Assembly (NCBI RefSeq): GCF_026410085.1
Contig: NZ_CP112866.1
Coordinates: forward strand, 186,001-250,000
Source: Pseudomonas quebecensis
GTDB lineage: Bacteria > Pseudomonadota > Gammaproteobacteria > Pseudomonadales > Pseudomonadaceae
Length of the DNA stretch: 64,000 nucleotides
Reading direction: 5' to 3'
Below are positions 1-64,000 of this stretch, piece by piece (the stretch's first letter is position 1; every line of letters starts with the position of its first letter). The notes beneath the pieces were generated by a model. It was not told the origin of the DNA. It made no database searches and worked only from the letters and a program-made list of their open reading frames with translations. Both the position numbers and the translations under genes were made by a program.

Positions 1-535
1 ATTCCACCAGCTGGAACTTGCCCAGGCCGAACTGGTTCTTGGCGATCATCGCCTTGATCTGCGTATTGGCGCCCGAACCGGGCTCGATGCCGTAGATCTT
101 GCCGCCCAGTTCCTTCTCGAACCTGGCGATGTCGGCGAAGCTCTTCAAGCCTTTGTCGGCCAGGTAGGTCGGCACGGCGAGGGTGGCGCGGGCGTCTTGC
201 AGGCTGGGTTTGTCGAGCACCTTGACCTGCTTGGCGTCGACGAATGGGGTGATGGTCTGGGTCATCAACGGGTTCCAGTAACCGAGGAACAGGTCCAGGC
301 GCTGGTCACGGATGCCGGCGAAGATAATTTGCTGGGAGGCGCTGGTTTGCTTGGTGGTGTAGCCGAGGCCATCGAGCAGCACTTGGGTCATGGCGCTGGT
401 GGCGATCACATCGGTCCAGTTCACCACGCCCATGCGCACGTTCTTGCAGGAGGCGGCATCGGCCGCGAGAACGCTGGTGCTCAAGATGGCGCTGGCGCTG
501 AGTGCGAACACGCAGCGGCGAATCAGTCGGTTCAT
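1..535 (-). CDS. caiX: choline/carnitine-type ABC substrate-binding protein, 5' part
   Basis: Partial gene: it starts at the ATG read leftward from 535 and runs off the left edge. About 178 residues are visible. They open with a Sec signal peptide (MNRLIRRC, hydrophobic stretch, LAADA) and continue as an OpuAC/ProX-type periplasmic protein with aromatic motifs NWTD and GYWNP. Family knowledge says such aromatic residues form the cage for quaternary ammonium ligands. It is divergent from a GATase1/AraC regulator, the arrangement of caiX and cdhR in P. aeruginosa, which favours a carnitine/choline-binding CaiX role. CbcX or another choline-family binding protein remains possible because the C-terminal half is missing. 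Confidence 0.75.
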   Translation of the reverse strand, partial: MNRLIRRCVFALSASAILSTSVLAADAASCKNVRMGVVNWTDVIATSAMTQVLLDGLGYTTKQTSASQQIIFAGIRDQRLDLFLGYWNPLMTQTITPFVDAKQVKVLDKPSLQDARATLAVPTYLADKGLKSFADIARFEKELGGKIYGIEPGSGANTQIKAMIAKNQFGLGKFQLVE

Positions 536-728
536 GGTGGAGCCCTCGGCAGGTCGTTATTGTGGTTGCCGGTGTCTTTGTGCACCGTGACGCCACGTTA
601 CGCAGCTTGTGAGGCGACAAAACGCACGGCGGCGACCGACTCTTGCACTGCAGCGACCTGCCCCCTTGAAACCACCCCTGAACGGGAGTATCACAGTGCC
701 ACGCTGGCCGTCCGATGAGAGCGCCACC

Positions 729-1673
729 ATGTCCCAGGATGTCTACTTTTTGCTGATGCCGGGTTTCTCGGCGATGGGCTTTATCTCGGCCCTTGAGCCG
801 CTGCGGGTGGCCAACCGTTTTCGCGGTGAGCTGTACCGCTGGCATGTACTGAGCGCCGACGGCGGCGCGGTGCTGGCGAGCAACGGCATGTCAGTCAACG
901 CCGACGCCGCGTTGGAACCGCTGAAAAAGGGCACCACGCTGCTGGTGGTCGCCGGTTTCGAGCCTCTGCAGTTCGCTACGCCCGCACTGGAACAGTGGCT
1001 GCGCCGTCTCGATCACGATGGCGTGACGCTGGGCGGTATCGACACCGGTGCCTGTGTGTTGGCCCAAGCCGGTCTGCTCGACGGCCATCGCGTGACCCTG
1101 CACTGGGAAGCCATCGACGCCTTCAAAGAGTCCTATCCGCACCTGGCGGTGACCCAGGAGCTGTTCGAAATCGACCGTCGCCGCATCACCTGCGCCGGTG
1201 GCACCGCCTCCATCGACTTGATGCTCGACCTGATCGCCCAGTCCCACGGCGCCGACCTGGCGATTCAGGTGTCCGAGCAGTTCGTGCTGGGCCGCATTCG
1301 CCCACGCAAAGACCACCAGCGCATGCAGATCGCCACGCGCTACGGCATCAACAATCAGAAACTGGTGCAAGTGATCGGCGAGATGGAACAGCACACCGAA
1401 CCGCCCCTGAGCACATTGGCTCTGGCCGAAGCGATCAAGGTCACGCGGCGGCAGTTGGAGCGATTGTTTCGCCTGCACCTGAACGACACGCCGAGCAACT
1501 TTTACCTGGGCCTGCGCCTGGAAAAAGCCCGGCAACTGCTGCGCCAAAGCGGTTTGAGCGTGTTGGAGGTGAGCATTGCCTGCGGGTTTGAGTCGCCGTC
1601 GTATTTCACGCGCAGTTACCGGGCGCGGTTTGCCAAATGCCCCAGGGAGGATCGACGACGGGAGCCGGTTTGA
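729..1673 (+). CDS. cdhR: GATase1-like AraC-family transcriptional regulator (CdhR-like)
   Basis: This 314-residue protein has an N-terminal DJ-1/PfpI-like (GATase1) ligand-sensing domain (about residues 1-190, with a GIDTGACVLAQAGLLDG segment) and a C-terminal AraC/XylS double helix-turn-helix (about 210-305, RRQLERLFR and CGFESPSYFTRSYRARF). This architecture is that of the GbdR/CdhR/ArgR regulators of quaternary amine and arginine metabolism. The divergent caiX-like gene points to CdhR, the carnitine dehydrogenase regulator, rather than GbdR, but sequence alone does not settle it. The ATG at 729 (MSQDVYF) fits the family N-terminus. A GTG at 696 would add 11 residues. Confidence 0.72.
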   Translation: MSQDVYFLLMPGFSAMGFISALEPLRVANRFRGELYRWHVLSADGGAVLASNGMSVNADAALEPLKKGTTLLVVAGFEPLQFATPALEQWLRRLDHDGVTLGGIDTGACVLAQAGLLDGHRVTLHWEAIDAFKESYPHLAVTQELFEIDRRRITCAGGTASIDLMLDLIAQSHGADLAIQVSEQFVLGRIRPRKDHQRMQIATRYGINNQKLVQVIGEMEQHTEPPLSTLALAEAIKVTRRQLERLFRLHLNDTPSNFYLGLRLEKARQLLRQSGLSVLEVSIACGFESPSYFTRSYRARFAKCPREDRRREPV

Positions 1674-1681
1674 CGGGCAAT

Positions 1682-1717
1682 TATAGTCGATTATACTCGT
1701 GGCTATAATTTATAGCC
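1682..1717. promoter_or_regulatory. paired palindromic operator candidates before the ATPase gene
   Basis: Positions 1701-1717 read GGCTATAATTTATAGCC, a perfect 8-bp inverted repeat around one central base. Positions 1682-1695 (TATAGTCGATTATA) form a second palindrome with one mismatched pair. Centres are about 20 bp apart, roughly two helical turns, and the pair lies 24-59 bp before the ATPase start. Binding of a dimeric repressor is inferred; the regulator is unknown. Confidence 0.5.
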
Positions 1718-1740
1718 GTTTCAATAATTTGGTATAAGCC

Positions 1741-2919
1741 ATGTCCAAGCTCAGCGGTTTTGTGTTCCGCCGTCCCGCGCTGGCCAGCAGCATTGCCGAT
1801 GGCCTGGTGGGCGCCGGCCTTCAGGATTTCACCTCTGGCCTGTTTCTCGCCGCGCCACGTCGCACTGGTAAAAGTACGTTCTTGCGCGAAGACCTGATCC
1901 CGGAGTGCCGGCTGCGCGGTTGGCTCACCGTGTATGTGGACCTGTGGGCCGACAAAGAAAAAGATCCCGCGGAGTTGATCGCCAGCGCCATTGCCGCCGC
2001 GCTTGCACCCTACGAAAAGGGCATTCGCAAGCTGGCCAAAAACCTTGGCATCGAAAGGTTGAGTTTTCTGCGGACCCTGTCCTGGGACTTCAGCAAGCCG
2101 CAATTGCCGGTGGGCGCGACCTTGACCCAGGCGTTGGAGTTGCTCCACCACGCGGCGGAAAAACCCGTCGTGCTGGTGATCGATGAAGCCCAGCATGCCT
2201 TGACCAGCGATTCGGGGATCAACGCCATGTTCGCGCTCAAGGCCGCCCGGGATCAGCTCAACCAAGGGCGTGACGAGGAGGGCAGCGGTCTGCATTTAGT
2301 CTTTACCGGTTCCAACCGCGACAAGCTGGCCTATCTGGTATTGGGTAAAAGCCAGCCGTTTTTTGGCTCCAGCATCACGCCGTTTCCGCTGCTGGGCAAA
2401 GCCTTCACCCAGGCGTACACCACACACCTCAACGCGAACCTGGCCCCGACCAACCAATTCAACGCGGCCGATATCGATGAAGCCTTCGAGTTGGTCGGCC
2501 GCCGACCCGAGATGCTGCGCACGATCATCGGTGAAGTAGCGCTGGAGTTGGGCGAGGCCAGCAACTTGGGCCAGTTGCTGCACAGTCGCGCCGAACTGCT
2601 GCGCGCAGGTGTGTGGACCGAATTCGAAAGCGCCTGGAACGCCCTGACCATCCCGCAACGCGCCGTCCTGCAGGTGATGGTGGAGCGCTCGCTGAACAAC
2701 GAGCCTTTTGCGCCGTTTACCGACAGCACCCTCACTGCGGTCAGCAAGGCGTTGGAGGATATGGGCAGTGACGTGGTGCCGGGCACCCAGACCATCCAGG
2801 CCTGCATCGATGCTCTGCGCGACAAGGAACTGGTGTGGAAATCGGGTCGGGGCGGGTACGCGCTCGAAGACAAATCATTCGGCGAGTGGCTGCGCTACAA
2901 GCGCCATACCCAACACTAA
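1741..2919 (+). CDS. AAA-type P-loop ATPase with C-terminal winged-helix region
   Basis: The 392-residue protein has a Walker A motif (APRRTGKST, about 38-46), a Walker B motif (VVLVIDEAQ, about 143-151) and a sensor-like FTGSN (about 190). It resembles the archaeal-type/ORC-like STAND ATPases often annotated simply as ATP-binding protein. The last ~100 residues look like a winged helix (TIQACIDALRDKELVWKSGRGGY). There is no signal peptide or membrane segment. The gene stands alone, preceded by paired palindromes and followed by a REP-type inverted repeat. No recognisable ribosome-binding site precedes the ATG. Function is unknown; regulation by a DNA-binding protein, possibly itself, is inference. 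Confidence 0.75.
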   Translation: MSKLSGFVFRRPALASSIADGLVGAGLQDFTSGLFLAAPRRTGKSTFLREDLIPECRLRGWLTVYVDLWADKEKDPAELIASAIAAALAPYEKGIRKLAKNLGIERLSFLRTLSWDFSKPQLPVGATLTQALELLHHAAEKPVVLVIDEAQHALTSDSGINAMFALKAARDQLNQGRDEEGSGLHLVFTGSNRDKLAYLVLGKSQPFFGSSITPFPLLGKAFTQAYTTHLNANLAPTNQFNAADIDEAFELVGRRPEMLRTIIGEVALELGEASNLGQLLHSRAELLRAGVWTEFESAWNALTIPQRAVLQVMVERSLNNEPFAPFTDSTLTAVSKALEDMGSDVVPGTQTIQACIDALRDKELVWKSGRGGYALEDKSFGEWLRYKRHTQH

Positions 2920-2934
2920 AAACAACACATATCC

Positions 2935-3027
2935 AATGTGGTAGGGGGCTTGCCCCCGATGACGGACTGTCAGCTGATACAACGTTGGCTGACCCACCGC
3001 TATCGGGGGCAAGCCCCCTCCCACATT
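2935..3027. repeat. REPIN-like inverted pair of REP palindromes
   Basis: A left arm with GGGGGCTTGCCCCCGAT and a right arm with its reverse complement (ATCGGGGGCAAGCCCCC, followed by TCCCACATT) flank about 40 bp of unrelated spacer. The same family recurs at 47730, 48531, 52472 and 62861. REPINs of this type are common between genes in the P. fluorescens group. Confidence 0.85.
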
Positions 3028-3042
3028 GAATTTCGGTGTGGC

Positions 3043-3459
3043 TTATTTTTTTACCAACGCCGAACACGCAGCCTTATAGGCCTCATGCTGATATTTGTTT
3101 AGCGTCGCGGGGAGTTCAAAATTGTGCTTCTTGTTCTGCGCATTGATGGTCTGCGGCGACAGCAGCGTCACTTCAACCCCATCCAGCAACTGAAACACCC
3201 CCTCAATCTTGAACGTCGTCGGGCCACCGGCGAACTCACCTTTCTTGCTGCGCTTTTTGATCGCGATGCGGGTGATGGCGTTGTCCTGCACGAACGCCTT
3301 CATCTGGGCGGCAAAGGCTTTGACGTTGGCTGCCTCATCGTCGTCTTCAAGGGCAATTTTCTTGGTCGCCAGGGCGACATGGGTCAGCGCCTGGTTGTCG
3401 AGGGAGGCGAGGGCGATGATGGCTTCGCTGCCTTTGATTTCGATGCCGCAGAGAGTCAT
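3043..3459 (-). CDS. DUF3010 family protein
   Basis: This 138-residue protein begins MTLCGIEIKGSEAIIALASL, the conserved opening of the DUF3010 family, a small soluble family of unknown function with a ribonuclease H/actin-like first strand. The reading frame stays open upstream for 48 codons, but the family N-terminus supports the ATG at 3459. The C-terminus is lysine-rich (ALVKK). It lies convergent to the ATPase gene, with a REPIN between them, and divergent from the tyrosinase gene. No function can be given. Confidence 0.75.
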   Translation of the reverse strand: MTLCGIEIKGSEAIIALASLDNQALTHVALATKKIALEDDDEAANVKAFAAQMKAFVQDNAITRIAIKKRSKKGEFAGGPTTFKIEGVFQLLDGVEVTLLSPQTINAQNKKHNFELPATLNKYQHEAYKAACSALVKK

Positions 3460-3652
3460 AACGTTGCCTTGGTAAATGTGGGTACCCAAGGTTACCAGGG
3501 TTCGCGTGGGCGCAAGACCGTCGGTCGTGAAGTACGTCTGACCTGTTATTTCTGACAGTAGACCGCGTTGCCACAATGCTCGTAGATTTTCTGAGTGAGC
3601 CAATTGGTGGCTTTCACGTTGTTCGGTGGCTTTCAGATAAGGGAGTTATGCA

Positions 3653-4615
3653 ATGAACATTCGCAAGGAAATTCGAGCAATGACGGCTGCGGAGAAGCTC
3701 GAATTTACATTGACGTTACTGGAGATGAAGAAAAGTGGTGCTTATGACAAATATGTTCATTGGCATCATGAAGTCATGGTCCCCACGGTCTATCCAAATG
3801 AACCTCAAGACCCCAACTACCGTAATGGTGCTCATCGTGGCCCGGCATTCTTGCCGTGGCATCGTGAAATGTTGATGCAGTTTGAGAAGGACCTTCAAGC
3901 CATCAAGCCAGATATTACGCTGCCTTATTGGAACTGGACCCTGGACGCGCAAGCTCCGGAGCTTTCACCCCTGTGGGACCAGGGCTTCCTGGGTGGCAAT
4001 GGCGACGCTGCTGATGAGTTTCGGGTGCAGGATGGGGTCTTTGCCCATAAATATGGGAATTGGAACGTGCCTTCTTACCCGAACGAAGGGTTGCCTGGGC
4101 CTGGGTTAAAGCGTCAGTTCGGCACAGTGATCGGCTCATTGCCCACCGAAGACGATTTGAGAATGGCTATGAGCGAGGCGCTTTATGACGAGCCGAATTA
4201 CAATTCGGGGCCGTTCACCCGAGGGTTCAGAAACCGTCTGGAAGGCTGGATCGTGAAACGTGGTGACCCGAATGTCGTTACGCTCGGCTCGCAATTGCAT
4301 AACCGAGTACATCTTTGGGTAGGGGGCAATATGTTACCCATGACCTCGCCCGACGATCCGGTTTTTTTCCTGCATCACTGCTTCGTCGACAAGATCTGGG
4401 CGGACTGGCAGGCGCAGAAAATGCTGGATGAACCGGATCTTGCCCCGCATTACTGCCCCATGGAGCAAGGCCCGCCCGGGCACAACTATGAGGATGTGCT
4501 CAAACCATGGACTCGGCGTATCAGCGAAGTGATGGATATTACGACGTTAGGCTACAGCTATGCACCAAGCCGACCATTGACGAAAAGTCCTTTTAAATCG
4601 CCTTTCATGGCGTGA
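3653..4615 (+). CDS. tyrosinase-type binuclear copper monooxygenase
   Basis: This 320-residue protein carries both copper sites of the tyrosinase family. CuA has histidines in HWHHEVM (36-39), AHRGPAFLPWHR (61 and 70). CuB has LHNRVHLWVGG (216 and 220) and DPVFFLHHCFVDKIW (241/242). Such enzymes hydroxylate phenols and oxidise catechols to o-quinones, leading to melanin-like pigments. No signal peptide is seen. The ATG at 3653 has a good AGGGAG ribosome site. Base composition is visibly more AT-rich than the flanking housekeeping genes, suggesting horizontal acquisition. No MelC1-like caddie gene is adjacent. Confidence 0.9.
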   Translation: MNIRKEIRAMTAAEKLEFTLTLLEMKKSGAYDKYVHWHHEVMVPTVYPNEPQDPNYRNGAHRGPAFLPWHREMLMQFEKDLQAIKPDITLPYWNWTLDAQAPELSPLWDQGFLGGNGDAADEFRVQDGVFAHKYGNWNVPSYPNEGLPGPGLKRQFGTVIGSLPTEDDLRMAMSEALYDEPNYNSGPFTRGFRNRLEGWIVKRGDPNVVTLGSQLHNRVHLWVGGNMLPMTSPDDPVFFLHHCFVDKIWADWQAQKMLDEPDLAPHYCPMEQGPPGHNYEDVLKPWTRRISEVMDITTLGYSYAPSRPLTKSPFKSPFMA

Positions 4616-4628
4616 CCACTGCCTGTCG

Positions 4629-4651
4629 CTCCCGCGCTTTGGCTGCGGGAG
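4629..4651 (+). terminator. hairpin after the tyrosinase gene
   Basis: CTCCCGC and GCGGGAG form a 7-bp stem around a 9-nt loop, 13 bp beyond the tyrosinase stop and just before the convergent LprI-like gene. There is no T-run, so intrinsic termination is only possible. Confidence 0.35.
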
Positions 4652-4657
4652 TGGCGC

Positions 4658-5059
4658 TTACTCCTGCCCGATCGACTCCAAAAATTCCGACCGTTCATCA
4701 CTCATCCGCGCCAGGCAGTCGTTCTGCGCAATCGCGTAGTCCTTGGTGCCGGGCTTGGCCGGGAAGGTGTCCACGGCGCAATCGGCATCCCGCAGTTTTT
4801 CCCACTTCTGCTGGGCATCCTTCAGACGAGCGGTAATGTCGGCCAGTTGGGTCTTGTTGCTGCCATAGGTCGAACCCATGCGTTCGAGCAGGCTCTGGTA
4901 GTTGTCCTTGAGCAATTGCTCGGCGGTGGTCTTGTTGTAAGTGGCGCATTCCAGGGTTTGTTTGTCGTTCTCGATGCCGTCGCAGGGCGTGTTGTCGGTG
5001 TCTTCGGCCGCGTGGACGCCGGTTGCGATGAGTGCCAAAGCCAGGAAAATCGATTTCAT
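4658..5059 (-). CDS. LprI-family (DUF1311) periplasmic protein
   Basis: This 133-residue protein has a Sec signal peptide (MKSIFLALALIATGVHA, cut before AED) and a mature domain with four cysteines. The pattern (C near DNTPCDG, LECATYNKTTAEQL, ADCAVD, NDCLARM) is that of the lysozyme-inhibitor LprI-like N-terminal domain, PF07007. Members are small exported proteins, some reported to bind lysozyme. It is convergent with the tyrosinase gene and divergent from the dipeptidase-like gene that opens the dimethylglycine operon. Function in this organism is unknown. Confidence 0.75.
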   Translation of the reverse strand: MKSIFLALALIATGVHAAEDTDNTPCDGIENDKQTLECATYNKTTAEQLLKDNYQSLLERMGSTYGSNKTQLADITARLKDAQQKWEKLRDADCAVDTFPAKPGTKDYAIAQNDCLARMSDERSEFLESIGQE

Positions 5060-5278
5060 TGCGCCGTCTCATATCAGTTGATGGCCGAATTCTGGCTCAA
5101 GCGTAAGACAAAGAACAGCCACCCGTCAGACGCGTCTATACAGCCTTTGTCGTGGATTGACGCTTTCGGCAATTCCCCTGTCGTTTTTGCACCCGGTCCG
5201 TTCAGCCCCTGGGCATATGCTGGCCCCAAAGCGCCGGCAGACGATTCGGCGCATGAATCGCCAATAAGGGGACGCCTG
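5060..5278. promoter_or_regulatory. promoter region of the dipeptidase-dgc-etf genes
   Basis: A 219-bp non-coding gap separates two divergent genes and must hold promoters for both. In P. aeruginosa the orthologous PA5396-dgcAB-etf genes are activated by GbdR with glycine betaine or dimethylglycine. A TTCAGCCC at 5201-5208 resembles words found before gbcA/gbcB (28664-28671, complement) and glyA1 (32345-32352), but no GbdR site can be assigned firmly by eye. Confidence 0.4.
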
Positions 5279-6256
5279 ATGAGCCCAGCCGAATTGCACG
5301 CCGACAGCATCGTTATCGACGGGCTGATTATTGCCAAGTGGAACCGCGACCTGTTCGAGGACATGCGCAAAGGCGGCCTCACCGCCGCCAACTGCACCGT
5401 GTCGGTGTGGGAAGGCTTCCAGGCCACCATCAATAATATCGTGGCCAGCCAGACCCTGATCCGCGAGAACAGCGACCTGGTGATTCCGGTAAAAACCACC
5501 GCCGATATCCGCAAAGCCAAAGAGCAGGGCAAGACCGGCATCATCTTCGGCTTCCAGAATGCCCATGCGTTCGAAGATCAGCTCGGCTATGTGGAGATCT
5601 TCAAGCAGCTCGGCGTTGGCGTGGTGCAGATGTGCTACAACACCCAGAACCTGGTCGGCACCGGTTGCTACGAGCGCGACGGCGGCCTGTCGGGTTTCGG
5701 TCGTGAAATCGTCGGCGAGATGAACCGCGTCGGCATCATGTGCGACCTGTCCCACGTGGGCTCCAAGACCAGCGAAGAAGTCATCCTCGAATCGAAAAAA
5801 CCGGTGTGCTACTCCCACTGTCTGCCGTCGGGCCTTAAGGAGCACCCGCGCAACAAGTCCGATGAAGAACTGAAGTTCATCGCCGACCATGGCGGTTTTG
5901 TCGGCGTGACCATGTTCGCGCCGTTCCTGGCCAAGGGCATCGACTCGACCATCGACGACTACGCCGAAGCCATCGAATACACCATGAACATCGTCGGCGA
6001 AGACGCGATCGGCATCGGCACCGACTTCACCCAGGGCCATGGCCAGGATTTCTTCGAAATGCTGACCCATGACAAAGGCTACGCCCGGCGCCTGACCAGC
6101 TTCGGCAAGATCATCAACCCGCTGGGCATCCGCACCGTGGGCGAGTTTCCCAACCTCACCGAAACCCTGCTCAAGCGCGGCCACAGCGAGCGCGTAGTGC
6201 GCAAGATCATGGGCGAGAACTGGGTCAACGTCCTTAAAGACGTGTGGGGCGAATAA
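5279..6256 (+). CDS. M19 membrane-dipeptidase-like protein of the betaine locus
   Basis: This 325-residue protein has the renal-dipeptidase (peptidase M19) fold, orthologous by context to PA5396. The later metal-ligand regions CDLSHVG (His159) and YSHC (His180) and the GIGTDF segment are present. The opening IDGHND motif reads IDGLIIAKW, so the HxD zinc ligands are gone, and the bridging glutamate region reads GFQNAHAF (Gln93). Dipeptidase activity is therefore doubtful. The ATG at 5279 follows an AAGGGGA ribosome site, and the frame upstream is open but lacks family homology. It leads the run into DUF5943, dgcA and dgcB. Confidence 0.85.
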   Translation: MSPAELHADSIVIDGLIIAKWNRDLFEDMRKGGLTAANCTVSVWEGFQATINNIVASQTLIRENSDLVIPVKTTADIRKAKEQGKTGIIFGFQNAHAFEDQLGYVEIFKQLGVGVVQMCYNTQNLVGTGCYERDGGLSGFGREIVGEMNRVGIMCDLSHVGSKTSEEVILESKKPVCYSHCLPSGLKEHPRNKSDEELKFIADHGGFVGVTMFAPFLAKGIDSTIDDYAEAIEYTMNIVGEDAIGIGTDFTQGHGQDFFEMLTHDKGYARRLTSFGKIINPLGIRTVGEFPNLTETLLKRGHSERVVRKIMGENWVNVLKDVWGE

Positions 6257-6334
6257 GCCGCCGCTCTCCTTATCCTTAACCCGTTGCCAGTCGCGCAGCG
6301 GGCATCAACACGAATTTTCTGGAGTTAAGTTTCC

Positions 6335-6865
6335 ATGGCCAAGATCGCCCCGCAATTGCCTATCGAAGTCGACAGCGAAACCGGTGTCTGGACGTCCGAT
6401 GCCTTGCCGATGCTGTACGTGCCGCGTCATTTCTTCGTCAACAACCATATGGGCATCGAGGAGGTGCTGGGCGCCGAGGCCTATGCCGAGATCCTCTACA
6501 AGGCCGGCTACAAATCCGCCTGGCACTGGTGCGAAAAAGAAGCCGAGTGCCATGGCCTGGAAGGCGTCGCGGTGTTCGAGCACTACATGAAACGCCTGTC
6601 GCAGCGTGGCTGGGGCCTGTTCAAAATCCAGGACATCGACCTGGATAAAGGCACCGCCAGCGTCAAGCTGGAGCATTCGGCGTTCGTCTACGTCTACGGC
6701 AAGGTCGGGCGCAAGGTCGACTACATGTTCACCGGTTGGTTTGCCGGCGCCATGGACCAGATCCTTGAAGCACGCGGCAGCAAGATCCGCACCGTCGCCG
6801 AACAAGTCTACGGAGGCTCCGAAGAGGGCCACGATGATGGTTTGTTCACCGTCAAGCCGTTGTAA
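6335..6865 (+). CDS. DUF5943 family protein of the dimethylglycine operon
   Basis: This 176-residue soluble protein is orthologous by position and sequence character to P. aeruginosa PA5397. It has a 4-vinyl-reductase/haem-NO-binding-like flavour (YAEILYKAGYKSAWHWCEKEAE, VEHSAFVYVYGKVGRKVDYMFTGWFAGAMDQI is the C-terminal core). It lies between the dipeptidase-like gene and dgcA, 15 bp before the latter, and is probably cotranscribed with both. Its biochemical role in betaine catabolism is not established. Confidence 0.8.
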   Translation: MAKIAPQLPIEVDSETGVWTSDALPMLYVPRHFFVNNHMGIEEVLGAEAYAEILYKAGYKSAWHWCEKEAECHGLEGVAVFEHYMKRLSQRGWGLFKIQDIDLDKGTASVKLEHSAFVYVYGKVGRKVDYMFTGWFAGAMDQILEARGSKIRTVAEQVYGGSEEGHDDGLFTVKPL

Positions 6866-6880
6866 GCCGAGGACCGTGCC

Positions 6881-8941
6881 ATGGCTTTCGAAGCAATGTT
6901 TGCGCCGATTCAGATCGGCAAACTGACCATCCGCAACCGCGTACTCAGCACTGCCCACGCCGAGGTGTATGCCACCGACGGCGGCATGACCACTGACCGC
7001 TATGTGAAGTACTACGAAGAGAAAGCCAAGGGCGGTATCGGCCTGGCGATCTGCGGCGGCTCCTCGGTGGTCGCCATCGACAGCCCCCAGGAATGGTGGA
7101 GCTCGGTGAACCTGTCCACCGACCGCATCATCCCGCACTTCCAGAACCTGGCCGACGCCATGCACAAGCATGGCGCCAAGATCATGATCCAGATTACCCA
7201 CATGGGCCGTCGCTCGCGCTGGGATGGCTTCAACTGGCCGACCCTGATGTCGCCGTCCGGTGTGCGTGAGCCGGTGCACCGTGCCACGTGCAAAACCATC
7301 GAGCCGGAAGAGATCTGGCGCGTGATCGGCAACTATGCCCAGGCCGCGCGCCGCGCCAAGGCCGGTGGTCTGGACGGCGTGGAGTTGTCCGCCGTGCACC
7401 AGCACATGATCGACCAGTTCTGGAGCCCGCGCGTCAACAAGCGTACCGACGAATGGGGCGGCACCTTCGAAGGCCGCATGAAGTTCGGCCTGGAAGTGTT
7501 GAAGGCCGTGCGTGCCGAAGTGGGTGACGACTTCTGCGTGGGCATGCGCCTGTGCGGCGACGAGTTCCATCCGGACGGCCTGTCCCACGAGGACATGAAA
7601 CAGATCGCCAAGTACTACGACGACACCGGCATGCTCGATTTCATCGGCGTGGTGGGCTCGGGTTGCGATACGCACAACACCCTGGCCAACGTGATCCCGA
7701 ACATGAGTTACCCGCCGGAGCCGTTCCTGCACCTGGCGGCCGGGATCAAGGAAGTGGTCAAGGTCCCGGTGCTGCACGCGCAGAACATCAAGGACCCGAA
7801 CCAGGCCACGCGTATCCTCGAAGGCGGCTACGTGGACATGGTCGGCATGACCCGTGCGCACATCGCCGACCCGCACCTGATCGCCAAGATCAAGATGGGC
7901 CAGATCGACCAGATCAAGCAGTGCGTCGGCGCCAACTATTGCATCGACCGCCAGTACCAGGGCCTGGACGTACTGTGCATCCAGAACGCCGCGACCTCCC
8001 GTGAATACATGGGCGTGCCGCACATCATCGAGAAATCCACCGGGCCGAAACGCAAGGTGGTCGTAGTGGGCGCCGGCCCGGCCGGGATGGAAGCTGCGCG
8101 CGTGGCGGCCGAACGTGGCCACGACGTGACCCTGTTCGAAAAGAAAGAGTTTATCGGCGGGCAAATCACCACCGCCTCCAAGGCGCCGCAGCGCGACCAG
8201 ATCGCCGGTATTACCCGTTGGTTCCAACTGGAACTGGCGCGCTTGAAAGTTGACCTGCGCCTGGGCGTGGCGGCCGATGCCGAGACCATCCTGGACCTGC
8301 GTCCGGACGTGGTGGTGCTGGCCGTCGGCGGGCACCCGTACATCGAACAGAACGAACACTGGGGCGCCGCCGAAGGGTTGGTGGTCAGCAGCTGGGATGT
8401 GCTCGATGGCAAAGTCGCGCCGGGCAAGAACGTGCTGGTGTACGACACCATCTGTGAGTTCACCGGCATGTCGGTGGCGGACTTCCTGGCCGACAAAGGC
8501 TGCCAGGTGGAAATCGTCACCGACGACATCAAGCCGGGCGTAGCGATTGGCGGTACGTCGTTCCCGACCTACTACCGCAGCATGTACCCCAAGGAAGTGA
8601 TCATGACCGGCGACATGATGCTGGAAAAGGTCTATCGCGAGGGCGACAAGCTGGTGGCGGTGCTGGAGAACGAATACACCGGCGCCAAAGAGGAGCGGGT
8701 GGTCGATCAGGTGGTGGTCGAGAACGGCGTGCGTCCGGACGAAGCCATTTACTACGGGCTCAAGGAAGGTTCGCGCAACAAAGGCCAGATCGACGTGGAA
8801 GCCTTGTTCGCGATCAAACCGCAACCGTGCCTGAGCGAACCGGGCGAGGGCTACTTGCTGTTCCGCATCGGTGACTGTGTGGCGCAGCGTAATACCCACG
8901 CTGCCATCTACGACGCCCTGCGCTTGTGCAAGGATTTTTAA
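6881..8941 (+). CDS. dgcA: dimethylglycine demethylase subunit DgcA
   Basis: This 686-residue flavoprotein belongs to the trimethylamine dehydrogenase/2,4-dienoyl-CoA reductase family. An N-terminal old-yellow-enzyme TIM barrel (about 1-345, MFAPIQIGKLTIRNR) is followed by an Fe-S loop and a FAD/NAD-type dinucleotide fold (VVVVGAGPAGMEAARVAAERG near 390). With DgcB and the ETF it oxidises dimethylglycine to sarcosine. The Fe-S loop reads Cys348-VGA-NY-Cys354 and Cys366, with Ala351 where the second cysteine usually lies. The ATG at 6881 lies 15 bp after the DUF5943 gene. Expected regulation is by GbdR. Confidence 0.93.
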   Translation: MAFEAMFAPIQIGKLTIRNRVLSTAHAEVYATDGGMTTDRYVKYYEEKAKGGIGLAICGGSSVVAIDSPQEWWSSVNLSTDRIIPHFQNLADAMHKHGAKIMIQITHMGRRSRWDGFNWPTLMSPSGVREPVHRATCKTIEPEEIWRVIGNYAQAARRAKAGGLDGVELSAVHQHMIDQFWSPRVNKRTDEWGGTFEGRMKFGLEVLKAVRAEVGDDFCVGMRLCGDEFHPDGLSHEDMKQIAKYYDDTGMLDFIGVVGSGCDTHNTLANVIPNMSYPPEPFLHLAAGIKEVVKVPVLHAQNIKDPNQATRILEGGYVDMVGMTRAHIADPHLIAKIKMGQIDQIKQCVGANYCIDRQYQGLDVLCIQNAATSREYMGVPHIIEKSTGPKRKVVVVGAGPAGMEAARVAAERGHDVTLFEKKEFIGGQITTASKAPQRDQIAGITRWFQLELARLKVDLRLGVAADAETILDLRPDVVVLAVGGHPYIEQNEHWGAAEGLVVSSWDVLDGKVAPGKNVLVYDTICEFTGMSVADFLADKGCQVEIVTDDIKPGVAIGGTSFPTYYRSMYPKEVIMTGDMMLEKVYREGDKLVAVLENEYTGAKEERVVDQVVVENGVRPDEAIYYGLKEGSRNKGQIDVEALFAIKPQPCLSEPGEGYLLFRIGDCVAQRNTHAAIYDALRLCKDF

Positions 8942-8943
8942 AA

Positions 8944-9037
8944 ACAGCCGCAAGCCACAAGCTTCAAGCAGCAAGGAAGAGCAATGGGTGACCGCTTTGA
9001 CTTGCCGCTTGTAGCTTGAAACTTGCCGCTTGAGGCC
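8944..9037. repeat. inverted CAAGCTTCAAGC-type intergenic repeat between dgcA and dgcB
   Basis: The gap holds AGCCGCAAGCCACAAGCTTC on the left and TTGTAGCTTGAAACTTGCCG-type sequence on the right, roughly reverse complements of each other. A relative occurs at 40019-40106 before fdhA. It sits inside the operon and could fold in the mRNA. Confidence 0.65.
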
Positions 9038-9043
9038 ACCTCA

Positions 9044-10987
9044 ATGTTGAACACCTTGCTGCCTATTCTCTTGTTTGCCGCCCTGGGCCTCGCCGTCCTC
9101 GGCGCCCTGCGCCGGGTAAACATGTGGCGCCGTGGCCGCGCGTCCAAGGTCGACCTGCTGGGCGGCCTGCTGGCCATGCCCAAGCGCTACATGGTCGACC
9201 TGCACCATGTGGTCGCCCGCGACAAATACATCGCCAACACCCACGTCGCCACGGCGCTGGGCTTTGTGCTGTCGGCGCTGCTGGCGATCCTGGTGCACGG
9301 CTTCGGCCTGCACAATCGCATCCTCGGCTACGCCTTGCTGCTGGCTTCGGTGTTGATGTTTGTCGGCGCCACCTTCGTGTACCTGCGGCGGCGCAACCCG
9401 CCGTCGCGCCTGTCCAAAGGCCCGTGGATGCGCCTGCCGAAGAGCCTCATGGCATTCTCGGTGAGCTTCTTCCTGGTGACCCTGCCGGTGGCGGGCATCC
9501 TGCCGGCGGACTTCGGCGGTTGGTTGCTGGCTGCGCTGCTCAGCGTGGGCGTGCTGTGGGGCGTAAGCGAGATGTTCTTCGGCATGACCTGGGGCGGGCC
9601 GATGAAGCACGCCTTCGCCGGTGCCCTGCACCTGGCCTGGCACCGCCGCGCCGAACGCTTCGGCGGCGGTCGCTCCACCGGTTTGAAACCGCTGGACCTT
9701 AGCGATAAAACCGCGCCCCTGGGCGTGGAAAAACCCAAGGATTTCACCTGGAACCAACTGCTCGGTTTCGACGCCTGCGTGCAGTGCGGCAAGTGCGAAG
9801 CGGCGTGCCCGGCGTTCGCCGCCGGCCAGCCGCTGAACCCGAAAAAGCTGATCCAGGACATGGTGGTCGGCCTGGCCGGCGGCACCGATGCCAGGTTTGC
9901 CGGCAGCCCGTATCCAGGCAAGCCGATTGGCGAACACGGCGGTAACCCGCACCAGCCCATCGTCAATGGCCTGGTGGACGCCGAGACCCTGTGGTCGTGC
10001 ACCACCTGCCGCGCCTGTGTGGAAGAGTGCCCGATGATGATCGAGCACGTGGACGCCATCGTCGACATGCGCCGCCACCTCACCCTGGAAAAAGGTGCCA
10101 CGCCGAACAAGGGCGCCGAAGTCCTGGAAAACCTGATCGCCACCGACAACCCCGGCGGTTTCGCCCCGGGCGGTCGCCTGAACTGGGCGGCGGATCTGAA
10201 CCTGCCGCTGCTCAGCGAAAAAGGCAGCGCCGACGTGCTGTTCTGGGTCGGCGACGGCGCTTTCGACATGCGCAACCAGCGCACGCTGCGTGCGTTCGTC
10301 AAAGTGCTGAAAGCGGCCAAGGTCGACTTCGCGGTGCTCGGCCTGGAAGAACGCGACAGCGGCGACGTGGCCCGGCGCCTGGGCGATGAAGCGACCTTCC
10401 AACTGCTGGCTTCGCGCAATATCCAGACCCTGGCCAAGTACAGCTTCAAGCGCATCGTCACTTGCGACCCGCACAGTTTCCATGTGCTGAAAAACGAATA
10501 CGGCGCCTTCAACGGCAACTACCTTGTGCAGCACCACAGTACGTTCATGGCCGAGCTGATCGGCGAGGGCGCGCTGAACCTGGGCCAGCACAAAGGCAAC
10601 AGTGTGACCTACCACGACCCGTGCTATCTGGGCCGTTACAACGGTGAGTACGAGGCCCCGCGCCAAGTGCTGCGAGCCTTGGGCATTGAGGTCAAGGAGA
10701 TGCAACGTTCGGGCTTCCGTTCTCGCTGCTGCGGCGGTGGCGGCGGCGCGCCGATTACCGACATCCCAGGCAAGCAACGGATCCCCGACATGCGCATGGA
10801 AGACATCCGCGAGACCGGCGCCGAACTGGTGGCGGTAGGGTGCCCGCAATGCACCGCGATGCTCGAAGGGGTGGTCGAACCGCGCCCGCTGATCAAAGAC
10901 ATCGCCGAACTGGTGGCCGACGCCTTGCTTGAGGAGGCTCAACCGGCCAAGTCACCGACCAAGCGTGAACCTGCGGAGGTGCACTGA
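9044..10987 (+). CDS. dgcB: dimethylglycine demethylase subunit DgcB, membrane Fe-S protein
   Basis: The 647-residue product has several N-terminal membrane segments (about 1-190) and then a heterodisulfide-reductase-like part. Two 4Fe-4S motifs follow, CVQCGKCEAACP and CTTCRACVEECP, and then CCG-domain sequences (YHDPCYLGRYN and RSRCCGGGGGAP). It partners DgcA and probably passes electrons to the quinone pool or ETF. The ATG at 9044 (MLNTLLPILLF) is chosen because it opens the first membrane helix; the frame extends 7 codons upstream. Its TGA overlaps the etfA ATG (TGATG), implying translational coupling. Confidence 0.92.
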   Translation: MLNTLLPILLFAALGLAVLGALRRVNMWRRGRASKVDLLGGLLAMPKRYMVDLHHVVARDKYIANTHVATALGFVLSALLAILVHGFGLHNRILGYALLLASVLMFVGATFVYLRRRNPPSRLSKGPWMRLPKSLMAFSVSFFLVTLPVAGILPADFGGWLLAALLSVGVLWGVSEMFFGMTWGGPMKHAFAGALHLAWHRRAERFGGGRSTGLKPLDLSDKTAPLGVEKPKDFTWNQLLGFDACVQCGKCEAACPAFAAGQPLNPKKLIQDMVVGLAGGTDARFAGSPYPGKPIGEHGGNPHQPIVNGLVDAETLWSCTTCRACVEECPMMIEHVDAIVDMRRHLTLEKGATPNKGAEVLENLIATDNPGGFAPGGRLNWAADLNLPLLSEKGSADVLFWVGDGAFDMRNQRTLRAFVKVLKAAKVDFAVLGLEERDSGDVARRLGDEATFQLLASRNIQTLAKYSFKRIVTCDPHSFHVLKNEYGAFNGNYLVQHHSTFMAELIGEGALNLGQHKGNSVTYHDPCYLGRYNGEYEAPRQVLRALGIEVKEMQRSGFRSRCCGGGGGAPITDIPGKQRIPDMRMEDIRETGAELVAVGCPQCTAMLEGVVEPRPLIKDIAELVADALLEEAQPAKSPTKREPAEVH

Positions 10988-12207
10988 TGAGCGACATAAT
11001 CCGCCGCGACCCACGGGCCGAATGGATCGCCCGCAACCGCCTGCACCCGCTGCATGCGGCGATGCAGCCGCTGCAACACAGCTGGATGGGGCCTAACGGC
11101 GTTATCCGCAAAAACGTTCATGGCGTTGGTTTTATTGGCCCCAACGGCATCAAGCGCATCGACCGCAGCGGCGCCCAGCAGGGCGGCGCCAGCAAGCGTA
11201 CCGCGGCCGCCGAAGTGCAATTGCCGCTGCATCAGATTGCGGCGCCTGCGTTCTACATCAACGTAGTGCCGGACATGGTCGGCGGCCGCCTGAGCAGTCA
11301 CGACCGCGACCTGTTAGGCCTGGCGCGGCAACTGGCCGGCAACGACGGCGCGGTGCTGGCGGTGGTATTTGGCGAACACAAGGAAAGCGCGTTTGCCACC
11401 GCCGGTGTCGACCGCCTGCTGGTGCTCGACGGTGCCGAATTCGACGGTTATTCGCCGGAACAGCGGGTGCAAGGCCTGCGGGCTGTGGATAACCAATTCA
11501 ATCCACGCCACTGGCTGCTGCCGGACAGTCGCAGCGGTGGCGGTGAGCTGGGCCGGCGTTTTGCCGCCAGCCTCAAGGAACGCCCGGCCACGCGCGTCTG
11601 GCAGATCAAGGACAACACCTGCATCGGCCGCGCCGGTGCCGGCCAGGAGGATTTGGCGCGACCACTGCCACGCCTGGTTCTGGCCGCCGCCGAATGTGCC
11701 GACCCGGTCAGCGAAACCCGCCATGAAGTGTTGCCCGTGGAGTTATCCACAACCCTGGCGCGCAGCCTGCCGCGCATCGAGGATCTCGGCGCGGTGGCGG
11801 TGGACCCGGCGGCAATCCCCATGGCCGAAGCCGAGTTTATTTTCTCCGGCGGCAACGGCGTCAAGGACTGGGCCCTGTTCCACCAGACCGCCGCCGCCCT
11901 GGGTGCCACCGAAGGCGCCTCGCGGGTCGCCGTGGACGATGGCTTTATGGCGCGTGATCGCCAGGTCGGCGCCAGCGGCACCTGGGTAACGGCGCGGGTG
12001 TACGTGGCCGTGGGGATTTCCGGGGCGATCCAGCACCTGCAAGGCATCGGTGCCTGCGACAAAGTGGTGGCGATCAACCTCGACCCAGGTTGCGACATGA
12101 TCAAGCGGGCCGACCTGTCGGTGATCGGCGAGAGCGCCGCGATACTGCATGCCTTGATCGATGCGGTCGAGGCCTACCGCAACGGCGCCAAGCGCGACGC
12201 GGCTTGA
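10987..12207 (+). CDS. etfA: electron transfer flavoprotein alpha subunit
   Basis: This 406-residue protein has the EtfA FAD-binding C-terminal domain (SGGNGVKDW, QVGASGTWV, YVAVGISGAIQHLQG, DPGCDMIKRADLSVIGE). Its first ~90 residues (many Arg/His, GPNGVIRKNVHGVGFIGPNG) are an extension not found in housekeeping EtfA. It is orthologous by context to P. aeruginosa PA5400, an ETF dedicated to the dimethylglycine branch. It starts within the dgcB stop codon and is followed after 10 bp by etfB. It most likely accepts electrons from the DgcAB complex. Confidence 0.88.
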   Translation: MSDIIRRDPRAEWIARNRLHPLHAAMQPLQHSWMGPNGVIRKNVHGVGFIGPNGIKRIDRSGAQQGGASKRTAAAEVQLPLHQIAAPAFYINVVPDMVGGRLSSHDRDLLGLARQLAGNDGAVLAVVFGEHKESAFATAGVDRLLVLDGAEFDGYSPEQRVQGLRAVDNQFNPRHWLLPDSRSGGGELGRRFAASLKERPATRVWQIKDNTCIGRAGAGQEDLARPLPRLVLAAAECADPVSETRHEVLPVELSTTLARSLPRIEDLGAVAVDPAAIPMAEAEFIFSGGNGVKDWALFHQTAAALGATEGASRVAVDDGFMARDRQVGASGTWVTARVYVAVGISGAIQHLQGIGACDKVVAINLDPGCDMIKRADLSVIGESAAILHALIDAVEAYRNGAKRDAA

Positions 12208-12217
12208 GGATATGAGC

Positions 12218-12988
12218 ATGACCACGAATGTAATCAGCCTGGTGTCCGTCGGCGCCCACCCCACTTCCGGGCGCCCGCGCCGTGCGGAGCAGGATGCCCG
12301 TGCGGTCGAGCTGGGTCTGCAACTGGCTGGGGATAAGTTGCAGGTGCTGCATGCCGGCGACATCGCCGAGCCGACCCTGCGCAGCTACCTGGGCATGGGT
12401 TTGCCGCAGTTGCACGTGCTGGAACAACCGGAGGGCAGCGATGCGTTGCCGGTGCTCAGCGAGTACCTGCGCGATGCCGGTGCCCAGGTGGTGCTCACCG
12501 GCAGTCAGGCCGAAACCGGCGAAGGCTCGGGTATGTTGCCGTTTCTGCTCGCCGAGCAATTGGGCTGGCCGCTGATTGTCGGGCTGGCGCAGGTGGAATC
12601 CATCGACGGGGGCGTGGCCCATGTGCTGCAAGCCTTGCCACGCGGCCAGCGGCGGCGCTTGAAAGTACGCCTGCCGTTTCTGGCCACGGTGGACAACGCC
12701 GCGCCCAAACCTCGGCAAAGCGCCTACGGCCCGGCACAGCGCGGTGAGTTGGCGGCCCATGAGGTCGAGGTTCATGCCGATGAGTTATTCACAGGCGCCG
12801 TGCTGCAACCGGCCAAGCCTCGTCCAAAACGCCTGAAGGTGATCAAGGCCAAGAGCGGGGCTGACCGCATGAAGGCGGCGACGGCCAAGGCCAGTGGGGG
12901 CGGAGGGCAGGTGCTCAAAGGCGTCAGCGCAGAAGAAGGCGCCCAAGCCATTCTCAAACTGCTCATAGAAGAAGGCGTTGTGCGCTGA
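12218..12988 (+). CDS. etfB: electron transfer flavoprotein beta subunit
   Basis: This 256-residue protein has EtfB features: an N-terminal VISLVSVGAHPTSGRPRRAEQDARAVELGLQLAG, LTGSQAETGEGSGMLPFLLAEQLGWPLI and a glycine/alanine-rich tail. The ATG at 12218 has a GAGGA ribosome site at the correct distance; the ATG at 12212 is too close to it. It is the last gene of the dipeptidase-dgcAB-etfAB run. Downstream lies the 156-bp palindromic repeat array, with no ordinary terminator visible. Confidence 0.88.
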   Translation: MTTNVISLVSVGAHPTSGRPRRAEQDARAVELGLQLAGDKLQVLHAGDIAEPTLRSYLGMGLPQLHVLEQPEGSDALPVLSEYLRDAGAQVVLTGSQAETGEGSGMLPFLLAEQLGWPLIVGLAQVESIDGGVAHVLQALPRGQRRRLKVRLPFLATVDNAAPKPRQSAYGPAQRGELAAHEVEVHADELFTGAVLQPAKPRPKRLKVIKAKSGADRMKAATAKASGGGGQVLKGVSAEEGAQAILKLLIEEGVVR

Positions 12989-13609
12989 CCCGCTGTGGGA
13001 GCCCAGTGAACCTCGTTTCCACGCTCTGCGTGGGAATGCCTCCATGGACGCTCCGCGTCCCGGCAAGCACGCAAGACTCGAACCTCGTGCATCTTGTGAC
13101 GCAGAGCGTCACGGGCTGCATTCCCACGCGGAGCGTGGGAACGATCGATGCTCAGAAGCTGATGAACCTCGTTCCCACGCTCTGCGTGGGAATGCCTCCA
13201 TGGACGCTCCGCGTCCCGGCAAGCACGCAAGATTTGAACCTTGTGCATCTTGTGACGCAGAGCGTCACGGGCTGCGTTCCCACGCGGAGCGTGGGAACGA
13301 TCGACGCTCAGAAGATGATGAACCTCGTTCCCACGCTCTGCGTGGGAATGCCTCCATGGACGCTCCGCGTCCCGCCAAGCACGCAAGACTTGAACCTTGT
13401 GCATCTTGTGACGCAGAGCGTCACGGGCTGCATTCCCACGCGGAGCGTGGGAACGATCGATGCTCAGAAGCCGATGAGCCTCGTTCCCACGCTCTGCGTG
13501 GGAATGCCTCCATGGACGCTCCGCGTCCCGGCAAGCACGCAAGATTTGAACCTTGTGCATCTTGTGACGCGGAGCGTCACGGGCTGCATTCCCACGCGGA
13601 GTGAACTGA

Positions 13610-13639
13610 CCCCCAAAGGTTGGACACAACCTTTGGGGG
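13610..13639 (+). promoter_or_regulatory. perfect leader hairpin over the orfA ribosome-binding region
   Basis: CCCCCAAAGGTTG and CAACCTTTGGGGG form a perfect 13-bp stem with a GACA loop, ending 4 bp before the orfA ATG. The right arm includes the G-run that would act as the Shine-Dalgarno sequence. In a transcript entering from outside the IS this structure would hide it. Confidence 0.6.
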
Positions 13640-13643
13640 CGTC

Positions 13644-14183
13644 ATGGGTAAGTACACAGAGCAAGCAAAACTCGCAGCCGTGCAGGACTATTGTTCCGGT
13701 AGCGCGGGTTTGAGGGATGTTGCACACCGTCACAATGTGGACTTTTCATCCCTTCGTCAGTGGGTCGCGGCCTATCAAGTGCATGGCGTTGCTGGACTTA
13801 AAGAGAAAAAGCTGCAGCGCTATAGCAACGACTTCAAACTGTCTGTTTTGAACCGTATGCGTGAGGAACAGCTGTCCTATCGGCAGACGGCGGCCTTGTT
13901 CGACATCCGTAAGTTCGACATCATCGGCCTCTGGGAACGCCGCTTTGATGAGGGCGGTTTTGATGCCCTTACCAAGCAGCCTAATAGAGCCGGACGTCCG
14001 AAAAAAATGCCGACCACCATTTCTCCTGTTCAACCCAGCTCAACCGATGACGAATCGCGCTCACGCGATGATTTGCTTGCCGAGGTGAAGCAGTTGCGAA
14101 TGGAAAACGACTACCTAAAAAAGCTCGATGCCTTGGTTCAGGAGAAGAAACGAATAGCGCAGCAGAAAAAGCGCAAATCGTAA
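13644..14183 (+). CDS. IS3-family transposase OrfA
   Basis: This 179-residue protein has two helix-turn-helix regions (residues about 5-50 and 60-105, SLRQWVAAYQVHGVAGL and IIGLWERRFDEGGFDAL) followed by a leucine-zipper-like coiled coil (LLAEVKQLRMENDYLKKLDALVQEKK) as in IS150 OrfA. These bind terminal repeats and mediate multimerisation. The frame ends at 14183, just after the slippage site at 14165-14171. The ATG at 13644 follows the GGGGG of the leader hairpin. Confidence 0.9.
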   Translation: MGKYTEQAKLAAVQDYCSGSAGLRDVAHRHNVDFSSLRQWVAAYQVHGVAGLKEKKLQRYSNDFKLSVLNRMREEQLSYRQTAALFDIRKFDIIGLWERRFDEGGFDALTKQPNRAGRPKKMPTTISPVQPSSTDDESRSRDDLLAEVKQLRMENDYLKKLDALVQEKKRIAQQKKRKS

Positions 14184-15016
14184 TAGGACTGAGGCCGCTG
14201 CATTCTCTCGAAAGCCTGCTGAAATTTGCCGGTTTGGCACGCAGCACCTTTTGCTATCAGCAAAAGGCGCTGCAAGCGGCTGATAAGTACGCAGAGCTGA
14301 AAGACAAGATTCGCTCGACGTTCGACGAGCACAAGGGCCGGTATGGCTATCGCCGCATAACGGCTGCTGTACGGAGCGCTGGTCATCTCGTCAATCACAA
14401 GACTGTTCAGCGACTGATGGCGCAGCTTCAGCTCAAGAGCTTGGTGCGGGTGAAGAAATACCGGGCCTACAAGGGAGAGGTAGGCAAGGCAGCGCCTAAT
14501 CTTTTGAAGCGTGAGTTCGAAGCTCCGTCACCCAATCAAAAGTGGGTAACCGACGTTACAGAGTTCAAAGTTGGAGGTCAGAAGCTTTATCTGTCTCCCG
14601 TTTTGGATCTGTACAACGGCGAAATCATTTCCTACGAGGTTGCCAGAAGACCGTTGTTCGATATGGTTGGGAAGATGCTCAAAGGTGCATTCAAGCGGCT
14701 TCAGCCGCATGAAAAACCGGTTTTGCACTCAGACCAGGGCTGGCAGTATCGAATGCCCATTTACCTGCGGGCTCTCAAAAAATGCTCCGTTACGCCGAGC
14801 ATGTCGCGCAAGGGTAACTGCTATGACAACGCGGCCATGGAGAGTTTCTTCGGCACACTGAAGTCCGAATTTTTTTATCTGAATAAATTTAACGACCTGG
14901 ATGAGCTTCACGCAGGCATCGACGAGTACATCCAGTATTACAATCACTCGCGTATCAGACTGAAGCTAAACGGCCTGAGTCCTGTTGAATACAGAATTCA
15001 GGCCGCTCAGGCATAG
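14165..15016 (+). CDS. IS3-family transposase OrfB, made by -1 frameshifting
   Basis: The DDE integrase-core frame lies in -1 relative to orfA. Upstream of its first possible start (TTG, 14234) it stays open back through GAAAAAG at 14165-14171, so an OrfAB fusion by slippage is the likely product. Catalytic motifs are WVTDVTEF (first Asp), LHSDQGWQY (second Asp) and NAAMESFFGTLKSE (Glu). The HTH_21-like N-terminus (HKGRYGYRRITAAVR) precedes the rve domain. Length and motifs are typical of IS150-group elements, so the transposase appears functional. Confidence 0.88.
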   Translation, partial: EKAQIVIGLRPLHSLESLLKFAGLARSTFCYQQKALQAADKYAELKDKIRSTFDEHKGRYGYRRITAAVRSAGHLVNHKTVQRLMAQLQLKSLVRVKKYRAYKGEVGKAAPNLLKREFEAPSPNQKWVTDVTEFKVGGQKLYLSPVLDLYNGEIISYEVARRPLFDMVGKMLKGAFKRLQPHEKPVLHSDQGWQYRMPIYLRALKKCSVTPSMSRKGNCYDNAAMESFFGTLKSEFFYLNKFNDLDELHAGIDEYIQYYNHSRIRLKLNGLSPVEYRIQAAQA

Positions 15017-15283
15017 ATAGAAAATCGTCCAACTTTGTGGGGTCAGTTCAGAGCGTGGGAACGATCGATGCTCAGAAGCCGATGAGCCTCGTTCCCACGC
15101 TCTGCGTGGGAATGCCTCCATGGACGCTCCGCGTCCCGGCAAGCACGCAAGATTTGAACCTTGTGCATCTTTGTGACGCAGAGCGTCACGGGCTGCATTC
15201 CCACGCGGAGCGTGGGAACGATCGACGCTCAGATACTGAGATTGAGCCCCCTCCCACATTGTGATCTCCATCAGAATCTTAGG

Positions 15284-17200
15284 TTAAGGGGGGGCTGGCG
15301 CAGGCTTGGGCACCAGGTCCGGCAGCGGCGGCGGCAGCGGCTGCCAGGTGGCATCCGGTTGTTGCATCGGCGGTGGCAGCGCCGGCGCAGGGTCGCCCCC
15401 AATTGGCTTGAGAATCATTTTTTCGGTGGTGTCGCGCAGGATCATGCCCTGCGTCGAACTGCGCGCCTCGGTGCCGCTGTGAAAGGTGCTGATCTGGGAA
15501 ATCGGCAGGTCCAGGTTGCGTTCGATTCTCGGGGTCAGCAACAGGATAATCTCGGTTTTCTGCTGAGTGTTCTGGTTGGAGCCAAACAGCTTCTTACCGA
15601 TCCACGGGATCTGGCTCAACCACGGCAAACCCGAGCCCTCGTCGACGTCCGCCGTGCGAATCAGCCCCGAGACGATCTGGGTTTCATTGTTGCGCGCGGT
15701 CAGCAAGGTCTTGGTGGCCCGTGAGCCGAGCTCGAACGTAGCCGGTACATGTTCCGAGCCGGCAATGCGCTTGGTGATATGGCTCATTTCCACGCTCAGC
15801 TCCAGGTTCACCTCATCGCTCAGGCTGATATTGGGCTTGACCGTGATCTGCAACCCCACGTCCTGGTAAGACACCGACGAGGTGGTGATCTGGTTGGCGG
15901 TGGTGGTGGTGACCACAGGGATCTTGTCACCGATGTTCACCTGGGCTTCTTCACGATTGCGCACCCGCACCCTGGGGTTGGCCAGGGTCACGGTGTTACC
16001 GCTGCGTTGCAGCATATTGATGCGTGCCGAGGTGCTGCCCGAGTCGAGCAGGATGTTGTCGCCATTGATCCCCCGCAACGCGCTGATCGGAATGCCCGCC
16101 AGCCCGGCAGGTACGTTGGCGAGGTTGCCCACGGATAAGCCGATGCTCTCCGGGTATTGGATGCCCAGGTTCAATTCGTCGGTCAGGCTGACCTCCAGCA
16201 CCTGAATGTCGATGGTCACTTCCGACTGTGCGATATCGATGGCCTCCACCAGTTTCTCCACGGCGCTCAGGGTGTCGAGGCCGTCGCGCACAATCACGGC
16301 GTTCAAACGCTCATCCACCAGCACTTCCTTGGGCTTGAGGGCTTGCTTGATCTCGGCGCCCACCACCTTGGGGTCACTGTGGCTGAGGTAAAACGTGCGC
16401 ACTGCCAGCTCGCGGTATTCACGTTCTTTGTCCGGGCGGCGCGGGTAGACCAGGATGGTGTTGGCGTTGAGGATCTTCTTCTCCAGGCCCTGGGTGGTCA
16501 GCAACAGGTTCAGTGCGTCCTCGGCGGTGGTGCGACTGGCGGTCATGCTGGCCGATGCGCTGGGATTGACGTCCTTGTCGATCACAAAATTGACCCCGGA
16601 CAGCCGCGCGATCGTCTCGAAAATCGTGGACAGGCTCTGGGCGCTGAACTCAAGGCTCAAAGGTTTGCGCATGGCTTCGGAGAGGTCCGCGCTGAGATAG
16701 TCGGCGCTGACCAACTCACGGGTCAGGGCGTTACGAAAGTCCAGGGCCTCTCGGTAGTTAGGCTTTTGCGCGATGATCCGGCGTACCAGGTTGAGCGCTT
16801 CCACCGGGTTGGAACGCTTCATGTCATAGGCCCGCGCCAGCTGCGGGCGCAGGTGCTTCATCGCCTGGATGCTCTGGATTTCCTGGCGCGCGCCGAGGTT
16901 GCCGGGGTCATATTTGAGGATGGTTTCCAGGGCGCGGATGGCGGCGGTATCGTCGCCACGCATCAGCGCGGTGCTGGCTTCGCGGCTGTATTGGGCCACC
17001 AGCAGTTCCAGCCTGCTGAACTGCGCGGTGCGCAGCTGAATATCGTCGGGATCCTGTTTGGCTTCGGCCTGCAGCACCTCGACAGAACGCACGATGTCGC
17101 CTTGTTTGCGTAACTCATCGCTTTGCCTGATCGCCCGCTGGGTGTCGCACGCACTCAGCGCGAACAGCGCCAGGCTCAAGGGAATCCATCTAAGCGGCAT
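15284..17200 (-). CDS. gspD: T2SS/T4P-type secretin, GspD-like lipoprotein
   Basis: This 638-residue protein starts with a lipobox (LSAC, Cys18), so it is probably self-anchoring in the outer membrane. A TPR-like N-terminal region (about 20-150) precedes secretin N-domains (VDERLNAVIVRDGLDTLSAVEKLVEAID) and a C-terminal secretin channel (VPATFELGSRATKTLLTARN, GLPWLSQIPWIGKKLFGS, EIILLLTPRI). A proline-rich tail ends the protein. It is the last gene of the minus-strand secretion operon, 18 bp after the PilP-like gene. The TPR-containing lipoprotein layout is unlike Xcp/Hxc GspD and closer to MSHA-type (MshL) or other T4P-like secretins. Confidence 0.88.
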   Translation of the reverse strand: MPLRWIPLSLALFALSACDTQRAIRQSDELRKQGDIVRSVEVLQAEAKQDPDDIQLRTAQFSRLELLVAQYSREASTALMRGDDTAAIRALETILKYDPGNLGARQEIQSIQAMKHLRPQLARAYDMKRSNPVEALNLVRRIIAQKPNYREALDFRNALTRELVSADYLSADLSEAMRKPLSLEFSAQSLSTIFETIARLSGVNFVIDKDVNPSASASMTASRTTAEDALNLLLTTQGLEKKILNANTILVYPRRPDKEREYRELAVRTFYLSHSDPKVVGAEIKQALKPKEVLVDERLNAVIVRDGLDTLSAVEKLVEAIDIAQSEVTIDIQVLEVSLTDELNLGIQYPESIGLSVGNLANVPAGLAGIPISALRGINGDNILLDSGSTSARINMLQRSGNTVTLANPRVRVRNREEAQVNIGDKIPVVTTTTANQITTSSVSYQDVGLQITVKPNISLSDEVNLELSVEMSHITKRIAGSEHVPATFELGSRATKTLLTARNNETQIVSGLIRTADVDEGSGLPWLSQIPWIGKKLFGSNQNTQQKTEIILLLTPRIERNLDLPISQISTFHSGTEARSSTQGMILRDTTEKMILKPIGGDPAPALPPPMQQPDATWQPLPPPLPDLVPKPAPAPP

Positions 17201-17218
17201 AAGCGTGCCCCTCCCGGG

Positions 17219-17707
17219 TCAGTGCTTGTCCAGGCGCAGGGTGCTGACCTGCTTCAACGGCAGGTAGGTCAGCACCACGGCGGTGTCGGTGAGTTTGTCC
17301 AAGCGGTAGTGGGCGTCCAGCATCTTGCCGGGCACGATGCGCCCGGGCACCGAGCATCGGTTGCACAGGGTGTACTGTTTGCCATTGCCGCTGAGCACGA
17401 CGATGTTCGCCTGGTTCTCGTAGCGCCATTGCGCGCTGACCGTGAAGGGCAGCGCCGGCGGCGTGGGCGCTGTGTTAACCACCGGCGCGGGAGCAGGCGG
17501 TGGCGTCCAGGTTTGTACGGGGAACAGATCGATCTTCGCCAGGGGCGTTTCGGCAATGGCGGCGGGCGCCGGTCCAGTCGGCGCCGGTGTGGCGGTGACA
17601 GGGGCCGCAGCGTGGTCGGGAGGTGCGGGTTCGTCCTGCCAGAACAGCCAGGCGCAACCGATCAACGTCAGCAGCAGGAGGAGGCGCAGGTACACCGGCA
17701 GCTTCAT
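17219..17707 (-). CDS. PilP/GspC-like inner-membrane linker protein
   Basis: This 162-residue protein has an N-terminal membrane helix (LPVYLRLLLLLTLIGCAWLF), a Pro/Ala-rich linker (about 25-100) and a small C-terminal beta domain (NIVVLSGNGKQYTLCNRCSVPGRIVPGKMLDAHYRLDKLTDTAVVLTYLPLKQ in outline). This layout is that of PilP or GspC, which connect the inner platform to secretin N-domains. Its ATG overlaps the TGA of the PilO-like gene by 4 bp. The assignment comes from architecture and position, not a clear family motif. Confidence 0.6.
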   Translation of the reverse strand: MKLPVYLRLLLLLTLIGCAWLFWQDEPAPPDHAAAPVTATPAPTGPAPAAIAETPLAKIDLFPVQTWTPPPAPAPVVNTAPTPPALPFTVSAQWRYENQANIVVLSGNGKQYTLCNRCSVPGRIVPGKMLDAHYRLDKLTDTAVVLTYLPLKQVSTLRLDKH

Positions 17708-18240
17708 TCCACCACCCCCAGGACGCTGATTTTAAGGTCGATGGTGAGTAGGCCGCTGGCGATGTCCTTGCGCTCCAGGGTCAGGTTTTCGATGCGCACC
17801 GCCGGCTCCTTGGCGATATCCGTCAAGGCTTCGCGCAGGAGAAAGTAGGGGCCGGAAAGAGGGATCTGCGCATCCAGGCGCTGCAATCCGGTATCCCCCG
17901 GCGTGGAGTAGGCCAGGGTGGTTTGCTCAATGATGAAACCGCGCTGGCTCAGCAGGCCCAGCAGTTTTTCCAGGCGCGGGGCAAAATCGGGTGCCGTGGG
18001 TAATGCCTCGACCGCCGCCGGTTCAGTTACCTGAACCGCCTGGGGCTGTTCGTCGATACCCGCTTGCAGCGCCTGGCGTCGCTGGCTGTCGGCGCTGCTT
18101 GCCGGCTGAATCACCGCCACCTCAATCAGCAACGTCGCTGCCATTACCCCCACGGCCAGCAGGCCCCAGAAGCCCAGGCGCTGGCGCGTTTGCATCAGGT
18201 ACCAACGCAGGCGCGGCAAGTGGCGAGTGAGGGCACCCAT
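17704..18240 (-). CDS. PilO/GspM-like platform protein
   Basis: This 178-residue bitopic protein has one membrane segment (FWGLLAVGVMAATLLIEVAVI, about 24-44), a short coiled region and a ferredoxin-like C-terminal domain (IEQTTLAYSTPGDTGLQRLDAQIPLSGPYFLLREAL). These are the features of PilO and GspM. It lies 6 bp after the PilN-like gene and overlaps the PilP-like gene by ATGA, so the four platform genes look translationally coupled. Confidence 0.65.
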   Translation of the reverse strand: MGALTRHLPRLRWYLMQTRQRLGFWGLLAVGVMAATLLIEVAVIQPASSADSQRRQALQAGIDEQPQAVQVTEPAAVEALPTAPDFAPRLEKLLGLLSQRGFIIEQTTLAYSTPGDTGLQRLDAQIPLSGPYFLLREALTDIAKEPAVRIENLTLERKDIASGLLTIDLKISVLGVVE

Positions 18241-18246
18241 GGGCGG

Positions 18247-18801
18247 CTACCCCGCGCCAACGGTGAGTTTGACTTGCACCGGATGCTGCGGGTCTTGGGT
18301 CTTCAGTGCGCTTTGTTGCAGGTTCACCTGCACCCCTGGCTGGGCCTTGAGCCGGTCCACGAAGCGAAACGCATCCCCCAGTTGCTTGGCTTCCAGGTCC
18401 AGGTGCACGACCTGGGCCTGGGTGTTGACCTCCACGCGGGTCAGGGCGATTTCCTTGGACCAGGCCTGCGCCACGCCATCCATCAGGGCAAACGGCGTGA
18501 TCTTTTGCCGGGCGAAGCTAGCCAGCTGCTGTTTTTGCTGGGGTGACAAACGGATGGCGGCCTGGATCAGCTGCTCCTGGCGGCGGGTGAGTTGAATAAA
18601 TTGCTGCTCCAGCACATCGGTCTGTTGCTGCTGTTGCACCATGCGCTGCCAGTGGTGCCAGGTGCTTGACAGCAACAGACCTGCGACCAGCCACAACCCG
18701 GCTACCAGGGCACGATGGGTGGGGGTGGGGCGTTGGAAATCAACGCTGGGCGCACGGGGCGCGCGCAGGTGTTGCCAGACACCCGCGAGCCTGGATTTCA
18801 T
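18247..18801 (-). CDS. PilN-like platform protein
   Basis: This 184-residue protein has a basic cytoplasmic N-terminus, one membrane helix (ALVAGLWLVAGLLLSS, about 32-48), a glutamine-rich coiled coil (MVQQQQQTDVLEQQFIQLTRRQEQL) and a periplasmic ferredoxin-like domain. That matches PilN or the periplasmic half of GspL. The ATG at 18801 overlaps the stop of the PilM-like gene (ATGA). The open frame extends 77 codons upstream of it but only as a shadow of the preceding gene. Confidence 0.65.
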   Translation of the reverse strand: MKSRLAGVWQHLRAPRAPSVDFQRPTPTHRALVAGLWLVAGLLLSSTWHHWQRMVQQQQQTDVLEQQFIQLTRRQEQLIQAAIRLSPQQKQQLASFARQKITPFALMDGVAQAWSKEIALTRVEVNTQAQVVHLDLEAKQLGDAFRFVDRLKAQPGVQVNLQQSALKTQDPQHPVQVKLTVGAG

Positions 18802-19523
18802 GACGGCGACTCCTCCAGCCACGGATGCACGGGCCCCAGGCGATTGTCCACCGGGGCGTTGCTGACAACCCGCGTAGCCGAGGCATGTCGTTCTACCAGC
18901 AGGTCGGTGGTGAACAGGTTGTCGTTCAAGGTGCTGCCGGGCAGGGTAGGGATCACGCACACCTGATCGATCATGCCGTGGTGTCGGTACAGGCAACTGA
19001 GGCTGCCGGCCTCGGGCACGGCTACCACGCAATCGTCGGGCAGGTGCCGCCAGTACTGCCGGGCGACTGCCGTCAGCACGGGCGCGCAGGTCACCAGCGG
19101 CAAGCGGTTGAGCGTGAACAGCTCGCGCAGGTCCTGCAGCACATCCCGTGGCGTGGCGACCGCCAGGCGCGGTTGACCGAAAGGGCTATCGGCGACCTGC
19201 ACCTGCCAGCGCTCGGCATCGATATTGGCCTGCTGGCCGAACGTCGCCTCGGCGAAGCCTTGCCAGTCCTGTGCGCTGTACAGCTCGGGGTGCCAGGGCA
19301 GCATCAGGTAATGCACATGGGGAAAACCCAGCAGCACCGTGGCACGGTCGAGAAACTTCACGCGCCCGCGTGGCGCCTGCTCCAGCAGTTCGGCACAGGC
19401 GGCCAGCGGCGCGCCCCGGCGTTGCGCGTGGCAGATGGGCGCGCCGCGCCAGCGGGCCCGCGCGGCCCATTCGGCGGCATCGCTGTGCAGCCACACCACG
19501 TGCTCAATAAAGGGAAATGACAC
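18798..19523 (-). CDS. PilM/GspL cytoplasmic-domain-like protein
   Basis: This 241-residue protein without a membrane segment occupies the PilM position between gspE and the PilN-like gene. The start is a GTG at 19523 behind a strong AAGGAGGT ribosome site that lies inside the end of gspE; the two genes overlap by 20 bp. Read this way the protein begins VSFPFIEHVVWLHSD. It looks like the detached cytoplasmic half of GspL, or PilM, which recruits the ATPase to the platform. Sequence identity to either family is weak by eye. Confidence 0.55.
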   Translation of the reverse strand: MSFPFIEHVVWLHSDAAEWAARARWRGAPICHAQRRGAPLAACAELLEQAPRGRVKFLDRATVLLGFPHVHYLMLPWHPELYSAQDWQGFAEATFGQQANIDAERWQVQVADSPFGQPRLAVATPRDVLQDLRELFTLNRLPLVTCAPVLTAVARQYWRHLPDDCVVAVPEAGSLSCLYRHHGMIDQVCVIPTLPGSTLNDNLFTTDLLVERHASATRVVSNAPVDNRLGPVHPWLEESPS

Positions 19524-21120
19524 GGTGGACCTCCTTGAGCGTGGTGTCGCCCTGAGCCGCATGGGCCAGGGCAATGTCGCGGATGAACACATGGCCGGCT
19601 TCACGCGCCAGTTCACGCAGGGTGGAGGCGGAGCTGCGGTTGAGCAGGCCTTCCTTGATGCGGTCGGTCAGGGTCAATACTTCGGCCAATGCGAGCCGGC
19701 CGCGATAGCCGGTGTGGCGACAGGCCTCGCACCCCTTGCCCACGCGGTAATGACCCTGGTTCAACTGAGCCTCGGGCAGTTGGGCGAGGCGGGCAATGTT
19801 CGCGTCGGGCGCGGCCTCCTCGGCGCAGTCCGGGCAGACGCGTCGCACCAGGCGTTGGGCGACCACGCCGTTGAGCGCTTCGACGAAACTCGCCGGGTCG
19901 ACGTCCATGTAGGTAAAACGCTCCAACACGCTGAACGCGCTGTTGGCATGCACCGACGACATCACCAGGTGCCCGGTCAGAGCGGCCTGCACCGCAATGC
20001 CGGCGGTTTCACCGTCGCGAATTTCGCCCACCAGGATCGTGTCCGGGTCATGCCGCAGGATCGAGCGCAGGCCGCGGGCGAAGGTCAGGCCCTTCTTGTC
20101 GTTGACCGGGATCTGCAGCACGCCGGGCAGTTCGTATTCCACCGGGTCTTCGATGGTGATGATTTTTTTCTCGCCGGTATTGGTCTCCGACAAGGCGGCA
20201 TACAGCGTGGTGGATTTGCCGCTGCCGGTGGGGCCGGTGACCAGCAGCATGCCGTAGGGCTCGCTGGCCAGGACGCGAATGCGCGCGATAGTGTCGGCGG
20301 CCAGGCCCAGGGCCTCCAGGCTCAGGGATTCGCCGCGCTGGGATTTGTCGAGGATGCGCAACACCGCGTCTTCGCCATGAATGCTGGGCATGATCGACAC
20401 GCGAAAATCCACTTCGCGGCTCTGGATCTTCATTTTGAAGCGCCCGTCCTGGGGCACCCGCCGCTCGCCGATATCCAGCTCCGACAGCACCTTGATCCGC
20501 GACAGCGCCTGCTCGGCCATGTCCAGGCCGCTGGCCTGGCCCATCTGCTGCAATACACCGTCGATGCGGTACTTGATCACCAGGCCGGCGGGACTGGTTT
20601 CCACATGGATATCGCTGGCGCGGCTTTGCAGCGCGTCGAACAGCATGGAGTTGACCAGACGCACCACTGGGTTGTCGTCGCGGGCGATGCTGCTCAGGGA
20701 AATTTCCTGGGCGGCCTGGCTGATCGGTGCGTCGGGGTCGTCTGCGCCAAACGGCTGCATCACCCGCTGGCTGGCTTCGGCCTTGGTCAACCGGGTCTTG
20801 ACGGCGCCGGGCAGGCTCATGGCCAGGGGCAATTGGCGCAAGGTGCTGGAGGACTGCAGCCAGTGTCGGCTGGTCAGGGTGAAGGGGTCGCCCAGTACCA
20901 GGCACGGCTGGCCCTCGTGGTCCAGGGGCAGCACGTTATGCACCAGTGCCTGAGGCAATGGCAGCAGGTCAAAGCGCCAGTGTTCATCGAGATTTTCCGG
21001 GGCAATGGCGAGCATTCCCAAAGTATGGGCGATCGTCGCCAGCTGTTCGGGCGCTGTGTGCAGCACCTCCAGCAGGTAATTGGATACGCTCAACCCGCGT
21101 TGCTCTGCGAGAGCCTGCAT
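19504..21120 (-). CDS. gspE: T2SS/T4P assembly ATPase, GspE/PilB family
   Basis: The 538-residue protein has a divergent N-terminal domain, the N2 domain (DIHVETSPAGLVIKYRIDGVLQ, about 170-190), Walker A GPTGSGKST (296-304), an Asp box (ITIEDPVEYELPG), a Walker B region (RSILRHDPDTILVGEIRD) and a His box (LTGHLVMSSVHAN). A tetracysteine zinc module (CPDC, then CEACRHTGYRGR) is present, as in GspE/PilB. It powers pseudopilus extension. The ATG at 21120 lies 24 bp after the gspF stop; no alternative in-frame start is available between them. Confidence 0.92.
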   Translation of the reverse strand: MQALAEQRGLSVSNYLLEVLHTAPEQLATIAHTLGMLAIAPENLDEHWRFDLLPLPQALVHNVLPLDHEGQPCLVLGDPFTLTSRHWLQSSSTLRQLPLAMSLPGAVKTRLTKAEASQRVMQPFGADDPDAPISQAAQEISLSSIARDDNPVVRLVNSMLFDALQSRASDIHVETSPAGLVIKYRIDGVLQQMGQASGLDMAEQALSRIKVLSELDIGERRVPQDGRFKMKIQSREVDFRVSIMPSIHGEDAVLRILDKSQRGESLSLEALGLAADTIARIRVLASEPYGMLLVTGPTGSGKSTTLYAALSETNTGEKKIITIEDPVEYELPGVLQIPVNDKKGLTFARGLRSILRHDPDTILVGEIRDGETAGIAVQAALTGHLVMSSVHANSAFSVLERFTYMDVDPASFVEALNGVVAQRLVRRVCPDCAEEAAPDANIARLAQLPEAQLNQGHYRVGKGCEACRHTGYRGRLALAEVLTLTDRIKEGLLNRSSASTLRELAREAGHVFIRDIALAHAAQGDTTLKEVHRVISLY

Positions 21121-21144
21121 TGCCGTGTCTGTTCGCTCATCGCA

Positions 21145-22329
21145 CTACCCCTGAATGGAGCCCGCCAGTTCAAAGATCGGCATGTACAACATGAACACGA
21201 TCAGGCCAATCAGCCCGCCCACCACCAGCATCAACACCGGCTCGAAGACCTTGCTGAACAGCTCGATGGCGCGCTCCAGCGCCTCATCGTGAAACTGCGC
21301 GATGCGCTCGCACATGGCCGCCAATTCGCCGCTTTGTTCACCGACCCGCAGCAGGCGTTCGGCGACGGCGGTGGTCAGTTGGTGACGGGCCAATGACGTG
21401 GACAGCGGCTGACCGGACTGGATATCGATCATGGCTTGGCGCAGGGCTGCCTGGCGTTCCACAGGCAGCAGGGCACCGGACAGTTCCACCGCTGTGACCA
21501 CCGGCATTCCGCCCATCAACAGCATGCCGGCGGTGCGATAAAACCGCGCGAGTACAAACAGCGTGCGCTGGGCGCCCAGGCTGGGAATCTTCCAGAACAG
21601 CTCGGCCGCGCGACGTTTGAACGCGGCACTGCGAAACAGCAGCACCAGCGCGACGATTGCCAGCACCAGGCCGATCAGTAACTCCATGCCGCGCGCCTCC
21701 ACCAGCGCGCCCCACCACACCATCAAACGCGCGGTGGCAGGCAGGTCGTTGACCGCGTCGAACACCGAAGCGAAGCGTGGGATCACGAAGAACAGCAGAA
21801 ACAGCAGGATCAACGCACCCACGCTGAGCACCACCACGGGGTACATCAGGGCGCCGCTGACGCGTTTTTTCACGCTTTCCAAGTGCGCTTCAAAATGATG
21901 GTAGCGGCGCAGGGCCACGGCCAATTGGCCGCTGTGCTCGGAGGACGCCACGGTGGCGATCAACAGCGACGGGAACGTCTGCGGCTTGAGCTGCAGCGCT
22001 TTGGATAACGAGTTGCCCTCATACATCGACGCCAGCAGGTCGCTCATCACTTGCCGGTTGATGCCAGGCGGTGCCTTGTCGCGCAGGGTTTCCACGGCTT
22101 CCACCAGCACCAGGCCGGCGTCGAGCAGCACCACCAATTCCTGGATGAACAAGCCAAGGGCGAACCTGGACCGCCGGCTCGGTAATTTGAGTTGGCGACG
22201 GGCTTTCAACGAGATGACCTGGGCGCCGTCGGCCTGCAATTGCCGGCGCGCCTGGGCCAGGTCGGTGGCTTGCAGATGCAGGGACTGCAAGTGGCCATCG
22301 CGGATGATTCGCGCGTCGATGTCGATCAT
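21145..22329 (-). CDS. gspF: T2SS/T4P polytopic platform protein GspF/PilC
   Basis: This 394-residue protein contains two GspF domains with three membrane regions (VVVLSVGALILLFLLFFVIPRF, LLIGLVLAIVALVLLF and VFEPVLMLVVGGLIGLIVFMLYMPIF). It is the polytopic core of the assembly platform. The ATG at 22329 (MIDIDARIIRDG) overlaps the stop of the lytic transglycosylase gene (ATGA). An open frame reaching 22386 is a shadow extension. It is followed by gspE. Confidence 0.92.
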   Translation of the reverse strand: MIDIDARIIRDGHLQSLHLQATDLAQARRQLQADGAQVISLKARRQLKLPSRRSRFALGLFIQELVVLLDAGLVLVEAVETLRDKAPPGINRQVMSDLLASMYEGNSLSKALQLKPQTFPSLLIATVASSEHSGQLAVALRRYHHFEAHLESVKKRVSGALMYPVVVLSVGALILLFLLFFVIPRFASVFDAVNDLPATARLMVWWGALVEARGMELLIGLVLAIVALVLLFRSAAFKRRAAELFWKIPSLGAQRTLFVLARFYRTAGMLLMGGMPVVTAVELSGALLPVERQAALRQAMIDIQSGQPLSTSLARHQLTTAVAERLLRVGEQSGELAAMCERIAQFHDEALERAIELFSKVFEPVLMLVVGGLIGLIVFMLYMPIFELAGSIQG

Positions 22330-22790
22330 GGCGTTTGCCTGGCCAGTTGCTGGCGCTGCTGCAGCAGCTCGCCGTAATAACGCCACACGGCGCGAGCGTA
22401 GCGTGTGCGCCGCGCTTCACGCTCCGGCTTGGCGCCTGCGTTGTAAGCGCCCACGGCCTGCCAGCCATAACCTTTTTCGCGGATGAAACCGGCGAGAATC
22501 CATGCGCCGACCATCACGCTGGTGCAGGGTTGCTGGAGCAGGTGCCGTTCGGTGATGCCGAACGCGGCCAGCGCGGGCAAATGGCGGCTGTTGATTTGCA
22601 TCAGGCCGATATCCTGGCTGCCGTCGGTGTTGATATTGCGCGCGTCAGGGTTGAGGCCGGACTCGACCTTGGCAATGGCATACAGCAGCAGTGGGTCGAC
22701 GTGGTAGCGGCTGGCTGCCAGTTGCCAGCAGTTGGCCTGGGCTGTACCCGTGAGGCACAGGAGCGTCAGGACCAGCCGCAGCGTGCGCAT
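22326..22790 (-). CDS. lytic transglycosylase, IagB/VirB1/PilT-type SLT domain
   Basis: The 154-residue protein has a signal peptide (RTLRLVLTLLCLTGTAQA) and an SLT domain with catalytic Glu in AIAKVESGLNP, the GLMQINSRH motif and AVGAYNAG. Small enzymes of this type open peptidoglycan for secretion or conjugation machines. The ATG at 22790 is one base after the gspG stop, and its own stop overlaps the gspF start. Embedding between gspG and gspF suggests a dedicated role in letting this machine span the cell wall. Confidence 0.85.
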   Translation of the reverse strand: MRTLRLVLTLLCLTGTAQANCWQLAASRYHVDPLLLYAIAKVESGLNPDARNINTDGSQDIGLMQINSRHLPALAAFGITERHLLQQPCTSVMVGAWILAGFIREKGYGWQAVGAYNAGAKPEREARRTRYARAVWRYYGELLQQRQQLARQTP

Positions 22791-22791
22791 G

Positions 22792-23223
22792 TCACAGACC
22801 GTACACAATGTCGGCGTAGGTGTTCACACCGCCGGCCTTACCGTCGCGGCCCAGCGAGATGATTTCCGCATCGTTGGGCGGGGTGCCGGGGTTCTTGTAG
22901 AGATAAGCGTTGCCCCAAGGGTCTGGGGGTAACGTTTTCAAATACGGCCCCTGCCAATTGCCCGAATTGGTGGGCCGCGTGGTCAACGCATTCAGGCCGA
23001 GGGTTTCGTCGGGGTAGTTGCCATTGTCCAGACGGTACTGGTTCAAGGCATCGGCGAGGGACTTCATCTGGCCCTGGGCGGTTTGCACCTTGGCGAGTTC
23101 AAGGCGGTCGAACATCTTCGGGCCGACGTAGCCGGCGAGCAGGGCGATGATCAGCAGGACGACCAGCAGTTCAAGTAACGTAAAGCCGCCCTGAGGCGGG
23201 GCGATAAGCGTGCGTGCGCGCAT
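22792..23223 (-). CDS. gspG: major pseudopilin GspG
   Basis: This 143-residue protein has a class III prepilin leader ending at Gly13, then FTLLELLVVLLIIALLAGYVGPK with Glu at mature position 5. The globular part carries GspG signatures: YRLDNGNYPDETLGLNALTTRP, GPYLKTLPPDPWGNAYLY and SLGRDGKAGGVNTYADI. It is the calcium-binding-type major pseudopilin of T2SS. No prepilin peptidase is nearby, so PilD elsewhere probably processes it. Confidence 0.93.
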   Translation of the reverse strand: MRARTLIAPPQGGFTLLELLVVLLIIALLAGYVGPKMFDRLELAKVQTAQGQMKSLADALNQYRLDNGNYPDETLGLNALTTRPTNSGNWQGPYLKTLPPDPWGNAYLYKNPGTPPNDAEIISLGRDGKAGGVNTYADIVYGL

Positions 23224-23333
23224 GGCAATCCTCGACGGTTGGGAGTAACTCTCTGCCGGCCCGTTGGGGAAGCGGGCACCGCCGGTAGGACTGCGTTATA
23301 ACCATTACTGCTTCCAATTGTAGCGGTGCGCGA

Positions 23334-23359
23334 TATAAGGCGCCGTAAGGCGCCCTATA
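23334..23359 (-). terminator. hairpin between the LPMO gene and gspG
   Basis: TATA-A-GGCGCC-GTAA-GGCGCC-C-TATA forms an extended stem-loop in the 181-bp gap downstream of the LPMO gene. It has no clear U-run, so partial attenuation is as likely as termination. Confidence 0.4.
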
Positions 23360-23404
23360 ACGTTTGGCGCTTGCTGTTATCAAGTCAGCGCATATGCCGG
23401 TGAC

Positions 23405-24982
23405 TCAAGGAACAACATCCCATGCGCGCTGCCAGAAAGTGGAGCCGGGTTTGCCGGGTTCATTTTCAATCTGCCCGCACCATGCGCCTGCTGATCCCTG
23501 TTTGCACCGATACTTCACTCCATGGTTGGAGACTTGTGAGCCGCTGTTGTAGGTGTAGGCAACTTCCGATAGCCACTGAGGGAAACCGTCATTGTGCCCA
23601 GCCTTTTTGATCACGAAGGTCGTTTCCTTCTGGCCGTTTTTCCGATTTTGCGCGTCATAAACGCCTAATTTAATGATGTAGTTAGGCTGCGGAGCGCCCG
23701 GAACGGGATCGACATACGGGCCCACCTTGAAGGAAAAGGTGCTCTGGTGGTTGGGTGGGGGCGAAGCATGGTCCGAAGCGTTTGTGGACCATATATACGT
23801 AAGAGGACCGTTGTGTCCGACTGAGCTTCTGCCGTCGAATGTGACGGTTTCACCTTCTTTGGCTTCGGTTGGGCCTTGGAAGTTGGCAGTAGGAGGGCGT
23901 TCATCAGGGGTTTCACCGCCGCCGGTAATGATCGACATCACCTGTTTGTAATGCGGGTTAGTGGCATAGGTTGCATTGGCCTGCGGGTTAGCAGAGTTGA
24001 ACGTAACCGTACCATTGGCTTTTACGCCGATTTTGGCAATGGCAGGGGGGACCTGGTTGGCTATTTCCAGTCCCCATTTGGCCGGTGCCAAATTATCGGT
24101 TCGGATTTTCTGGGTGATATCCACCAATTCCGTTCCTTTGGCATCGACCCCAAAGATCCGGAAGTGGACGGAGTCGCCGACTTTGAGCGATTGCATATCG
24201 GGACCGATGTAAGGGCCGATATTTGTCAGCGGGTCCGGAACACCGCCACTTTGGAACCTTACATCTGAACAAGAAATGAAGAACTCGCCATTTGGATCAT
24301 CCCTGACCCATATTCCTACCACCAATCCATTACCCGATGCGTTGCTGGGGATAGTCCGATTGATCACATAAAAACCTGCAAGCCCGGGGAGCAAGGCGGG
24401 TGGGTTCCAATTGGTGTACGCCTTTTCGAGTCTTTCGGGTCCCCCCAAGGCGATTAAATCACTCCATTTCAATACGTCAGTCGCGCTGTTAAAACCAGGC
24501 CTGGTTATAAACGCATAAAACGTGCTGGGCACATGAAGAATTGTGCCAACAAGGCGTATAGCCAGTGATTGACCTGGCACTACATTTTCCTTGTACTTTG
24601 TCCATAACGGAGTGGGGTAATCCAAGCTGGCTTTTTTCGGATCATTTGCTGCGCATATGTGGCCGTCCGGAATAATGGCCTTGATCTGATCCAACGTCGG
24701 ATGGTTGATCTCCGGAATCTTCGCAACCTCGTGCCATTGATCGGCGGCAATTGCCCAGTCATTGGTGGAATTGAATGTTTTTGTAAAAGCCTCTCGACAG
24801 CCTTCATCTTTAATAGATGAGCCATTAGCAGAGCCCCAGTGTCCTCCCGTTACGTAACAGTTCAAAGCACGGGATGGAGGCGTTTCGACAGCCCCATGCC
24901 CCCATCCTGCTGCGGGTGCCAATAACACCGCTGCCAGGACCCACTTGAATAAGTCTCTCGCGTAGCTCTGTAAATTATTCAT
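23405..24982 (-). CDS. AA10 lytic polysaccharide monooxygenase with PKD and CBM modules
   Basis: The 525-residue precursor has a signal peptide ending GWG before His29, giving the mature N-terminus HGAVETPPSR expected for the copper histidine brace of AA10 enzymes. His150 (TILHVPSTFYAFITRPGFN) is the likely second copper histidine. A middle region with no clear family call, a PKD-like domain (about 370-450) and a C-terminal CBM5/12- or CBM73-like module (WLSEVAYTYNSGSQVSNHG, cysteine pair CKQGSAGAWC) follow. Oxidative attack on chitin or cellulose is inferred. Composition is visibly AT-richer than neighbouring secretion genes. It lies within the pseudopilin genes and is the probable cargo. 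Confidence 0.87.
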   Translation of the reverse strand: MNNLQSYARDLFKWVLAAVLLAPAAGWGHGAVETPPSRALNCYVTGGHWGSANGSSIKDEGCREAFTKTFNSTNDWAIAADQWHEVAKIPEINHPTLDQIKAIIPDGHICAANDPKKASLDYPTPLWTKYKENVVPGQSLAIRLVGTILHVPSTFYAFITRPGFNSATDVLKWSDLIALGGPERLEKAYTNWNPPALLPGLAGFYVINRTIPSNASGNGLVVGIWVRDDPNGEFFISCSDVRFQSGGVPDPLTNIGPYIGPDMQSLKVGDSVHFRIFGVDAKGTELVDITQKIRTDNLAPAKWGLEIANQVPPAIAKIGVKANGTVTFNSANPQANATYATNPHYKQVMSIITGGGETPDERPPTANFQGPTEAKEGETVTFDGRSSVGHNGPLTYIWSTNASDHASPPPNHQSTFSFKVGPYVDPVPGAPQPNYIIKLGVYDAQNRKNGQKETTFVIKKAGHNDGFPQWLSEVAYTYNSGSQVSNHGVKYRCKQGSAGAWCGQIENEPGKPGSTFWQRAWDVVP

Positions 24983-25055
24983 GCTCTAGTCCACCTTCAA
25001 TTCAGATAAACAAGTTCCGAACTGCTGGAACGATCAGTGTGTTTACGTCGTTAAG

Positions 25056-25562
25056 TCATTGAGTCAGCTGATCTCCCATGGGAGCGGTGCGGGTTGCAGG
25101 GTTACTCTGTACAGAGCCATACAGAAACACCCACCCTTGATAACTGCCTTGCCCTGTAAAACGTTGGTTAATGACAGAAAAGTTGCCTTGTTTGAACGGT
25201 GTGCCTTCGGCCTGGCTGAATACGCCCATGATGGTTTCGCCCGGACCCGCGACCACGCCCCAATCGGTGGTGCCGGTCAGCGGGTCGGTGTAGACCCGGC
25301 GCAGATAGCGCTTGATGGTCGGTTGGCGGCGGTCGAGGACCAGATCTTCAAGTGATTTGGGAAAGGTGTTGCCGGCCGCATAGTACAAGCCGATGGCCCG
25401 TCGGATTTCATTGCCGCGCGCCAGCAGTTCCAGCTCGCGTTCGCGCTGCAGCACGCTGGACCACAGCGTGCCCACTTCCATCAGCATCACGGCCACTACG
25501 GCCACGGTCACCAACATGCCCATGAACACCGAGCCTTGCTGGTGCTGTTTACCAGTCGGCAT
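25056..25562 (-). CDS. pseudopilin-like protein lacking Glu5
   Basis: This 168-residue protein starts MPTGKQHQQG followed by SVFMGMLVTVAVVAVMLMEVG. The short basic leader, the Gly before the helix and the single N-terminal helix are prepilin-like, but mature position 5 is Gly rather than Glu. It retains GspG-type features (IRRAIGLYY, RRVYTDPLTGTTDWGV). Missing Glu5 is typical of tip pseudopilins such as GspK. The ATG at 25562 overlaps the upstream pseudopilin gene by 14 bp and has a GGGAG ribosome site; an ATG at 25577 is less well placed. Confidence 0.72.
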   Translation of the reverse strand: MPTGKQHQQGSVFMGMLVTVAVVAVMLMEVGTLWSSVLQRERELELLARGNEIRRAIGLYYAAGNTFPKSLEDLVLDRRQPTIKRYLRRVYTDPLTGTTDWGVVAGPGETIMGVFSQAEGTPFKQGNFSVINQRFTGQGSYQGWVFLYGSVQSNPATRTAPMGDQLTQ

Positions 25563-25929
25563 AGGCGCTCCCGTCATTGGCGGTGCCGGGCGCGCCGCTG
25601 CGTACGTCGCCCAGGCCTTGTTCGTCGGAGGGCTGCAGTTGCCAGGTGTCGCGCTTGCCGGTCAGCGGGTCCAGGGGGATTTCACGCAGGTAACGGCGGT
25701 CCACCAGGGCTTGCAGGGAGGCGGGGTTTTCACCGTGGTCTTCACGGTATTGATCCAGTGCCTGGCGAATGGTGGAGAGGTTATGGCGCAGCACGGTCTC
25801 CTGGGCCTTGGCGTGCTGGCGAAAATATTGTGGCGTGACCAGCGTCATGAGTGTGGCGATGATTGCCATCACCACCAGCAATTCGATCAAGGTAAAACCG
25901 CGCTCACCACTGGCTGTATAACGTTCCAT
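25549..25929 (-). CDS. GspG-like pseudopilin
   Basis: This 126-residue protein has a leader ending at Gly11, then FTLIELLVVMAIIATLMTLV with Glu5, and a short globular domain with DQYREDHGENPASLQALV and REIPLDPLTGKRDTW. It resembles the GspG family but lacks the full C-terminal region. It overlaps the upstream pseudopilin gene by 26 bp and the downstream one by 14 bp, implying coupled translation of the three. It may be a minor pseudopilin. Confidence 0.82.
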   Translation of the reverse strand: MERYTASGERGFTLIELLVVMAIIATLMTLVTPQYFRQHAKAQETVLRHNLSTIRQALDQYREDHGENPASLQALVDRRYLREIPLDPLTGKRDTWQLQPSDEQGLGDVRSGAPGTANDGSAYADW

Positions 25930-26401
25930 TCAAACTCTCCCGTGGGCTGCGGGATGAAACGTCGAATACATCTTCTCCCTCTTGTGGGTTGTCGGCGGTG
26001 CTCTTGTAACTGCGCAGTTGCCAGATCTTTTCCGGCGCAAGTTCGGGGCACTCGCAAAGAGGGTCCCGAGGAATGCGCCGCAGAAAATAGAGTTTGTTGC
26101 CCTGCAGGTTGGTTTTGTCGGTGACGCCGTCGACCAATATCCGCAAGGAGGGCGGGTAACCACTGTCGGTGACGCTCTTCTCGATGCGTCCGTCGTCACT
26201 GGCTTCTTTGTAGGAATCAATGGCGCGGCGTATCTCTCGCAACGAACGTTGCAAGTCGAGTTCTCGGTCGCGTTTACCCATCAATGCTGTCAGCGGATAA
26301 GCCACTGTCGCCAGCGTGGCCAGCAAGGCCAGCGTCAGTAGTAATTCAATCAGCGTAAAACCTTTGGCGCAGTGATGGCTGGGCGTGCCCTGCCACATCA
26401 C
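25904..26401 (-). CDS. GspG-like pseudopilin, first gene of the secretion cluster
   Basis: This 165-residue protein has a leader ending at Gly14, then FTLIELLLTLALLATLATVA with Glu5. The globular part contains EIRRAIDSYKEASDDGRIEK, GYPPSLRILVDGV and FLRRIPRDPLCECPELAPEKIW, a GspG-like layout with a Cys pair. It is the most upstream gene of the minus-strand cluster, so the promoter should lie in the repeat-rich gap to its right. The second Met (26398) is an alternative start. Confidence 0.82.
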   Translation of the reverse strand: MMWQGTPSHHCAKGFTLIELLLTLALLATLATVAYPLTALMGKRDRELDLQRSLREIRRAIDSYKEASDDGRIEKSVTDSGYPPSLRILVDGVTDKTNLQGNKLYFLRRIPRDPLCECPELAPEKIWQLRSYKSTADNPQEGEDVFDVSSRSPRESLNGTLYSQW

Positions 26402-27191
26402 CGTTCTACCTCCCGATCAGGCTGCCAAGGACTTCCGCGTTAACCCAGGCCATGGAATTGACTGCAAAGGTGAGTGTAGATGCAGTGTGTTTTTTGTACA
26501 GGTATGCAGTTACCCACAAACGCTGTGAGCGCAGCTGTGGATAAGGTGTTCGTGGGTGCCCACAAGCCTCGTCAATCGAGGGCTACAGGCTCCTGTACGA
26601 AAATTGATCAAGCTAAGTCACGGTTTTTTGGTGCTTTTCCGTGTGGATAAAGGTCAGGCATCGGTTGGACTTGCCCCCAAAGTCTGTTGGCGCTTCTGTG
26701 GATAAGATGTTCGCTATCCGCTACAGGCCTTATAAAACGGGGTTCTTAATCGTTTGGTTGTTTATTGATCAAATCGCCGCTTAAACCAAAGAATGGCGCT
26801 GAAACCCTCGCGTTATGAAGGTTGTGCTCGGTTTTCCACAGCCTGGTAGAAGTTGCCCCCAAAGTCTGTTGGCGGTTCTGTGGATAAGGTGTTTGCGCAC
26901 CGCTACAGGTCACGGTTTACGTGGCTTATAGGCTTGTGATTAATAAATGATCAATATATTGAGTGAGCCGTCAACTTGAATAAGTCACGGATTTTCTTCA
27001 GTTAATTTTGGCCGGCTAGCGCAGTTGCCCACAATTGCTGTGGGTGGGTTTGTGGATAAGTTGTTGGGTAAAGGCTGCAGGGCAGGCTGGCAGTGGCCTG
27101 CGAGAGATATGATCAAATGTTGAGCAGTGTGAGGATCAAATGTGGGAGGGGTAAGCCCCTCCCATCTGTTTTTTTGAGCTATGGGTATCGG
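26402..27191. other. 790-bp gene-free stretch with degenerate DnaA-box-containing repeats
   Basis: No gene is supported here. Four degenerate repeats of about 160-180 bp share TTGCCCMCAAA-like, TGTGGATAAG-TGTT, GCTACAGGC and TGATCA elements in that order. Perfect TGTGGATAA (complement of the DnaA box TTATCCACA) lies at 26536, 26642, 26697, 26879 and 27051, all in one orientation. TGATCA lies at 26605, 26766, 26948 and 27110. The promoter of the secretion cluster should be at the left end. A REP hairpin lies at 27141-27165. Confidence 0.75.
27141..27165. repeat. REP-type hairpin downstream of gbcA
   Basis: TGTGGGAGGGG-TAAG-CCCCTCCCATC forms a strong hairpin. The T-run lies on the side away from gbcA, so it would serve rightward, not gbcA, transcripts. 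It is best read as a single REP element. Confidence 0.6.
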
Positions 27192-28487
27192 TTATTCGTG
27201 TGCAGCCACGCCTTTGAGGTAAGGGGCTGGGGCTGCGCCGAGGTTGTTCAGCATGCGCTCGCTGTACCAGTCCACGAAGTTCACCACGCCGAACTCATAG
27301 GTCTTGGAGTAAGGCCCCGGCTGGTAGGCGGTGGAGTTGATGCCGCGCTGGTTCTCTTCGGCCAGGCGACGGTCCTGATCATTGGTGGCGTCCCACACCT
27401 GGCGCATGCGCTCCACGTCGTAGTCCACACCTTCCACGGCGTCCTTATGCACCAGCCACTTGGTGGTCACCATGGTTTCCTGGGCGCTGATCGGCCACAC
27501 CGTGAACACGATGATGTGATCGCCCATGCAATGGTTCCACGAGTGCGGCAGGTGCAGGATGCGCATCGAGCCCAGATCAGGGTTTTTGATGCGGCCCATC
27601 AACTTGGCGCAGCCCTGCTTGCCGTCCAGGGTCATCGACACCGTGCCCTTGAGCAGCGGCATGCGCACGATACGGTTACGCAGGCCGAAGCTGGCGTGGG
27701 CATAAGGGATCTTCTCGGCATCCCAGGCGGCAGCGGAAGCGGCCACGTGGTCCTTGAAGGCCTGGTCGGCGCGTGGGTCGGTGACGTCGTCCCATTCCAA
27801 CAGGGTTTTCAACAGCTCCGGGTGCGACGCGTTGCAGTGGTAGCACTCGCGGTTGTTTTCCAGCACCAGTTTCCAGTTGGCCTTTTCCATCAAGGTGGTC
27901 TGCACCGCCACCTTGGTGTTCTCCATGTCGTAGGGTTCCATGTAGTGGTTCAGCGTCGACAGGAAGTCATCGATGGCCGGCGGGTTCTCGGCCAGGCTGA
28001 TGAAGATGTAGCCGCCGGCGGTCTTCACGTTCACGGGCTTGAGGCCGTACTGCTTCATGTCGAAGTCGGCGCCCATCTCGGTGCCGGCGAACAGCAGGCG
28101 ACCGTCCAGTTCGTAGGTCCACTGGTGGTAGTGGCAGACCAATTTGGCCACCTTGCCTTTGTCGCTGGTGCACAGGCGCGAGCCACGGTGGCGACACACG
28201 TTATGGAACGCATGCACCACGCCCTCGGCGCCACGGATCACGATGATTGGGTTCTTGCCCACCTGCAGGGTCAGGTAGTTGCCTTTGGTGGGAATCTCGC
28301 AGGTCATGCCGGCGATCAGCCACTCTTTCTGGAAGATCTCCTGCATGTCGATTTCGAACAGCCGTTCATCAGAGTAGAACGGCTGCGGCAGCGAAAACGT
28401 GCGCTCGCGCTCTTGCAGCATTTGCGCGGTGGCCTTGCGTGCGGGTTCCAGCGGATCGCCCAAGCTCAGGGTTGCGGTGACGTCCAT
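27192..28487 (-). CDS. gbcA: glycine betaine monooxygenase oxygenase subunit GbcA
   Basis: This 431-residue Rieske non-haem iron oxygenase begins MDVTATLSLGDPLEPARK, as in characterised GbcA. The Rieske motif is CRHRG (about 88) and CHYHQW (about 108); the catalytic-domain iron site is around NNRECYHCNASHPEL. With GbcB it converts glycine betaine to dimethylglycine and formaldehyde. The ATG at 28487 follows a GAGGA site; seven codons further upstream are open but not conserved. It is divergent from gbcB and expected to be activated by GbdR. Confidence 0.95.
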   Translation of the reverse strand: MDVTATLSLGDPLEPARKATAQMLQERERTFSLPQPFYSDERLFEIDMQEIFQKEWLIAGMTCEIPTKGNYLTLQVGKNPIIVIRGAEGVVHAFHNVCRHRGSRLCTSDKGKVAKLVCHYHQWTYELDGRLLFAGTEMGADFDMKQYGLKPVNVKTAGGYIFISLAENPPAIDDFLSTLNHYMEPYDMENTKVAVQTTLMEKANWKLVLENNRECYHCNASHPELLKTLLEWDDVTDPRADQAFKDHVAASAAAWDAEKIPYAHASFGLRNRIVRMPLLKGTVSMTLDGKQGCAKLMGRIKNPDLGSMRILHLPHSWNHCMGDHIIVFTVWPISAQETMVTTKWLVHKDAVEGVDYDVERMRQVWDATNDQDRRLAEENQRGINSTAYQPGPYSKTYEFGVVNFVDWYSERMLNNLGAAPAPYLKGVAAHE

Positions 28488-28768
28488 CGTGTGTGTCCTC
28501 ATGGCCATTCTGTGTGGCCGGCGAATAGTGGCTGATCAGGTGTGCAGCAAGGCGTAAACAAAGCGTCGTTGTTGGGAGCGAGTGTGGGGCTGCTGATGTG
28601 CCGAACCTTATCCATGAGCGACATGGCCCACTCTGATCCCGACGCGCAAGCCCCGTGGTATGGGGGCTGGTCGCGATAAGTATGTGAATGTCGCAGATAG
28701 GTAAATGGGCGGTTCTCGCGTTACGCAGAATCGCCACCATAAGGCCGACGTCGGCGGTGGAGAACAAC
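28488..28768. promoter_or_regulatory. divergent gbcA-gbcB control region
   Basis: This 281-bp gap separates the two divergent subunit genes and must carry both promoters. In P. aeruginosa GbdR activates these genes. A GGGCTGGT at 28664-28671 is the complement of the ACCAGCCC found before glyA1. Beyond this shared word no operator can be fixed by eye. Confidence 0.5.
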
Positions 28769-29869
28769 ATGTCCAATAATTTCCTGAATCCGGTAACCAC
28801 CCAGACCTGGGCCAATGGTCGGCACATCGTCCGTTGCGTCAAAGTCATCCAGGAAACCTGGGATGTGCGCACCTTTTGTTTCATGGCCGACCAGCCGATC
28901 CTGTTCTTTTTCAAGCCGGGGCAGTTCGTGACCCTGGAGCTGGAAATCGAAGGCCAGCCGATCATGCGTTCGTACACCATCTCCAGCTCGCCGTCGGTGC
29001 CCTACAGCTTTTCGGTGACCATCAAGCGCGTGCCGGGCGGCAAGGTGTCCAACTGGCTGCACGACACGTTGCATGAAGGCCAGGAGCTGGCAGTGCATGG
29101 GCCGGTCGGGCTGTTCAACGCCATCGATTACCCGAGCCCGAAGGTGCTGTACCTCAGCGGAGGTGTGGGTATTACGCCGGTGATGTCGATGGCGCGCTGG
29201 TTCTACGACACCAACGCCAATGTCGACATGACGTTTGTCCACAGCGCCCGCTCGCCCAAAGACATCATTTATCACCGCGAGCTGGAGCACATGGCATCGC
29301 GGATCGACAACTTCAGCCTGCACCTGATCTGCGAGAAGCATGGCCTGGGCGAGCCCTGGGCCGGGTATCGCGGCTACCTGAACCACAAGATGCTTGAGTT
29401 GATGGTGCCAGACTTCCTCGAGCGCGAAGTGTTCTGCTGCGGCCCCACACCGTACATGAGCGCGGTGAAACGCCTGCTGGAGGCGGCCGGTTTCGACATG
29501 ACGCGCTACCACGAGGAGTCTTTCGGCGCCACGCCACCCGAAGCGCGGGCCGACGCCGTGGAGCAAGCTGAACAAGCTGCCGACGCGCCGGAAGTTGACC
29601 TGGCGGATCTGCACCAGGTGGAGTTCATCGCCTCGGGCAAAAGCATCCGCGTGGCGCCGGGCGAAACCGTGCACGCGGCCGCCGCCAAGCTTGGCCTGAT
29701 GATCCCCAAGGCCTGCGGCATGGGTATCTGCGGTACGTGCAAGGTGATGAAGCTGGGCGGGGAAGTAGAGATGGAGCACAACGGCGGGATTACCGAGGAA
29801 GACGAGGCCGAAGGCTACATCCTGTCGTGCTGCAGCGTGCCGAAGGGTGATGTGCGTATCGAGTTCTGA
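28769..29869 (+). CDS. gbcB: glycine betaine monooxygenase reductase subunit GbcB
   Basis: This 366-residue reductase has a ferredoxin-NADP-reductase-type FAD domain (RSYTISSSPS near 70), an NAD(P)H domain (GGVGITPVMSMARWFYD, CCGPTPYMSAVKRLL) and a C-terminal plant-type 2Fe-2S domain (CGMGICGTCKVMK and a later Cys). It delivers electrons to GbcA. The ATG at 28769 (MSNNFLNPVTTQTW) has a GGAG site; a 27-codon upstream extension lacks similarity to the family. Confidence 0.93.
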   Translation: MSNNFLNPVTTQTWANGRHIVRCVKVIQETWDVRTFCFMADQPILFFFKPGQFVTLELEIEGQPIMRSYTISSSPSVPYSFSVTIKRVPGGKVSNWLHDTLHEGQELAVHGPVGLFNAIDYPSPKVLYLSGGVGITPVMSMARWFYDTNANVDMTFVHSARSPKDIIYHRELEHMASRIDNFSLHLICEKHGLGEPWAGYRGYLNHKMLELMVPDFLEREVFCCGPTPYMSAVKRLLEAAGFDMTRYHEESFGATPPEARADAVEQAEQAADAPEVDLADLHQVEFIASGKSIRVAPGETVHAAAAKLGLMIPKACGMGICGTCKVMKLGGEVEMEHNGGITEEDEAEGYILSCCSVPKGDVRIEF

Positions 29870-29874
29870 CGATA

Positions 29875-30007
29875 GATCGTTCCCACGCTCCACGTGGGAA
29901 TGCAGCCCGTGACGCTCTGCGTCACAAGATGCACAAGGTTCGAGCCTTGCGTGCTTGGCGGGACGCGGAGCGTCCGGGGAGGCATTCCCACGCTGAGCGT
30001 GGGAATG
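29875..30007. repeat. single long palindromic repeat after gbcB
   Basis: Outer arms GTTCCCACGCTCCACGTGGG and CATTCCCACGCTGAGCGTGG enclose GTGACGCTCTGCGTCAC and GGACGCGGAGCGTCC. It is the single-copy relative, in inverted orientation, of the 156-bp unit at 13006-15232. Confidence 0.88.
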
Positions 30008-30016
30008 GTCAGAAGG

Positions 30017-30217
30017 TTACTGGGCGTAGAGGTGGACTACGAAGTGCTGACCTGATGCTGTCAATTCATAGACTTTGTCATAGATCCTCAACGTCCTCGA
30101 CGGCTCGCGGATGGTGTCGCCGATTTGGGCGGTCTTTCTGAACTCATCCCAGTCGATCACCGTGGTGCTGACACTGCCGTCGCTTTTGAGCATATTGCCG
30201 TTGCTTTGATATTCCAT
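30017..30217 (-). CDS. small hypothetical protein, 66 aa
   Basis: A 66-residue frame starts at an ATG (30217) with an AGAGG ribosome site 8-9 bp upstream. The product (MEYQSNGNMLKSDGSVSTTV at the start, HFVVHLYAQ at the end) is soluble, with no cysteine and no membrane segment, and resembles a small beta-rich domain. The frame continues upstream as an open stretch without protein character. It lies between the repeat after gbcB and ltaE. I do not recognise a family. The clean ribosome site and balanced composition support a real gene. Confidence 0.6.
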   Translation of the reverse strand: MEYQSNGNMLKSDGSVSTTVIDWDEFRKTAQIGDTIREPSRTLRIYDKVYELTASGQHFVVHLYAQ

Positions 30218-30399
30218 GATCAAACCTCTTCTGGATTTCCGTTTCCAGCCGATTGTCGGCGGGCGGTTGTGCCCGAAAGCTCGGCCGCTGCAGCGACCGT
30301 TTCCTTGCGGGTTCCAAGAGGCTAGCCAATGAAACCCCAGCGCGCTGCTGTCGGAAATACCAGATAACAGACTCGGCATTGCGCCAGTATTCGCCAGGC

Positions 30400-31440
30400 T
30401 CAGGCGTTCATCACTTCCCTGATATCCGCAGCCAGTTCTCTTACGCGTTCCTCTTCGGTATCCCACGCACACATAAAGCGCGCCCCACCTTTGCCGATGA
30501 AGGTGTAGAAGCGCCAGCCTTTTCCCGTCAGTGCGGCGATGGCGGGTTCCGAAAGCTGCAGGAACACGCCATTGGCCTGCACGGGGAACATCAGTTCGAC
30601 GCCGGGAATATCGGCCACCAGGCTGCTCAGCAGTTGCGCGCAATGGTTGGCGTGGCGTGCGTGCTTGAGCCAGGCGTCGTTTTCCAGCAGGCCCACCCAG
30701 GGGGCGGACAAGAAGCGCATTTTCGAGGCCAACTGACCCGCCTGTTTGCAGCGGTAATCGAAGTCTTCGGCGAGCTTGTGGTTGAAGAACAGGATCGCTT
30801 CACCCACAGCCATGCCGTTCTTGGTGCCGCCAAAGCACAACACGTCCACCCCGGCTTTCCAGGTCAGATCGGCCGGCGAGCAGCCGAGGAACGCACAGGC
30901 GTTGGCGAAGCGCGCGCCATCCATGTGCAGGTTCAGACCCAGTTCCTTGCAGGTGGCGCTGATGGCGCGGATTTCTTCGGGGGTGTACACGCTGCCGACT
31001 TCAGTGGCCTGGGTCAGGGTGACCACACGCGGTTTGGGGTAGTGGATGTCCTGTCGCTTGAGGGCGATCTCGCGGATCGATTCCGGGGTCAGCTTGCCGT
31101 TTTCGGTACGTGCGGTGAGCAGCTTGGAGCCGTTGGAGAAAAACTCCGGCGCGCCGCATTCATCGGTTTCGACGTGGGCGGTTTCCGAGCAGATCACGCT
31201 ATGGTAGCTCTGGCACAAAGACGACAGCGCCAGTGAGTTGGCGGCGGTGCCGTTGAAGGCGAAGAACACTTCGCAGTCGGTTTCGAACAGGTTGCGGAAA
31301 CCGTCGGCGGCGCGGTGGGTCCATTCATCATCGCCATAGGCGCGCTGGTGGCCGTGATTGGCTTGTTCCATGGCGGCCCAGGCTTCCGGGCAGATGCCGG
31401 AATAGTTGTCACTGGCGAATTGTTGGCTCTTGTCGGTCAT
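30400..31440 (-). CDS. ltaE: low-specificity L-threonine aldolase
   Basis: This 346-residue PLP enzyme of the fold-type I aldolase family has the lysine motif CFGGTKNGMAVGEA and substrate-region sequences FAFNGTAANSLALSSL and HMDGARFANA. It cleaves L-threonine or L-allo-threonine to glycine and acetaldehyde. In P. aeruginosa the orthologue (PA5413) also lies between gbcAB and glyA1, so it links to the glycine pool produced by sarcosine oxidation. The ATG at 31440 is chosen because MTDKSQQFASDNYSG matches the family start; the frame upstream is non-coding. Confidence 0.92.
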   Translation of the reverse strand: MTDKSQQFASDNYSGICPEAWAAMEQANHGHQRAYGDDEWTHRAADGFRNLFETDCEVFFAFNGTAANSLALSSLCQSYHSVICSETAHVETDECGAPEFFSNGSKLLTARTENGKLTPESIREIALKRQDIHYPKPRVVTLTQATEVGSVYTPEEIRAISATCKELGLNLHMDGARFANACAFLGCSPADLTWKAGVDVLCFGGTKNGMAVGEAILFFNHKLAEDFDYRCKQAGQLASKMRFLSAPWVGLLENDAWLKHARHANHCAQLLSSLVADIPGVELMFPVQANGVFLQLSEPAIAALTGKGWRFYTFIGKGGARFMCAWDTEEERVRELAADIREVMNA

Positions 31441-31530
31441 GGCCCGTTCCTGTGGTCGATGTTGGTGCGCACTGTAACCAAGATTGTTGGGCGCGCGCAC
31501 GCTCTGTAAATGCAAAGTCATTGGGGATTT

Positions 31531-32259
31531 ATGCACAGCGCTCACGCCTTGCCTGTCGGACCCGTCCGAGACGGCGCCCTGGACCTGCTCAAGTGGCTGG
31601 CGCTGCTGAGCATGGTGCTCGACCACCTGCGTTATGTCGGTTTGAGCCTGGATGGCCTGTATGTGCCGGGGCGTCTGGCGTTTCCGTGGTTTTGCCTGGC
31701 GATTGCGGCGAACCTGCATCGGGTCCGAAACGCGCCGGTAAGCGGTCAATGGCGCTACCTGGGGTGGTTGCTGCTGTTCAGTGTGATCAGCGAAGTGCCG
31801 TATCGCTTGTTTATCGAGGATGCCGATACGTTGAACGTGCTACCCACCCTCGCACTGGGCCTGCTGGTTGCACGAGGATGGCAGCAGAAGACCACCATTG
31901 ATCGAGGATTGGCGCTGATTGCCCTTGCCTTGGCGGCGGTGTTCTCCAGTCAGCTGATGTTCGGTTTTTTTGGCGTATTGCTGCCGCTGGCGATGTTGCT
32001 GGTGTTTCGCCTGCCCTGGTATTTCAGTGTGTTGCCAGGATTGGTCTGCGTGGCCGCCAATCAATGGCAGATCCTGCTCAATAGCGGCACAGCGGTGGCG
32101 CTGTTGGGGTTGGTCGCGTGCCTGATTGCGCCATGGGCGGGCTTAGTCTTATTGCGACATGCCCACCGCACCTCGCCGCCAGCAATGCGCCGCTGGGCCT
32201 ACGCCCTGTATCCCATGCACTTCCTCCTGCTGCTGCTCCTGCGCCACATCATTGCCTAA
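31531..32259 (+). CDS. TraX-family integral membrane protein
   Basis: This 242-residue protein has about seven hydrophobic segments and the TraX-family opening (GALDLLKWLALLSMVLDHLRY, PGRLAFPWFCLAIAANL). Plasmid TraX acetylates pilin, while chromosomal homologues have unknown acyltransferase-like roles. P. aeruginosa has a similar gene (PA5414) at the same place. The ATG at 31531 follows a GGGG ribosome-like site; the ATG at 31510 would add seven residues. A link to betaine metabolism is positional only. Confidence 0.8.
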   Translation: MHSAHALPVGPVRDGALDLLKWLALLSMVLDHLRYVGLSLDGLYVPGRLAFPWFCLAIAANLHRVRNAPVSGQWRYLGWLLLFSVISEVPYRLFIEDADTLNVLPTLALGLLVARGWQQKTTIDRGLALIALALAAVFSSQLMFGFFGVLLPLAMLLVFRLPWYFSVLPGLVCVAANQWQILLNSGTAVALLGLVACLIAPWAGLVLLRHAHRTSPPAMRRWAYALYPMHFLLLLLLRHIIA

Positions 32260-32413
32260 CCCCCTCCCACATTTACTCCGTGTTGTTTGAACAATGTCGT
32301 AAACGCACCTTTGCGTGGCGTGCGCAGGCATTTGACCTGTCTGCACCAGCCCTACCATCGCATCAAAGGGCCCTGCGAGGGCCTTAACAAGACGAAAGGC
32401 TGGGAGAGACGCG

Positions 32414-33667
32414 ATGTTCAGCAAACAAGACCAGATCCAGGGATATGACGACGCACTGCTGGCCTCGATGAATGCCGAGGAGCAGCGCCAGGAAGATCAT
32501 ATCGAGCTGATCGCGTCAGAGAACTACACCAGCAAGCGTGTGATGCAAGCACAAGGCAGCGGCCTCACCAACAAGTACGCCGAAGGCTACCCAGGCAAGC
32601 GCTACTACGGCGGCTGCGAGCATGTGGATAAAGTCGAGGCCCTGGCCATCGAACGCGCCAAGCAACTGTTCGGCGCCGATTACGCCAACGTACAGCCGCA
32701 CTCCGGTTCGTCCGCCAACAGCGCGGTGTACCTGGCGCTGATCAATGCCGGCGACACCATCCTCGGCATGAGCCTGGCCCACGGCGGTCACTTGACCCAC
32801 GGCGCCAAGGTGTCGTCCTCGGGCAAGCTGTACAACGCGGTGCAGTACGGCATCAATACCGACACCGGCCTGATCGACTACGACGAAGTCGAGCGCCTGG
32901 CGGTGGAACACAAGCCGAAGATGGTGGTGGCCGGTTTCTCCGCCTACTCCAAGACCCTGGATTTCCCACGCTTCCGTCAGATCGCCGACAAAGTAGGCGC
33001 ACTGCTGTTCGTCGACATGGCCCACGTCGCCGGCCTGGTCGCCGCCGGGTTGTACCCGAACCCGCTGCCGTACGCCGATGTGGTCACCACCACCACCCAC
33101 AAGACCCTGCGCGGTCCGCGTGGCGGCCTGATCCTGGCCAAGGCCAACGAAGAGATCGAGAAGAAACTCAACGCCGCCGTCTTCCCCGGTGCCCAGGGCG
33201 GCCCGCTGATGCACGTCATCGCCGGCAAAGCCGTGTGCTTCAAGGAAGCGCTGGAGCCCGGCTTCAAGGCCTATCAGCAGCAAGTGATCGACAACGCCCA
33301 GGCCATGGCCAGCGTGTTTATCAAGCGCGGCTACGATGTAGTGTCCGGCGGCACCGACAACCACCTGTTCCTGGTCAGCCTGATCCGTCAGGGCCTGACC
33401 GGCAAAGAGGCGGATGCCGCTCTCGGTCGCGCCCACATCACCGTCAACAAGAACGCGGTGCCGAATGACCCGCAGTCGCCGTTCGTGACCTCGGGCCTGC
33501 GCATCGGCACCCCGGCGGTGACCACGCGTGGTTTCAAAGTGCCGCAGTGCATCGAGCTGGCCGGCTGGATCTGCGACATCCTCGACAACCTCGGCGACGC
33601 CGATGTCGAGGCCAACGTGGCCAAGCACGTGTCTGCCCTGTGCGCTGATTTCCCGGTTTATCGCTGA
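32414..33667 (+). CDS. glyA1: serine hydroxymethyltransferase GlyA1
   Basis: This 417-residue PLP enzyme interconverts glycine plus 5,10-methylene-THF with serine plus THF. It carries the SHMT lysine motif ([16 protein letters not shown] near 228), [11 protein letters not shown] and the [11 protein letters not shown] region. Placed immediately before soxBDAG, it uses both glycine and methylene-THF released by sarcosine oxidase. The 154-bp upstream region contains ACCAGCCC at 32345-32352, also seen near gbcAB. Length is normal for the family. Confidence 0.95.
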
Positions 33668-33689
33668 GCGCGGTTTTGGAGTAATGACT

Positions 33690-34940
33690 ATGCAACGCTA
33701 CTCGGGCTTCGGCCTCTTCAAGCACTCACTCAGCCACCACGAAAACTGGCAGAAGATGTGGCGCACGCCGACCCCGAAAAAGGTCTACGACGTGGTCATC
33801 GTCGGCGGCGGCGGGCATGGTCTGGCGACTGCCTACTACCTGGCCAAAGAGCACGGCATCACCAACGTGGCCGTGGTTGAAAAAGGCTGGCTGGGCGGCG
33901 GTAACACCGCGCGCAACACCACCATCGTGCGTTCCAACTACCTGTGGGACGAGTCGGCGCACCTGTACGAACACGCGATGAAACTGTGGGAAGGCCTGTC
34001 CCAGGACCTGAACTACAACGTGATGTTCTCCCAGCGTGGCGTCTACAACCTGTGCCACACCCTGCAGGACATCCGTGACTCCGAGCGTCGCGTCAGCGCC
34101 AACCGTCTCAACGGTGTGGACGGCGAACTGCTCAACGCCAAGCAGGTTGCGGACGAAATTCCGTACCTGGATTGCTCGAAAAACACCCGCTACCCGGTGC
34201 TCGGCGCCACCGTGCAACGGCGCGGCGGCGTGGCCCGTCACGATGCCGTGGCCTGGGGCTTTGCCCGCGCCGCCGACGCACTTGGCGTGGACTTGATCCA
34301 GCAGACCGAAGTGATCGGCTTCCGTAAGGAAAATGGCGTGTGCATCGGTGTGGAAACCAACAAGGGCTTTATCGGCGCCAAGCGCGTCGGTGTAGTGACT
34401 GCCGGTAACTCCGGTCACATGGCTTCGCTCGCCGGTTTCCGCCTGCCGATCGAATCCCACCCACTGCAAGCACTGGTGTCGGAGCCGATCAAGCCGATTA
34501 TCGACAGTGTGATCATGTCCAACGCCGTGCACGGTTACATCAGCCAGTCCGACAAGGGCGACCTGGTGATCGGCGCCGGTATCGACGGCTACAACGGCTA
34601 CGGCCAGCGTGGTTCGTACCCGGTGATCGAGCACACCATCCAGGCCATCGTCGAGATGTTCCCGGTGCTGTCGCGCGTGCGCATGAACCGCCAGTGGGGC
34701 GGCATCGTCGACACCACGCCGGATGCGTGCCCGATCATCTCCAAGACCCCGGTACCGAACATGTTCTTCAACTGCGGTTGGGGCACCGGTGGCTTCAAGG
34801 CCACGCCGGGCTCAGGCAACGTATTTGCCGCGAGCCTCGCCAAGGGTGAAATGCACCCGTTGGCCGCACCTTTCTCCATCGACCGTTTCCACAACGGTGC
34901 GTTGATCGACGAACACGGCGCCGCGGCCGTCGCCCACTAA
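33690..34940 (+). CDS. soxB: heterotetrameric sarcosine oxidase beta subunit
   Basis: This 416-residue FAD-dependent oxidase of the DAO family has the dinucleotide motif [22 protein letters not shown] (about 37-58), a covalent-flavin-region [11 protein letters not shown] and the C-terminal [15 protein letters not shown]. It binds sarcosine and FAD/FMN. The ATG at 33690 ([10 protein letters not shown]) lies 8 bp after a GGAG site; the ATG at 33684 is only 2 bp from it. It is followed after 15 bp by soxD. Confidence 0.95.
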
Positions 34941-34955
34941 CAGGAGAAATTCCCT

Positions 34956-35258
34956 ATGTTGCATATCTTCTGTCCTCACTGTGGCGAACTGCGCTCCGAA
35001 GAGGAATTCCATGCATCCGGCCAAGCGCACATCCCGCGCCCGCTGGACCCGAATGCCTGCACCGACGCAGAGTGGGGCGACTACATGTTCTTCCGCGACA
35101 ACCCGCGTGGCCTGCACCACGAACTGTGGATTCACGCCGCCGGTTGCCGCCAGTACTTCAACGCGACCCGCGACACCGTGACCTACGAAATTCTTGAAAC
35201 CTACAAGATCGGTGAGAAGCCTCAGTTCACCGCCAAGGCCTCTGGAGAGAAGGTATGA
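34956..35258 (+). CDS. soxD: sarcosine oxidase delta subunit
   Basis: This 100-residue SoxD protein has a zinc-binding set CPHCGELRSEEEF plus HAAGCRQYFN. It is a structural subunit of the alpha-beta-gamma-delta complex. Its stop overlaps the soxA start (ATGA, 35255-35258), so the two are translationally coupled. Length and sequence are ordinary for the family. Confidence 0.94.
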   Translation: MLHIFCPHCGELRSEEEFHASGQAHIPRPLDPNACTDAEWGDYMFFRDNPRGLHHELWIHAAGCRQYFNATRDTVTYEILETYKIGEKPQFTAKASGEKV

Positions 35259-38200
35259 GCCAGATCAATCGCCTGTCCAACGGTGGCCGGATCGACCGTA
35301 ATAAAGTCCTGACCTTCAGCTTCAACGGCCAGAGCTACAAAGGCTTCGAGGGCGACACCCTGGCCGCTGCTTTGCTGGCCAACGGCGTCGATATCATCGG
35401 CCGCAGCTTCAAGTACTCGCGTCCACGGGGTATCTACGCCGCCGGCGCCGAAGAGCCGAACGCCGTGCTGCAGATCGGCGCTACCGAGGCCACGCAAATC
35501 CCTAACGTGCGCGCTACGCAACAGGCGCTGTACCAAGGGTTGGTTGCCACCAGCACCAACGGCTGGCCGAGCGTCAACAACGACATGATGGGCATCCTCG
35601 GCAAGGTCGGCGGCAAGCTGATGCCACCGGGCTTCTACTACAAAACCTTCATGTACCCGCAATCGTTCTGGATGACCTACGAGAAGTACATCCGCAAGGC
35701 TGCCGGCCTTGGTCGCTCGCCGACCGAGAACGATCCGGACACCTACGACAACTTCAACCGACACTGCGACGTGCTGGTGGTCGGCGCCGGCCCTGCGGGT
35801 CTCGCCGCCGCACTGGCGGCGGCGCGCAGCGGTGCCCGCGTGATCCTGGCCGATGAGCAGGAAGAGTTCGGTGGTTCGCTGCTCGATTCGCGCGAAAGCC
35901 TGGACGGCAAACCGGCCACTGAATGGGTGGCCAGCGTTATTGCCGAATTGAAAGCCCTGCCGGACGTGGTGCTGCTGCCCCGCGCCACCGTCAACGGCTA
36001 CCACGACCATAACTTCCTGACCATTCACGAGCGCCTGACCGACCACCTCGGTGACCGCGCGCCCATCGGCGTGGTGCGTCAGCGTATCCACCGTGTACGT
36101 GCCAAGCGCGTGGTGCTGGCCACCGGTGCGTGCGAGCGTCCGCTGGTGTACGGCAACAACGACGTGCCGGGCAACATGCTCGCTGGTGCGGTTTCCACCT
36201 ACGTGCGCCGCTACGGTGTGGCGCCAGGTAAAAAACTGGTGCTGTCGACCAACAACGACCACGCCTACCGCGTTGCATTGGACTGGCTGGATGCGGGCCT
36301 GCAAGTGGTGGCGGTCGCTGATGTGCGCCACAACCCACGCGGCGCGCTGGTGGAGGAAGCCCGCGCCAAAGGTATTCGCATCCTCACCGGCAGCGCTGTA
36401 GTCGAAGCCCGTGGCACCAAGCGCGTGACCGCTGCGCGTGTCGCCGCGATTGACGTCAAGGCGCATAAAGTCACCAGCCCCGGCGAGTGGCTGGACTGCG
36501 ACCTGGTGGCCAGCTCCGGCGGCTACAGCCCGGTGGTTCACCTGGCCTCGCACCTGGGCGGCAAGCCGACCTGGCGTGAAGACATTCTCGGTTTTGTACC
36601 GGGCGAAGCGCCGCAGAAACGCGTGTGCGTCGGTGGTATCAACGGCGTCTACGGCCTCGGCGATTCCCTGGCCGATGGTTTTGAAGGCGGCGTGCGCGCC
36701 GCCAGCGAAGCCGGTTTTGCCCCGGTGGAAGGCACCCTGCCAAAGGCCTTGAGCCGTCTGGAAGAGCCAACACTGGCCGTTTACCAAGTGCCGCACGACA
36801 AGCCGACCGCACGGGCGCCGAAGCAATTCGTCGACCTGCAGAACGACGTCACCGCTGCCGCCATCGAACTGGCCACCCGCGAAGGCTTCGAGTCGGTCGA
36901 GCACGTCAAGCGCTACACCGCGCTGGGCTTTGGCACCGACCAGGGCAAGCTGGGTAACGTCAACGGCCTGGCGATTGCCGCGCGCTCGCTGAATGTGACC
37001 ATCCCGCAGATGGGCACCACCATGTTCCGTCCCAACTACACGCCGGTGACCTTCGGCGCCGTAGCGGGCCGGCACTGTGGGCATATCTTCGAACCGGTGC
37101 GCTACACCGCGCTGCACGCCTGGCACGTGAAGAACGGCGCCGAGTTTGAAGACGTCGGCCAGTGGAAACGCCCGTGGTACTTCCCGCGCAACGGTGAAGA
37201 CCTGCACGCTGCGGTGAAGCGCGAATGCCTAGCCGTGCGCGACAGCGTCGGCCTGCTGGATGCGTCCACCCTCGGCAAGATCGACATTCAAGGCCCGGAT
37301 GCCCGTGAGTTCCTCAACCGCATCTACACCAACGCCTGGACCAAGCTTGACGTGGGCAAGGCGCGCTACGGCCTGATGTGCAAGGAAGACGGCATGGTCT
37401 TCGACGACGGTGTGACCGCGTGCCTGGCTGACAACCACTTCCTGATGACCACCACCACCGGCGGCGCCGCCCGCGTACTGCAGTGGCTGGAAATCTACCA
37501 ACAGACCGAATGGCCGGACCTCAAGGTGTACTTCACCTCGGTCACTGACCATTGGGCAACCATGACCCTGTCCGGCCCCAACAGCCGCAAGCTGCTGGCG
37601 GAAGTCACCGACATCGACCTGGACAAGGACGGCTTCCCGTTCATGACCTGGAAAGAAGGGTTGGTGGGCGGCGTACCGGCGCGGGTGTTCCGTATCTCGT
37701 TTACCGGTGAGCTGTCGTATGAGGTCAACGTGCAGGCCGACTACGCCATGGGCGTACTGGAACAGATCGTCGCCGCTGGCAAGAAGTACAACCTGACCCC
37801 GTACGGCACCGAGACCATGCACGTACTGCGGGCCGAGAAGGGCTTCATCATCGTCGGCCAGGACACCGACGGCTCGATGACCCCCGACGACCTGAACATG
37901 GGCTGGTGCGTTGGCCGTACCAAGCCGTTCTCGTGGATCGGCTGGCGCGGGATGAACCGTGAAGACTGCGTGCGTGAAGAGCGCAAGCAACTGGTGGGCC
38001 TCAAGCCGATCGATCCGAAGGTATGGCTGCCGGAAGGCGCGCAACTGGTGCTCGATCCGAAGCAGACGATCCCGATGAAGATGGTCGGTCACGTCACCTC
38101 AAGTTATGCGCACAACTCCCTGGGTTATTCGTTTGCCATGGGCGTGGTGAAAGGCGGCTTGAAGCGCATCGGCGAACGGGTGTTCTCGCCTCAGGCCGAT

Positions 38201-38272
38201 GGCAGCGTGATCGAAGCGGAGATTGTGTCTTCGGTGTTCTTTGACCCGAAAGGCGATCGCCAGAACATTTGA
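35255..38272 (+). CDS. soxA: sarcosine oxidase alpha subunit
   Basis: This 1005-residue protein has an N-terminal 2Fe-2S-ferredoxin-like fold (about 15-100, FSFNGQSYKGFEGDTLAAALLANGV), an NAD-binding pyridine-nucleotide oxidoreductase part (DVLVVGAGPAGLAAALAAARSG near 170) and a C-terminal GcvT/aminomethyltransferase-like part (about 610-1000) that binds THF. It yields glycine and 5,10-methylene-THF from sarcosine. It is coupled to soxD and followed by a palindromic repeat before soxG. Confidence 0.95.
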   Translation: MSQINRLSNGGRIDRNKVLTFSFNGQSYKGFEGDTLAAALLANGVDIIGRSFKYSRPRGIYAAGAEEPNAVLQIGATEATQIPNVRATQQALYQGLVATSTNGWPSVNNDMMGILGKVGGKLMPPGFYYKTFMYPQSFWMTYEKYIRKAAGLGRSPTENDPDTYDNFNRHCDVLVVGAGPAGLAAALAAARSGARVILADEQEEFGGSLLDSRESLDGKPATEWVASVIAELKALPDVVLLPRATVNGYHDHNFLTIHERLTDHLGDRAPIGVVRQRIHRVRAKRVVLATGACERPLVYGNNDVPGNMLAGAVSTYVRRYGVAPGKKLVLSTNNDHAYRVALDWLDAGLQVVAVADVRHNPRGALVEEARAKGIRILTGSAVVEARGTKRVTAARVAAIDVKAHKVTSPGEWLDCDLVASSGGYSPVVHLASHLGGKPTWREDILGFVPGEAPQKRVCVGGINGVYGLGDSLADGFEGGVRAASEAGFAPVEGTLPKALSRLEEPTLAVYQVPHDKPTARAPKQFVDLQNDVTAAAIELATREGFESVEHVKRYTALGFGTDQGKLGNVNGLAIAARSLNVTIPQMGTTMFRPNYTPVTFGAVAGRHCGHIFEPVRYTALHAWHVKNGAEFEDVGQWKRPWYFPRNGEDLHAAVKRECLAVRDSVGLLDASTLGKIDIQGPDAREFLNRIYTNAWTKLDVGKARYGLMCKEDGMVFDDGVTACLADNHFLMTTTTGGAARVLQWLEIYQQTEWPDLKVYFTSVTDHWATMTLSGPNSRKLLAEVTDIDLDKDGFPFMTWKEGLVGGVPARVFRISFTGELSYEVNVQADYAMGVLEQIVAAGKKYNLTPYGTETMHVLRAEKGFIIVGQDTDGSMTPDDLNMGWCVGRTKPFSWIGWRGMNREDCVREERKQLVGLKPIDPKVWLPEGAQLVLDPKQTIPMKMVGHVTSSYAHNSLGYSFAMGVVKGGLKRIGERVFSPQADGSVIEAEIVSSVFFDPKGDRQNI

Positions 38273-38277
38273 CACCT

Positions 38278-38384
38278 GATCGTTCCCACGCTCCGCGTGG
38301 GAATGCATCCCGGGACGCTCTGCGTCCCAAGAGCGGACGCAGAGCGTCCAAAGCGGCATTCCCACGCAGAGCCTGGGAACGATC
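38278..38384. repeat. palindromic repeat between soxA and soxG
   Basis: Outer arms GATCGTTCCCACGCTCCGCG and CGCAGAGCCTGGGAACGATC pair with one mismatch; inner arms GGACGCTCTGCGTCC and GGACGCAGAGCGTCC follow. It belongs to the 13006-15232 family and lies inside the sox operon. Confidence 0.88.
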
Positions 38385-38405
38385 AATTTAAGACACAGGT
38401 GCTTT

Positions 38406-39038
38406 ATGACAGCAGCCAATGTTTACCAACAACGCCCCACCTCCGGCGCCAAGGCCGAGTCGTCGCTGCACCATGCCGACCTCGTCAGCCTGGTCGGCAA
38501 GGGTCGCAAGAACGCCGGCGTGACCGTGCGTGAAAAGAAACTGCTCGGCCATCTCACGATCCGTGGTGACGGCCATGACGCGGCCTTTGCCGCCGGCGTG
38601 CACAAGGCTCTGGGCATCGAATTGCCGGGCGCCCTGCAGGTGATCGTCAAAGGCGAAACCAGCCTGCAATGGCTCGGCCCGGATGAATGGTTGCTGATCG
38701 TGCCGAGCGGTGAAGAGTTCGCCGCCGAGCAGAACCTGCGTGCCGCTCTGGCTGATTTGCATATCCAGATCGTCAATGTCAGCGGCGGCCAGCAGATCCT
38801 TGAACTGAGCGGCCCGAACGTACGCGACGTGCTGATGAAGTCCACCAGCTACGACGTCCACCCCAACAACTTCCCGGTGGGCAAGGCGGTGGGCACGGTG
38901 TTCGCCAAGTCCCAACTGGTGATCCGCCATATCGCTGAAGACACCTGGGAACTGGTGATTCGTCGCAGTTTTTCGGATTACTGGTGGTTGTGGTTGCAGG
39001 ATGCCTCGGCCGAGTTCGGTCTGAGCGTCGTCGCATGA
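38406..39038 (+). CDS. soxG: sarcosine oxidase gamma subunit
   Basis: This 210-residue SoxG-family protein contains LGPDEWLLIVPSGEE, NVSGGQQILELSGPNVRDVLMKS and a C-terminal DYWWLWLQDASAEFG. It is related to the GcvT fold and completes the heterotetrameric oxidase. It is separated from soxA by a palindromic repeat, which could alter relative subunit expression. Its stop codon lies at the first bases of a second repeat. Confidence 0.93.
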   Translation: MTAANVYQQRPTSGAKAESSLHHADLVSLVGKGRKNAGVTVREKKLLGHLTIRGDGHDAAFAAGVHKALGIELPGALQVIVKGETSLQWLGPDEWLLIVPSGEEFAAEQNLRAALADLHIQIVNVSGGQQILELSGPNVRDVLMKSTSYDVHPNNFPVGKAVGTVFAKSQLVIRHIAEDTWELVIRRSFSDYWWLWLQDASAEFGLSVVA

Positions 39039-39143
39039 TCGTTCCCACGCTCCGCGTGGGAATGCCGCCATGGACGCTCTGCGTCCGCTTTTGGGACGTG
39101 GAACGTCCCGGTATGCATTCCCACGCAGAGCGTGGGAACGATC
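39037..39143. repeat. palindromic repeat between soxG and purU
   Basis: It is nearly the same element as 38278-38384, with outer arms GATCGTTCCCACGCTCCGCG and CGCAGAGCGTGGGAACGATC. It begins within the last two bases of the soxG stop and ends 17 bp before purU. Confidence 0.88.
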
Positions 39144-39160
39144 AGCCTGAGGAGTGACTC

Positions 39161-40018
39161 ATGAGCCGCGCACCCGATACATGGATTTTGACCGCCGACT
39201 GCCCCAGCGTGCTCGGCACGGTGGACGCGGTCACCCGCTACCTGTTCGAGCAGGGCTGCTACGTCACCGAGCACCATTCGTTCGATGACCGCCTCTCGGG
39301 CCGGTTTTTCATTCGCGTTGAATTCCGTCAGCCCGGCGATTTCGACGAGCAGGCTTTCCGCGATGGCCTGGCCACGCGCGGTAAAGCCTTTGGCATGATC
39401 TTCGAGCTGACGGCACCGAACTACCGGCCAAAAGTGGTGATCATGGTCTCCAAGGCCGATCACTGCCTCAACGACCTGCTGTACCGCCAGCGCATCGGCC
39501 AACTGTCGATGGACGTGGTGGCGGTGGTGTCCAACCACCCCGATCTCAAGCCATTGGCCGACTGGCATCAGATTCCCTACTACCATTTCCCCCTCGACCC
39601 CAACGACAAACCGTCCCAGGAGCGTCAGGTGTGGCAAGTGGTGGAAGACACCGGCGCTGAACTGGTGATTCTTGCGCGTTATATGCAAGTGCTGTCGCCG
39701 GAGCTGTGCCGCAAGCTCGATGGCAAGGCCATCAACATTCACCACTCGTTGTTGCCGGGGTTCAAGGGTGCCAAGCCGTATCACCAGGCGTACAACAAGG
39801 GCGTCAAACTGGTGGGCGCCACGGCGCATTACATCAACAACGACCTGGACGAAGGCCCGATCATCGCCCAGGGCGTGGAGGTGGTGGATCACAGCCACTA
39901 TCCCGAGGACTTGATTGCCAAGGGGCGCGATATTGAAGGGCTGACGCTGGCCCGGGCCGTTGGGTATCACATCGAAAAACGTGTGTTCTTGAACGCTAAC
40001 AGGACGGTCGTTCTTTAG
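39161..40018 (+). CDS. purU: formyltetrahydrofolate deformylase
   Basis: This 285-residue protein has an N-terminal ACT domain (WILTADCPSVLGTVDAVTRYLFEQG) and a formyltransferase-fold hydrolase domain with INIHHSLLPGFKGAKPYHQAY, the catalytic histidine region, and NDLDEGPIIAQGVEVVDH. It hydrolyses 10-formyl-THF to formate and THF, relieving folate trapped by sarcosine-derived one-carbon units. P. aeruginosa has the equivalent purU2 after soxG. Its GAGGAG ribosome site lies between the repeat and the ATG. Confidence 0.94.
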   Translation: MSRAPDTWILTADCPSVLGTVDAVTRYLFEQGCYVTEHHSFDDRLSGRFFIRVEFRQPGDFDEQAFRDGLATRGKAFGMIFELTAPNYRPKVVIMVSKADHCLNDLLYRQRIGQLSMDVVAVVSNHPDLKPLADWHQIPYYHFPLDPNDKPSQERQVWQVVEDTGAELVILARYMQVLSPELCRKLDGKAINIHHSLLPGFKGAKPYHQAYNKGVKLVGATAHYINNDLDEGPIIAQGVEVVDHSHYPEDLIAKGRDIEGLTLARAVGYHIEKRVFLNANRTVVL

Positions 40019-40106
40019 TGGCAAGTTGCAAGCTTCAAGCCGCAGGAAAAAGCGGCACTGCACACTTCTTGCGGCGGGTAGCTTGCCGCTTGAAGCTCGC
40101 TCCACT
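40019..40106. repeat. inverted CAAGCTTCAAGC-type repeat before fdhA
   Basis: Left GGCAAGTTGCAAGCTTCAAG and right TAGCTTGCCGCTTGAAGCT sequences are approximate reverse complements. The element is related to 8944-9037 between dgcA and dgcB. It starts right after the purU stop. Confidence 0.65.
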
Positions 40107-40139
40107 CTCTCAACAACGATAAATATAGAGGTGACTGAC

Positions 40140-41339
40140 ATGTCTGGTAATCGTGGTGTCGTGTATCTCGGCAACGGCAAGGTCGAAGTACAGAAAATCG
40201 ACTATCCCAAAATGCAGGACCCCCGTGGCAGGAAGATTGAGCACGGCGTCATCCTGCGCGTGGTCTCCACCAACATCTGCGGCTCCGACCAACACATGGT
40301 GCGCGGCCGTACCACTGCCCAGACCGGTCTGGTGCTCGGTCACGAAATCACCGGTGAAGTGATCGAGAAGGGCAGCGACGTCGAAAACCTGAAGATCGGC
40401 GACCTGGTTTCCGTACCTTTCAACGTAGCGTGCGGCCGCTGCCGTTCGTGCAAAGAGCAACACACCGGGGTGTGCCTCACCGTTAACCCGGCCCGTGCCG
40501 GTGGCGCCTACGGCTATGTCGACATGGGCGACTGGACCGGCGGCCAGGCCGAATACGTGCTGGTGCCGTATGCCGACTTCAACCTGCTCAAACTGCCGGA
40601 TCGCGACAAGGCCATGGAGAAAATCCGTGACCTGACCTGCCTCTCCGACATTCTGCCGACGGGCTACCACGGCGCCGTCACGGCTGGTGTTGGCCCTGGC
40701 AGCACCGTCTATATCGCCGGTGCCGGCCCGGTCGGCCTGGCCGCTGCTGCCTCTGCGCGGCTGTTGGGCGCGGCGGTGGTGATCATCGGCGATGTGAACT
40801 CCATCCGCCTGGCCCACGCCAAGGCCCAGGGTTTTGAAATCGTCGACCTGTCCACCGATACGCCGTTGCATGAACAGATCGCCGCGCTGCTCGGCGAGCC
40901 GGAAGTGGACTGCGCCGTCGACTGCGTGGGTTTTGAAGCACGCGGCCACGGCCATGACGGCGTCAAGGCCGAAGCCCCGGCCACGGTGCTCAACTCACTG
41001 ATGGGCGTGGTGCGCGTGGCCGGCAAAATCGGTATCCCTGGCCTGTACGTCACCGAAGATCCAGGTGCCGTGGATGCCGCCGCGAAAATGGGCAGCCTGA
41101 GCATTCGTTTCGGCCTGGGCTGGGCCAAGTCTCACAGCTTCCACACCGGCCAGACCCCGGTGATGAAGTACAACCGCCAACTGATGCAGGCGATCATGTG
41201 GGACCGCATCAACATCGCCGAAATCGTCGGCGTGCAGGTGATCAGCCTGGACGACGCGCCACGTGGGTACGGCGAGTTCGATGCGGGCGTGCCGAAGAAG
41301 TTTGTGATTGATCCGCACAAGTTGTTCAGCGCGGCGTAA
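40140..41339 (+). CDS. fdhA: glutathione-independent formaldehyde dehydrogenase
   Basis: The 399-residue zinc-dependent dehydrogenase shows catalytic zinc ligands in STNICGSDQHMVRG and LGHEITGEV, a structural zinc lobe CGRCRSCKEQHTGVC and a NAD-binding AGAGPVGLAAAASARLLGA. It oxidises formaldehyde to formate without glutathione. In this locus it disposes of formaldehyde from GbcAB and DgcAB. The ATG at 40140 (MSGNRGVVYLGNGKVEV) has a GAGGTG ribosome site; upstream frame is repeat DNA. Confidence 0.95.
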   Translation: MSGNRGVVYLGNGKVEVQKIDYPKMQDPRGRKIEHGVILRVVSTNICGSDQHMVRGRTTAQTGLVLGHEITGEVIEKGSDVENLKIGDLVSVPFNVACGRCRSCKEQHTGVCLTVNPARAGGAYGYVDMGDWTGGQAEYVLVPYADFNLLKLPDRDKAMEKIRDLTCLSDILPTGYHGAVTAGVGPGSTVYIAGAGPVGLAAAASARLLGAAVVIIGDVNSIRLAHAKAQGFEIVDLSTDTPLHEQIAALLGEPEVDCAVDCVGFEARGHGHDGVKAEAPATVLNSLMGVVRVAGKIGIPGLYVTEDPGAVDAAAKMGSLSIRFGLGWAKSHSFHTGQTPVMKYNRQLMQAIMWDRINIAEIVGVQVISLDDAPRGYGEFDAGVPKKFVIDPHKLFSAA

Positions 41340-41363
41340 GGCCCAATCACACGAAGACCCGAA

Positions 41364-41390
41364 TGTGGGAGGGGGCAAGCCTCTCCCACA
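41364..41390. repeat. REP-type hairpin between fdhA and the convergent gene
   Basis: TGTGGGAGGGGGCAAGCCTCTCCCACA forms a strong stem-loop 25 bp after fdhA. No T-run follows; it may still serve as a transcript end. Confidence 0.55.
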
Positions 41391-41412
41391 TCGGGTTGTG
41401 GTATTTGGGATA

Positions 41413-41871
41413 TCAGCGGTTGGCCAGGGCGCCCTGATAGACGGTGGGGCCGGTGGGTTGCTTGCTCACCGAACCGCCTTTGGTCTCCGAACTCACCATC
41501 AACTCCACCGGTTTGCTGATGGACGCTTGCTGACGTGGGTTCAGGCCAATGATGCCTTTGCCGTCCTCCGGCAACAGGCCCAGGGAGATCGGGGTGCCGT
41601 CTTTGGGGATCGCCCACAGTTCCAGGCTCTTATCCGGCTCCGCCGCGGCGGCGGCGATGGGTTGCACTTCAAGGTAATCCTTGTGCGCCATGATCTGCGC
41701 GGCCGGCTGCTGGGTGGTGGTCACCAGGGTGGCGGCGGATTTGACGCTGTCGTGGGTGTAGATCGCGCCGCCGATGCCGGCAACCACCACGACACAGGCG
41801 CCGACGAACAGGCGAGGGCGGCTCCAGAATGCAGGCTTGTGCTCAATCACTGGGGGTTGGATCGCAGTCAT
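41413..41871 (-). CDS. RskA-like anti-sigma C-terminal domain membrane protein
   Basis: This 152-residue protein has a short cytoplasmic N-terminus, one membrane helix (LFVGACVVVVAGIGGAIY, about 21-38) and a periplasmic domain with the RskA signature (SLELWAIPKDGTPISLGLLPEDGKGIIGL). Full anti-sigma RskA proteins carry an additional ~80-residue sigma-binding domain before the helix; here only about 20 residues precede it. No sigma gene is adjacent. It may be a truncated or re-purposed anti-sigma factor. The ATG at 41871 is the only sensible start. Confidence 0.68.
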   Translation of the reverse strand: MTAIQPPVIEHKPAFWSRPRLFVGACVVVVAGIGGAIYTHDSVKSAATLVTTTQQPAAQIMAHKDYLEVQPIAAAAAEPDKSLELWAIPKDGTPISLGLLPEDGKGIIGLNPRQQASISKPVELMVSSETKGGSVSKQPTGPTVYQGALANR

Positions 41872-42007
41872 AAGTCTCTTCCTGACAAATTTTGTAGTCA
41901 GTTCATGGACCCGCTTTGGCTGGATCGGTTCCTCCCAGGGCTTGGAACAACCGACCGGTTACCCAGTCCAACGCCTGCTTTTGCCCTTATATCCCGAGGT
42001 TGGTCCA

Positions 42008-42580
42008 ATGAAGATTTCACGCGGTTTCGCCCTTTCCTGCCTGATGACGCTGGCTGCCGGGCCCGCATTCGCCGCAGGCTTCAGCCTGGGCGACGCGGCC
42101 AATGCGATTTCCGGTATGCAGGGTGGCAACAACAAAGCCGCCGCTGCCGCACCGTCGTCCGAGACGGCCGACCTGCTGAGCGCGTTGACCTCGCAACTGA
42201 ACGTCACGCCGGAGCAAGCCATCGGCGGCACCGGCGCCATGCTTGGCCTGGCGCGCAACCAGTTGAGCGGCAAAGACTACTCACAGTTGGGCCAGAGCGT
42301 GCCCGGGCTTGACCAGTTGTCGGGCAACAATGCTCTGGGCAGCCTCGGAGCCTTGAGCGGGATGCTCGGCCAGACCGGCGGCAGCAAGACCAGCGGCCTC
42401 GACGGCCTCTTGGGTAGCGTGAAGAACACCAACGACCTCAACACCGCGTTCAGCGCCCTGGGCATGGACAGCGGCATGGTCGGCCAGTTTGCCCCGGTGA
42501 TCCTGCAGTTCCTGGGCAGCCAGGGCGCCAACAGCTCGGTGCTGGGCAAACTGGCTCAGGCCTGGGGTACCGGCAGCTGA
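42008..42580 (+). CDS. DUF2780 family secreted protein
   Basis: This 190-residue protein has a signal peptide (MKISRGFALSCLMTLAAGPAFA) and a Gly/Ser/Leu-rich helical mature part (VTPEQAIGGTGAMLGLARNQL, SALGMDSGMVGQFAPVILQFLGSQG) typical of the DUF2780/VcgC-VcgE family, of unknown function. The ATG at 42008 defines the signal peptide. Its stop abuts the stop of the convergent acyltransferase gene with no spacer. Confidence 0.8.
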   Translation: MKISRGFALSCLMTLAAGPAFAAGFSLGDAANAISGMQGGNNKAAAAAPSSETADLLSALTSQLNVTPEQAIGGTGAMLGLARNQLSGKDYSQLGQSVPGLDQLSGNNALGSLGALSGMLGQTGGSKTSGLDGLLGSVKNTNDLNTAFSALGMDSGMVGQFAPVILQFLGSQGANSSVLGKLAQAWGTGS

Positions 42581-43471
42581 TTACCCCTGCGCGCGCAGGT
42601 GTTCGATGCGCGCGTCTTTCTCTTCCCAGAGCTGGTTGACCCAGCTCTGTACGGTCTGGCGAAACGCCGGATCGTTCTCGTAATCTCCCTGCCACAACGC
42701 CGGGTCCAGCTCGCGGGTCTGGATATCGATGATCACCTTCGGCACCGCGCCGCTGATCAAGTCCCAGAACCCCGGAGTGTGCTGCGACGGGTAGACCACG
42801 GTGACGTCGAGAACCGCATCCAGCTGTTCACCCATCGCCGCCAGCACAAACGCCACACCGCCCGCCTTGGGCTTGAGCAACCGCTTGAACGGTGACGCCT
42901 GCTGCGCGTGCTTGGCCTGGCTGAAGCGCGTGCCTTCCAGGTAATTGACCACCGTTACCGGCTGGCGCTTGAACAGCTCACAGGCCTGTTTGGTGATCTT
43001 CAAGTCCTGGCCCGCCAGCTCCGGGTGCCTGGCCAGGAACGCCTTGGTGTAGCGCTTCATGAACGGGTAATCCAGCGCCCACCAGGCCAGCCCCAGGAAG
43101 GGCACCCAGATCAGCTCTTTTTTCAGGAAGAACTTGAAGAACGGCGTACGCCGGTTGAGGGCCTGGACCAGCGCCGGGATGTCCACCCAGGACTGGTGGT
43201 TGCCGATGACCAGGTACGACGTGTCGCTGCGCAAATCCTCCCCGCCACGAATGTCCCACTGCGTTGGAATGCACAGGGCGAAGATCAGCTTGTCGATCTC
43301 GGCCCAGGTCTCGGCGATCCACATCACCGCCCAGGACATGTAGTCCCGATAACGACCGGGCGCCACCAGCTTGAGCAGGGCAAACACCATCAGCGGCCCG
43401 ATCAGGACCAACGTATTGAGTAACAGCAGCAATGTAACCAGACAGCCGGTGAGCAGGCGGCGCATAAGCAA
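42581..43471 (-). CDS. lysophospholipid acyltransferase, PlsC/YihG-like
   Basis: This 296-residue membrane protein has an N-terminal hydrophobic region (about 8-38) and the PlsC-family motifs NHQSWVDI (HX4D catalytic), FKFFLKKEL and EGTRFSQ. It is close in layout to E. coli YihG, a 1-acyl-sn-glycerol-3-phosphate acyltransferase. The start is the ATG at 43471, or at 43465 two codons later. It converges directly onto the DUF2780 gene. Confidence 0.85.
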   Translation of the reverse strand: MLMRRLLTGCLVTLLLLLNTLVLIGPLMVFALLKLVAPGRYRDYMSWAVMWIAETWAEIDKLIFALCIPTQWDIRGGEDLRSDTSYLVIGNHQSWVDIPALVQALNRRTPFFKFFLKKELIWVPFLGLAWWALDYPFMKRYTKAFLARHPELAGQDLKITKQACELFKRQPVTVVNYLEGTRFSQAKHAQQASPFKRLLKPKAGGVAFVLAAMGEQLDAVLDVTVVYPSQHTPGFWDLISGAVPKVIIDIQTRELDPALWQGDYENDPAFRQTVQSWVNQLWEEKDARIEHLRAQG

Positions 43472-43605
43472 CTCTTGGCAGGGTGTGGGCGGGCCATGAT
43501 AAGCAGCTTGAGTCTAGAGGCCAAATCACAAAACGCCGGGGGATCTAACTAAGTAGCGCTTATGCGGTCTAGAATCCGCCTACTTCTTTTCCAAGGAATC
43601 ACTTC

Positions 43606-44106
43606 GTGAAACTGCTCCTTGCCTCCCTCGCCCTGGTTGCCCTGCCGGTCATGGCCGCCGAACCGACCCTTTACGGTCGCTACGAATACATCCAGTTGCC
43701 GGAGATCGGCGAAACCTTCAAGGCCAAGATGGACACCGGCGCGCTGACCGCCTCGCTGTCGGCCCGTGACATCCAGACCTTTACCCGCGATGGCGACGAC
43801 TGGGTGCGCTTCCGCCTCGGCGGCACGGGCGCATCCGACAAGGTCTACGAACACAAAGTCTCGCGCATCAGCAAGATCAAGAGCCGTGCCGACGAAGATG
43901 ACGACAAGGACGAAGCCACCGTGGCCAAACGCCCGGTCATCGACCTGGAAATGTGCCTGGGCAACGTCAAGCGCACCGTCGAGGTCAACCTCACCGACCG
44001 CAGCAGTTTCAATTACCCGCTGCTGATCGGTGCCAAGGCCCTGCGTGAATTCGGCGCTGCGGTAAATCCGGCCCGTCGGTACACTGCTGACAAACCGGAC
44101 TGCTGA
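43606..44106 (+). CDS. retropepsin-like (ATP-dependent zinc protease family) exported protein
   Basis: This 166-residue protein starts at GTG (AAGGA ribosome site) with a signal peptide (KLLLASLALVALPVMA). The mature part carries MDTGALTASLSA, the Asp-Thr-Gly of the PF05618 putative ATP-dependent zinc protease/retropepsin-like family. It lies 9 bp before creB and is probably cotranscribed with creBCD; P. aeruginosa has the same order (PA0462-PA0465). Substrate is unknown. Confidence 0.82.
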   Translation: MKLLLASLALVALPVMAAEPTLYGRYEYIQLPEIGETFKAKMDTGALTASLSARDIQTFTRDGDDWVRFRLGGTGASDKVYEHKVSRISKIKSRADEDDDKDEATVAKRPVIDLEMCLGNVKRTVEVNLTDRSSFNYPLLIGAKALREFGAAVNPARRYTADKPDC

Positions 44107-44115
44107 CGGACCGCC

Positions 44116-44784
44116 ATGCCCCACATCCTGATTGTCGAAGACGAAGCCGCGATTGCCGACACGTTGATATTCGCCCTGCAAGGCGAGGGCTTCGGCACTA
44201 CTTGGCTGAGCCTGGGCCAGGCGGCGCTGGAGCATCAACGCAAGACGCCGGCCGACCTGATCATTCTCGACATCGGTCTGCCGGATATCAGTGGCTTTGA
44301 GACCTGCAAGCAGTTGCGCCGTTTCAGCGAAGTGCCTGTCATGTTCCTCAGTGCCCGCGACGGCGAGATCGACCGCGTGGTGGGGCTGGAGATCGGCGCC
44401 GACGATTACGTGGTCAAGCCGTTCAGCCCAAGGGAAGTGGCGGCGCGGGTCAAGGCGATCCTCAAGCGCGTCGGCCCCGGCGTGGCGCCGGCGTTGTTCC
44501 AGGTGGACCTGGAGCGCATGCAGATCGCCTATCGCGGTCAGCCCTTGAGCCTGACGCGCCATGAATTTCGTCTGCTGCAGAGCCTGCTGGAACAACCTGA
44601 GCGGGTGTTCAGCCGCGAACAGCTGCTGGACGCCGTGGGCGTGCCCGCCGATGCCGGCTACGAGCGCAACATCGACAGCCATATCAAAAGCCTGCGCAGC
44701 AAACTGCGCGGCGTTGCCGCCGAAGCCGAACCGATCCAGACCCATCGCGGCCTCGGCTACAGCTACAGTCCGAGCCACGGCTGA
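44116..44784 (+). CDS. creB: response regulator CreB
   Basis: This 222-residue OmpR/PhoB-type regulator has a receiver with phospho-acceptor Asp in LIILDIGLPD (about residue 54) and Lys in VVKPFSPRE, and a C-terminal winged helix (LTRHEFRLLQSLLEQPERVFSREQLLD). With CreC it controls creD and, in P. aeruginosa, beta-lactam tolerance and metabolism. Its TGA overlaps the creC ATG. No TTCAC-N6-TTCAC cre-tag was found just before creD. Confidence 0.9.
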   Translation: MPHILIVEDEAAIADTLIFALQGEGFGTTWLSLGQAALEHQRKTPADLIILDIGLPDISGFETCKQLRRFSEVPVMFLSARDGEIDRVVGLEIGADDYVVKPFSPREVAARVKAILKRVGPGVAPALFQVDLERMQIAYRGQPLSLTRHEFRLLQSLLEQPERVFSREQLLDAVGVPADAGYERNIDSHIKSLRSKLRGVAAEAEPIQTHRGLGYSYSPSHG

Positions 44785-46223
44785 TGCGCCTGGGGCTGCG
44801 GATTTTCCTGGTGTACGCGCTGTTTATCGGCCTGACCGGCTATTTCGTGCTCAGCACCGTAATGAAGGAAATCCGCCCCGGCGTGCGCCAGTCCACCGAA
44901 GAAACCCTGGTGGACACTGCCAACCTGTTGGCCGAGATCCTGCGCGATGATGTGAAAAATGGCACCCTCGGCCAAAGCCACTGGCCCGAATTGCTCAAGG
45001 CCTACGGCAACCGCCAGCCGGGCGCGACCATTTGGGGGTTGCCGAAAAACCAGGTCAACCACCGTATCTACGTGACCGACGCCAACGGCACCGTGCTGCT
45101 CGATTCCAGCGGCGTGGCGGTGGGCCAGGACTATTCGAAATGGAACGACGTTTACCTGACCCTGCGTGGCGAATACGGCGCGCGCTCCACCCGCAGCAAC
45201 CCGGAGGACGCCACCTCGTCGGTGATGCACGTGGGCGCGCCGATCCGCGATAACGGCCAGATCATCGGCGTGGTCACCGTGGCCAAGCCGAACAGCTCGT
45301 TGCAGCCTTACGTCGACCGTACCGAGCGGCGCCTGCTGTGGTACGGCGCCGGCCTGGTGACCCTTGGTTTGCTGTTGGGCGCCTTGTTGTCGTGGTGGTT
45401 AAGCGTTGCGTTAAGACGACTGACCGCCTATGCCGAAGCGGTCAGCGAGGGCCGGCGTGCCGAGTTGCCGCATTACCGCGGCGGCGAGTTGAAGCAGTTA
45501 TCCACCGCGGTGGAGCACATGCGCACGCAGTTGGAGGGCAAGGCCTACGTCGAACATTATGTGCACACCCTGACCCACGAGCTGAAAAGCCCGCTGGCGG
45601 CCATTCGCGGCGCGGCGGAGCTGTTGCAGGGCGATATGAGCCGTGAGCAGCAGCAGCGCTTCGTCGGCAATATCGACAGCGAAAGCGCGCGCTTGCAGCA
45701 GTTGATCGAACGCCTGCTCAACCTGGCGCAGGTGGAGCAGCGCCAGGGGTTGGAAGAACAGTTGAGTATCCCGCTGGCGGCCCTGGTAGACGATGTGCTC
45801 AATGCCCAATGTGCGCGCATCGAAGGCGCCGGGTTACACGTCGAACAAGCGATTGCGGCGGATGTGAAAGTGTTTGGCGAACCCTTCCTGTTGCGTCAGG
45901 CGTTGGGCAATCTGCTGGACAACGCCCTGGATTTCACCCCGCCGGGTGGCACGTTGCGCTTCAGTGCGAGCAGCCGGCACAACGATGTGCAGGTGAGCCT
46001 GTTCAACCAGGCCGCGCCGATTCCCGACTATGCCTTGCCCCGCTTGAGTGAGCGGTTCTATTCATTGCCGCGTCCGGTCAGTGGGCGCAAGAGCACGGGC
46101 CTGGGTTTGAACTTCGTCGAGGAGGTGATGAAGCTGCACGGTGGCGCCCTGCAGATCGGCAACACGTCGGGCGGCGTGCAGGTGGTGCTGCATCTCCACA
46201 CAGTCTCCACAATGCCCACATAA
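44784..46223 (+). CDS. creC: sensor histidine kinase CreC
   Basis: This 479-residue kinase has two membrane helices (IFLVYALFIGLTGYFVLST and LLWYGAGLVTLGLLLGALLSWWL) bracketing a periplasmic sensor, a HAMP-like stretch, the H-box HELKSPLAAIRGAAELLQGD and an ATPase domain (NLLDNALDFTPPGG, GLGLNFVEEVMKLHGG). It phosphorylates CreB. Translation is coupled to creB. Length and order match Pseudomonas creC. Confidence 0.9.
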   Translation: MRLGLRIFLVYALFIGLTGYFVLSTVMKEIRPGVRQSTEETLVDTANLLAEILRDDVKNGTLGQSHWPELLKAYGNRQPGATIWGLPKNQVNHRIYVTDANGTVLLDSSGVAVGQDYSKWNDVYLTLRGEYGARSTRSNPEDATSSVMHVGAPIRDNGQIIGVVTVAKPNSSLQPYVDRTERRLLWYGAGLVTLGLLLGALLSWWLSVALRRLTAYAEAVSEGRRAELPHYRGGELKQLSTAVEHMRTQLEGKAYVEHYVHTLTHELKSPLAAIRGAAELLQGDMSREQQQRFVGNIDSESARLQQLIERLLNLAQVEQRQGLEEQLSIPLAALVDDVLNAQCARIEGAGLHVEQAIAADVKVFGEPFLLRQALGNLLDNALDFTPPGGTLRFSASSRHNDVQVSLFNQAAPIPDYALPRLSERFYSLPRPVSGRKSTGLGLNFVEEVMKLHGGALQIGNTSGGVQVVLHLHTVSTMPT

Positions 46224-46274
46224 AACACCCACGCACGCGGCTCACGCTCTGCCCATCAAAACAGGGAGAGCCCC

Positions 46275-47648
46275 ATGAACCGCAGCCTGCTTTTCAAACT
46301 TGGCGCCATTGCGCTACTGATCCTGCTGTTGCTGATTCCGTTGTTGATGATCAACGGCATCATCAGTGACCGCCAGCAACTGCGCGACGGTGTCGTGATG
46401 GACATCGCCCGCAGCTCCAGCTACGCCCAGCGCCTGACCGGGCCGGTGATGGTGGTGCCGTATCGCAAGACCGTGCGTGAGTGGAAGCTCAACGAGAAGC
46501 TCAACAAGCGCTACGAGGAAACCCGTGAAGAGCGCGGCCGCTTGTATTTCCTGCCGGACCGTTTTGAACTCGATGGCAAGGTGCAGACCGAGTTGCGCGC
46601 GCGGGGTATTTACCAGGCGCGGCTGTTCCATGCCGACACCCGTATCAGCGGGCGTTTTGAGCTGCCTGCGCAGTTGGGCATCACCGAACACTTTGAGGAT
46701 TACCGTTTTGAGCCGGCTTTTCTGGCGGTGGGTATCAGCGATATTCGCGGCATCGAAAATGCGCTGAAGCTGGAGCTGGGCAGCCAGCGCCTGGAATTCG
46801 AACCAGGCTCACAAGTGGACTGGCTGGGGGAGGGCGTGCATGTGGCGCTACCGGAACAGGACAGCAAAAAGCCGGCGATGGTGGACTTCGCCTTCGACCT
46901 GCGCCTGCAAGGCACCGAACAACTGCAAGTGGTGCCGGTGGGCAAGACCAGTCAGGTTTCCCTCGCGTCCAACTGGCCGCACCCCAGCTTTATCGGCAAC
47001 TTCCTGCCGGCCCAGCGTGACATCACCGACAAAGGCTTCACCGCCAGCTGGCAAACCTCGTTCTTCTCCACCAACCTCGAACAGGCCCTGCAAGCCTGCC
47101 TGGATCGCCAGGGCTGTGAGGACTTCAACAACCGCAGCTTCGGCGTGAACTTCATCGATCCGGTGGACCAGTACCTCAAGAGCGACCGTGCGATCAAATA
47201 TGCGCTGCTGTTCATCGCCCTGACCTTTGCCGGCTTCTTCCTGTTCGAAGTGCTCAAGAGCCTGGCGGTGCACCCGATTCAATATGCCTTGGTGGGCGTG
47301 GCGCTGGCGTTCTTTTATCTGCTGCTGTTGTCGCTGTCCGAGCACCTGGGGTTTGCCCTGGCGTACCTGATTTCCGCAAGCGCATGCGTGATGTTGATCG
47401 GTTTCTATGTGTGCCATGTGCTGCGAAGCGTCGCCCATGGCCTGGGGTTCTCAGCGGGGCTCGCGGCGTTGTATGGCTTGTTGTATGGGCTGCTGAGTGC
47501 GGAGGATTACGCACTGCTGATGGGCTCGCTGCTGCTGTTCGGCCTGCTCGGGACGGTGATGGTGCTGACGCGCAACCTGGACTGGTACGGCGTGGGCAAG
47601 CGCAAGGCGACCGAGCCGCTGCAGTTTGATCTGGAGGCGGTGCAATGA
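46275..47648 (+). CDS. creD: inner membrane protein CreD
   Basis: This 457-residue protein has an N-terminal helix, a large periplasmic part (about 35-300) and five or six C-terminal helices (YALLFIALTFAGFFLFEVLKSL, YALVGVALAFFYLLLLSLSEHLG, YALLMGSLLLFGLLGTVMV). The early DIARSSSYAQRLTGPVMVVPY segment is a CreD signature. It is the effector of the CreBC system, linked to envelope stress and beta-lactam response. An AGGGAGAG ribosome site precedes the ATG. Confidence 0.93.
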   Translation: MNRSLLFKLGAIALLILLLLIPLLMINGIISDRQQLRDGVVMDIARSSSYAQRLTGPVMVVPYRKTVREWKLNEKLNKRYEETREERGRLYFLPDRFELDGKVQTELRARGIYQARLFHADTRISGRFELPAQLGITEHFEDYRFEPAFLAVGISDIRGIENALKLELGSQRLEFEPGSQVDWLGEGVHVALPEQDSKKPAMVDFAFDLRLQGTEQLQVVPVGKTSQVSLASNWPHPSFIGNFLPAQRDITDKGFTASWQTSFFSTNLEQALQACLDRQGCEDFNNRSFGVNFIDPVDQYLKSDRAIKYALLFIALTFAGFFLFEVLKSLAVHPIQYALVGVALAFFYLLLLSLSEHLGFALAYLISASACVMLIGFYVCHVLRSVAHGLGFSAGLAALYGLLYGLLSAEDYALLMGSLLLFGLLGTVMVLTRNLDWYGVGKRKATEPLQFDLEAVQ

Positions 47649-47729
47649 TCGGCTTGCGCGAGGATCGACAAGTAGGGGCGCAGTTAGCCACAAGGATCGC
47701 CACATTCCTTGCTGTCACCACCGTCCAAG

Positions 47730-47819
47730 GTGGGGGTGGGCTTGCCCGCGATAGCGGTGGTTCACAAACAGATGTACTGAATGACATACCGCAGTCGCGG
47801 GCAAGCCCGCTCCCACATC
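47730..47819. repeat. REPIN-like inverted REP pair between creD and the GST gene
   Basis: GTGGGGGTGGGCTTGCCCGC on the left and GCGGGCAAGCCCGCTCCCAC on the right flank about 50 bp of spacer. Confidence 0.8.
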
Positions 47820-47834
47820 GGGTCGGTGTGCAGG

Positions 47835-48464
47835 TCAGGCCGGCGGCTGGGTTTCCAGCATCGAAGGCCGCTGGCTGACGTCGGCGTACCAGGCGGCAAG
47901 CTGCGGGTTGTCCACGCGCCATTGCATATCCGGATGGCGAAAATCCAGATAGCCCAAGGCACAGGCCACGCTGATCGCGGCGATGTCGAAATGGCTGGCC
48001 AATTCGGCGATGGCATTCTGTTCCAGCTCGGCGAGGGTGCGGCGGATTTTGTTGCGCTGTTCGTCGAGCCACTGATCCCAGTGTTTCTCCACCGGGCGCA
48101 GGGCGGTTTCATAGCGCACCAGCACGGCGGCATCCAGGATGCCGTCGGCCATCGAGGCCAGGGTCAGGCGACGCCAGCGCGCCGAGCCGTCGCGGGGGAT
48201 CAGCGGGTTGCCGACGTGCTGGTGGTCGAAGTAATCGAGGATCACCCGGCTGTCGTGCAGCACGCTGCCATCGGCCAGGCGCAGGGCCGGGATCTTGCCC
48301 ACGGGATTGCCGTCGACCAACTGCGCATCGGGGTTGACCGGCGTCGGCATGCAGGCGTGCAGGGCCACGCGGTCCTGCTGGCCGGTTTCGAGCAGCAGCA
48401 CGCGGACTTTGCGTACGAACGGCGATGCAGGGTTGTGGAACAAGGTCATGTTGGGCGTGGACAT
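47835..48464 (-). CDS. glutathione S-transferase family protein
   Basis: This 209-residue protein has an N-terminal thioredoxin-like GST domain (MTLFHNPASPFVRKVRVLLLETG; Ser-Pro-Phe active-site loop; NPVGKIPALRLADGSVLHDSRVILDYF) and a helical C-terminal domain (ISVACALGYLDFRHPDMQW). The ATG at 48464 lies 6 bp after AGAGGA, whereas the ATG at 48470 directly abuts that site. Substrate is unknown. Confidence 0.88.
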   Translation of the reverse strand: MSTPNMTLFHNPASPFVRKVRVLLLETGQQDRVALHACMPTPVNPDAQLVDGNPVGKIPALRLADGSVLHDSRVILDYFDHQHVGNPLIPRDGSARWRRLTLASMADGILDAAVLVRYETALRPVEKHWDQWLDEQRNKIRRTLAELEQNAIAELASHFDIAAISVACALGYLDFRHPDMQWRVDNPQLAAWYADVSQRPSMLETQPPA

Positions 48465-48530
48465 GGGCATTCCTCTGGATTGACTGTGGCTAGCCTAGAG
48501 GGTCGCGCGGTGGCTGGCGAGGGGCAGGTT

Positions 48531-48620
48531 GAGGGCCTCATCGGGGGCAAGCCCCCCCACACTTTGAATGTGTTCACAAATCAAAAATGTGGGAGGGGGC
48601 TTGCCCCCGATGAGGCCCTC
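48531..48620. repeat. REPIN-like element reaching a stop codon
   Basis: GGGCCTCATCGGGGGCAAGC and GCTTGCCCCCGATGAGGCCC form long complementary arms around an AT-rich spacer. The right arm covers two bases of the stop codon of the gene at 48619. Confidence 0.85.
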
Positions 48621-48801
48621 AGCCACGACGCTTGAACAACCCCCAACTACCAATGGCCGCCGGTATGCCCAACCCCACCCAGCTCAACGAATCCCATAGC
48701 CCATCCCCCAGCAACGCCGCAAACAACCCCGCGGCGCTGAGCACGCCAATCCCCAGCGGAATGCCAAATACCTTCCAGAAACTCGACTGGCGTGGCCTCA
48801 T
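48619..48801 (-). CDS. small two-helix membrane protein cotranscribed with the PepSY gene
   Basis: This 60-residue protein (MRPRQSSFWKVFGIPLGIGV start) has two hydrophobic segments (FGIPLGIGVLSAAGLFAALLG and WVGLGIPAAIGSWGLF) and a basic end FKRRG. Its ATG overlaps the stop of the PepSY gene (ATGA, 48798-48801), so coupling is likely. DUF3649-like or related small partners of PepSY reductases are suggested; a specific family cannot be confirmed by eye. Confidence 0.7.
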   Translation of the reverse strand: MRPRQSSFWKVFGIPLGIGVLSAAGLFAALLGDGLWDSLSWVGLGIPAAIGSWGLFKRRG

Positions 48802-49901
48802 GCCTTGCCCGCCCTGCGCTTGGCGATCCACAAGTAGATCCCGCTGATCAGCACGACGATGGTCAGCCCGTCCAACAGCGCCCACAGGACTTTCATCGGC
48901 ATGCCGCCATAGTCGCCAAAGTGCAGCGGCTGGGACAGGCCCATGGCGTCCATGTACCAGGGCCGCTCGGCGATGGCCGTGACCTGCAGGGTGCTGGCGT
49001 CGATCAGCACCGGGGTGAGCAGGTGCGAGGTCAGGTGGGTGCTGCCTTTCATGAACACCGCGTAGTGATGCTCGCTGGAAAAGCGCGTACCGGGGAAGGC
49101 GATAAAGTCCGGCTGCATGCCGGGTGCGGCGCGTGCGGCGATGTTCAGCAACTCGCTGGCCGGGGCGCGTGAGGTCAGCGGCGGCGCGTCCTTGTACGGT
49201 TCGATCAGGGCCGTCAGGCTGTCCTGGCGCCAGGCGGCGATGATCAGGTCGGCGCAGGCGCTGATCACGCCGGTCACGCCCACCACCAGCGCCCAGGTCA
49301 ACGTGACTACGCCGATCAGATTATGCAGGTCGAGCCAGCGCAGGCGAGTGGTTTTGTCCCGGCGCACGCTGGCGAATTTCAGACGACGCATGAACGGCAG
49401 GTACAGCACCGTGCCGGAAATGATCGCCAGCACAAACAGCACGCCCATGAACGCCAGCAGCAGCTTGCCCGGCAGACCGGCGAACATATCCACATGCAGG
49501 CGCAGCAAAAACAAGGTGAAACCGCCATTGGCCGAGGGCATCTCCAGCGCTTCGCCGGTGCGTGCATCGAGCATGAAGGTGTGGGACGCGTTCGGCTCCG
49601 TGCCGGCGGTGGCGGCCATAATCGCGATCACACCGTTCGGGTCGTCTTCATCCCAGGCCAGGTATTGCAGGGCCTCTGCGGGGCGATGGGCCAGGGCCTT
49701 GTTCGCCAGTTGTTCCAGGTTCAATCGCGGCGTATCGGCCGGCATCTGCTGGAGCTGGGGTTCGTTGCCCAGCAGATGGTCGATCTCATGGTGAAACACC
49801 AGCGGCAGGCCGGTGAGGGCGAGCAGCAGCAGGAACACCGTGCAGATCAGGCTGGTCCAGGTGTGGACGAAGGACCAGCGTCGGATGGTTGTGCTTTTCA
49901 T
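48798..49901 (-). CDS. PepSY-associated transmembrane protein, FoxB/PiuB-like
   Basis: This 367-residue protein has four membrane segments (FVHTWTSLICTVFLLLLALTGLPLVF at 11-36; then LLLAFMGVLFVLAIISGTVLYL; LHNLIGVVTLTWALVVGVTGVISACADL; VLWALLDGLTIVVLISGIYLWIAK). Conserved histidines (His13, HHEIDHLL, His210 region) suit haem or flavin-linked iron reduction at the cytoplasmic membrane. It lies 26 bp after the TonB-receptor gene, consistent with ferrisiderophore reduction. Confidence 0.88.
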   Translation of the reverse strand: MKSTTIRRWSFVHTWTSLICTVFLLLLALTGLPLVFHHEIDHLLGNEPQLQQMPADTPRLNLEQLANKALAHRPAEALQYLAWDEDDPNGVIAIMAATAGTEPNASHTFMLDARTGEALEMPSANGGFTLFLLRLHVDMFAGLPGKLLLAFMGVLFVLAIISGTVLYLPFMRRLKFASVRRDKTTRLRWLDLHNLIGVVTLTWALVVGVTGVISACADLIIAAWRQDSLTALIEPYKDAPPLTSRAPASELLNIAARAAPGMQPDFIAFPGTRFSSEHHYAVFMKGSTHLTSHLLTPVLIDASTLQVTAIAERPWYMDAMGLSQPLHFGDYGGMPMKVLWALLDGLTIVVLISGIYLWIAKRRAGKA

Positions 49902-49927
49902 GCTTCAGCCTGCTGCCTGTGCGCCGA

Positions 49928-52357
49928 TCACCATTGGTACGTGGCGCTGGCGACGACGCTGCGCTGGTCGCCGAAGTAGCAGTAAAAGCCATCGCAGGTC
50001 GAAATGTAGTCTTTGTCGAACAGGTTGGTGGCGTTCAATTTTACCGATGCGCCTTTGAGGCTGTTATCCAGGCGACCCAGGTCGTAATGCACTGCGGCAT
50101 CGAACACCGTGTAGGCGTCGGCCTTGCCAAGCCAGGTATTGCCTTGGTCACCGTAAGTGTTGCCGGTGTAGCGCGCACCAAAGCCAACGCCGAAACCGTC
50201 GAGTACACCGGTATGCCAGGTGTAGTCCGTCCATAGGGAGGCTTGCTGGTTTGGCATCAGTTGCAGACGATTGCCTTTGTAGTCACCTTTTTGCACTTCG
50301 GATTTTGCCAGGGTGTAGGAGGCGATGACTTTGAGGTTTTCAGTCACATCTGACACTGCCTCCAATTCCAGGCCTTTTACTTTCACTTCACCGGACTGGT
50401 TAGTGACGGGGATACTGCCTGCCGTGGTTGTGGTCACCAGCACATTTTTCTGGGTCAGGTCGTAAATGGCGGCAGTCAGCAGCGTGTTCGAACCCGCAGG
50501 CTGGTATTTGATACCCAGTTCCCATTGTTTGCCTTCGGTGGGTTTATACGACTCAGTGGCGGAGACGCTGGCATTACTCGCAGGCTGAAAGGACTCGGCG
50601 TAGGAGATGTAGGGTACAAAGCCGGAGTCAAACACATAGCTGAGTGCCGCATTGCCACTGAAATGCTTAATGCGGTCGGTATTGGTCGCGTCGTTCTGGT
50701 TGAAATATGTGGTGCCTTGATGCACCCAGTCTTCACGGCCGCCCACGGTCAGGCGCCATTTATCCAGTGCCAATTGATCCTGGATATAGAGACCCGTCTG
50801 CACGGTTTTCTGGTTGTAGTCGTAATACGCACCCGAACGTGCGGGGCGCACGATAGGCTGGCCGTATATTGGATTGTTGACGTTAGTCTTCAGCCCGTCG
50901 CCGTAAATCGACAGGTAGGAGGTGTCGGTGCGTTGGTGATCCAGGCCCAGCAGAAGGGTATGAGTGAGGTCGCCAGTGCTGAAGTCGGCCTGAAAGTTAT
51001 TGTCGAGGGCCAATTGGCCGATATTTTCATCCACATTGGTCGAGGTGCGGCCCACGTCGCCATTGGCCTCTACCTGCGTGAACGGATAGGCACCTACGGT
51101 CAGCGTCTGGAACGACAACTCGGATTTGGTATAGCGCAGGTTCTGCTTGAACTGCCACGTATCGTTAAAGCGATGCTCGAAGGCATAGCCCAGCGCGTAA
51201 TAGGTGCGGTCGTAGAACTCATAGTCCGGATCGCCGAGGTTCTTGTGGTGAGACACCTCCCCCAGCGGCGATTTGATCTTGGTGCCCTGGATCGGCAGGA
51301 ACTGGCTGGTGGCGCCGGTATCGTCGCGGGTGAACTGCGACAGCAAGGTCAGCCGGGTGTCGGGGTCGATGTTCCAGGTCAGGCTGGGTGCGATGTTGTA
51401 GCGCTTGTTGTCGATGTGATCGACCTGGGTGCCGGAGTCGCGCACCACGCCGCTCAGGCCGTAGAGAAACTGGCCATCGTCGTCGATCTTGCCGGTGCTG
51501 GAGAAGTTGATCTGGCGGTGGTTGTCGCTGCCGTACTGCACTTGCACCGCATGGCTGGTCTGCTCGCTGGGACGGCTGCTGACCATGTCCAGCAGGCCAC
51601 CCGGCGGGGTCTGGCCGTACACCGACGAGGCCGGCCCGCGCAGCAGGGCCAGGCGGTCGAGGTTCCAGGTCTCGGCTTTTGGGTTGGCATACACGCCGCG
51701 TGGCAGGGGCAGGCCGTCGAGGAATTGGGTGGGTTCGAAGCCGCGTACCCGCATCCAGTCGTAGCGTGTGTCGCTGCCGTAGCTGGCGGACACGATGCCG
51801 GGCATGTATTTGACCGCATCATCGAGGGTGTGAACGCTGCGGTCCTGCATTTGCTGGCGGGTGGCGACGGAGATCGAGCGTGGCGCTTCCACCAGGGCGG
51901 TGTCGGTCTTGGTGCCGGCGGCGGTGCGTGTCGCCAGGTAGCCTTGGGCCGGGCCCCAGGCACTTTCATAGCTGCCTTGCCCGGTGATGTTGGTTTCCGG
52001 CAATGCCACCACGCCGTCCGGAATCGCCACCAGGGTAAACGTCCCGGCGCTGCTCTGTTCCAACTGCAATCCCGTGCCGCGCAGGGCCTGGCGCAGTGCG
52101 CTCTGGGCATCGAACTGGCCGTTTACGGGGGCGGAGGTTTTACCGGCGGCCAGGGCCGGGTCGAGGGTCAACGCCAGGCCGGCCTGGCTGGCGATCTGGT
52201 TGAGCGTGCTGGCCAAAGGCGCCGCCGGCAGGTTGTAGGCACGCACGCTGGAGGCCTGTTCGGCGGCCAACAGCTGAGGCGTAATCAGCGGTGTGCTGAG
52301 GGCAATGGCCACGGCCAACAGACTGGGGCGCAGCAGGGTATCTAGCGTGCGGGACAT
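49928..52357 (-). CDS. fiuA: TonB-dependent ferrichrome-type siderophore receptor with STN domain
   Basis: This 809-residue receptor has a signal peptide, an STN signalling domain (about 35-110, YNLPAAPLASTLNQIASQAG), a plug (EAPRSISVATRQQMQDRSVHTLDDAVKYMPGI, RVRGFEPTQFLDGLPLPRG) and a 22-strand barrel ending ATYQW. The late cysteine pair in CDGFYCYFGDQRSVVA echoes FhuA-type receptors. The FecI/FecR-type genes upstream and P. aeruginosa fiuA-fiuR-fiuI at a comparable locus favour FiuA. Ligand assignment is inference. The STN domain should signal to FecR and FecI. Confidence 0.85.
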   Translation of the reverse strand: MSRTLDTLLRPSLLAVAIALSTPLITPQLLAAEQASSVRAYNLPAAPLASTLNQIASQAGLALTLDPALAAGKTSAPVNGQFDAQSALRQALRGTGLQLEQSSAGTFTLVAIPDGVVALPETNITGQGSYESAWGPAQGYLATRTAAGTKTDTALVEAPRSISVATRQQMQDRSVHTLDDAVKYMPGIVSASYGSDTRYDWMRVRGFEPTQFLDGLPLPRGVYANPKAETWNLDRLALLRGPASSVYGQTPPGGLLDMVSSRPSEQTSHAVQVQYGSDNHRQINFSSTGKIDDDGQFLYGLSGVVRDSGTQVDHIDNKRYNIAPSLTWNIDPDTRLTLLSQFTRDDTGATSQFLPIQGTKIKSPLGEVSHHKNLGDPDYEFYDRTYYALGYAFEHRFNDTWQFKQNLRYTKSELSFQTLTVGAYPFTQVEANGDVGRTSTNVDENIGQLALDNNFQADFSTGDLTHTLLLGLDHQRTDTSYLSIYGDGLKTNVNNPIYGQPIVRPARSGAYYDYNQKTVQTGLYIQDQLALDKWRLTVGGREDWVHQGTTYFNQNDATNTDRIKHFSGNAALSYVFDSGFVPYISYAESFQPASNASVSATESYKPTEGKQWELGIKYQPAGSNTLLTAAIYDLTQKNVLVTTTTAGSIPVTNQSGEVKVKGLELEAVSDVTENLKVIASYTLAKSEVQKGDYKGNRLQLMPNQQASLWTDYTWHTGVLDGFGVGFGARYTGNTYGDQGNTWLGKADAYTVFDAAVHYDLGRLDNSLKGASVKLNATNLFDKDYISTCDGFYCYFGDQRSVVASATYQW

Positions 52358-52471
52358 AAGGCGGCTCCTGAATGGAAGTAATTCGCAATTGCCTATGTGC
52401 CGAGCGAGATTCGAAAAGTGATAGGGCGAGATGAAAATATTTTTTGCCGGGGATTTCTCGGTGTGTTTGAA

Positions 52472-52553
52472 GGCCTATCGGGGGCAAGCCCCCTCCCACA
52501 GTTAATCGGGTTTTGTTCAGGTAAATGTGGGAGGGGCTCGCCCCCGATAGCCT
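52472..52553. repeat. REPIN-like element between the receptor and fecR-type genes
   Basis: GCCTATCGGGGGCAAGCCCC and GGGGCTCGCCCCCGATAGCC pair around a short AT-rich spacer, in the leader upstream of the receptor gene. Confidence 0.8.
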
Positions 52554-52574
52554 CAGCCCAGGCATTAATGATGC

Positions 52575-53543
52575 CTAAGGCCTGGCACCCACCGTCACCC
52601 ACCACGGCGTGCGCTGCCTGATCTGCACCGGCAATGTCGGCAGCAGCGCATTGAGCGCCAGTGTGGTGTCGTGCAGCGGGAAGCTGCCGGTGATGCGCAG
52701 GTCGGCCACGGTTTTATCCACACCCAGGTAACCGGGCCGGTAGCGGCTCAATTCCTCGATCACGTCGCCCAGGCGCGCGTTGTCCACCACCAGCATGCCG
52801 CGTGTCCACGCATCGGTGGCAGGGCTCACCGCCAGCAGTGGGCCGAGGCCGTCGCTGCGCATCAGCACCTGCTGGCCTTCTTTGAAGATCTGTTCCTGAT
52901 GCAGTGCCTGCGGCTGCGCCGCCACGGCTGACTGCAGCACGCTCAGGCGCGTGGCGTCGTCTTCGCGCTTGACGATAAACCGCGTGCCCAGCGCCCGCAG
53001 GCGGCCGTCGCGGGTTTGCACGTAGAACGGGCGAGCGTCGTTGTGGCCGGTTTCGACGAGGATTTCACCGTCCTGCAACACGATCAATCGGCGCTTTTCA
53101 TCGAAGCGCACGTCGATGGCGCTGTGCGTGTTGAGGTTGATCTGCGTGCCGTCCGACAGTTTCAGGGTGCGCTGCTCGCCGGTGGCGGTGCGTTGATCGG
53201 CCAGCCAGTAGTGGATCGGCACATAGCGCTCGCCCGCAAACAAAGCCAGGCCGCAGATGAGCGCGATGCTCGCCAGGCCGCTGCCGAGCTTGCGCACCCG
53301 TTGGCGAATGGCCTGGCGCGACTGCAACAGCGCCGCCCGCGCCGGGCCCGAGGCGACGCTGAAACGTTGGTCGAGCATGCCCAGCTGCCGCCAGGCGCGG
53401 GCGTGTTCTTCATCGCTGGCCAGCCATTTGCTGAACTCTTCCCGTTCCAGGGCACTGCCATCGCCCGAATCCAGGGACAACTGCCAGGCAATGGCGGCAT
53501 CGAGCACGCGGGCCGAGACCGGTCGGGTGCCGATCGCACTCAT
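52575..53543 (-). CDS. fiuR: FecR-type anti-sigma regulator
   Basis: This 322-residue protein has an N-terminal cytoplasmic sigma-binding domain (AIAWQLSLDSGDGSALEREEFSKWLASDEEHARAWRQL), one membrane helix (LASIALICGLALFAGERYV) and a periplasmic FecR domain (GEQRTLKLSDGTQINLNTHSAIDVRFD, followed by an STN-like C-terminus). It links receptor occupancy to the ECF sigma factor. The ATG at 53543 overlaps the sigma gene's TGA (ATGA). Confidence 0.88.
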   Translation of the reverse strand: MSAIGTRPVSARVLDAAIAWQLSLDSGDGSALEREEFSKWLASDEEHARAWRQLGMLDQRFSVASGPARAALLQSRQAIRQRVRKLGSGLASIALICGLALFAGERYVPIHYWLADQRTATGEQRTLKLSDGTQINLNTHSAIDVRFDEKRRLIVLQDGEILVETGHNDARPFYVQTRDGRLRALGTRFIVKREDDATRLSVLQSAVAAQPQALHQEQIFKEGQQVLMRSDGLGPLLAVSPATDAWTRGMLVVDNARLGDVIEELSRYRPGYLGVDKTVADLRITGSFPLHDTTLALNALLPTLPVQIRQRTPWWVTVGARP

Positions 53544-54058
53544 GTCGGCTCGCCATACAGCGCGACGTAGCACTGGCGAATGCCCTGGGCCAGGTACTGG
53601 CGCACGCGCGGCACCGACACGCCGAGGCGCTGGGCGATCTGCGCATGGCCGAGACCGTCGAGGCGGCTGTAGAGAAACGCCGCGCGAGCCTTGCTCGACA
53701 GTGTGCCAAGCAGACGGTCGATGGCCTTGAGGTCTTCGAGGATCAGGTGCTGGGCTTCGGGTGAGGGGTGTTCGCTTTCCGGGATCAGCATCAACTCGGC
53801 CAGGTAAGCCTGCTCCAGCGCCGTGCGCCGGAAATAGTCGAACAGCAGGCCCTTGGCGATGGCCACCAGAAATGCCCTTGGCTCGCGCGGTTCCGGCAAC
53901 GTGTCGCGACCCAGCAGGCGCATGAACGTGTCCTGGCTCAGGTCTTCGGCGCGGCTCGGGCAGGCCACGTTGCGCCGCAACCAGGCCAGCAGCCAGCCGC
54001 GATGGTCGCGATACAACGCACCAACCCGCTCACTGTGTGGGGTCTGGATCGACGACAA
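53540..54058 (-). CDS. fiuI: FecI-type ECF sigma factor
   Basis: This 172-residue protein has region 2 (DHRGWLLAWLRRNVACPSRAEDLSQDTFMRLL, AIAKGLLFDYFRR) and region 4 (LSSKARAAFLYSRLDGLGHAQIAQRLGVSVPRVRQYL). It probably directs transcription of the adjacent receptor gene under ferrisiderophore control. The best start is TTG at 54058 with GGTGA 5 bp upstream; no in-frame ATG exists nearby. A Fur-box-like sequence lies upstream. Confidence 0.88.
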   Translation of the reverse strand: MSSIQTPHSERVGALYRDHRGWLLAWLRRNVACPSRAEDLSQDTFMRLLGRDTLPEPREPRAFLVAIAKGLLFDYFRRTALEQAYLAELMLIPESEHPSPEAQHLILEDLKAIDRLLGTLSSKARAAFLYSRLDGLGHAQIAQRLGVSVPRVRQYLAQGIRQCYVALYGEPT

Positions 54059-54089
54059 GGCATCACCGAATAAACAAGAGGTTTAAACT

Positions 54090-54109
54090 AACGAGAATTA
54101 TTCGCGATT
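54090..54109 (-). promoter_or_regulatory. Fur-box-like site upstream of the sigma gene
   Basis: The complement strand reads AATCGCGAATAATTCTCGTT, centred about 40 bp before the sigma-factor start. It is a dyad (CGAATAATTCTCG) resembling Pseudomonas Fur boxes. Iron repression of the regulatory pair is inferred. Confidence 0.6.
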
Positions 54110-54158
54110 GTGTCAGAGGCGGTGGGTGGGCGCAATTGGCGTCTGTCGGGAGATGAGA

Positions 54159-54866
54159 TTAAAACGATGGCGCCTGTTGGCGCCGTTTCCATTGGCTTAC
54201 GCGCCCGTGCAATGCGTGCGGCGTGTCGATGAACTGCCGACGCGCACGGCTGAACAGGATCAGCATCAATTCCGCCGTGGCCAGGGCGTCAGCACTGGCG
54301 TGGTGGCGTTCGCCGACCTCCAGGTGGAAATACTTGACCCAATCGTCCAGCCCAGCCTCGCGAATAGGTGCTTCGGGGCATAGCAGCGGGGCGATGTCGG
54401 CCACATCCAGAAACGGGTGTACCAGGCGATACCCCAGGCTGTCCTTGAGCGCGCGGCCCAGCATGTGTTGATCGAACGGCGCATGGAACGCCAGCAACGG
54501 GCTGTCACCGAGGAACTCCATGAAGTCCAGCAGGGCCTCCACCGGGTCGCTGCCGGCGGCAATCGCACTGGGCCCCAGGCCGTGGATCAGCACACTGGGG
54601 CTGAGTCGGGTGTGGGCGCGGTGCAGGGTGCGTTCGAACAACTGGGAAAAATCCACCGCGCCATCCTCGATCACCACTGCGCCAATGGACAGCACCTGGT
54701 CACGGTTGAGGTTCAGGCCGCTGGTTTCCAGGTCCAGCACCACCCAGCGTTGGCTGCGCAAGGCGTCTTCACTCAGCGGCGCGGGTTTGCGCAGTTGCGC
54801 CAAGCGTCGTTGCTGCGTCGCATCAAGCTGGGGTTTGGCCGTGCGCAGCCAGCCGAACAGGCTCAC
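54159..54866 (-). CDS. DnaQ-like 3'-5' exonuclease (DEDDh)
   Basis: This 235-residue protein has ExoI DLETSGLN (first Asp/Glu), ExoII FHAPFDQHMLG and ExoIII HHASADALATAELML, with the final His/Asp typical of DEDDh enzymes. It resembles stand-alone PolIII-epsilon-like exonucleases. Its start overlaps the stop of the CNMP/CBS/DUF294 gene (ATGA); this pair is conserved in pseudomonads. The substrate is unknown and a replication role is not implied. Confidence 0.87.
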   Translation of the reverse strand: MSLFGWLRTAKPQLDATQQRRLAQLRKPAPLSEDALRSQRWVVLDLETSGLNLNRDQVLSIGAVVIEDGAVDFSQLFERTLHRAHTRLSPSVLIHGLGPSAIAAGSDPVEALLDFMEFLGDSPLLAFHAPFDQHMLGRALKDSLGYRLVHPFLDVADIAPLLCPEAPIREAGLDDWVKYFHLEVGERHHASADALATAELMLILFSRARRQFIDTPHALHGRVSQWKRRQQAPSF

Positions 54867-56785
54867 AGCTGATACCGCAAGGTCAGGCTGCTTTGCAGGC
54901 GCTGGGCCTGGCGCAGGGATTCGCGCAGGATGCGCCGGTCCAGGTGGTTGAGACTGTCGGGGTCGACGCGGTTCGAATAGGGCTGGTTTTCGCGACTTTG
55001 CCGTTGATGCTGCTGCATGCGGGTTTGCTGGATAAAGTGGTAGGCCTCTTCGTACGCGGCGCCGTCCAACGCTTCGATGACCTCCCTGACCACCAATTGG
55101 CGCAGCCGCTCCAGCGTGTTGTTGGCGTGAATGCCATTGGCCAGGGCCAGCAGACGCGCGCCATCCACGAACGGGGTGAGGCCCTGCACCTTGAGATCCA
55201 GGGTGGCTTTTTCGCCGGCTTTGCGGCTCAGCACAAAGTCACGGAAACGCCCGACCGGAGGGCGCTGGCGCAGCGCGTTCTCGGCCAGCATGCGTTGGAA
55301 CAGGCGGTTATCCGCGACCTGATCGAGAACGCCCTGGCGCAACAGCTCGCAGCCTTGCTCGTCGCCCCACACCACGCGCAAGTCAAAATAGATACTCGAA
55401 CCCAGCAGGTTTTCCGGCGTCGCCTCGCGAATGAACGCCGCAAAGCGCCGTGCCCATTCGGCCCGCGACAGGCACAACTCCGGGTTGCCGGCCATGATAT
55501 TGCCCTTGCACAGGCTGAAACCGCATAGCGCCAGGCTCTGGTTGATCTGCTGGGCCAGCGGCAGCAGGCGAGCACGGATCGCAGCCGCGTCGGCGGCGTC
55601 CCTGGCCTCGAACAGAATGCCGTTGTCCTGGTCGGTGTACAGCGTCTGCTCGCGACGGCCTTCGCTGCCGAAGCACAGCCAGCTGAAAGGCACGCCCGGG
55701 TCGCCCTTTTCAGCGAGGGTCAGCTCGATCACCCGGCAAACGGTGTGATCGTTGAGCAGGGTAATGATGTGGGTGATCTGGGTGGATGACGCGCCGTGGG
55801 CCAGCATGCGCTCGACCAATTGGCCGATCTCGCCGCGAATCGCCACCAGGTTGTCGATACGCGGGGCGTTGCGGATGGTGCGCGCCAGGTGCACGAGATC
55901 CACGCGTTGCAGGGAAAACAGATCGCGCTCGGACACCACGCCGCACAGGCGCTGGTCCTTGACCAGGCACACATGGGCAATATGCCGTTCGGTCATGGCG
56001 ATGGCGGCGTCGAAGGCGCTGTGGTCCGGCGTCAGGAAGAACGGTGCCTGGGTCATGTGCGCGTCGATGGCCTGGCTGAAATCGCTGACGCCGTCGGCCA
56101 CCACATGGCGTAGGTCGCGCAGGGTAAAGATCCCCAGGGGCGCCTTGTTATCGTCGACGATGACAATGCTGCCCACTTGCTGCTCGTGCATCAGTGTCAC
56201 TGCTTCGCGCAATGGCGTGTGCGGGCTGCAGGTGACCGGATGGCGCATGGCCAAATCGCCCAGGCGGGTATTGAGCGAGTATTGGGTGCCGAGGGTTTCC
56301 ACCGCTTTTTGCTGCACTTGCTGGTTAACCTGATCCAGCAGGCTGCTGACGCCGCGCAGGGCAAAGTCGCGAAATGGGCTGGAGAGGGCGAACAACTTGA
56401 TAAAGGCTGGCTTGTTCAGTTGCAGGCAAAAGGTGTCTTCGGCGGCCTTGTGCTCGGTGCGCGTGGCGCGTTCGCCCAACAGGGCGGCCAGGGGGAAGCA
56501 TTCGCCGGTGGTGATTTCGAAGGTGGTCTCGGTGGTGTCCGGCCGTTCGCCGATCACGCGGCCTTGTTTGACAATGTAGAAATGTTCGACCGGCCCGCCG
56601 GAGGGTTTGAGGATGCTGTCACCGGGAGCATAAAAGCGTAATTGGCATTGTTCCACCAGGTACGCCAGGTGCGCGTTTTCCATCTGGTTGAACGGCGGGA
56701 AGCGTTGCAGGAACTGCAGCGTGCCCTGGATATTTTGCAACACCGCAGTTTTCCCCGCCTGGGCGAAGGCATCAGCTTTACTCAT
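54863..56785 (-). CDS. cyclic-nucleotide-binding / CBS / DUF294 nucleotidyltransferase-like protein
   Basis: This 640-residue signalling protein has an N-terminal CNMP-binding domain (about 25-150, FPPFNQMENAHLAYLVEQCQLRFYAPGDSIL), a pair of CBS domains (about 175-290) and a DUF294 nucleotidyltransferase fold (CFGSEGRREQTLYTDQDNGILFE, about 375-400) with a C-terminal DUF294 helical domain. The GSEGR...D.D motif is GlnD-like. It probably senses nucleotides and modifies a partner. The neighbour exonuclease is translationally coupled. Confidence 0.88.
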   Translation of the reverse strand: MSKADAFAQAGKTAVLQNIQGTLQFLQRFPPFNQMENAHLAYLVEQCQLRFYAPGDSILKPSGGPVEHFYIVKQGRVIGERPDTTETTFEITTGECFPLAALLGERATRTEHKAAEDTFCLQLNKPAFIKLFALSSPFRDFALRGVSSLLDQVNQQVQQKAVETLGTQYSLNTRLGDLAMRHPVTCSPHTPLREAVTLMHEQQVGSIVIVDDNKAPLGIFTLRDLRHVVADGVSDFSQAIDAHMTQAPFFLTPDHSAFDAAIAMTERHIAHVCLVKDQRLCGVVSERDLFSLQRVDLVHLARTIRNAPRIDNLVAIRGEIGQLVERMLAHGASSTQITHIITLLNDHTVCRVIELTLAEKGDPGVPFSWLCFGSEGRREQTLYTDQDNGILFEARDAADAAAIRARLLPLAQQINQSLALCGFSLCKGNIMAGNPELCLSRAEWARRFAAFIREATPENLLGSSIYFDLRVVWGDEQGCELLRQGVLDQVADNRLFQRMLAENALRQRPPVGRFRDFVLSRKAGEKATLDLKVQGLTPFVDGARLLALANGIHANNTLERLRQLVVREVIEALDGAAYEEAYHFIQQTRMQQHQRQSRENQPYSNRVDPDSLNHLDRRILRESLRQAQRLQSSLTLRYQL

Positions 56786-57028
56786 TACAGTAACCGCGTT
56801 TTTTTGTCGTTATCGAGGTGCATGGTCGGCTCCTGCGCCACGGGTGCCCATTGGACGTAAGTCTAGGTCTATGAAAACGCAGCGGGACTAGGGAAAAACC
56901 TTACATGGTTATCGTCCAAACTCCGTAGAACGCCCACTAGGCAAACTTTCCGACGAAGTGCACATTGTTCGACCTTCCGCAGATGTCTGACGAGTGCTGG
57001 GAGATTGATTAGAACCGCTGAGAACCGT

Positions 57029-57475
57029 ATGTCCGACCACGATATTTTGAGTGATGCCGAGCGCGAGGCGCTCAACGCCGTGATGCTGGAACCCGATCTA
57101 CCGCCACAACGCGTGTTGATTGTCGACGACGACAAGGACGCGCGCGAACTGCTGGCGGAGATCCTGGGCCTGGACGGCATTCGCTGCATGACCGCCGACA
57201 GTGGTGAGCGGGCGTGGGACTTGTTGAAATCCAGCAGCTCCATCGGCTTGTTGATTACCGACCTGCGCATGCAACCCAGCAACGGGTTGGAGCTGATCAA
57301 ACAGGTGCGCGAATCCACCCGCGCGGCGCTGCCGATCATCATCATGTCGGGGGATGCCGAAGCGCCCGATGTCATTGATGCCATGCATTTGAGTGTGGTG
57401 GATTTTCTGCTCAAGCCGATTGATAGCGTGAAACTGGCGAAGTTGGTGAAGCGGGAGCTGGGGATGGCTTCCTGA
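57029..57475 (+). CDS. stand-alone receiver-domain response regulator
   Basis: This 148-residue protein consists of an ~30-residue N-terminal tail and a CheY-like receiver: DDDKDARELLAEILG (acidic pocket), LLITDLRMQPSNG (Asp phosphorylation site), IIMSGDA and LLKPID (Lys). No output domain follows. The ATG at 57029 (MSDHDILSDAEREAL) is preferred over a TTG at 57005; neither has a strong ribosome site. It is divergent from the DUF294 gene and convergent with glcB. Confidence 0.82.
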   Translation: MSDHDILSDAEREALNAVMLEPDLPPQRVLIVDDDKDARELLAEILGLDGIRCMTADSGERAWDLLKSSSSIGLLITDLRMQPSNGLELIKQVRESTRAALPIIIMSGDAEAPDVIDAMHLSVVDFLLKPIDSVKLAKLVKRELGMAS

Positions 57476-57580
57476 TTTTGCAGTGAATGTGCGGGGCTCA
57501 ACGGCGGCAGGCTTCTCACACTGTTGACCGCGTACTTCCTGTAGGAATGCGTTCACCGTTTGCTCGTTCACCCTCAAAGA

Positions 57581-57610
57581 AAAAGCCCTGATCTTTCGAT
57601 CAGGGCTTTT
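57581..57610. terminator. bidirectional intrinsic terminator
   Basis: AAAAGCCCTGATC, loop TTTC and GATCAGGGCTTTT form a perfect 13-bp stem with A- and T-runs at each end, between convergent response-regulator and glcB genes. It can terminate both. Confidence 0.92.
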
Positions 57611-57614
57611 TCAT

Positions 57615-59792
57615 TTACAGGCCGTTTTTAGCCTTGAATTCCCGACGCCGACGGTGCAACACCGGCTCGGTATACCCATTAGGCTGCTTGGTCCCTTCAA
57701 TCACCAGTTCCACCGCCGCCTGGAACGCGATGTTGCTGTCGAAATCCGGTGCCAAAGGGCGATACAGCGCGTCCCCGGCGTTCTGGCGGTCCACCACCGG
57801 CGCCATGCGCTTGAGGCTTTCCATCACTTGCGCTTGATTGACGATGCCATGGCGCAGCCAGTTGGCGATGTGCTGGCTGGAAATACGCAGGGTGGCACGG
57901 TCTTCCATCAGGCCGACGTCGTTGATGTCCGGCACTTTCGAGCAGCCGACGCCCTGGTCGATCCAGCGCACCACATAACCGAGGATGCCCTGGGCGTTGT
58001 TGTCCAGCTCGTTGCGGATTTCTTCCTCGGTCCAAGCGGTGTTCTGCGCCAGCGGGATGGTCAGGATATCGTCCACCGAGGCGCGCTCGCGCTTGGCCAG
58101 CTCGGCCTGGCGCGCGAACACGTCGACCTTGTGGTAGTGCAGCGCGTGCAATGCGGCCGCCGTGGGCGAAGGCACCCAGGCGGTGTTGGCGCCGGCCAGG
58201 GGGTGGGCGATTTTCTGTTCGAGCATCGCCGCCATCAGGTCGGGCATTGCCCACATGCCTTTACCGATCTGTGCACGCCCTTGCAGGCCGGTGCTCAAGC
58301 CGATATCGACGTTCCAGTTTTCATACGCCGCGATCCACTTTTCCGACTTCATCGCTGCCTTGCGCACCATCGCGCCGGCTTCCATGGAGGTGTGGATTTC
58401 ATCGCCGGTGCGGTCGAGGAAGCCGGTGTTGATAAACACCACACGCTCGCTGGCGGCCTTGATGCAGGCTTTGAGGTTGACCGTGGTGCGGCGCTCCTCG
58501 TCCATGATCCCGACTTTGAGGGTATTGCGCGGCAGGTTCAGCACGTCTTCGATGCGGCCGAACAGCTCGTTGGTGAACGCGACTTCTTCCGGGCCGTGCA
58601 TCTTCGGTTTCACGATGTACACCGAACCGGTACGGCTGTTCTTGCGGCTGGTATTGCCGTTGAGGCTATGGATCGCCGTCAGGCTGGTGATCAGGCCGTC
58701 GAGAATACCTTCGGGCACTTCGTTGCCGTCTTTATCCAGGATCGCGTCGATGGTCATCAGGTGGCCAACGTTGCGCACGAACAGCAGCGAGCGGCCATGC
58801 AGCGTCACGTCCTGGCCATCCACGCCGGTGTAGACGCGGTCGGGGTTCATGGTGCGGGTGAAGGTCTTGCCACCCTTGGCCACGTCTTCGGCCAGGTCGC
58901 CCTTCATCAGGCCGAGCCAGTTGCGGTAGATCACCACTTTGTCGTCGGCATCCACGGCGGCGACGGAATCCTCGCAGTCCATGATGGTGGTCAGCGCGGC
59001 TTCCATCAGCACGTCTTTGACGCCGGCGGCGTCGGTCTGGCCGACCGGGGTGCTGGCATCGATCTGGATTTCGAAGTGCAGGCCGTTGTGCTTGAGCAGG
59101 ATCGCGATCGGTTGGGCGCTGTCGCCCTGGAAGCCGATCAATTGACTGTCGTCGCGCAGGCCGCTGTTGCTGCCGCCTTTGAGGCTGACGATCAGTTTGC
59201 CGTCGGCAATCTTGTAGCCGGTGGAATCGACATGGCTGCCGGCGCTGAGCGGTGCGGCTTCGTCGAGGAAGGCGCGGGCGAAGGCGATGACCTTGTCGCC
59301 GCGCACCTTGTTGTAGCCTTTGCCCTTCTCGGCGCCATCGGCTTCGCTGATGGCGTCGGTGCCGTAGAGCGCGTCGTACAGCGAACCCCAGCGAGCGTTG
59401 GATGCGTTGAGGGCGAAGCGGGCATTCATTACCGGCACCACCAACTGCGGGCCGGCCATGCGCGCGATTTCGTCATCGACGTTTTGGGTCGAGGCCTGGA
59501 AATCCGCGGCTTCTGGCAGCAGGTATCCAATGTCTTGCAGGAAGGCTTTGTAGGCCACCGGGTCGTGGGCCTGGCCGGCATGGGTCTGGTGCCAGGTATC
59601 GATCCGCGCTTGGAAATCATCGCGTTTGGCGAGTAGGGCTTTGTTCTTCGGCGCCAGGTCGTGGATGACCTTGTCGGCACCGGCCCAGAACTGGTCGGCA
59701 GTGATGCCGGTACCGGGAATGGCTTCGTGGTTCACGAAGTCGAACAGGACTTTGGCGACCTGCAGGCCACCGACTTGAACGTGTTCAGTCAT
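57615..59792 (-). CDS. glcB: malate synthase G
   Basis: This 725-residue enzyme condenses glyoxylate and acetyl-CoA to malate. Family motifs include [50 protein letters not shown] and [34 protein letters not shown]. The single-gene isoform G length is normal. The ATG at 59792 ([11 protein letters not shown]) has a GAGG site; a GTG at 59804 would add four residues. It shares a 267-bp upstream region with the divergent ACT-domain gene. Confidence 0.95.
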
Positions 59793-60059
59793 TGCTTGCC
59801 TCACTCTGCGGAGCTTATGCGCTGTTTCAGATTTTCATTATGTAGTGCACGGTTGGGCATACTACATGATGACTTGCGGTTGTGAAAATTAGACTAAATA
59901 CGTCGTTTAGCGACCCACTTTGGTCGTACGGTCACAGCGGAGAACGGTATGTTCTCAAAAACCTATTGGATTGTTCCAGATAAATATAAAAATGGTACAC
60001 GATTTGTTTTCGAGGGCCCTCGGGTCCACCTTGTAGATTGATTTCCAGAGGGCTTCGCT

Positions 60060-60572
60060 ATGGACCATCTTGTACTCACTATTATTGCCGCCGACAAACC
60101 CGGCCTGGTGGAACGCATCGCGCAGAACATCGCTGCCCACAGCGGCAACTGGCTGGACAGCCGCATGGCCCACATGGCGGGGCAGTTTGCCGGCATCCTG
60201 CGGGTGAGTGTGCCGACGGAGAATCGTCAGGCCCTGGTGGGGGCGTTGGAGGACTTATCCACCCACGGCATTCGCGTGCTGGTGGGCGAGGGCAGCACCG
60301 GGCAGGCACCGGCTTCCAAGCCCATCGTGATGACGTTGGTGGGCAATGATCGCGCGGGCATCGTGCGAGAGATCACGGCGCTGTTGAGCCGGCAGGGCGT
60401 CAACCTTGAGAGCCTGAGTACGGGCGTAAGCCCGGCGCCGATGAGTGGGGACCTGCTGTTCAAGGCCGAGGCGCTGTTGCAGGTGCCGTCGACGTTGCCC
60501 CTGGATGCGTTGCAAGCCTCGCTGGAAACACTGGCCGATGACCTGATGGTGGAACTGCACCACGAAGAGTAA
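60060..60572 (+). CDS. GcvR-like ACT-domain regulator
   Basis: This 170-residue protein comprises two ACT domains (LVLTIIAADKPGLVERIAQNIAAHSGNW and IVMTLVGNDRAGIVREITALLSRQGVNL). This is the layout of GcvR, the glycine cleavage repressor partner, and of related amino-acid-sensing regulators. Divergence from glcB suggests shared control by C2 or one-carbon metabolism, but that is positional. No helix-turn-helix is present, so it would act through a partner. Confidence 0.8.
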   Translation: MDHLVLTIIAADKPGLVERIAQNIAAHSGNWLDSRMAHMAGQFAGILRVSVPTENRQALVGALEDLSTHGIRVLVGEGSTGQAPASKPIVMTLVGNDRAGIVREITALLSRQGVNLESLSTGVSPAPMSGDLLFKAEALLQVPSTLPLDALQASLETLADDLMVELHHEE

Positions 60573-60790
60573 TCACAGGGTTATGCATGGAAATCTTGCA
60601 TGGGCCTGTGGATAACCTGTAGAGACTGCTCGGCAGGCCACGTGGGCCGAGGCTCTTCGTCAACTGAGCAAAAAACGAGCAGTTTCAATGGCTTGTGCAC
60701 AAATGGCGGGGATCAGGTTGTGGATAACCTTGGGGTGAATGTCTGCAAGCCACACAGACCGTGGCTTGCAGAGTTTTGTACATTATTTGA
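60573..60790. other. gene-free gap with two TGTGGATAA words and a hairpin
   Basis: No gene is supported. TGTGGATAA occurs at 60607-60615 and 60719-60727, both followed by CCT, and TTGATCA lies at 60787-60793 over the rarD stop. The pattern recalls the repeats at 26402-27191. Confidence 0.6.
60744..60770. terminator. perfect hairpin between the ACT gene and rarD
   Basis: TGCAAGCCAC and GTGGCTTGCA form a perfect 10-bp stem with a 7-nt loop; on the + strand GAGTTTTG follows. It is a plausible but weak intrinsic terminator for convergent transcripts. Confidence 0.5.
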
Positions 60791-61675
60791 TCAGCGTTTA
60801 CGTACGCTCAGCCAGGCGTCCACGCTGTACACCAGCAGCCCGGCCCAGATGAACGCGAAGGCCAGCAGCGTGCTCGGCGCCAAATGTTCGCCGAACAGCA
60901 GCACCGCTTCCAGCAACACCAACGTGGGCGCCACGTACTGCAAAAAGCCCAATGCGGTGTAAGGCAAATGCCGCGCGGCGGCGTTGAAACACACCAGCGG
61001 GATCAGCGTCACCGGGCCCGCGGCCACCAGCCACCAGGCTTCGGAGGTGCTCCAGAATGCCAGTTGCGCACTGTGTGCGCTGGGGTTGAACAGCAGCCAC
61101 GCCACCGCAATCGGCACCAGCATCCAGGTTTCCACCACCAGCCCCGGCAACGCCTTGACCGGTGCCTGCTTGCGGATCAATCCGTAGAAACCGAAGGTCA
61201 ACGCCAGCGCCAGCGACACCCATGGCAAGCTGCCGACCTGCCACACCTGTTGCGCCACGCCCACGGCGGCCAATATCACCGCCACCCATTGCAAGCGGCG
61301 CAGACGCTCGCCCAACAGCAGCATGCCCAGCAGCACGTTCACCAGCGGGTTGATGTAGTAACCCAGGCTCGCTTCGAGCATGCGCCCGCTGTTGACCGAC
61401 CACACATAGGTCAGCCAGTTGGCCGCAATCAGCGAACCGCTCAGTGCCAAAATCGCCAGTCGCTTGGGGTTGTCGTGCAGCTCGCGAAACCAGCCGGGAT
61501 GTTTCCACACCATCAGCAGCAAGCCCCCGAACAGCGCCGACCACAGCACCCGATGCACGATGATCTCGGCGGCGGGTACGCTGGCGATGGCTTTGAAGTA
61601 GAGCGGGAACAGGCCCCAGATGACGTAGGCGCTCAGGCCCAGGATGTACCCCTTGCGGGGGTTGGCGGCGTGCAT
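60791..61675 (-). CDS. rarD: RarD-type EamA/DMT permease
   Basis: This 294-residue protein has about ten membrane helices and the RarD start (KGYILGLSAYVIWGLFPLYFKAI). It belongs to the drug/metabolite transporter superfamily; RarD substrates include chloramphenicol resistance in some reports but the physiological role is unclear. The ATG at 61675 is adopted. P. aeruginosa has rarD next to srkA in the same order. Confidence 0.9.
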   Translation of the reverse strand: MHAANPRKGYILGLSAYVIWGLFPLYFKAIASVPAAEIIVHRVLWSALFGGLLLMVWKHPGWFRELHDNPKRLAILALSGSLIAANWLTYVWSVNSGRMLEASLGYYINPLVNVLLGMLLLGERLRRLQWVAVILAAVGVAQQVWQVGSLPWVSLALALTFGFYGLIRKQAPVKALPGLVVETWMLVPIAVAWLLFNPSAHSAQLAFWSTSEAWWLVAAGPVTLIPLVCFNAAARHLPYTALGFLQYVAPTLVLLEAVLLFGEHLAPSTLLAFAFIWAGLLVYSVDAWLSVRKR

Positions 61676-61762
61676 GCGGAATCCTTGCTTAGGCAGCTAA
61701 CAAAGCGCGATTGTAAGGATATTTCTCAACCAATGGGACTGCTTGGTAATGAGTTGTGCTTT

Positions 61763-61790
61763 GTGTGGGAGGGGCAAGGCCCTCCCACCT
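61763..61790. repeat. REP-type hairpin between srkA and rarD
   Basis: GTGTGGGAGGGGCAAGGCCCTCCCACC forms a strong stem-loop 10 bp beyond the srkA stop and upstream of rarD. Confidence 0.55.
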
Positions 61791-61799
61791 TAAAAGCAA

Positions 61800-62774
61800 T
61801 CAGAAGAGTTTCAGCGGCTCTTCGTTGAGGGCTGCGAGTTGCTCACGCAACGCCAGGACCTGATCGCCCCAATACCGCTCCGTGCCGAACCACGGGAAGC
61901 TGTGGGGGAACGCCGGATCATCCCAACGCCGCGCCAGCCAGGCGCTGTAGTGCATCAAACGCAAGGCGCGCAGCGGTTCGATCAGCGCCAGTTCTCGCGG
62001 GTCAAAATCGTGAAACTCCTGGTAGCCGTCCATTAATTCCGACAGCTGGCCCAGGCATTCCTGGCGATCACCGGCGAGCATCATCCACAGGTCCTGCACC
62101 GCCGGGCCCATGCGGCAGTCGTCCAGGTCAACGATATGGAACATCTCGTCGCGGCACATCATGTTGCCGGGGTGGCAATCGCCGTGCATGCGGATGTTCT
62201 TGTGCGGGGTGGCCTTGTACACCTCCTCCACGCGTTTGAGCAGGTCGCGCGCCACCGATTCGTAGGCCGGCAGCAGGCTTTTGGGAATGAAATTGCCCTC
62301 CAGCAGCGTGGTCAGCGAATCGTGCCCGAAGTTCTTCACTCCCAATGCTTCGCGGTGTTCGAACGGCCGCGTGGAGCCCACGGCGTGCAAGCGCCCCAGC
62401 AGTTGCCCCAGGCGATAGAGTTGGTCCAGATTGCCCGGTTCCGGCGCACGGCCGCCGCGCCGGGGGAACAGGGTAAAGCGGAATCCCGCATGCTCGAACA
62501 GGCTTTCGCCGTTGTGGATAAGCGGCGCCACCACCGGTACATCGCACTCGGCCAGCTCAAAGGTGAAACGGTGTTCTTCCAGAATCGCTTCGTTGGTCCA
62601 GCGCTGCGGCCGGTAGAACTTGGCGATCAGCGGCTCGGCGTCTTCGATGCCCACTTGGTACACGCGGTTTTCGTAGCTGTTGAGCGCCAATACGCGGGCA
62701 TCGCTTAAAAAACCGATGCTTTCGACGGCGTCGAGTACCAGGTCGGGGGTGAGTGTTTCAAACGGGTGGGCCAT
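61800..62774 (-). CDS. srkA: stress response kinase A (YihE/RdoA family)
   Basis: This 324-residue protein has the choline-kinase-like fold: VYQVGIEDAEPLIAKFYRP (ATP lysine), IRMHGDCHPGNMMC (catalytic loop) and HIVDLDDCRMGPAVQDLW (metal Asp). SrkA kinases counter MazF/Cpx-type stress killing in E. coli. The ATG at 62774 (MAHPFETLTPDLVL) follows an AGGAG site; the 44-codon upstream open frame lacks homology. Confidence 0.92.
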   Translation of the reverse strand: MAHPFETLTPDLVLDAVESIGFLSDARVLALNSYENRVYQVGIEDAEPLIAKFYRPQRWTNEAILEEHRFTFELAECDVPVVAPLIHNGESLFEHAGFRFTLFPRRGGRAPEPGNLDQLYRLGQLLGRLHAVGSTRPFEHREALGVKNFGHDSLTTLLEGNFIPKSLLPAYESVARDLLKRVEEVYKATPHKNIRMHGDCHPGNMMCRDEMFHIVDLDDCRMGPAVQDLWMMLAGDRQECLGQLSELMDGYQEFHDFDPRELALIEPLRALRLMHYSAWLARRWDDPAFPHSFPWFGTERYWGDQVLALREQLAALNEEPLKLF

Positions 62775-62860
62775 GCGAACTCCTGCGCGCAGCAGGGCGC
62801 CGCGTCCGGCCGGGTATGGTAACGCACACGGCTTGAGATAGGGGGCGACTGTGCCATTGT

Positions 62861-62932
62861 CATCGGGGGCAAGCTCCCCCCACCTTTGAAGGTAATCACC
62901 GGTCAAAATGTGGGAGGGGGCTTGCCCCCGAT
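62861..62932. repeat. REPIN-like element between srkA and the PhoX-like gene
   Basis: CATCGGGGGCAAGCTCCCCC and TGTGGGAGGGGGCTTGCCCC arms are near-complementary around a 30-bp spacer. Confidence 0.8.
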
Positions 62933-62941
62933 AAGGCCGTG

Positions 62942-64000
62942 TCAGGCGCCGACGATCCCGCCGTCATCCCGCCGAATGGCCAGCACCGACGAGCGCGGTT
63001 TGCCGTTGGGCAAGTGCTCCGGCCAAGTCGAACCGCCGGTTTCGCCCGGGTGCTGGATGCCCACAAACAGCGTCTTCTGATCCGGCGCGAAGCTGATGCC
63101 GGTCACCTCGCACGCCACCGGTCCGACCATGAAACGGCGGATTTCGCCGGTGCTCGGGTCGGCGCAGAGCATTTGATTGTTGCCCATGCCGGCGAAGTCG
63201 CCGCTGTTGCTGTAGTCGCCGTCGGTGAGAATCCACAGACGCCCGGCCTTATCGAAGCCCAGGCCGTCGGGGCTGTTGAACATGTTCTGCGGGTTGATGT
63301 TCGACGAGCCGCCCTTGGGGGCGCCGGCATGCACCTGCGGGTTGCCGGCCACCACGAACAGGTCCCAGCTGAAATCGTCGGCACCATGGTCGTCGGCGTT
63401 GGCCTTCCAGCGCAGGATCTGGCCGTAGACGTTCTTCTCGCGTGGGTTGGGCCCGCCCACTGGCTGGCCGTCCTCGCCGCGCTTGGCGTTGTTGGTCAGG
63501 GTGCAATAGACCTGGCCGTCGGTGGGGCTGACCACGATCCATTCCGGGCGGTCCATGCGCGTGGCCTTGACCACGCTGGCGGCCAGGCGCGCGTGAATGA
63601 GCACTTCGGCCTGGCTGGCGAAACCGCTGCCGGCGTCGATGCCGTTTTTGCCATGGGTCAACTCCACCCACTGACCCTTGCCACGCGGATGGTCGGCGTT
63701 GCCATCGCCGGCATCGAAGATCGCCACGTACAAGGTGCCGTGGTCGAGCAGGTCTTTGTTGGCTTTGGGGTTCTTGTGGTTGATCTTGTCGCGGCTGACG
63801 AACTTGTAAATGAACTCACCGCGCTCGTCATCGCCCATGTACACCACGGCGCGGCCATCACGGGTTTGCGCCAGTGCCGCGTTCTCGTGTTTGAAACGGC
63901 CCAGTGCCGTGCGTTTGGCCGGGGTGGACTGCGGATCGAACGGGTCGATTTCCACTACCCAGCCATGGCGGTTGAGTTCGTTGGGGTTCTTGGCCATGTC
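62942..64000 (-). CDS. PhoX/DUF839-family protein, C-terminal part
   Basis: The visible 352 or so residues lack an N-terminus and run off the right edge. They match DUF839/PhoX-type beta-propeller proteins: NRHGWVVEIDPFDPQSTPAKR, VVYMGDDERGEFIYKFVS, RMDRPEWIVVSPTDGQVYCTLTNN, NINPQNMFNSPDGLGFDKAGRLWILTDGD and TLFVGIQHPGE at the end. PhoX enzymes are exported Tat-dependent, calcium/iron-dependent phosphatases; activity here is not shown. Confidence 0.85.
   Translation of the reverse strand, partial: DMAKNPNELNRHGWVVEIDPFDPQSTPAKRTALGRFKHENAALAQTRDGRAVVYMGDDERGEFIYKFVSRDKINHKNPKANKDLLDHGTLYVAIFDAGDGNADHPRGKGQWVELTHGKNGIDAGSGFASQAEVLIHARLAASVVKATRMDRPEWIVVSPTDGQVYCTLTNNAKRGEDGQPVGGPNPREKNVYGQILRWKANADDHGADDFSWDLFVVAGNPQVHAGAPKGGSSNINPQNMFNSPDGLGFDKAGRLWILTDGDYSNSGDFAGMGNNQMLCADPSTGEIRRFMVGPVACEVTGISFAPDQKTLFVGIQHPGETGGSTWPEHLPNGKPRSSVLAIRRDDGGIVGA

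Follow-up and report, generated by a model that had tools for sequence, protein, structure and literature searches.

AA10 LPMOs followed by further modules are represented by CbpD of Pseudomonas aeruginosa and GbpA of Vibrio; GbpA, like CbpD, is exported by type II machinery, and the CbpD gene is not known to lie in the operon of its exporter. For Pseudomonas paraeruginosa PA7, the available text of PMC12369383 and PMC7902821 describes a type II secretion (T2SS) locus, Txc, with a nearby chitin-binding substrate of LPMO type, CbpE. The accessible passages of PMC12369383 give Txc a GspL (TxcY) together with a two-component regulator, and those of PMC3570484 place this PA7 island system with the Xcp cluster. 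The same two sources describe Hpl (PA2669-PA2677 of strain PAO1), a named and little-studied extra T2SS-like cluster, as putative and incomplete (PMC12369383), and use its XcpR-like proteins as outgroup to Xcp and Hxc (PMC3570484).

The locus described here, from Pseudomonas quebecensis, is likewise an extra T2SS-like cluster; its comparison with Hpl, as with Txc, is with the system as described. It is present in 19 of 398 sampled Pseudomonas genomes. Altogether 31 distinct loci were seen, so that it is not a one-off, and a wider family of related clusters extends to other Pseudomonas and beyond, within the same class. Duplicate loci were counted once (L028=L025, L086=L008, L088=L009, L089=L016, L090=L014, L091=L017, L187=L023 and L188=L015), and L010, which lies at a contig end and has no slot, was excluded from the counts. 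No description of the locus was found in the titles, abstract openings and passages of open-licence literature that were searched.

Gene content and organization

The window, a stretch of 64,000 nucleotides analysed as a whole, contains the locus as 13 open reading frames, all on the minus strand between positions 15284 and 26401 (Table 1). These coordinates agree with an earlier note on this DNA, and the 13-gene locus and gene content described there proved real in the list of reading frames and in Pfam and NCBIfam scans. Its statement that most genes overlap was too strong: overlaps of 4-29 bp occur at six of 12 junctions, ppA and ppB sharing 26 bp, but at four junctions 1-24 bp separate the genes, and the LPMO gene is set apart from its neighbours by 73 and 181 bp. 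Several starts were refined from the sequence (pilM, GTG 19523, 241 aa; pilN, ATG 18801, 184 aa; SLT, ATG 22790; gspF, ATG 22329), and the probable start of ppA is ATG 26398. On the 3′ side of the secretin gene the window contains an IS3-type element. None of nine neighbouring proteins scanned is a two-component protein, and PADLOC gave no match for the secretin, LPMO or SLT protein.

Table 1. Features of the P. quebecensis locus, by descending position.
Feature	Position	Strand	Evidence
ppA, minor pseudopilin, class III N-terminus	25904..26401	-	N_methyl 30.3 bits; GspG 22 bits, below cut-off
ppB, minor pseudopilin, GspG-like	25549..25929	-	N_methyl 33.4 bits; GspG 62 bits (cut-off 88.9)
ppC, minor pseudopilin	25056..25577	-	Hydrophobic segment 17-35 after Gly, without Glu5
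Cargo 5′ flank, non-coding, conserved, small GTTCC/GGAAC hairpin	24983..25055	-	Alignment
AA10 LPMO cargo with GbpA_2, PKD-like and C-terminal parts	23405..24982	-	Pfam; PDB sequence and fold matches
Cargo 3′ flank, non-coding, cargo to gspG, two conserved stem-loops	23224..23404	-	Alignment; consensus fold
GspG, major pseudopilin	22792..23223	-	TIGR01710 144 bits (cut-off 88.9)
SLT-type lytic transglycosylase, apparent signal sequence, IagB-like	22326..22790	-	Pfam SLT 93 bits
GspF platform protein	21145..22329	-	T2SSF 133 bits; tree
GspE assembly ATPase, Walker A GPTGSGKS, two CxxC	19504..21120	-	T2SSE 414 bits; motifs; tree
PilM-like actin-fold protein, about the size of the GspL cytoplasmic domain	18798..19523	-	Fold model
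PilN-like protein	18247..18801	-	Order and size; same gene order in relatives
PilO-like protein, one N-terminal hydrophobic segment	17704..18240	-	Order, size, segment
PilP-like protein, one N-terminal hydrophobic segment, proline-rich linker	17219..17707	-	Order, size, segment
Secretin, lipobox LSAC, TPR-like N-terminal part, STN, Secretin_N, Secretin	15284..17200	-	Pfam Secretin 118 bits

The third minor pseudopilin, ppC, had no match in the Pfam or NCBIfam scans, and its place next to ppB is conserved in relatives. Canonical GspH, GspI, GspJ and GspK had been called absent, and no model for them reaches its cut-off, but ppC resembles GspK in its missing Glu5, a departure from other prepilins. 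A prepilin peptidase is indeed missing from the locus: the genome has two of the A24 type, both encoded outside the window, one of them directly 3′ of a PilC-like gene (genome search). The platform is also arranged as first proposed, as PilM-N-O-P rather than GspL-M-C. Its PilM-like protein was assigned by a fold model, which fits the GspL cytoplasmic domain as well, with FtsA close behind, and its profile found no PDB sequence at E<=1; the PilN-like protein was assigned by order and size, and PilO and PilP by these and a hydrophobic segment. In Pfam and NCBIfam scans none of the 13 genes encodes a fused protein of GspL type. Apart from GspE none of the 13 proteins is a T2SSE-type ATPase, so the locus has no retraction ATPase.

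Relationship to known secretion and pilus machines

GspG is the sole protein of the locus above its NCBIfam cut-off. Canonical T2SS equivalog cut-offs are missed by GspE (480 of 630 bits), GspF (234 of 424) and GspD (152 of 351), and the secretin also falls below the PilQ (137 of 284) and MshL (100 of 250) models. The ATPase reaches 445 of the 676 bits of the PilB model, and the transglycosylase 184.5 of the 208 bits of the IagB model; the latter does exceed the cut-off of 21 of the general SLT model.

Trees of GspE and GspF, which the earlier note had suggested, place the machine outside the T2SS, MSHA and PilB/PilC sets. In the GspE tree (75 rows, with six of 30 window-group relatives; L167 yielded no ATPase), a 100/100 branch cuts the window group off from all T2SS, MSHA and PilB references; two of 31 T2SS rows, including that of this genome, stand apart from the other 29, yet on the reference side of the branch. 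A 100/99 branch does the same in the GspF tree (48 rows) for T2SS, MSHA and PilC references, with three wider-family rows on its other side. The GspF tree sampled alternate T2SS loci, with L117 and L157 added, and omits L154 and L167 (none found), L164 (short), and L173, L175 and L180; eight clusters, L098-L105, are without GspF.

These results argue against membership in the canonical T2SS, represented by Xcp and Hxc, which the locus resembles in its GspD/E/F/G homologues, its GspG above cut-off and an expected folded periplasmic cargo, and from which it differs in its GspE, GspF and GspD scores, its position beyond both branches and its lack of a fused GspL. They argue equally against the MSHA pilus, given the MshL score and the separation of ATPase and platform from all MSHA rows in both trees. 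MSHA also has another gene order. MSHA is like this locus a one-locus system without its own prepilin peptidase, according to the accessible part of Denise et al. 2019 (PMC6668835). The type IVa pilus shares a separate PilM-like protein of matching fold and the order M-N-O-P-secretin, but its ATPase does not group with ours, and the low PilB score, the absence of PilT, the GspG-type major subunit and the TPR-lipoprotein secretin set our locus apart. Txc, the cluster PSPA7_1407-1417, judged by its described gene content, differs in its fused GspL and two-component regulator; our locus has PilM, PilN, PilO and PilP as separate proteins, a TPR-lipoprotein secretin, and a hypervariable LPMO encoded within the operon. 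We conclude that the locus appears, from its sequence relationships, to be a T2SS-related machine separate from canonical Gsp, MSHA and the type IVa pilus and, by gene content, from Txc. This favours the earlier suggestion of an independent machine over an orthologue of Txc; the epithet “minimal” suits 13 genes, four pseudopilins and an extra transglycosylase less well.

The LPMO and its probable export

The window LPMO carries an LPMO_10 domain (107 bits, cut-off 23) followed by GbpA_2, and sequence and fold place the AA10 domain at the mature N-terminus with the two brace histidines. It is the only LPMO_10 match in its genome. PDB sequence and fold matches include CbpD, GbpA and fusolin; unlike the CbpD gene, this one lies within an exporter operon, and 23 of 25 cargos in the cargo tree fall in an AA10 group other than that of the GbpA-like pair L019/L023. 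The C-terminal part matches CBM_5_12 in most relatives (19 of 26 cargos scanned), and the window's own cargo gave no such match at E<=0.001. The copper-site residues His29, His150 and Phe235 are invariant in 26 of 26 cargos, as are Cys42 and Cys62.

Our main reading, to which we assign a probability of roughly 70%, is that the locus encodes a dedicated, non-canonical T2SS-like exporter carrying its own swappable copper LPMO with chitin-type binding modules. We infer the cargo role, and secretion by the locus, from the position of the gene and by analogy with CbpD, CbpE and GbpA. The LPMO would cross the inner membrane through its signal peptide, and fold and take up copper in the periplasm; the PilM-N-O-P platform and the secretin would then recognise it. 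A pseudopilus of GspG with a ppA-ppB-ppC tip, built by GspE and GspF from pseudopilins matured by a PilD encoded outside the locus, would push it out through the secretin, a TPR lipoprotein for which the peptidoglycan may be opened by the transglycosylase. Conserved DNA on both sides would hold the slot, and the LPMO would be swapped with versions from other lineages, the copper site being kept.

It is also conceivable, if unlikely, that the canonical T2SS of the same cell exports the LPMO, the locus producing a short surface filament to which the LPMO is a bystander or an associated adhesin. The window genome does have a canonical T2SS GspE above cut-off, a system that could export the LPMO, and CbpD is exported by type II machinery in the available text of PMC7902821. 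Another LPMO is encoded elsewhere in the genome in 11 of 19 carriers, and LPMOs were found in nine of 20 non-carriers, so that LPMOs need not have this machine. Against this stand the major subunit above the GspG cut-off, the lack of a retraction ATPase and the position of the LPMO: all 30 distinct loci with a slot have one between ppC and gspG despite repeated replacement. All 19 carrier genomes have an LPMO at the locus.

An exchangeable cargo slot

The variable cargo slot is the stronger finding, and is absent from the earlier single-genome note. Across 20 core loci (one near-copy pair included), mean protein identity is 43% for the cargo and 71-91% for the other 12 proteins. Over all pairs the cargo mean is 42%, with more than 20 different intact versions, some mutually only 20% identical. 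Identity matrices and cargo trees omit L092 and L190 (broken cargo frames), L189 and L191; L025, a near copy of the window, was omitted from trees and from the Mantel test.

On either side of the cargo gene, non-coding DNA is more strongly conserved than the coding sequence: between the window and 16 relatives, mean nucleotide identity is 84% in the upstream flank, 43-55% in the cargo, 76% in the downstream flank and 84% in gspG. The 5′ hairpin was recovered in a terminator-like scan too, although such sites show no clear excess (14, against 12.0 in shuffles), and promoter-like sites were fewer than in the shuffles (1 against 3.2). Rfam gave no support for a known regulatory RNA in these flanks: nothing in 23150-25100 matched at E<=1, and no part of the window reached a gathering score. 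The 3′ stem-loops are conserved, but since their covariation is thin (two-sided change in two of 24 pairs, covariation term 0) we regard them as a candidate RNA only.

In several loci the groupings of cargo and machine disagree. The machine sisters L020/L023 have 93% identical GspE and 20% identical cargos; cargo data reject this machine pair (p-AU 1e-84), and machine data reject the cargo pairs L018/L020, L019/L023 and L014/L087 (p-AU 0.0006 or less), for clades picked after identities were seen. Modules also appear to have been shuffled: L014 and L087 share 84% identity in the LPMO and 31% in the CBM, the window and L020 82% in the CBM and 40% in the LPMO. In all 25 relatives compared, GC content is lower in the cargo than in GspE and secretin combined. 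In a control of three genomes, the LPMO elsewhere is 82-90% identical and the slot LPMO 51-60%. These sequence comparisons support an exchangeable, hypervariable cargo slot, its occupant replaced whole or by module through recombination.

Very rapid evolution at the locus without exchange seems a far less probable account than replacement. Most cargo pairs still align across all modules, and LPMOs outside the locus are diverse too, averaging 67% over the seven genomes with slot cargo in the matrix (of 14 outside LPMOs fetched, 10 from carriers), against 48% for the slot. Some cargos also follow the machine: both trees make L022/L094 sisters and keep L095-L097 in one group, the test gives no clear rejection of L017/L026 (p-AU 0.051), and L022/L094, L095/L096 and L017/L026 show no clear identity drop in the catalytic part. 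Rapid change would have to account, however, for the conflicting trees, for the other AA10 subclade in L019 and L023, and for opposite identity patterns in modules of one gene. Least probable of all is a degenerate or silent locus kept by chance under relaxed selection on the LPMO, which has in its favour two broken frames (L092 and L190) in 30 slots and the IS3-type element, and against it intact frames in 28 of 30, conserved machine proteins, and an invariant copper site and Cys42/Cys62 at the low mean identity of the cargos.

Co-evolution of cargo with a machine part found little support in Mantel tests of 12 parts over 22 loci, from which L095-L097 were further omitted. Correlations were weak throughout: GspE alone reached 0.05 (r 0.29, p 0.04, uncorrected for 12 tests), followed by PilM (r 0.22, p 0.08), PilN (0.16, p 0.14) and SLT (0.12, p 0.20), with the other eight parts between -0.15 and 0.07.

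Implications

Since the LPMO is replaced whole or in modules with its copper site kept, the machine probably relies for recognition on features outside the variable surface of the catalytic domain. More tentatively, and with rather less than even confidence, the replacement model may be extended to a polymorphic cargo system, in which LPMOs are drawn from a shared pool of alleles and modules by recombination in the flanks and variation is kept by diversifying or frequency-dependent selection. The selecting agents might be different chitinous opponents, hosts, or predators or phages that recognise the secreted protein. Such a system would resemble those of polymorphic toxins or surface antigens, the variable protein being an oxidative enzyme, and its exporter would be promiscuous as to the surface of the cargo.

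The means by which T2SS-like machines recognise their folded cargo have, to our knowledge, long been an open question. The locus offers a natural experiment, with more than 20 intact cargo versions in machines of 71-91% average identity in the core set; features common to all cargos, or co-varying ones, should point to the secretion signal. It also represents a distinct branch among the type IV filament machines, one for which the parts of the literature searched held no description, and it suggests that LPMOs may be fast-changing tools in Pseudomonas.

Results

All 13 minus-strand genes listed in the earlier note are present, as judged from open reading frames, profile matches and starts refined from the sequence, and they are transcribed in the order ppA, ppB, ppC, LPMO, gspG, SLT, gspF, gspE, pilM, pilN, pilO, pilP and secretin. 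Six of the 12 junctions overlap, and only the LPMO gene is flanked on either side by longer gaps, 73 bp before it and 181 bp after it. The window covers bases 186001-250000 of a 5.6 Mb genome; among the named records found, Pseudomonas lurida 114A4 is the closest, its versions of the 13 proteins being 97-100% identical.

Coordinates of the operon, its cargo slot and other features (window numbering unless a locus in a relative is named)
Feature	Position	Strand	Description
Operon	15284..26401	minus	13 genes, putative T2SS-like exporter with AA10 LPMO gene inside
Cargo slot	23405..24982	minus	LPMO gene between ppC and gspG
Stem-loop interval	23224-23404		Between cargo and gspG; two strongly conserved stem-loops
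Direct repeats	26502-27081		Upstream of operon; four of 65 nt, each with TTATCCACA
Repetitive array	12772-13629	both	Long open reading frames on both strands; repeating 'SHAERGNE' translation
IS3-family element	13620-15016		Between secretin and etfA gene; transposase 332/160 bits
Related secretin, Eleftheria	L184:13086-15470		Annotated with cohesin domain (Pfam match)
Related secretin, Janthinobacterium	L186:3895-6219		Annotated with cohesin domain

Among 398 Pseudomonas genomes, 19 have a secretin match at E<=1e-150 (66-100% identity). A set of 194 mixed relatives gave such matches in seven genomes, each of them a Pseudomonas; beyond this genus, no full-length match in the 369 class genomes searched exceeded 36% identity. 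In an earlier draw of 298 genomes, 14 had a secretin at 66% or more, another 99 had a 31-35% relative alone, and one (G275) carried both types. An EtfA-type flavoprotein gene (705 bits, cut-off 600) lies 0.8-1.4 kb beyond the 3′ end of the secretin gene in 28 of 30 relatives; of the remaining two, L014 runs out after 1.5 kb, where its contig stops, and L021 has 2.5 kb with no etfA in it. On the ppA side, 17 distinct relatives were covered for 2.6 kb or more, and 13 of them have gbcA (811 bits, cut-off 670): 11 at a distance of 0.8-0.9 kb and two at 2.2-2.8 kb. The other four (L095, L097, L189 and L191) belong to a divergent subgroup and showed no gbcA in the 2.6-4.8 kb covered before ppA; in L096, of the same subgroup, it lies at 0.9 kb. 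In five of nine operon-free genomes, gbcA and etfA are separated by 1.3-2.3 kb that contains none of the operon genes; in the other four the second flanking gene fell outside the stretch read. These neighbour counts, together with the operon-free genomes, show that the operon has a constant neighbour on one side and, in most cases, on the other. The secretin-etfA interval spans about 3.1 kb in the window, as against 0.8-1.4 kb in the 28 relatives.

We compared 31 distinct loci (the window, L007-L026, L087, L092-L097 and L189-L191). The slot is complete in 30 and holds an LPMO in all 30, with 28 frames intact and two broken. The broken frames, in L092 and L190, are split into separate frames, and the L190 gspF matches over only half its length. 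LPMO_10 and GbpA_2 were matched by 26/26 cargos scanned, CBM_5_12 by 19 and PKD_4 by 15 (E<=0.001). Among 20 core loci, which count the near-copy pair window/L025, mean cargo identity is 43% (minimum 20%) versus means of 71-91% for the other 12 proteins, whose lowest single pairs are PilO (51%) and ppC (56%). Averaged over 16 relatives, nucleotide identity to the window starts at 86% in ppC, is 84% across the 73 bp that precede the cargo, drops to 55% in the cargo leader and to 45% and 43% in the remainder of the gene, and rises again to 76% in the following 181 bp and 84% in gspG. Nine pairs of loci were compared for such steps, which are clearest in L020/L023 (95% at the ppC end, 46% in the catalytic part, 89% from gspG to secretin) and L008/L009 (92%, 53%, 92%); the catalytic part has no clear drop in L022/L094, L095/L096 or L017/L026.

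The predicted LPMO function appears to be retained, with an intact copper site. His29, His150, Phe235, Cys42 and Cys62 are invariant in 26/26 cargos, His29 being the first residue past a signal peptide predicted by eye, and the catalytic domain of a cargo structure model (pLDDT 81.9, pTM 0.47) matches the AA10 structures of CbpD, AsLPMO10B, GbpA and entomopoxvirus fusolin.

A control set of 39 genomes comprised 19 carriers of the locus, all with an LPMO there (eight without any other, 11 with another elsewhere), and 20 non-carriers, nine with an LPMO. Hypervariability is greater in the slot, since LPMOs elsewhere in the same genomes are more alike: they average 67% (minimum 56%) in seven carriers versus 48% (minimum 38%) for the slot, and reach 82-90% versus 51-60% in the close trio G067, G101 and G171. 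LPMOs elsewhere are not uniform either.

Cargo variability appears to reflect exchange rather than speed of change. We built a machine tree from six proteins (25 rows) and a cargo tree from LPMO and GbpA_2. Because the tested groups were picked after identities were seen, the p-AU values are descriptive: the L020/L023 pairing, sisters in the machine tree (100/100), was rejected by cargo data (1e-84), as were L008/L009 (8e-41), which the machine tree places close together though not as exact sisters, and window+L014+L020, which share a CBM type (4e-69); machine data rejected the cargo pairs L018/L020 (4e-118), L019/L023 (8e-6) and L014/L087 (6e-4), and gave no clear rejection of L017/L026 (0.051). 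L022 and L094 are sisters in both trees. Cargo modules have been shuffled as well: L014/L087 share 84% identity in LPMO and 31% in CBM, window/L020 82% in CBM and 40% in LPMO, and 15 of 300 cargo pairs combine CBM identity of at least 80% with LPMO identity of at most 50%. The L019 and L023 cargos are of the GbpA/CbpD-like AA10 type and show 45-54% identity to 14 LPMOs encoded at other places in Pseudomonas genomes. Mean cargo GC is 55.4% versus 62.4% for GspE plus secretin and is lower in 25/25 relatives, the pattern expected of a gene that comes from a wider pool.

A second related cluster (gspE, pilM to P, TPR secretin, ppABC) was seen in L098-L105; these come from eight Pseudomonas genomes, inspected out of the 100 that carry the 31-35% secretin relative, and profiles found no gspF or gspG within the 20 kb. 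In L100, a cytochrome c/binding-protein fusion, a SurA-like protein and a response regulator lie before the cluster and CsgE, CsgF and CsgG after it, and the nearest GspF listed for the L100 genome sits about 14 kb away from the cluster gspE. Large proteins beside the L184 and L186 secretins may be cargo. In the window, 9-mers of the TTATCCACA type, which we take to be DnaA-box-like, occur 12 times versus 0.22 expected, five of them in the direct-repeat region.

Discussion

The locus is probably a type IV filament-type exporter with an AA10 cargo. The observation of the earlier note is confirmed, and the results support its main guess that the machine is an independent one. Denise et al. 2019 (PMC6668835) distinguish T2SS, MSH, T4aP, T4bP, ComM, Tad, archaeal and residual 'generic' classes; judged by these class descriptions, the locus might belong to the last. 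Txc and Hpl are described in PMC12369383 and PMC3570484, and CbpD and CbpE in PMC7902821. In our searches of open-licence PMC literature, neither the locus nor a variable cargo slot was found described.

Sequence comparison supports the gene content, the site, the conserved slot, cargo exchange and an intact copper site. In the mechanism we propose, the LPMO would be exported via Sec, recognised by the platform and secretin, pushed by a GspG pseudopilus and passed through the lipoprotein secretin; the transglycosylase would help at the peptidoglycan, and PilD would be supplied in trans. Distances between cargos do not follow those of any platform part at the 0.05 level, which fits a machine that may be blind to the variable cargo surface.

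One stem-loop between cargo and gspG, CGGTGCCCGC...GCGGGCC, is near-invariant across 19 loci, and no Rfam family matched either stem-loop of that interval. The conserved flanks could be recombination anchors, elements controlling the cargo-to-machine ratio, or both. More surprising than the independent machine is the exchangeable, hypervariable cargo slot that it carries.
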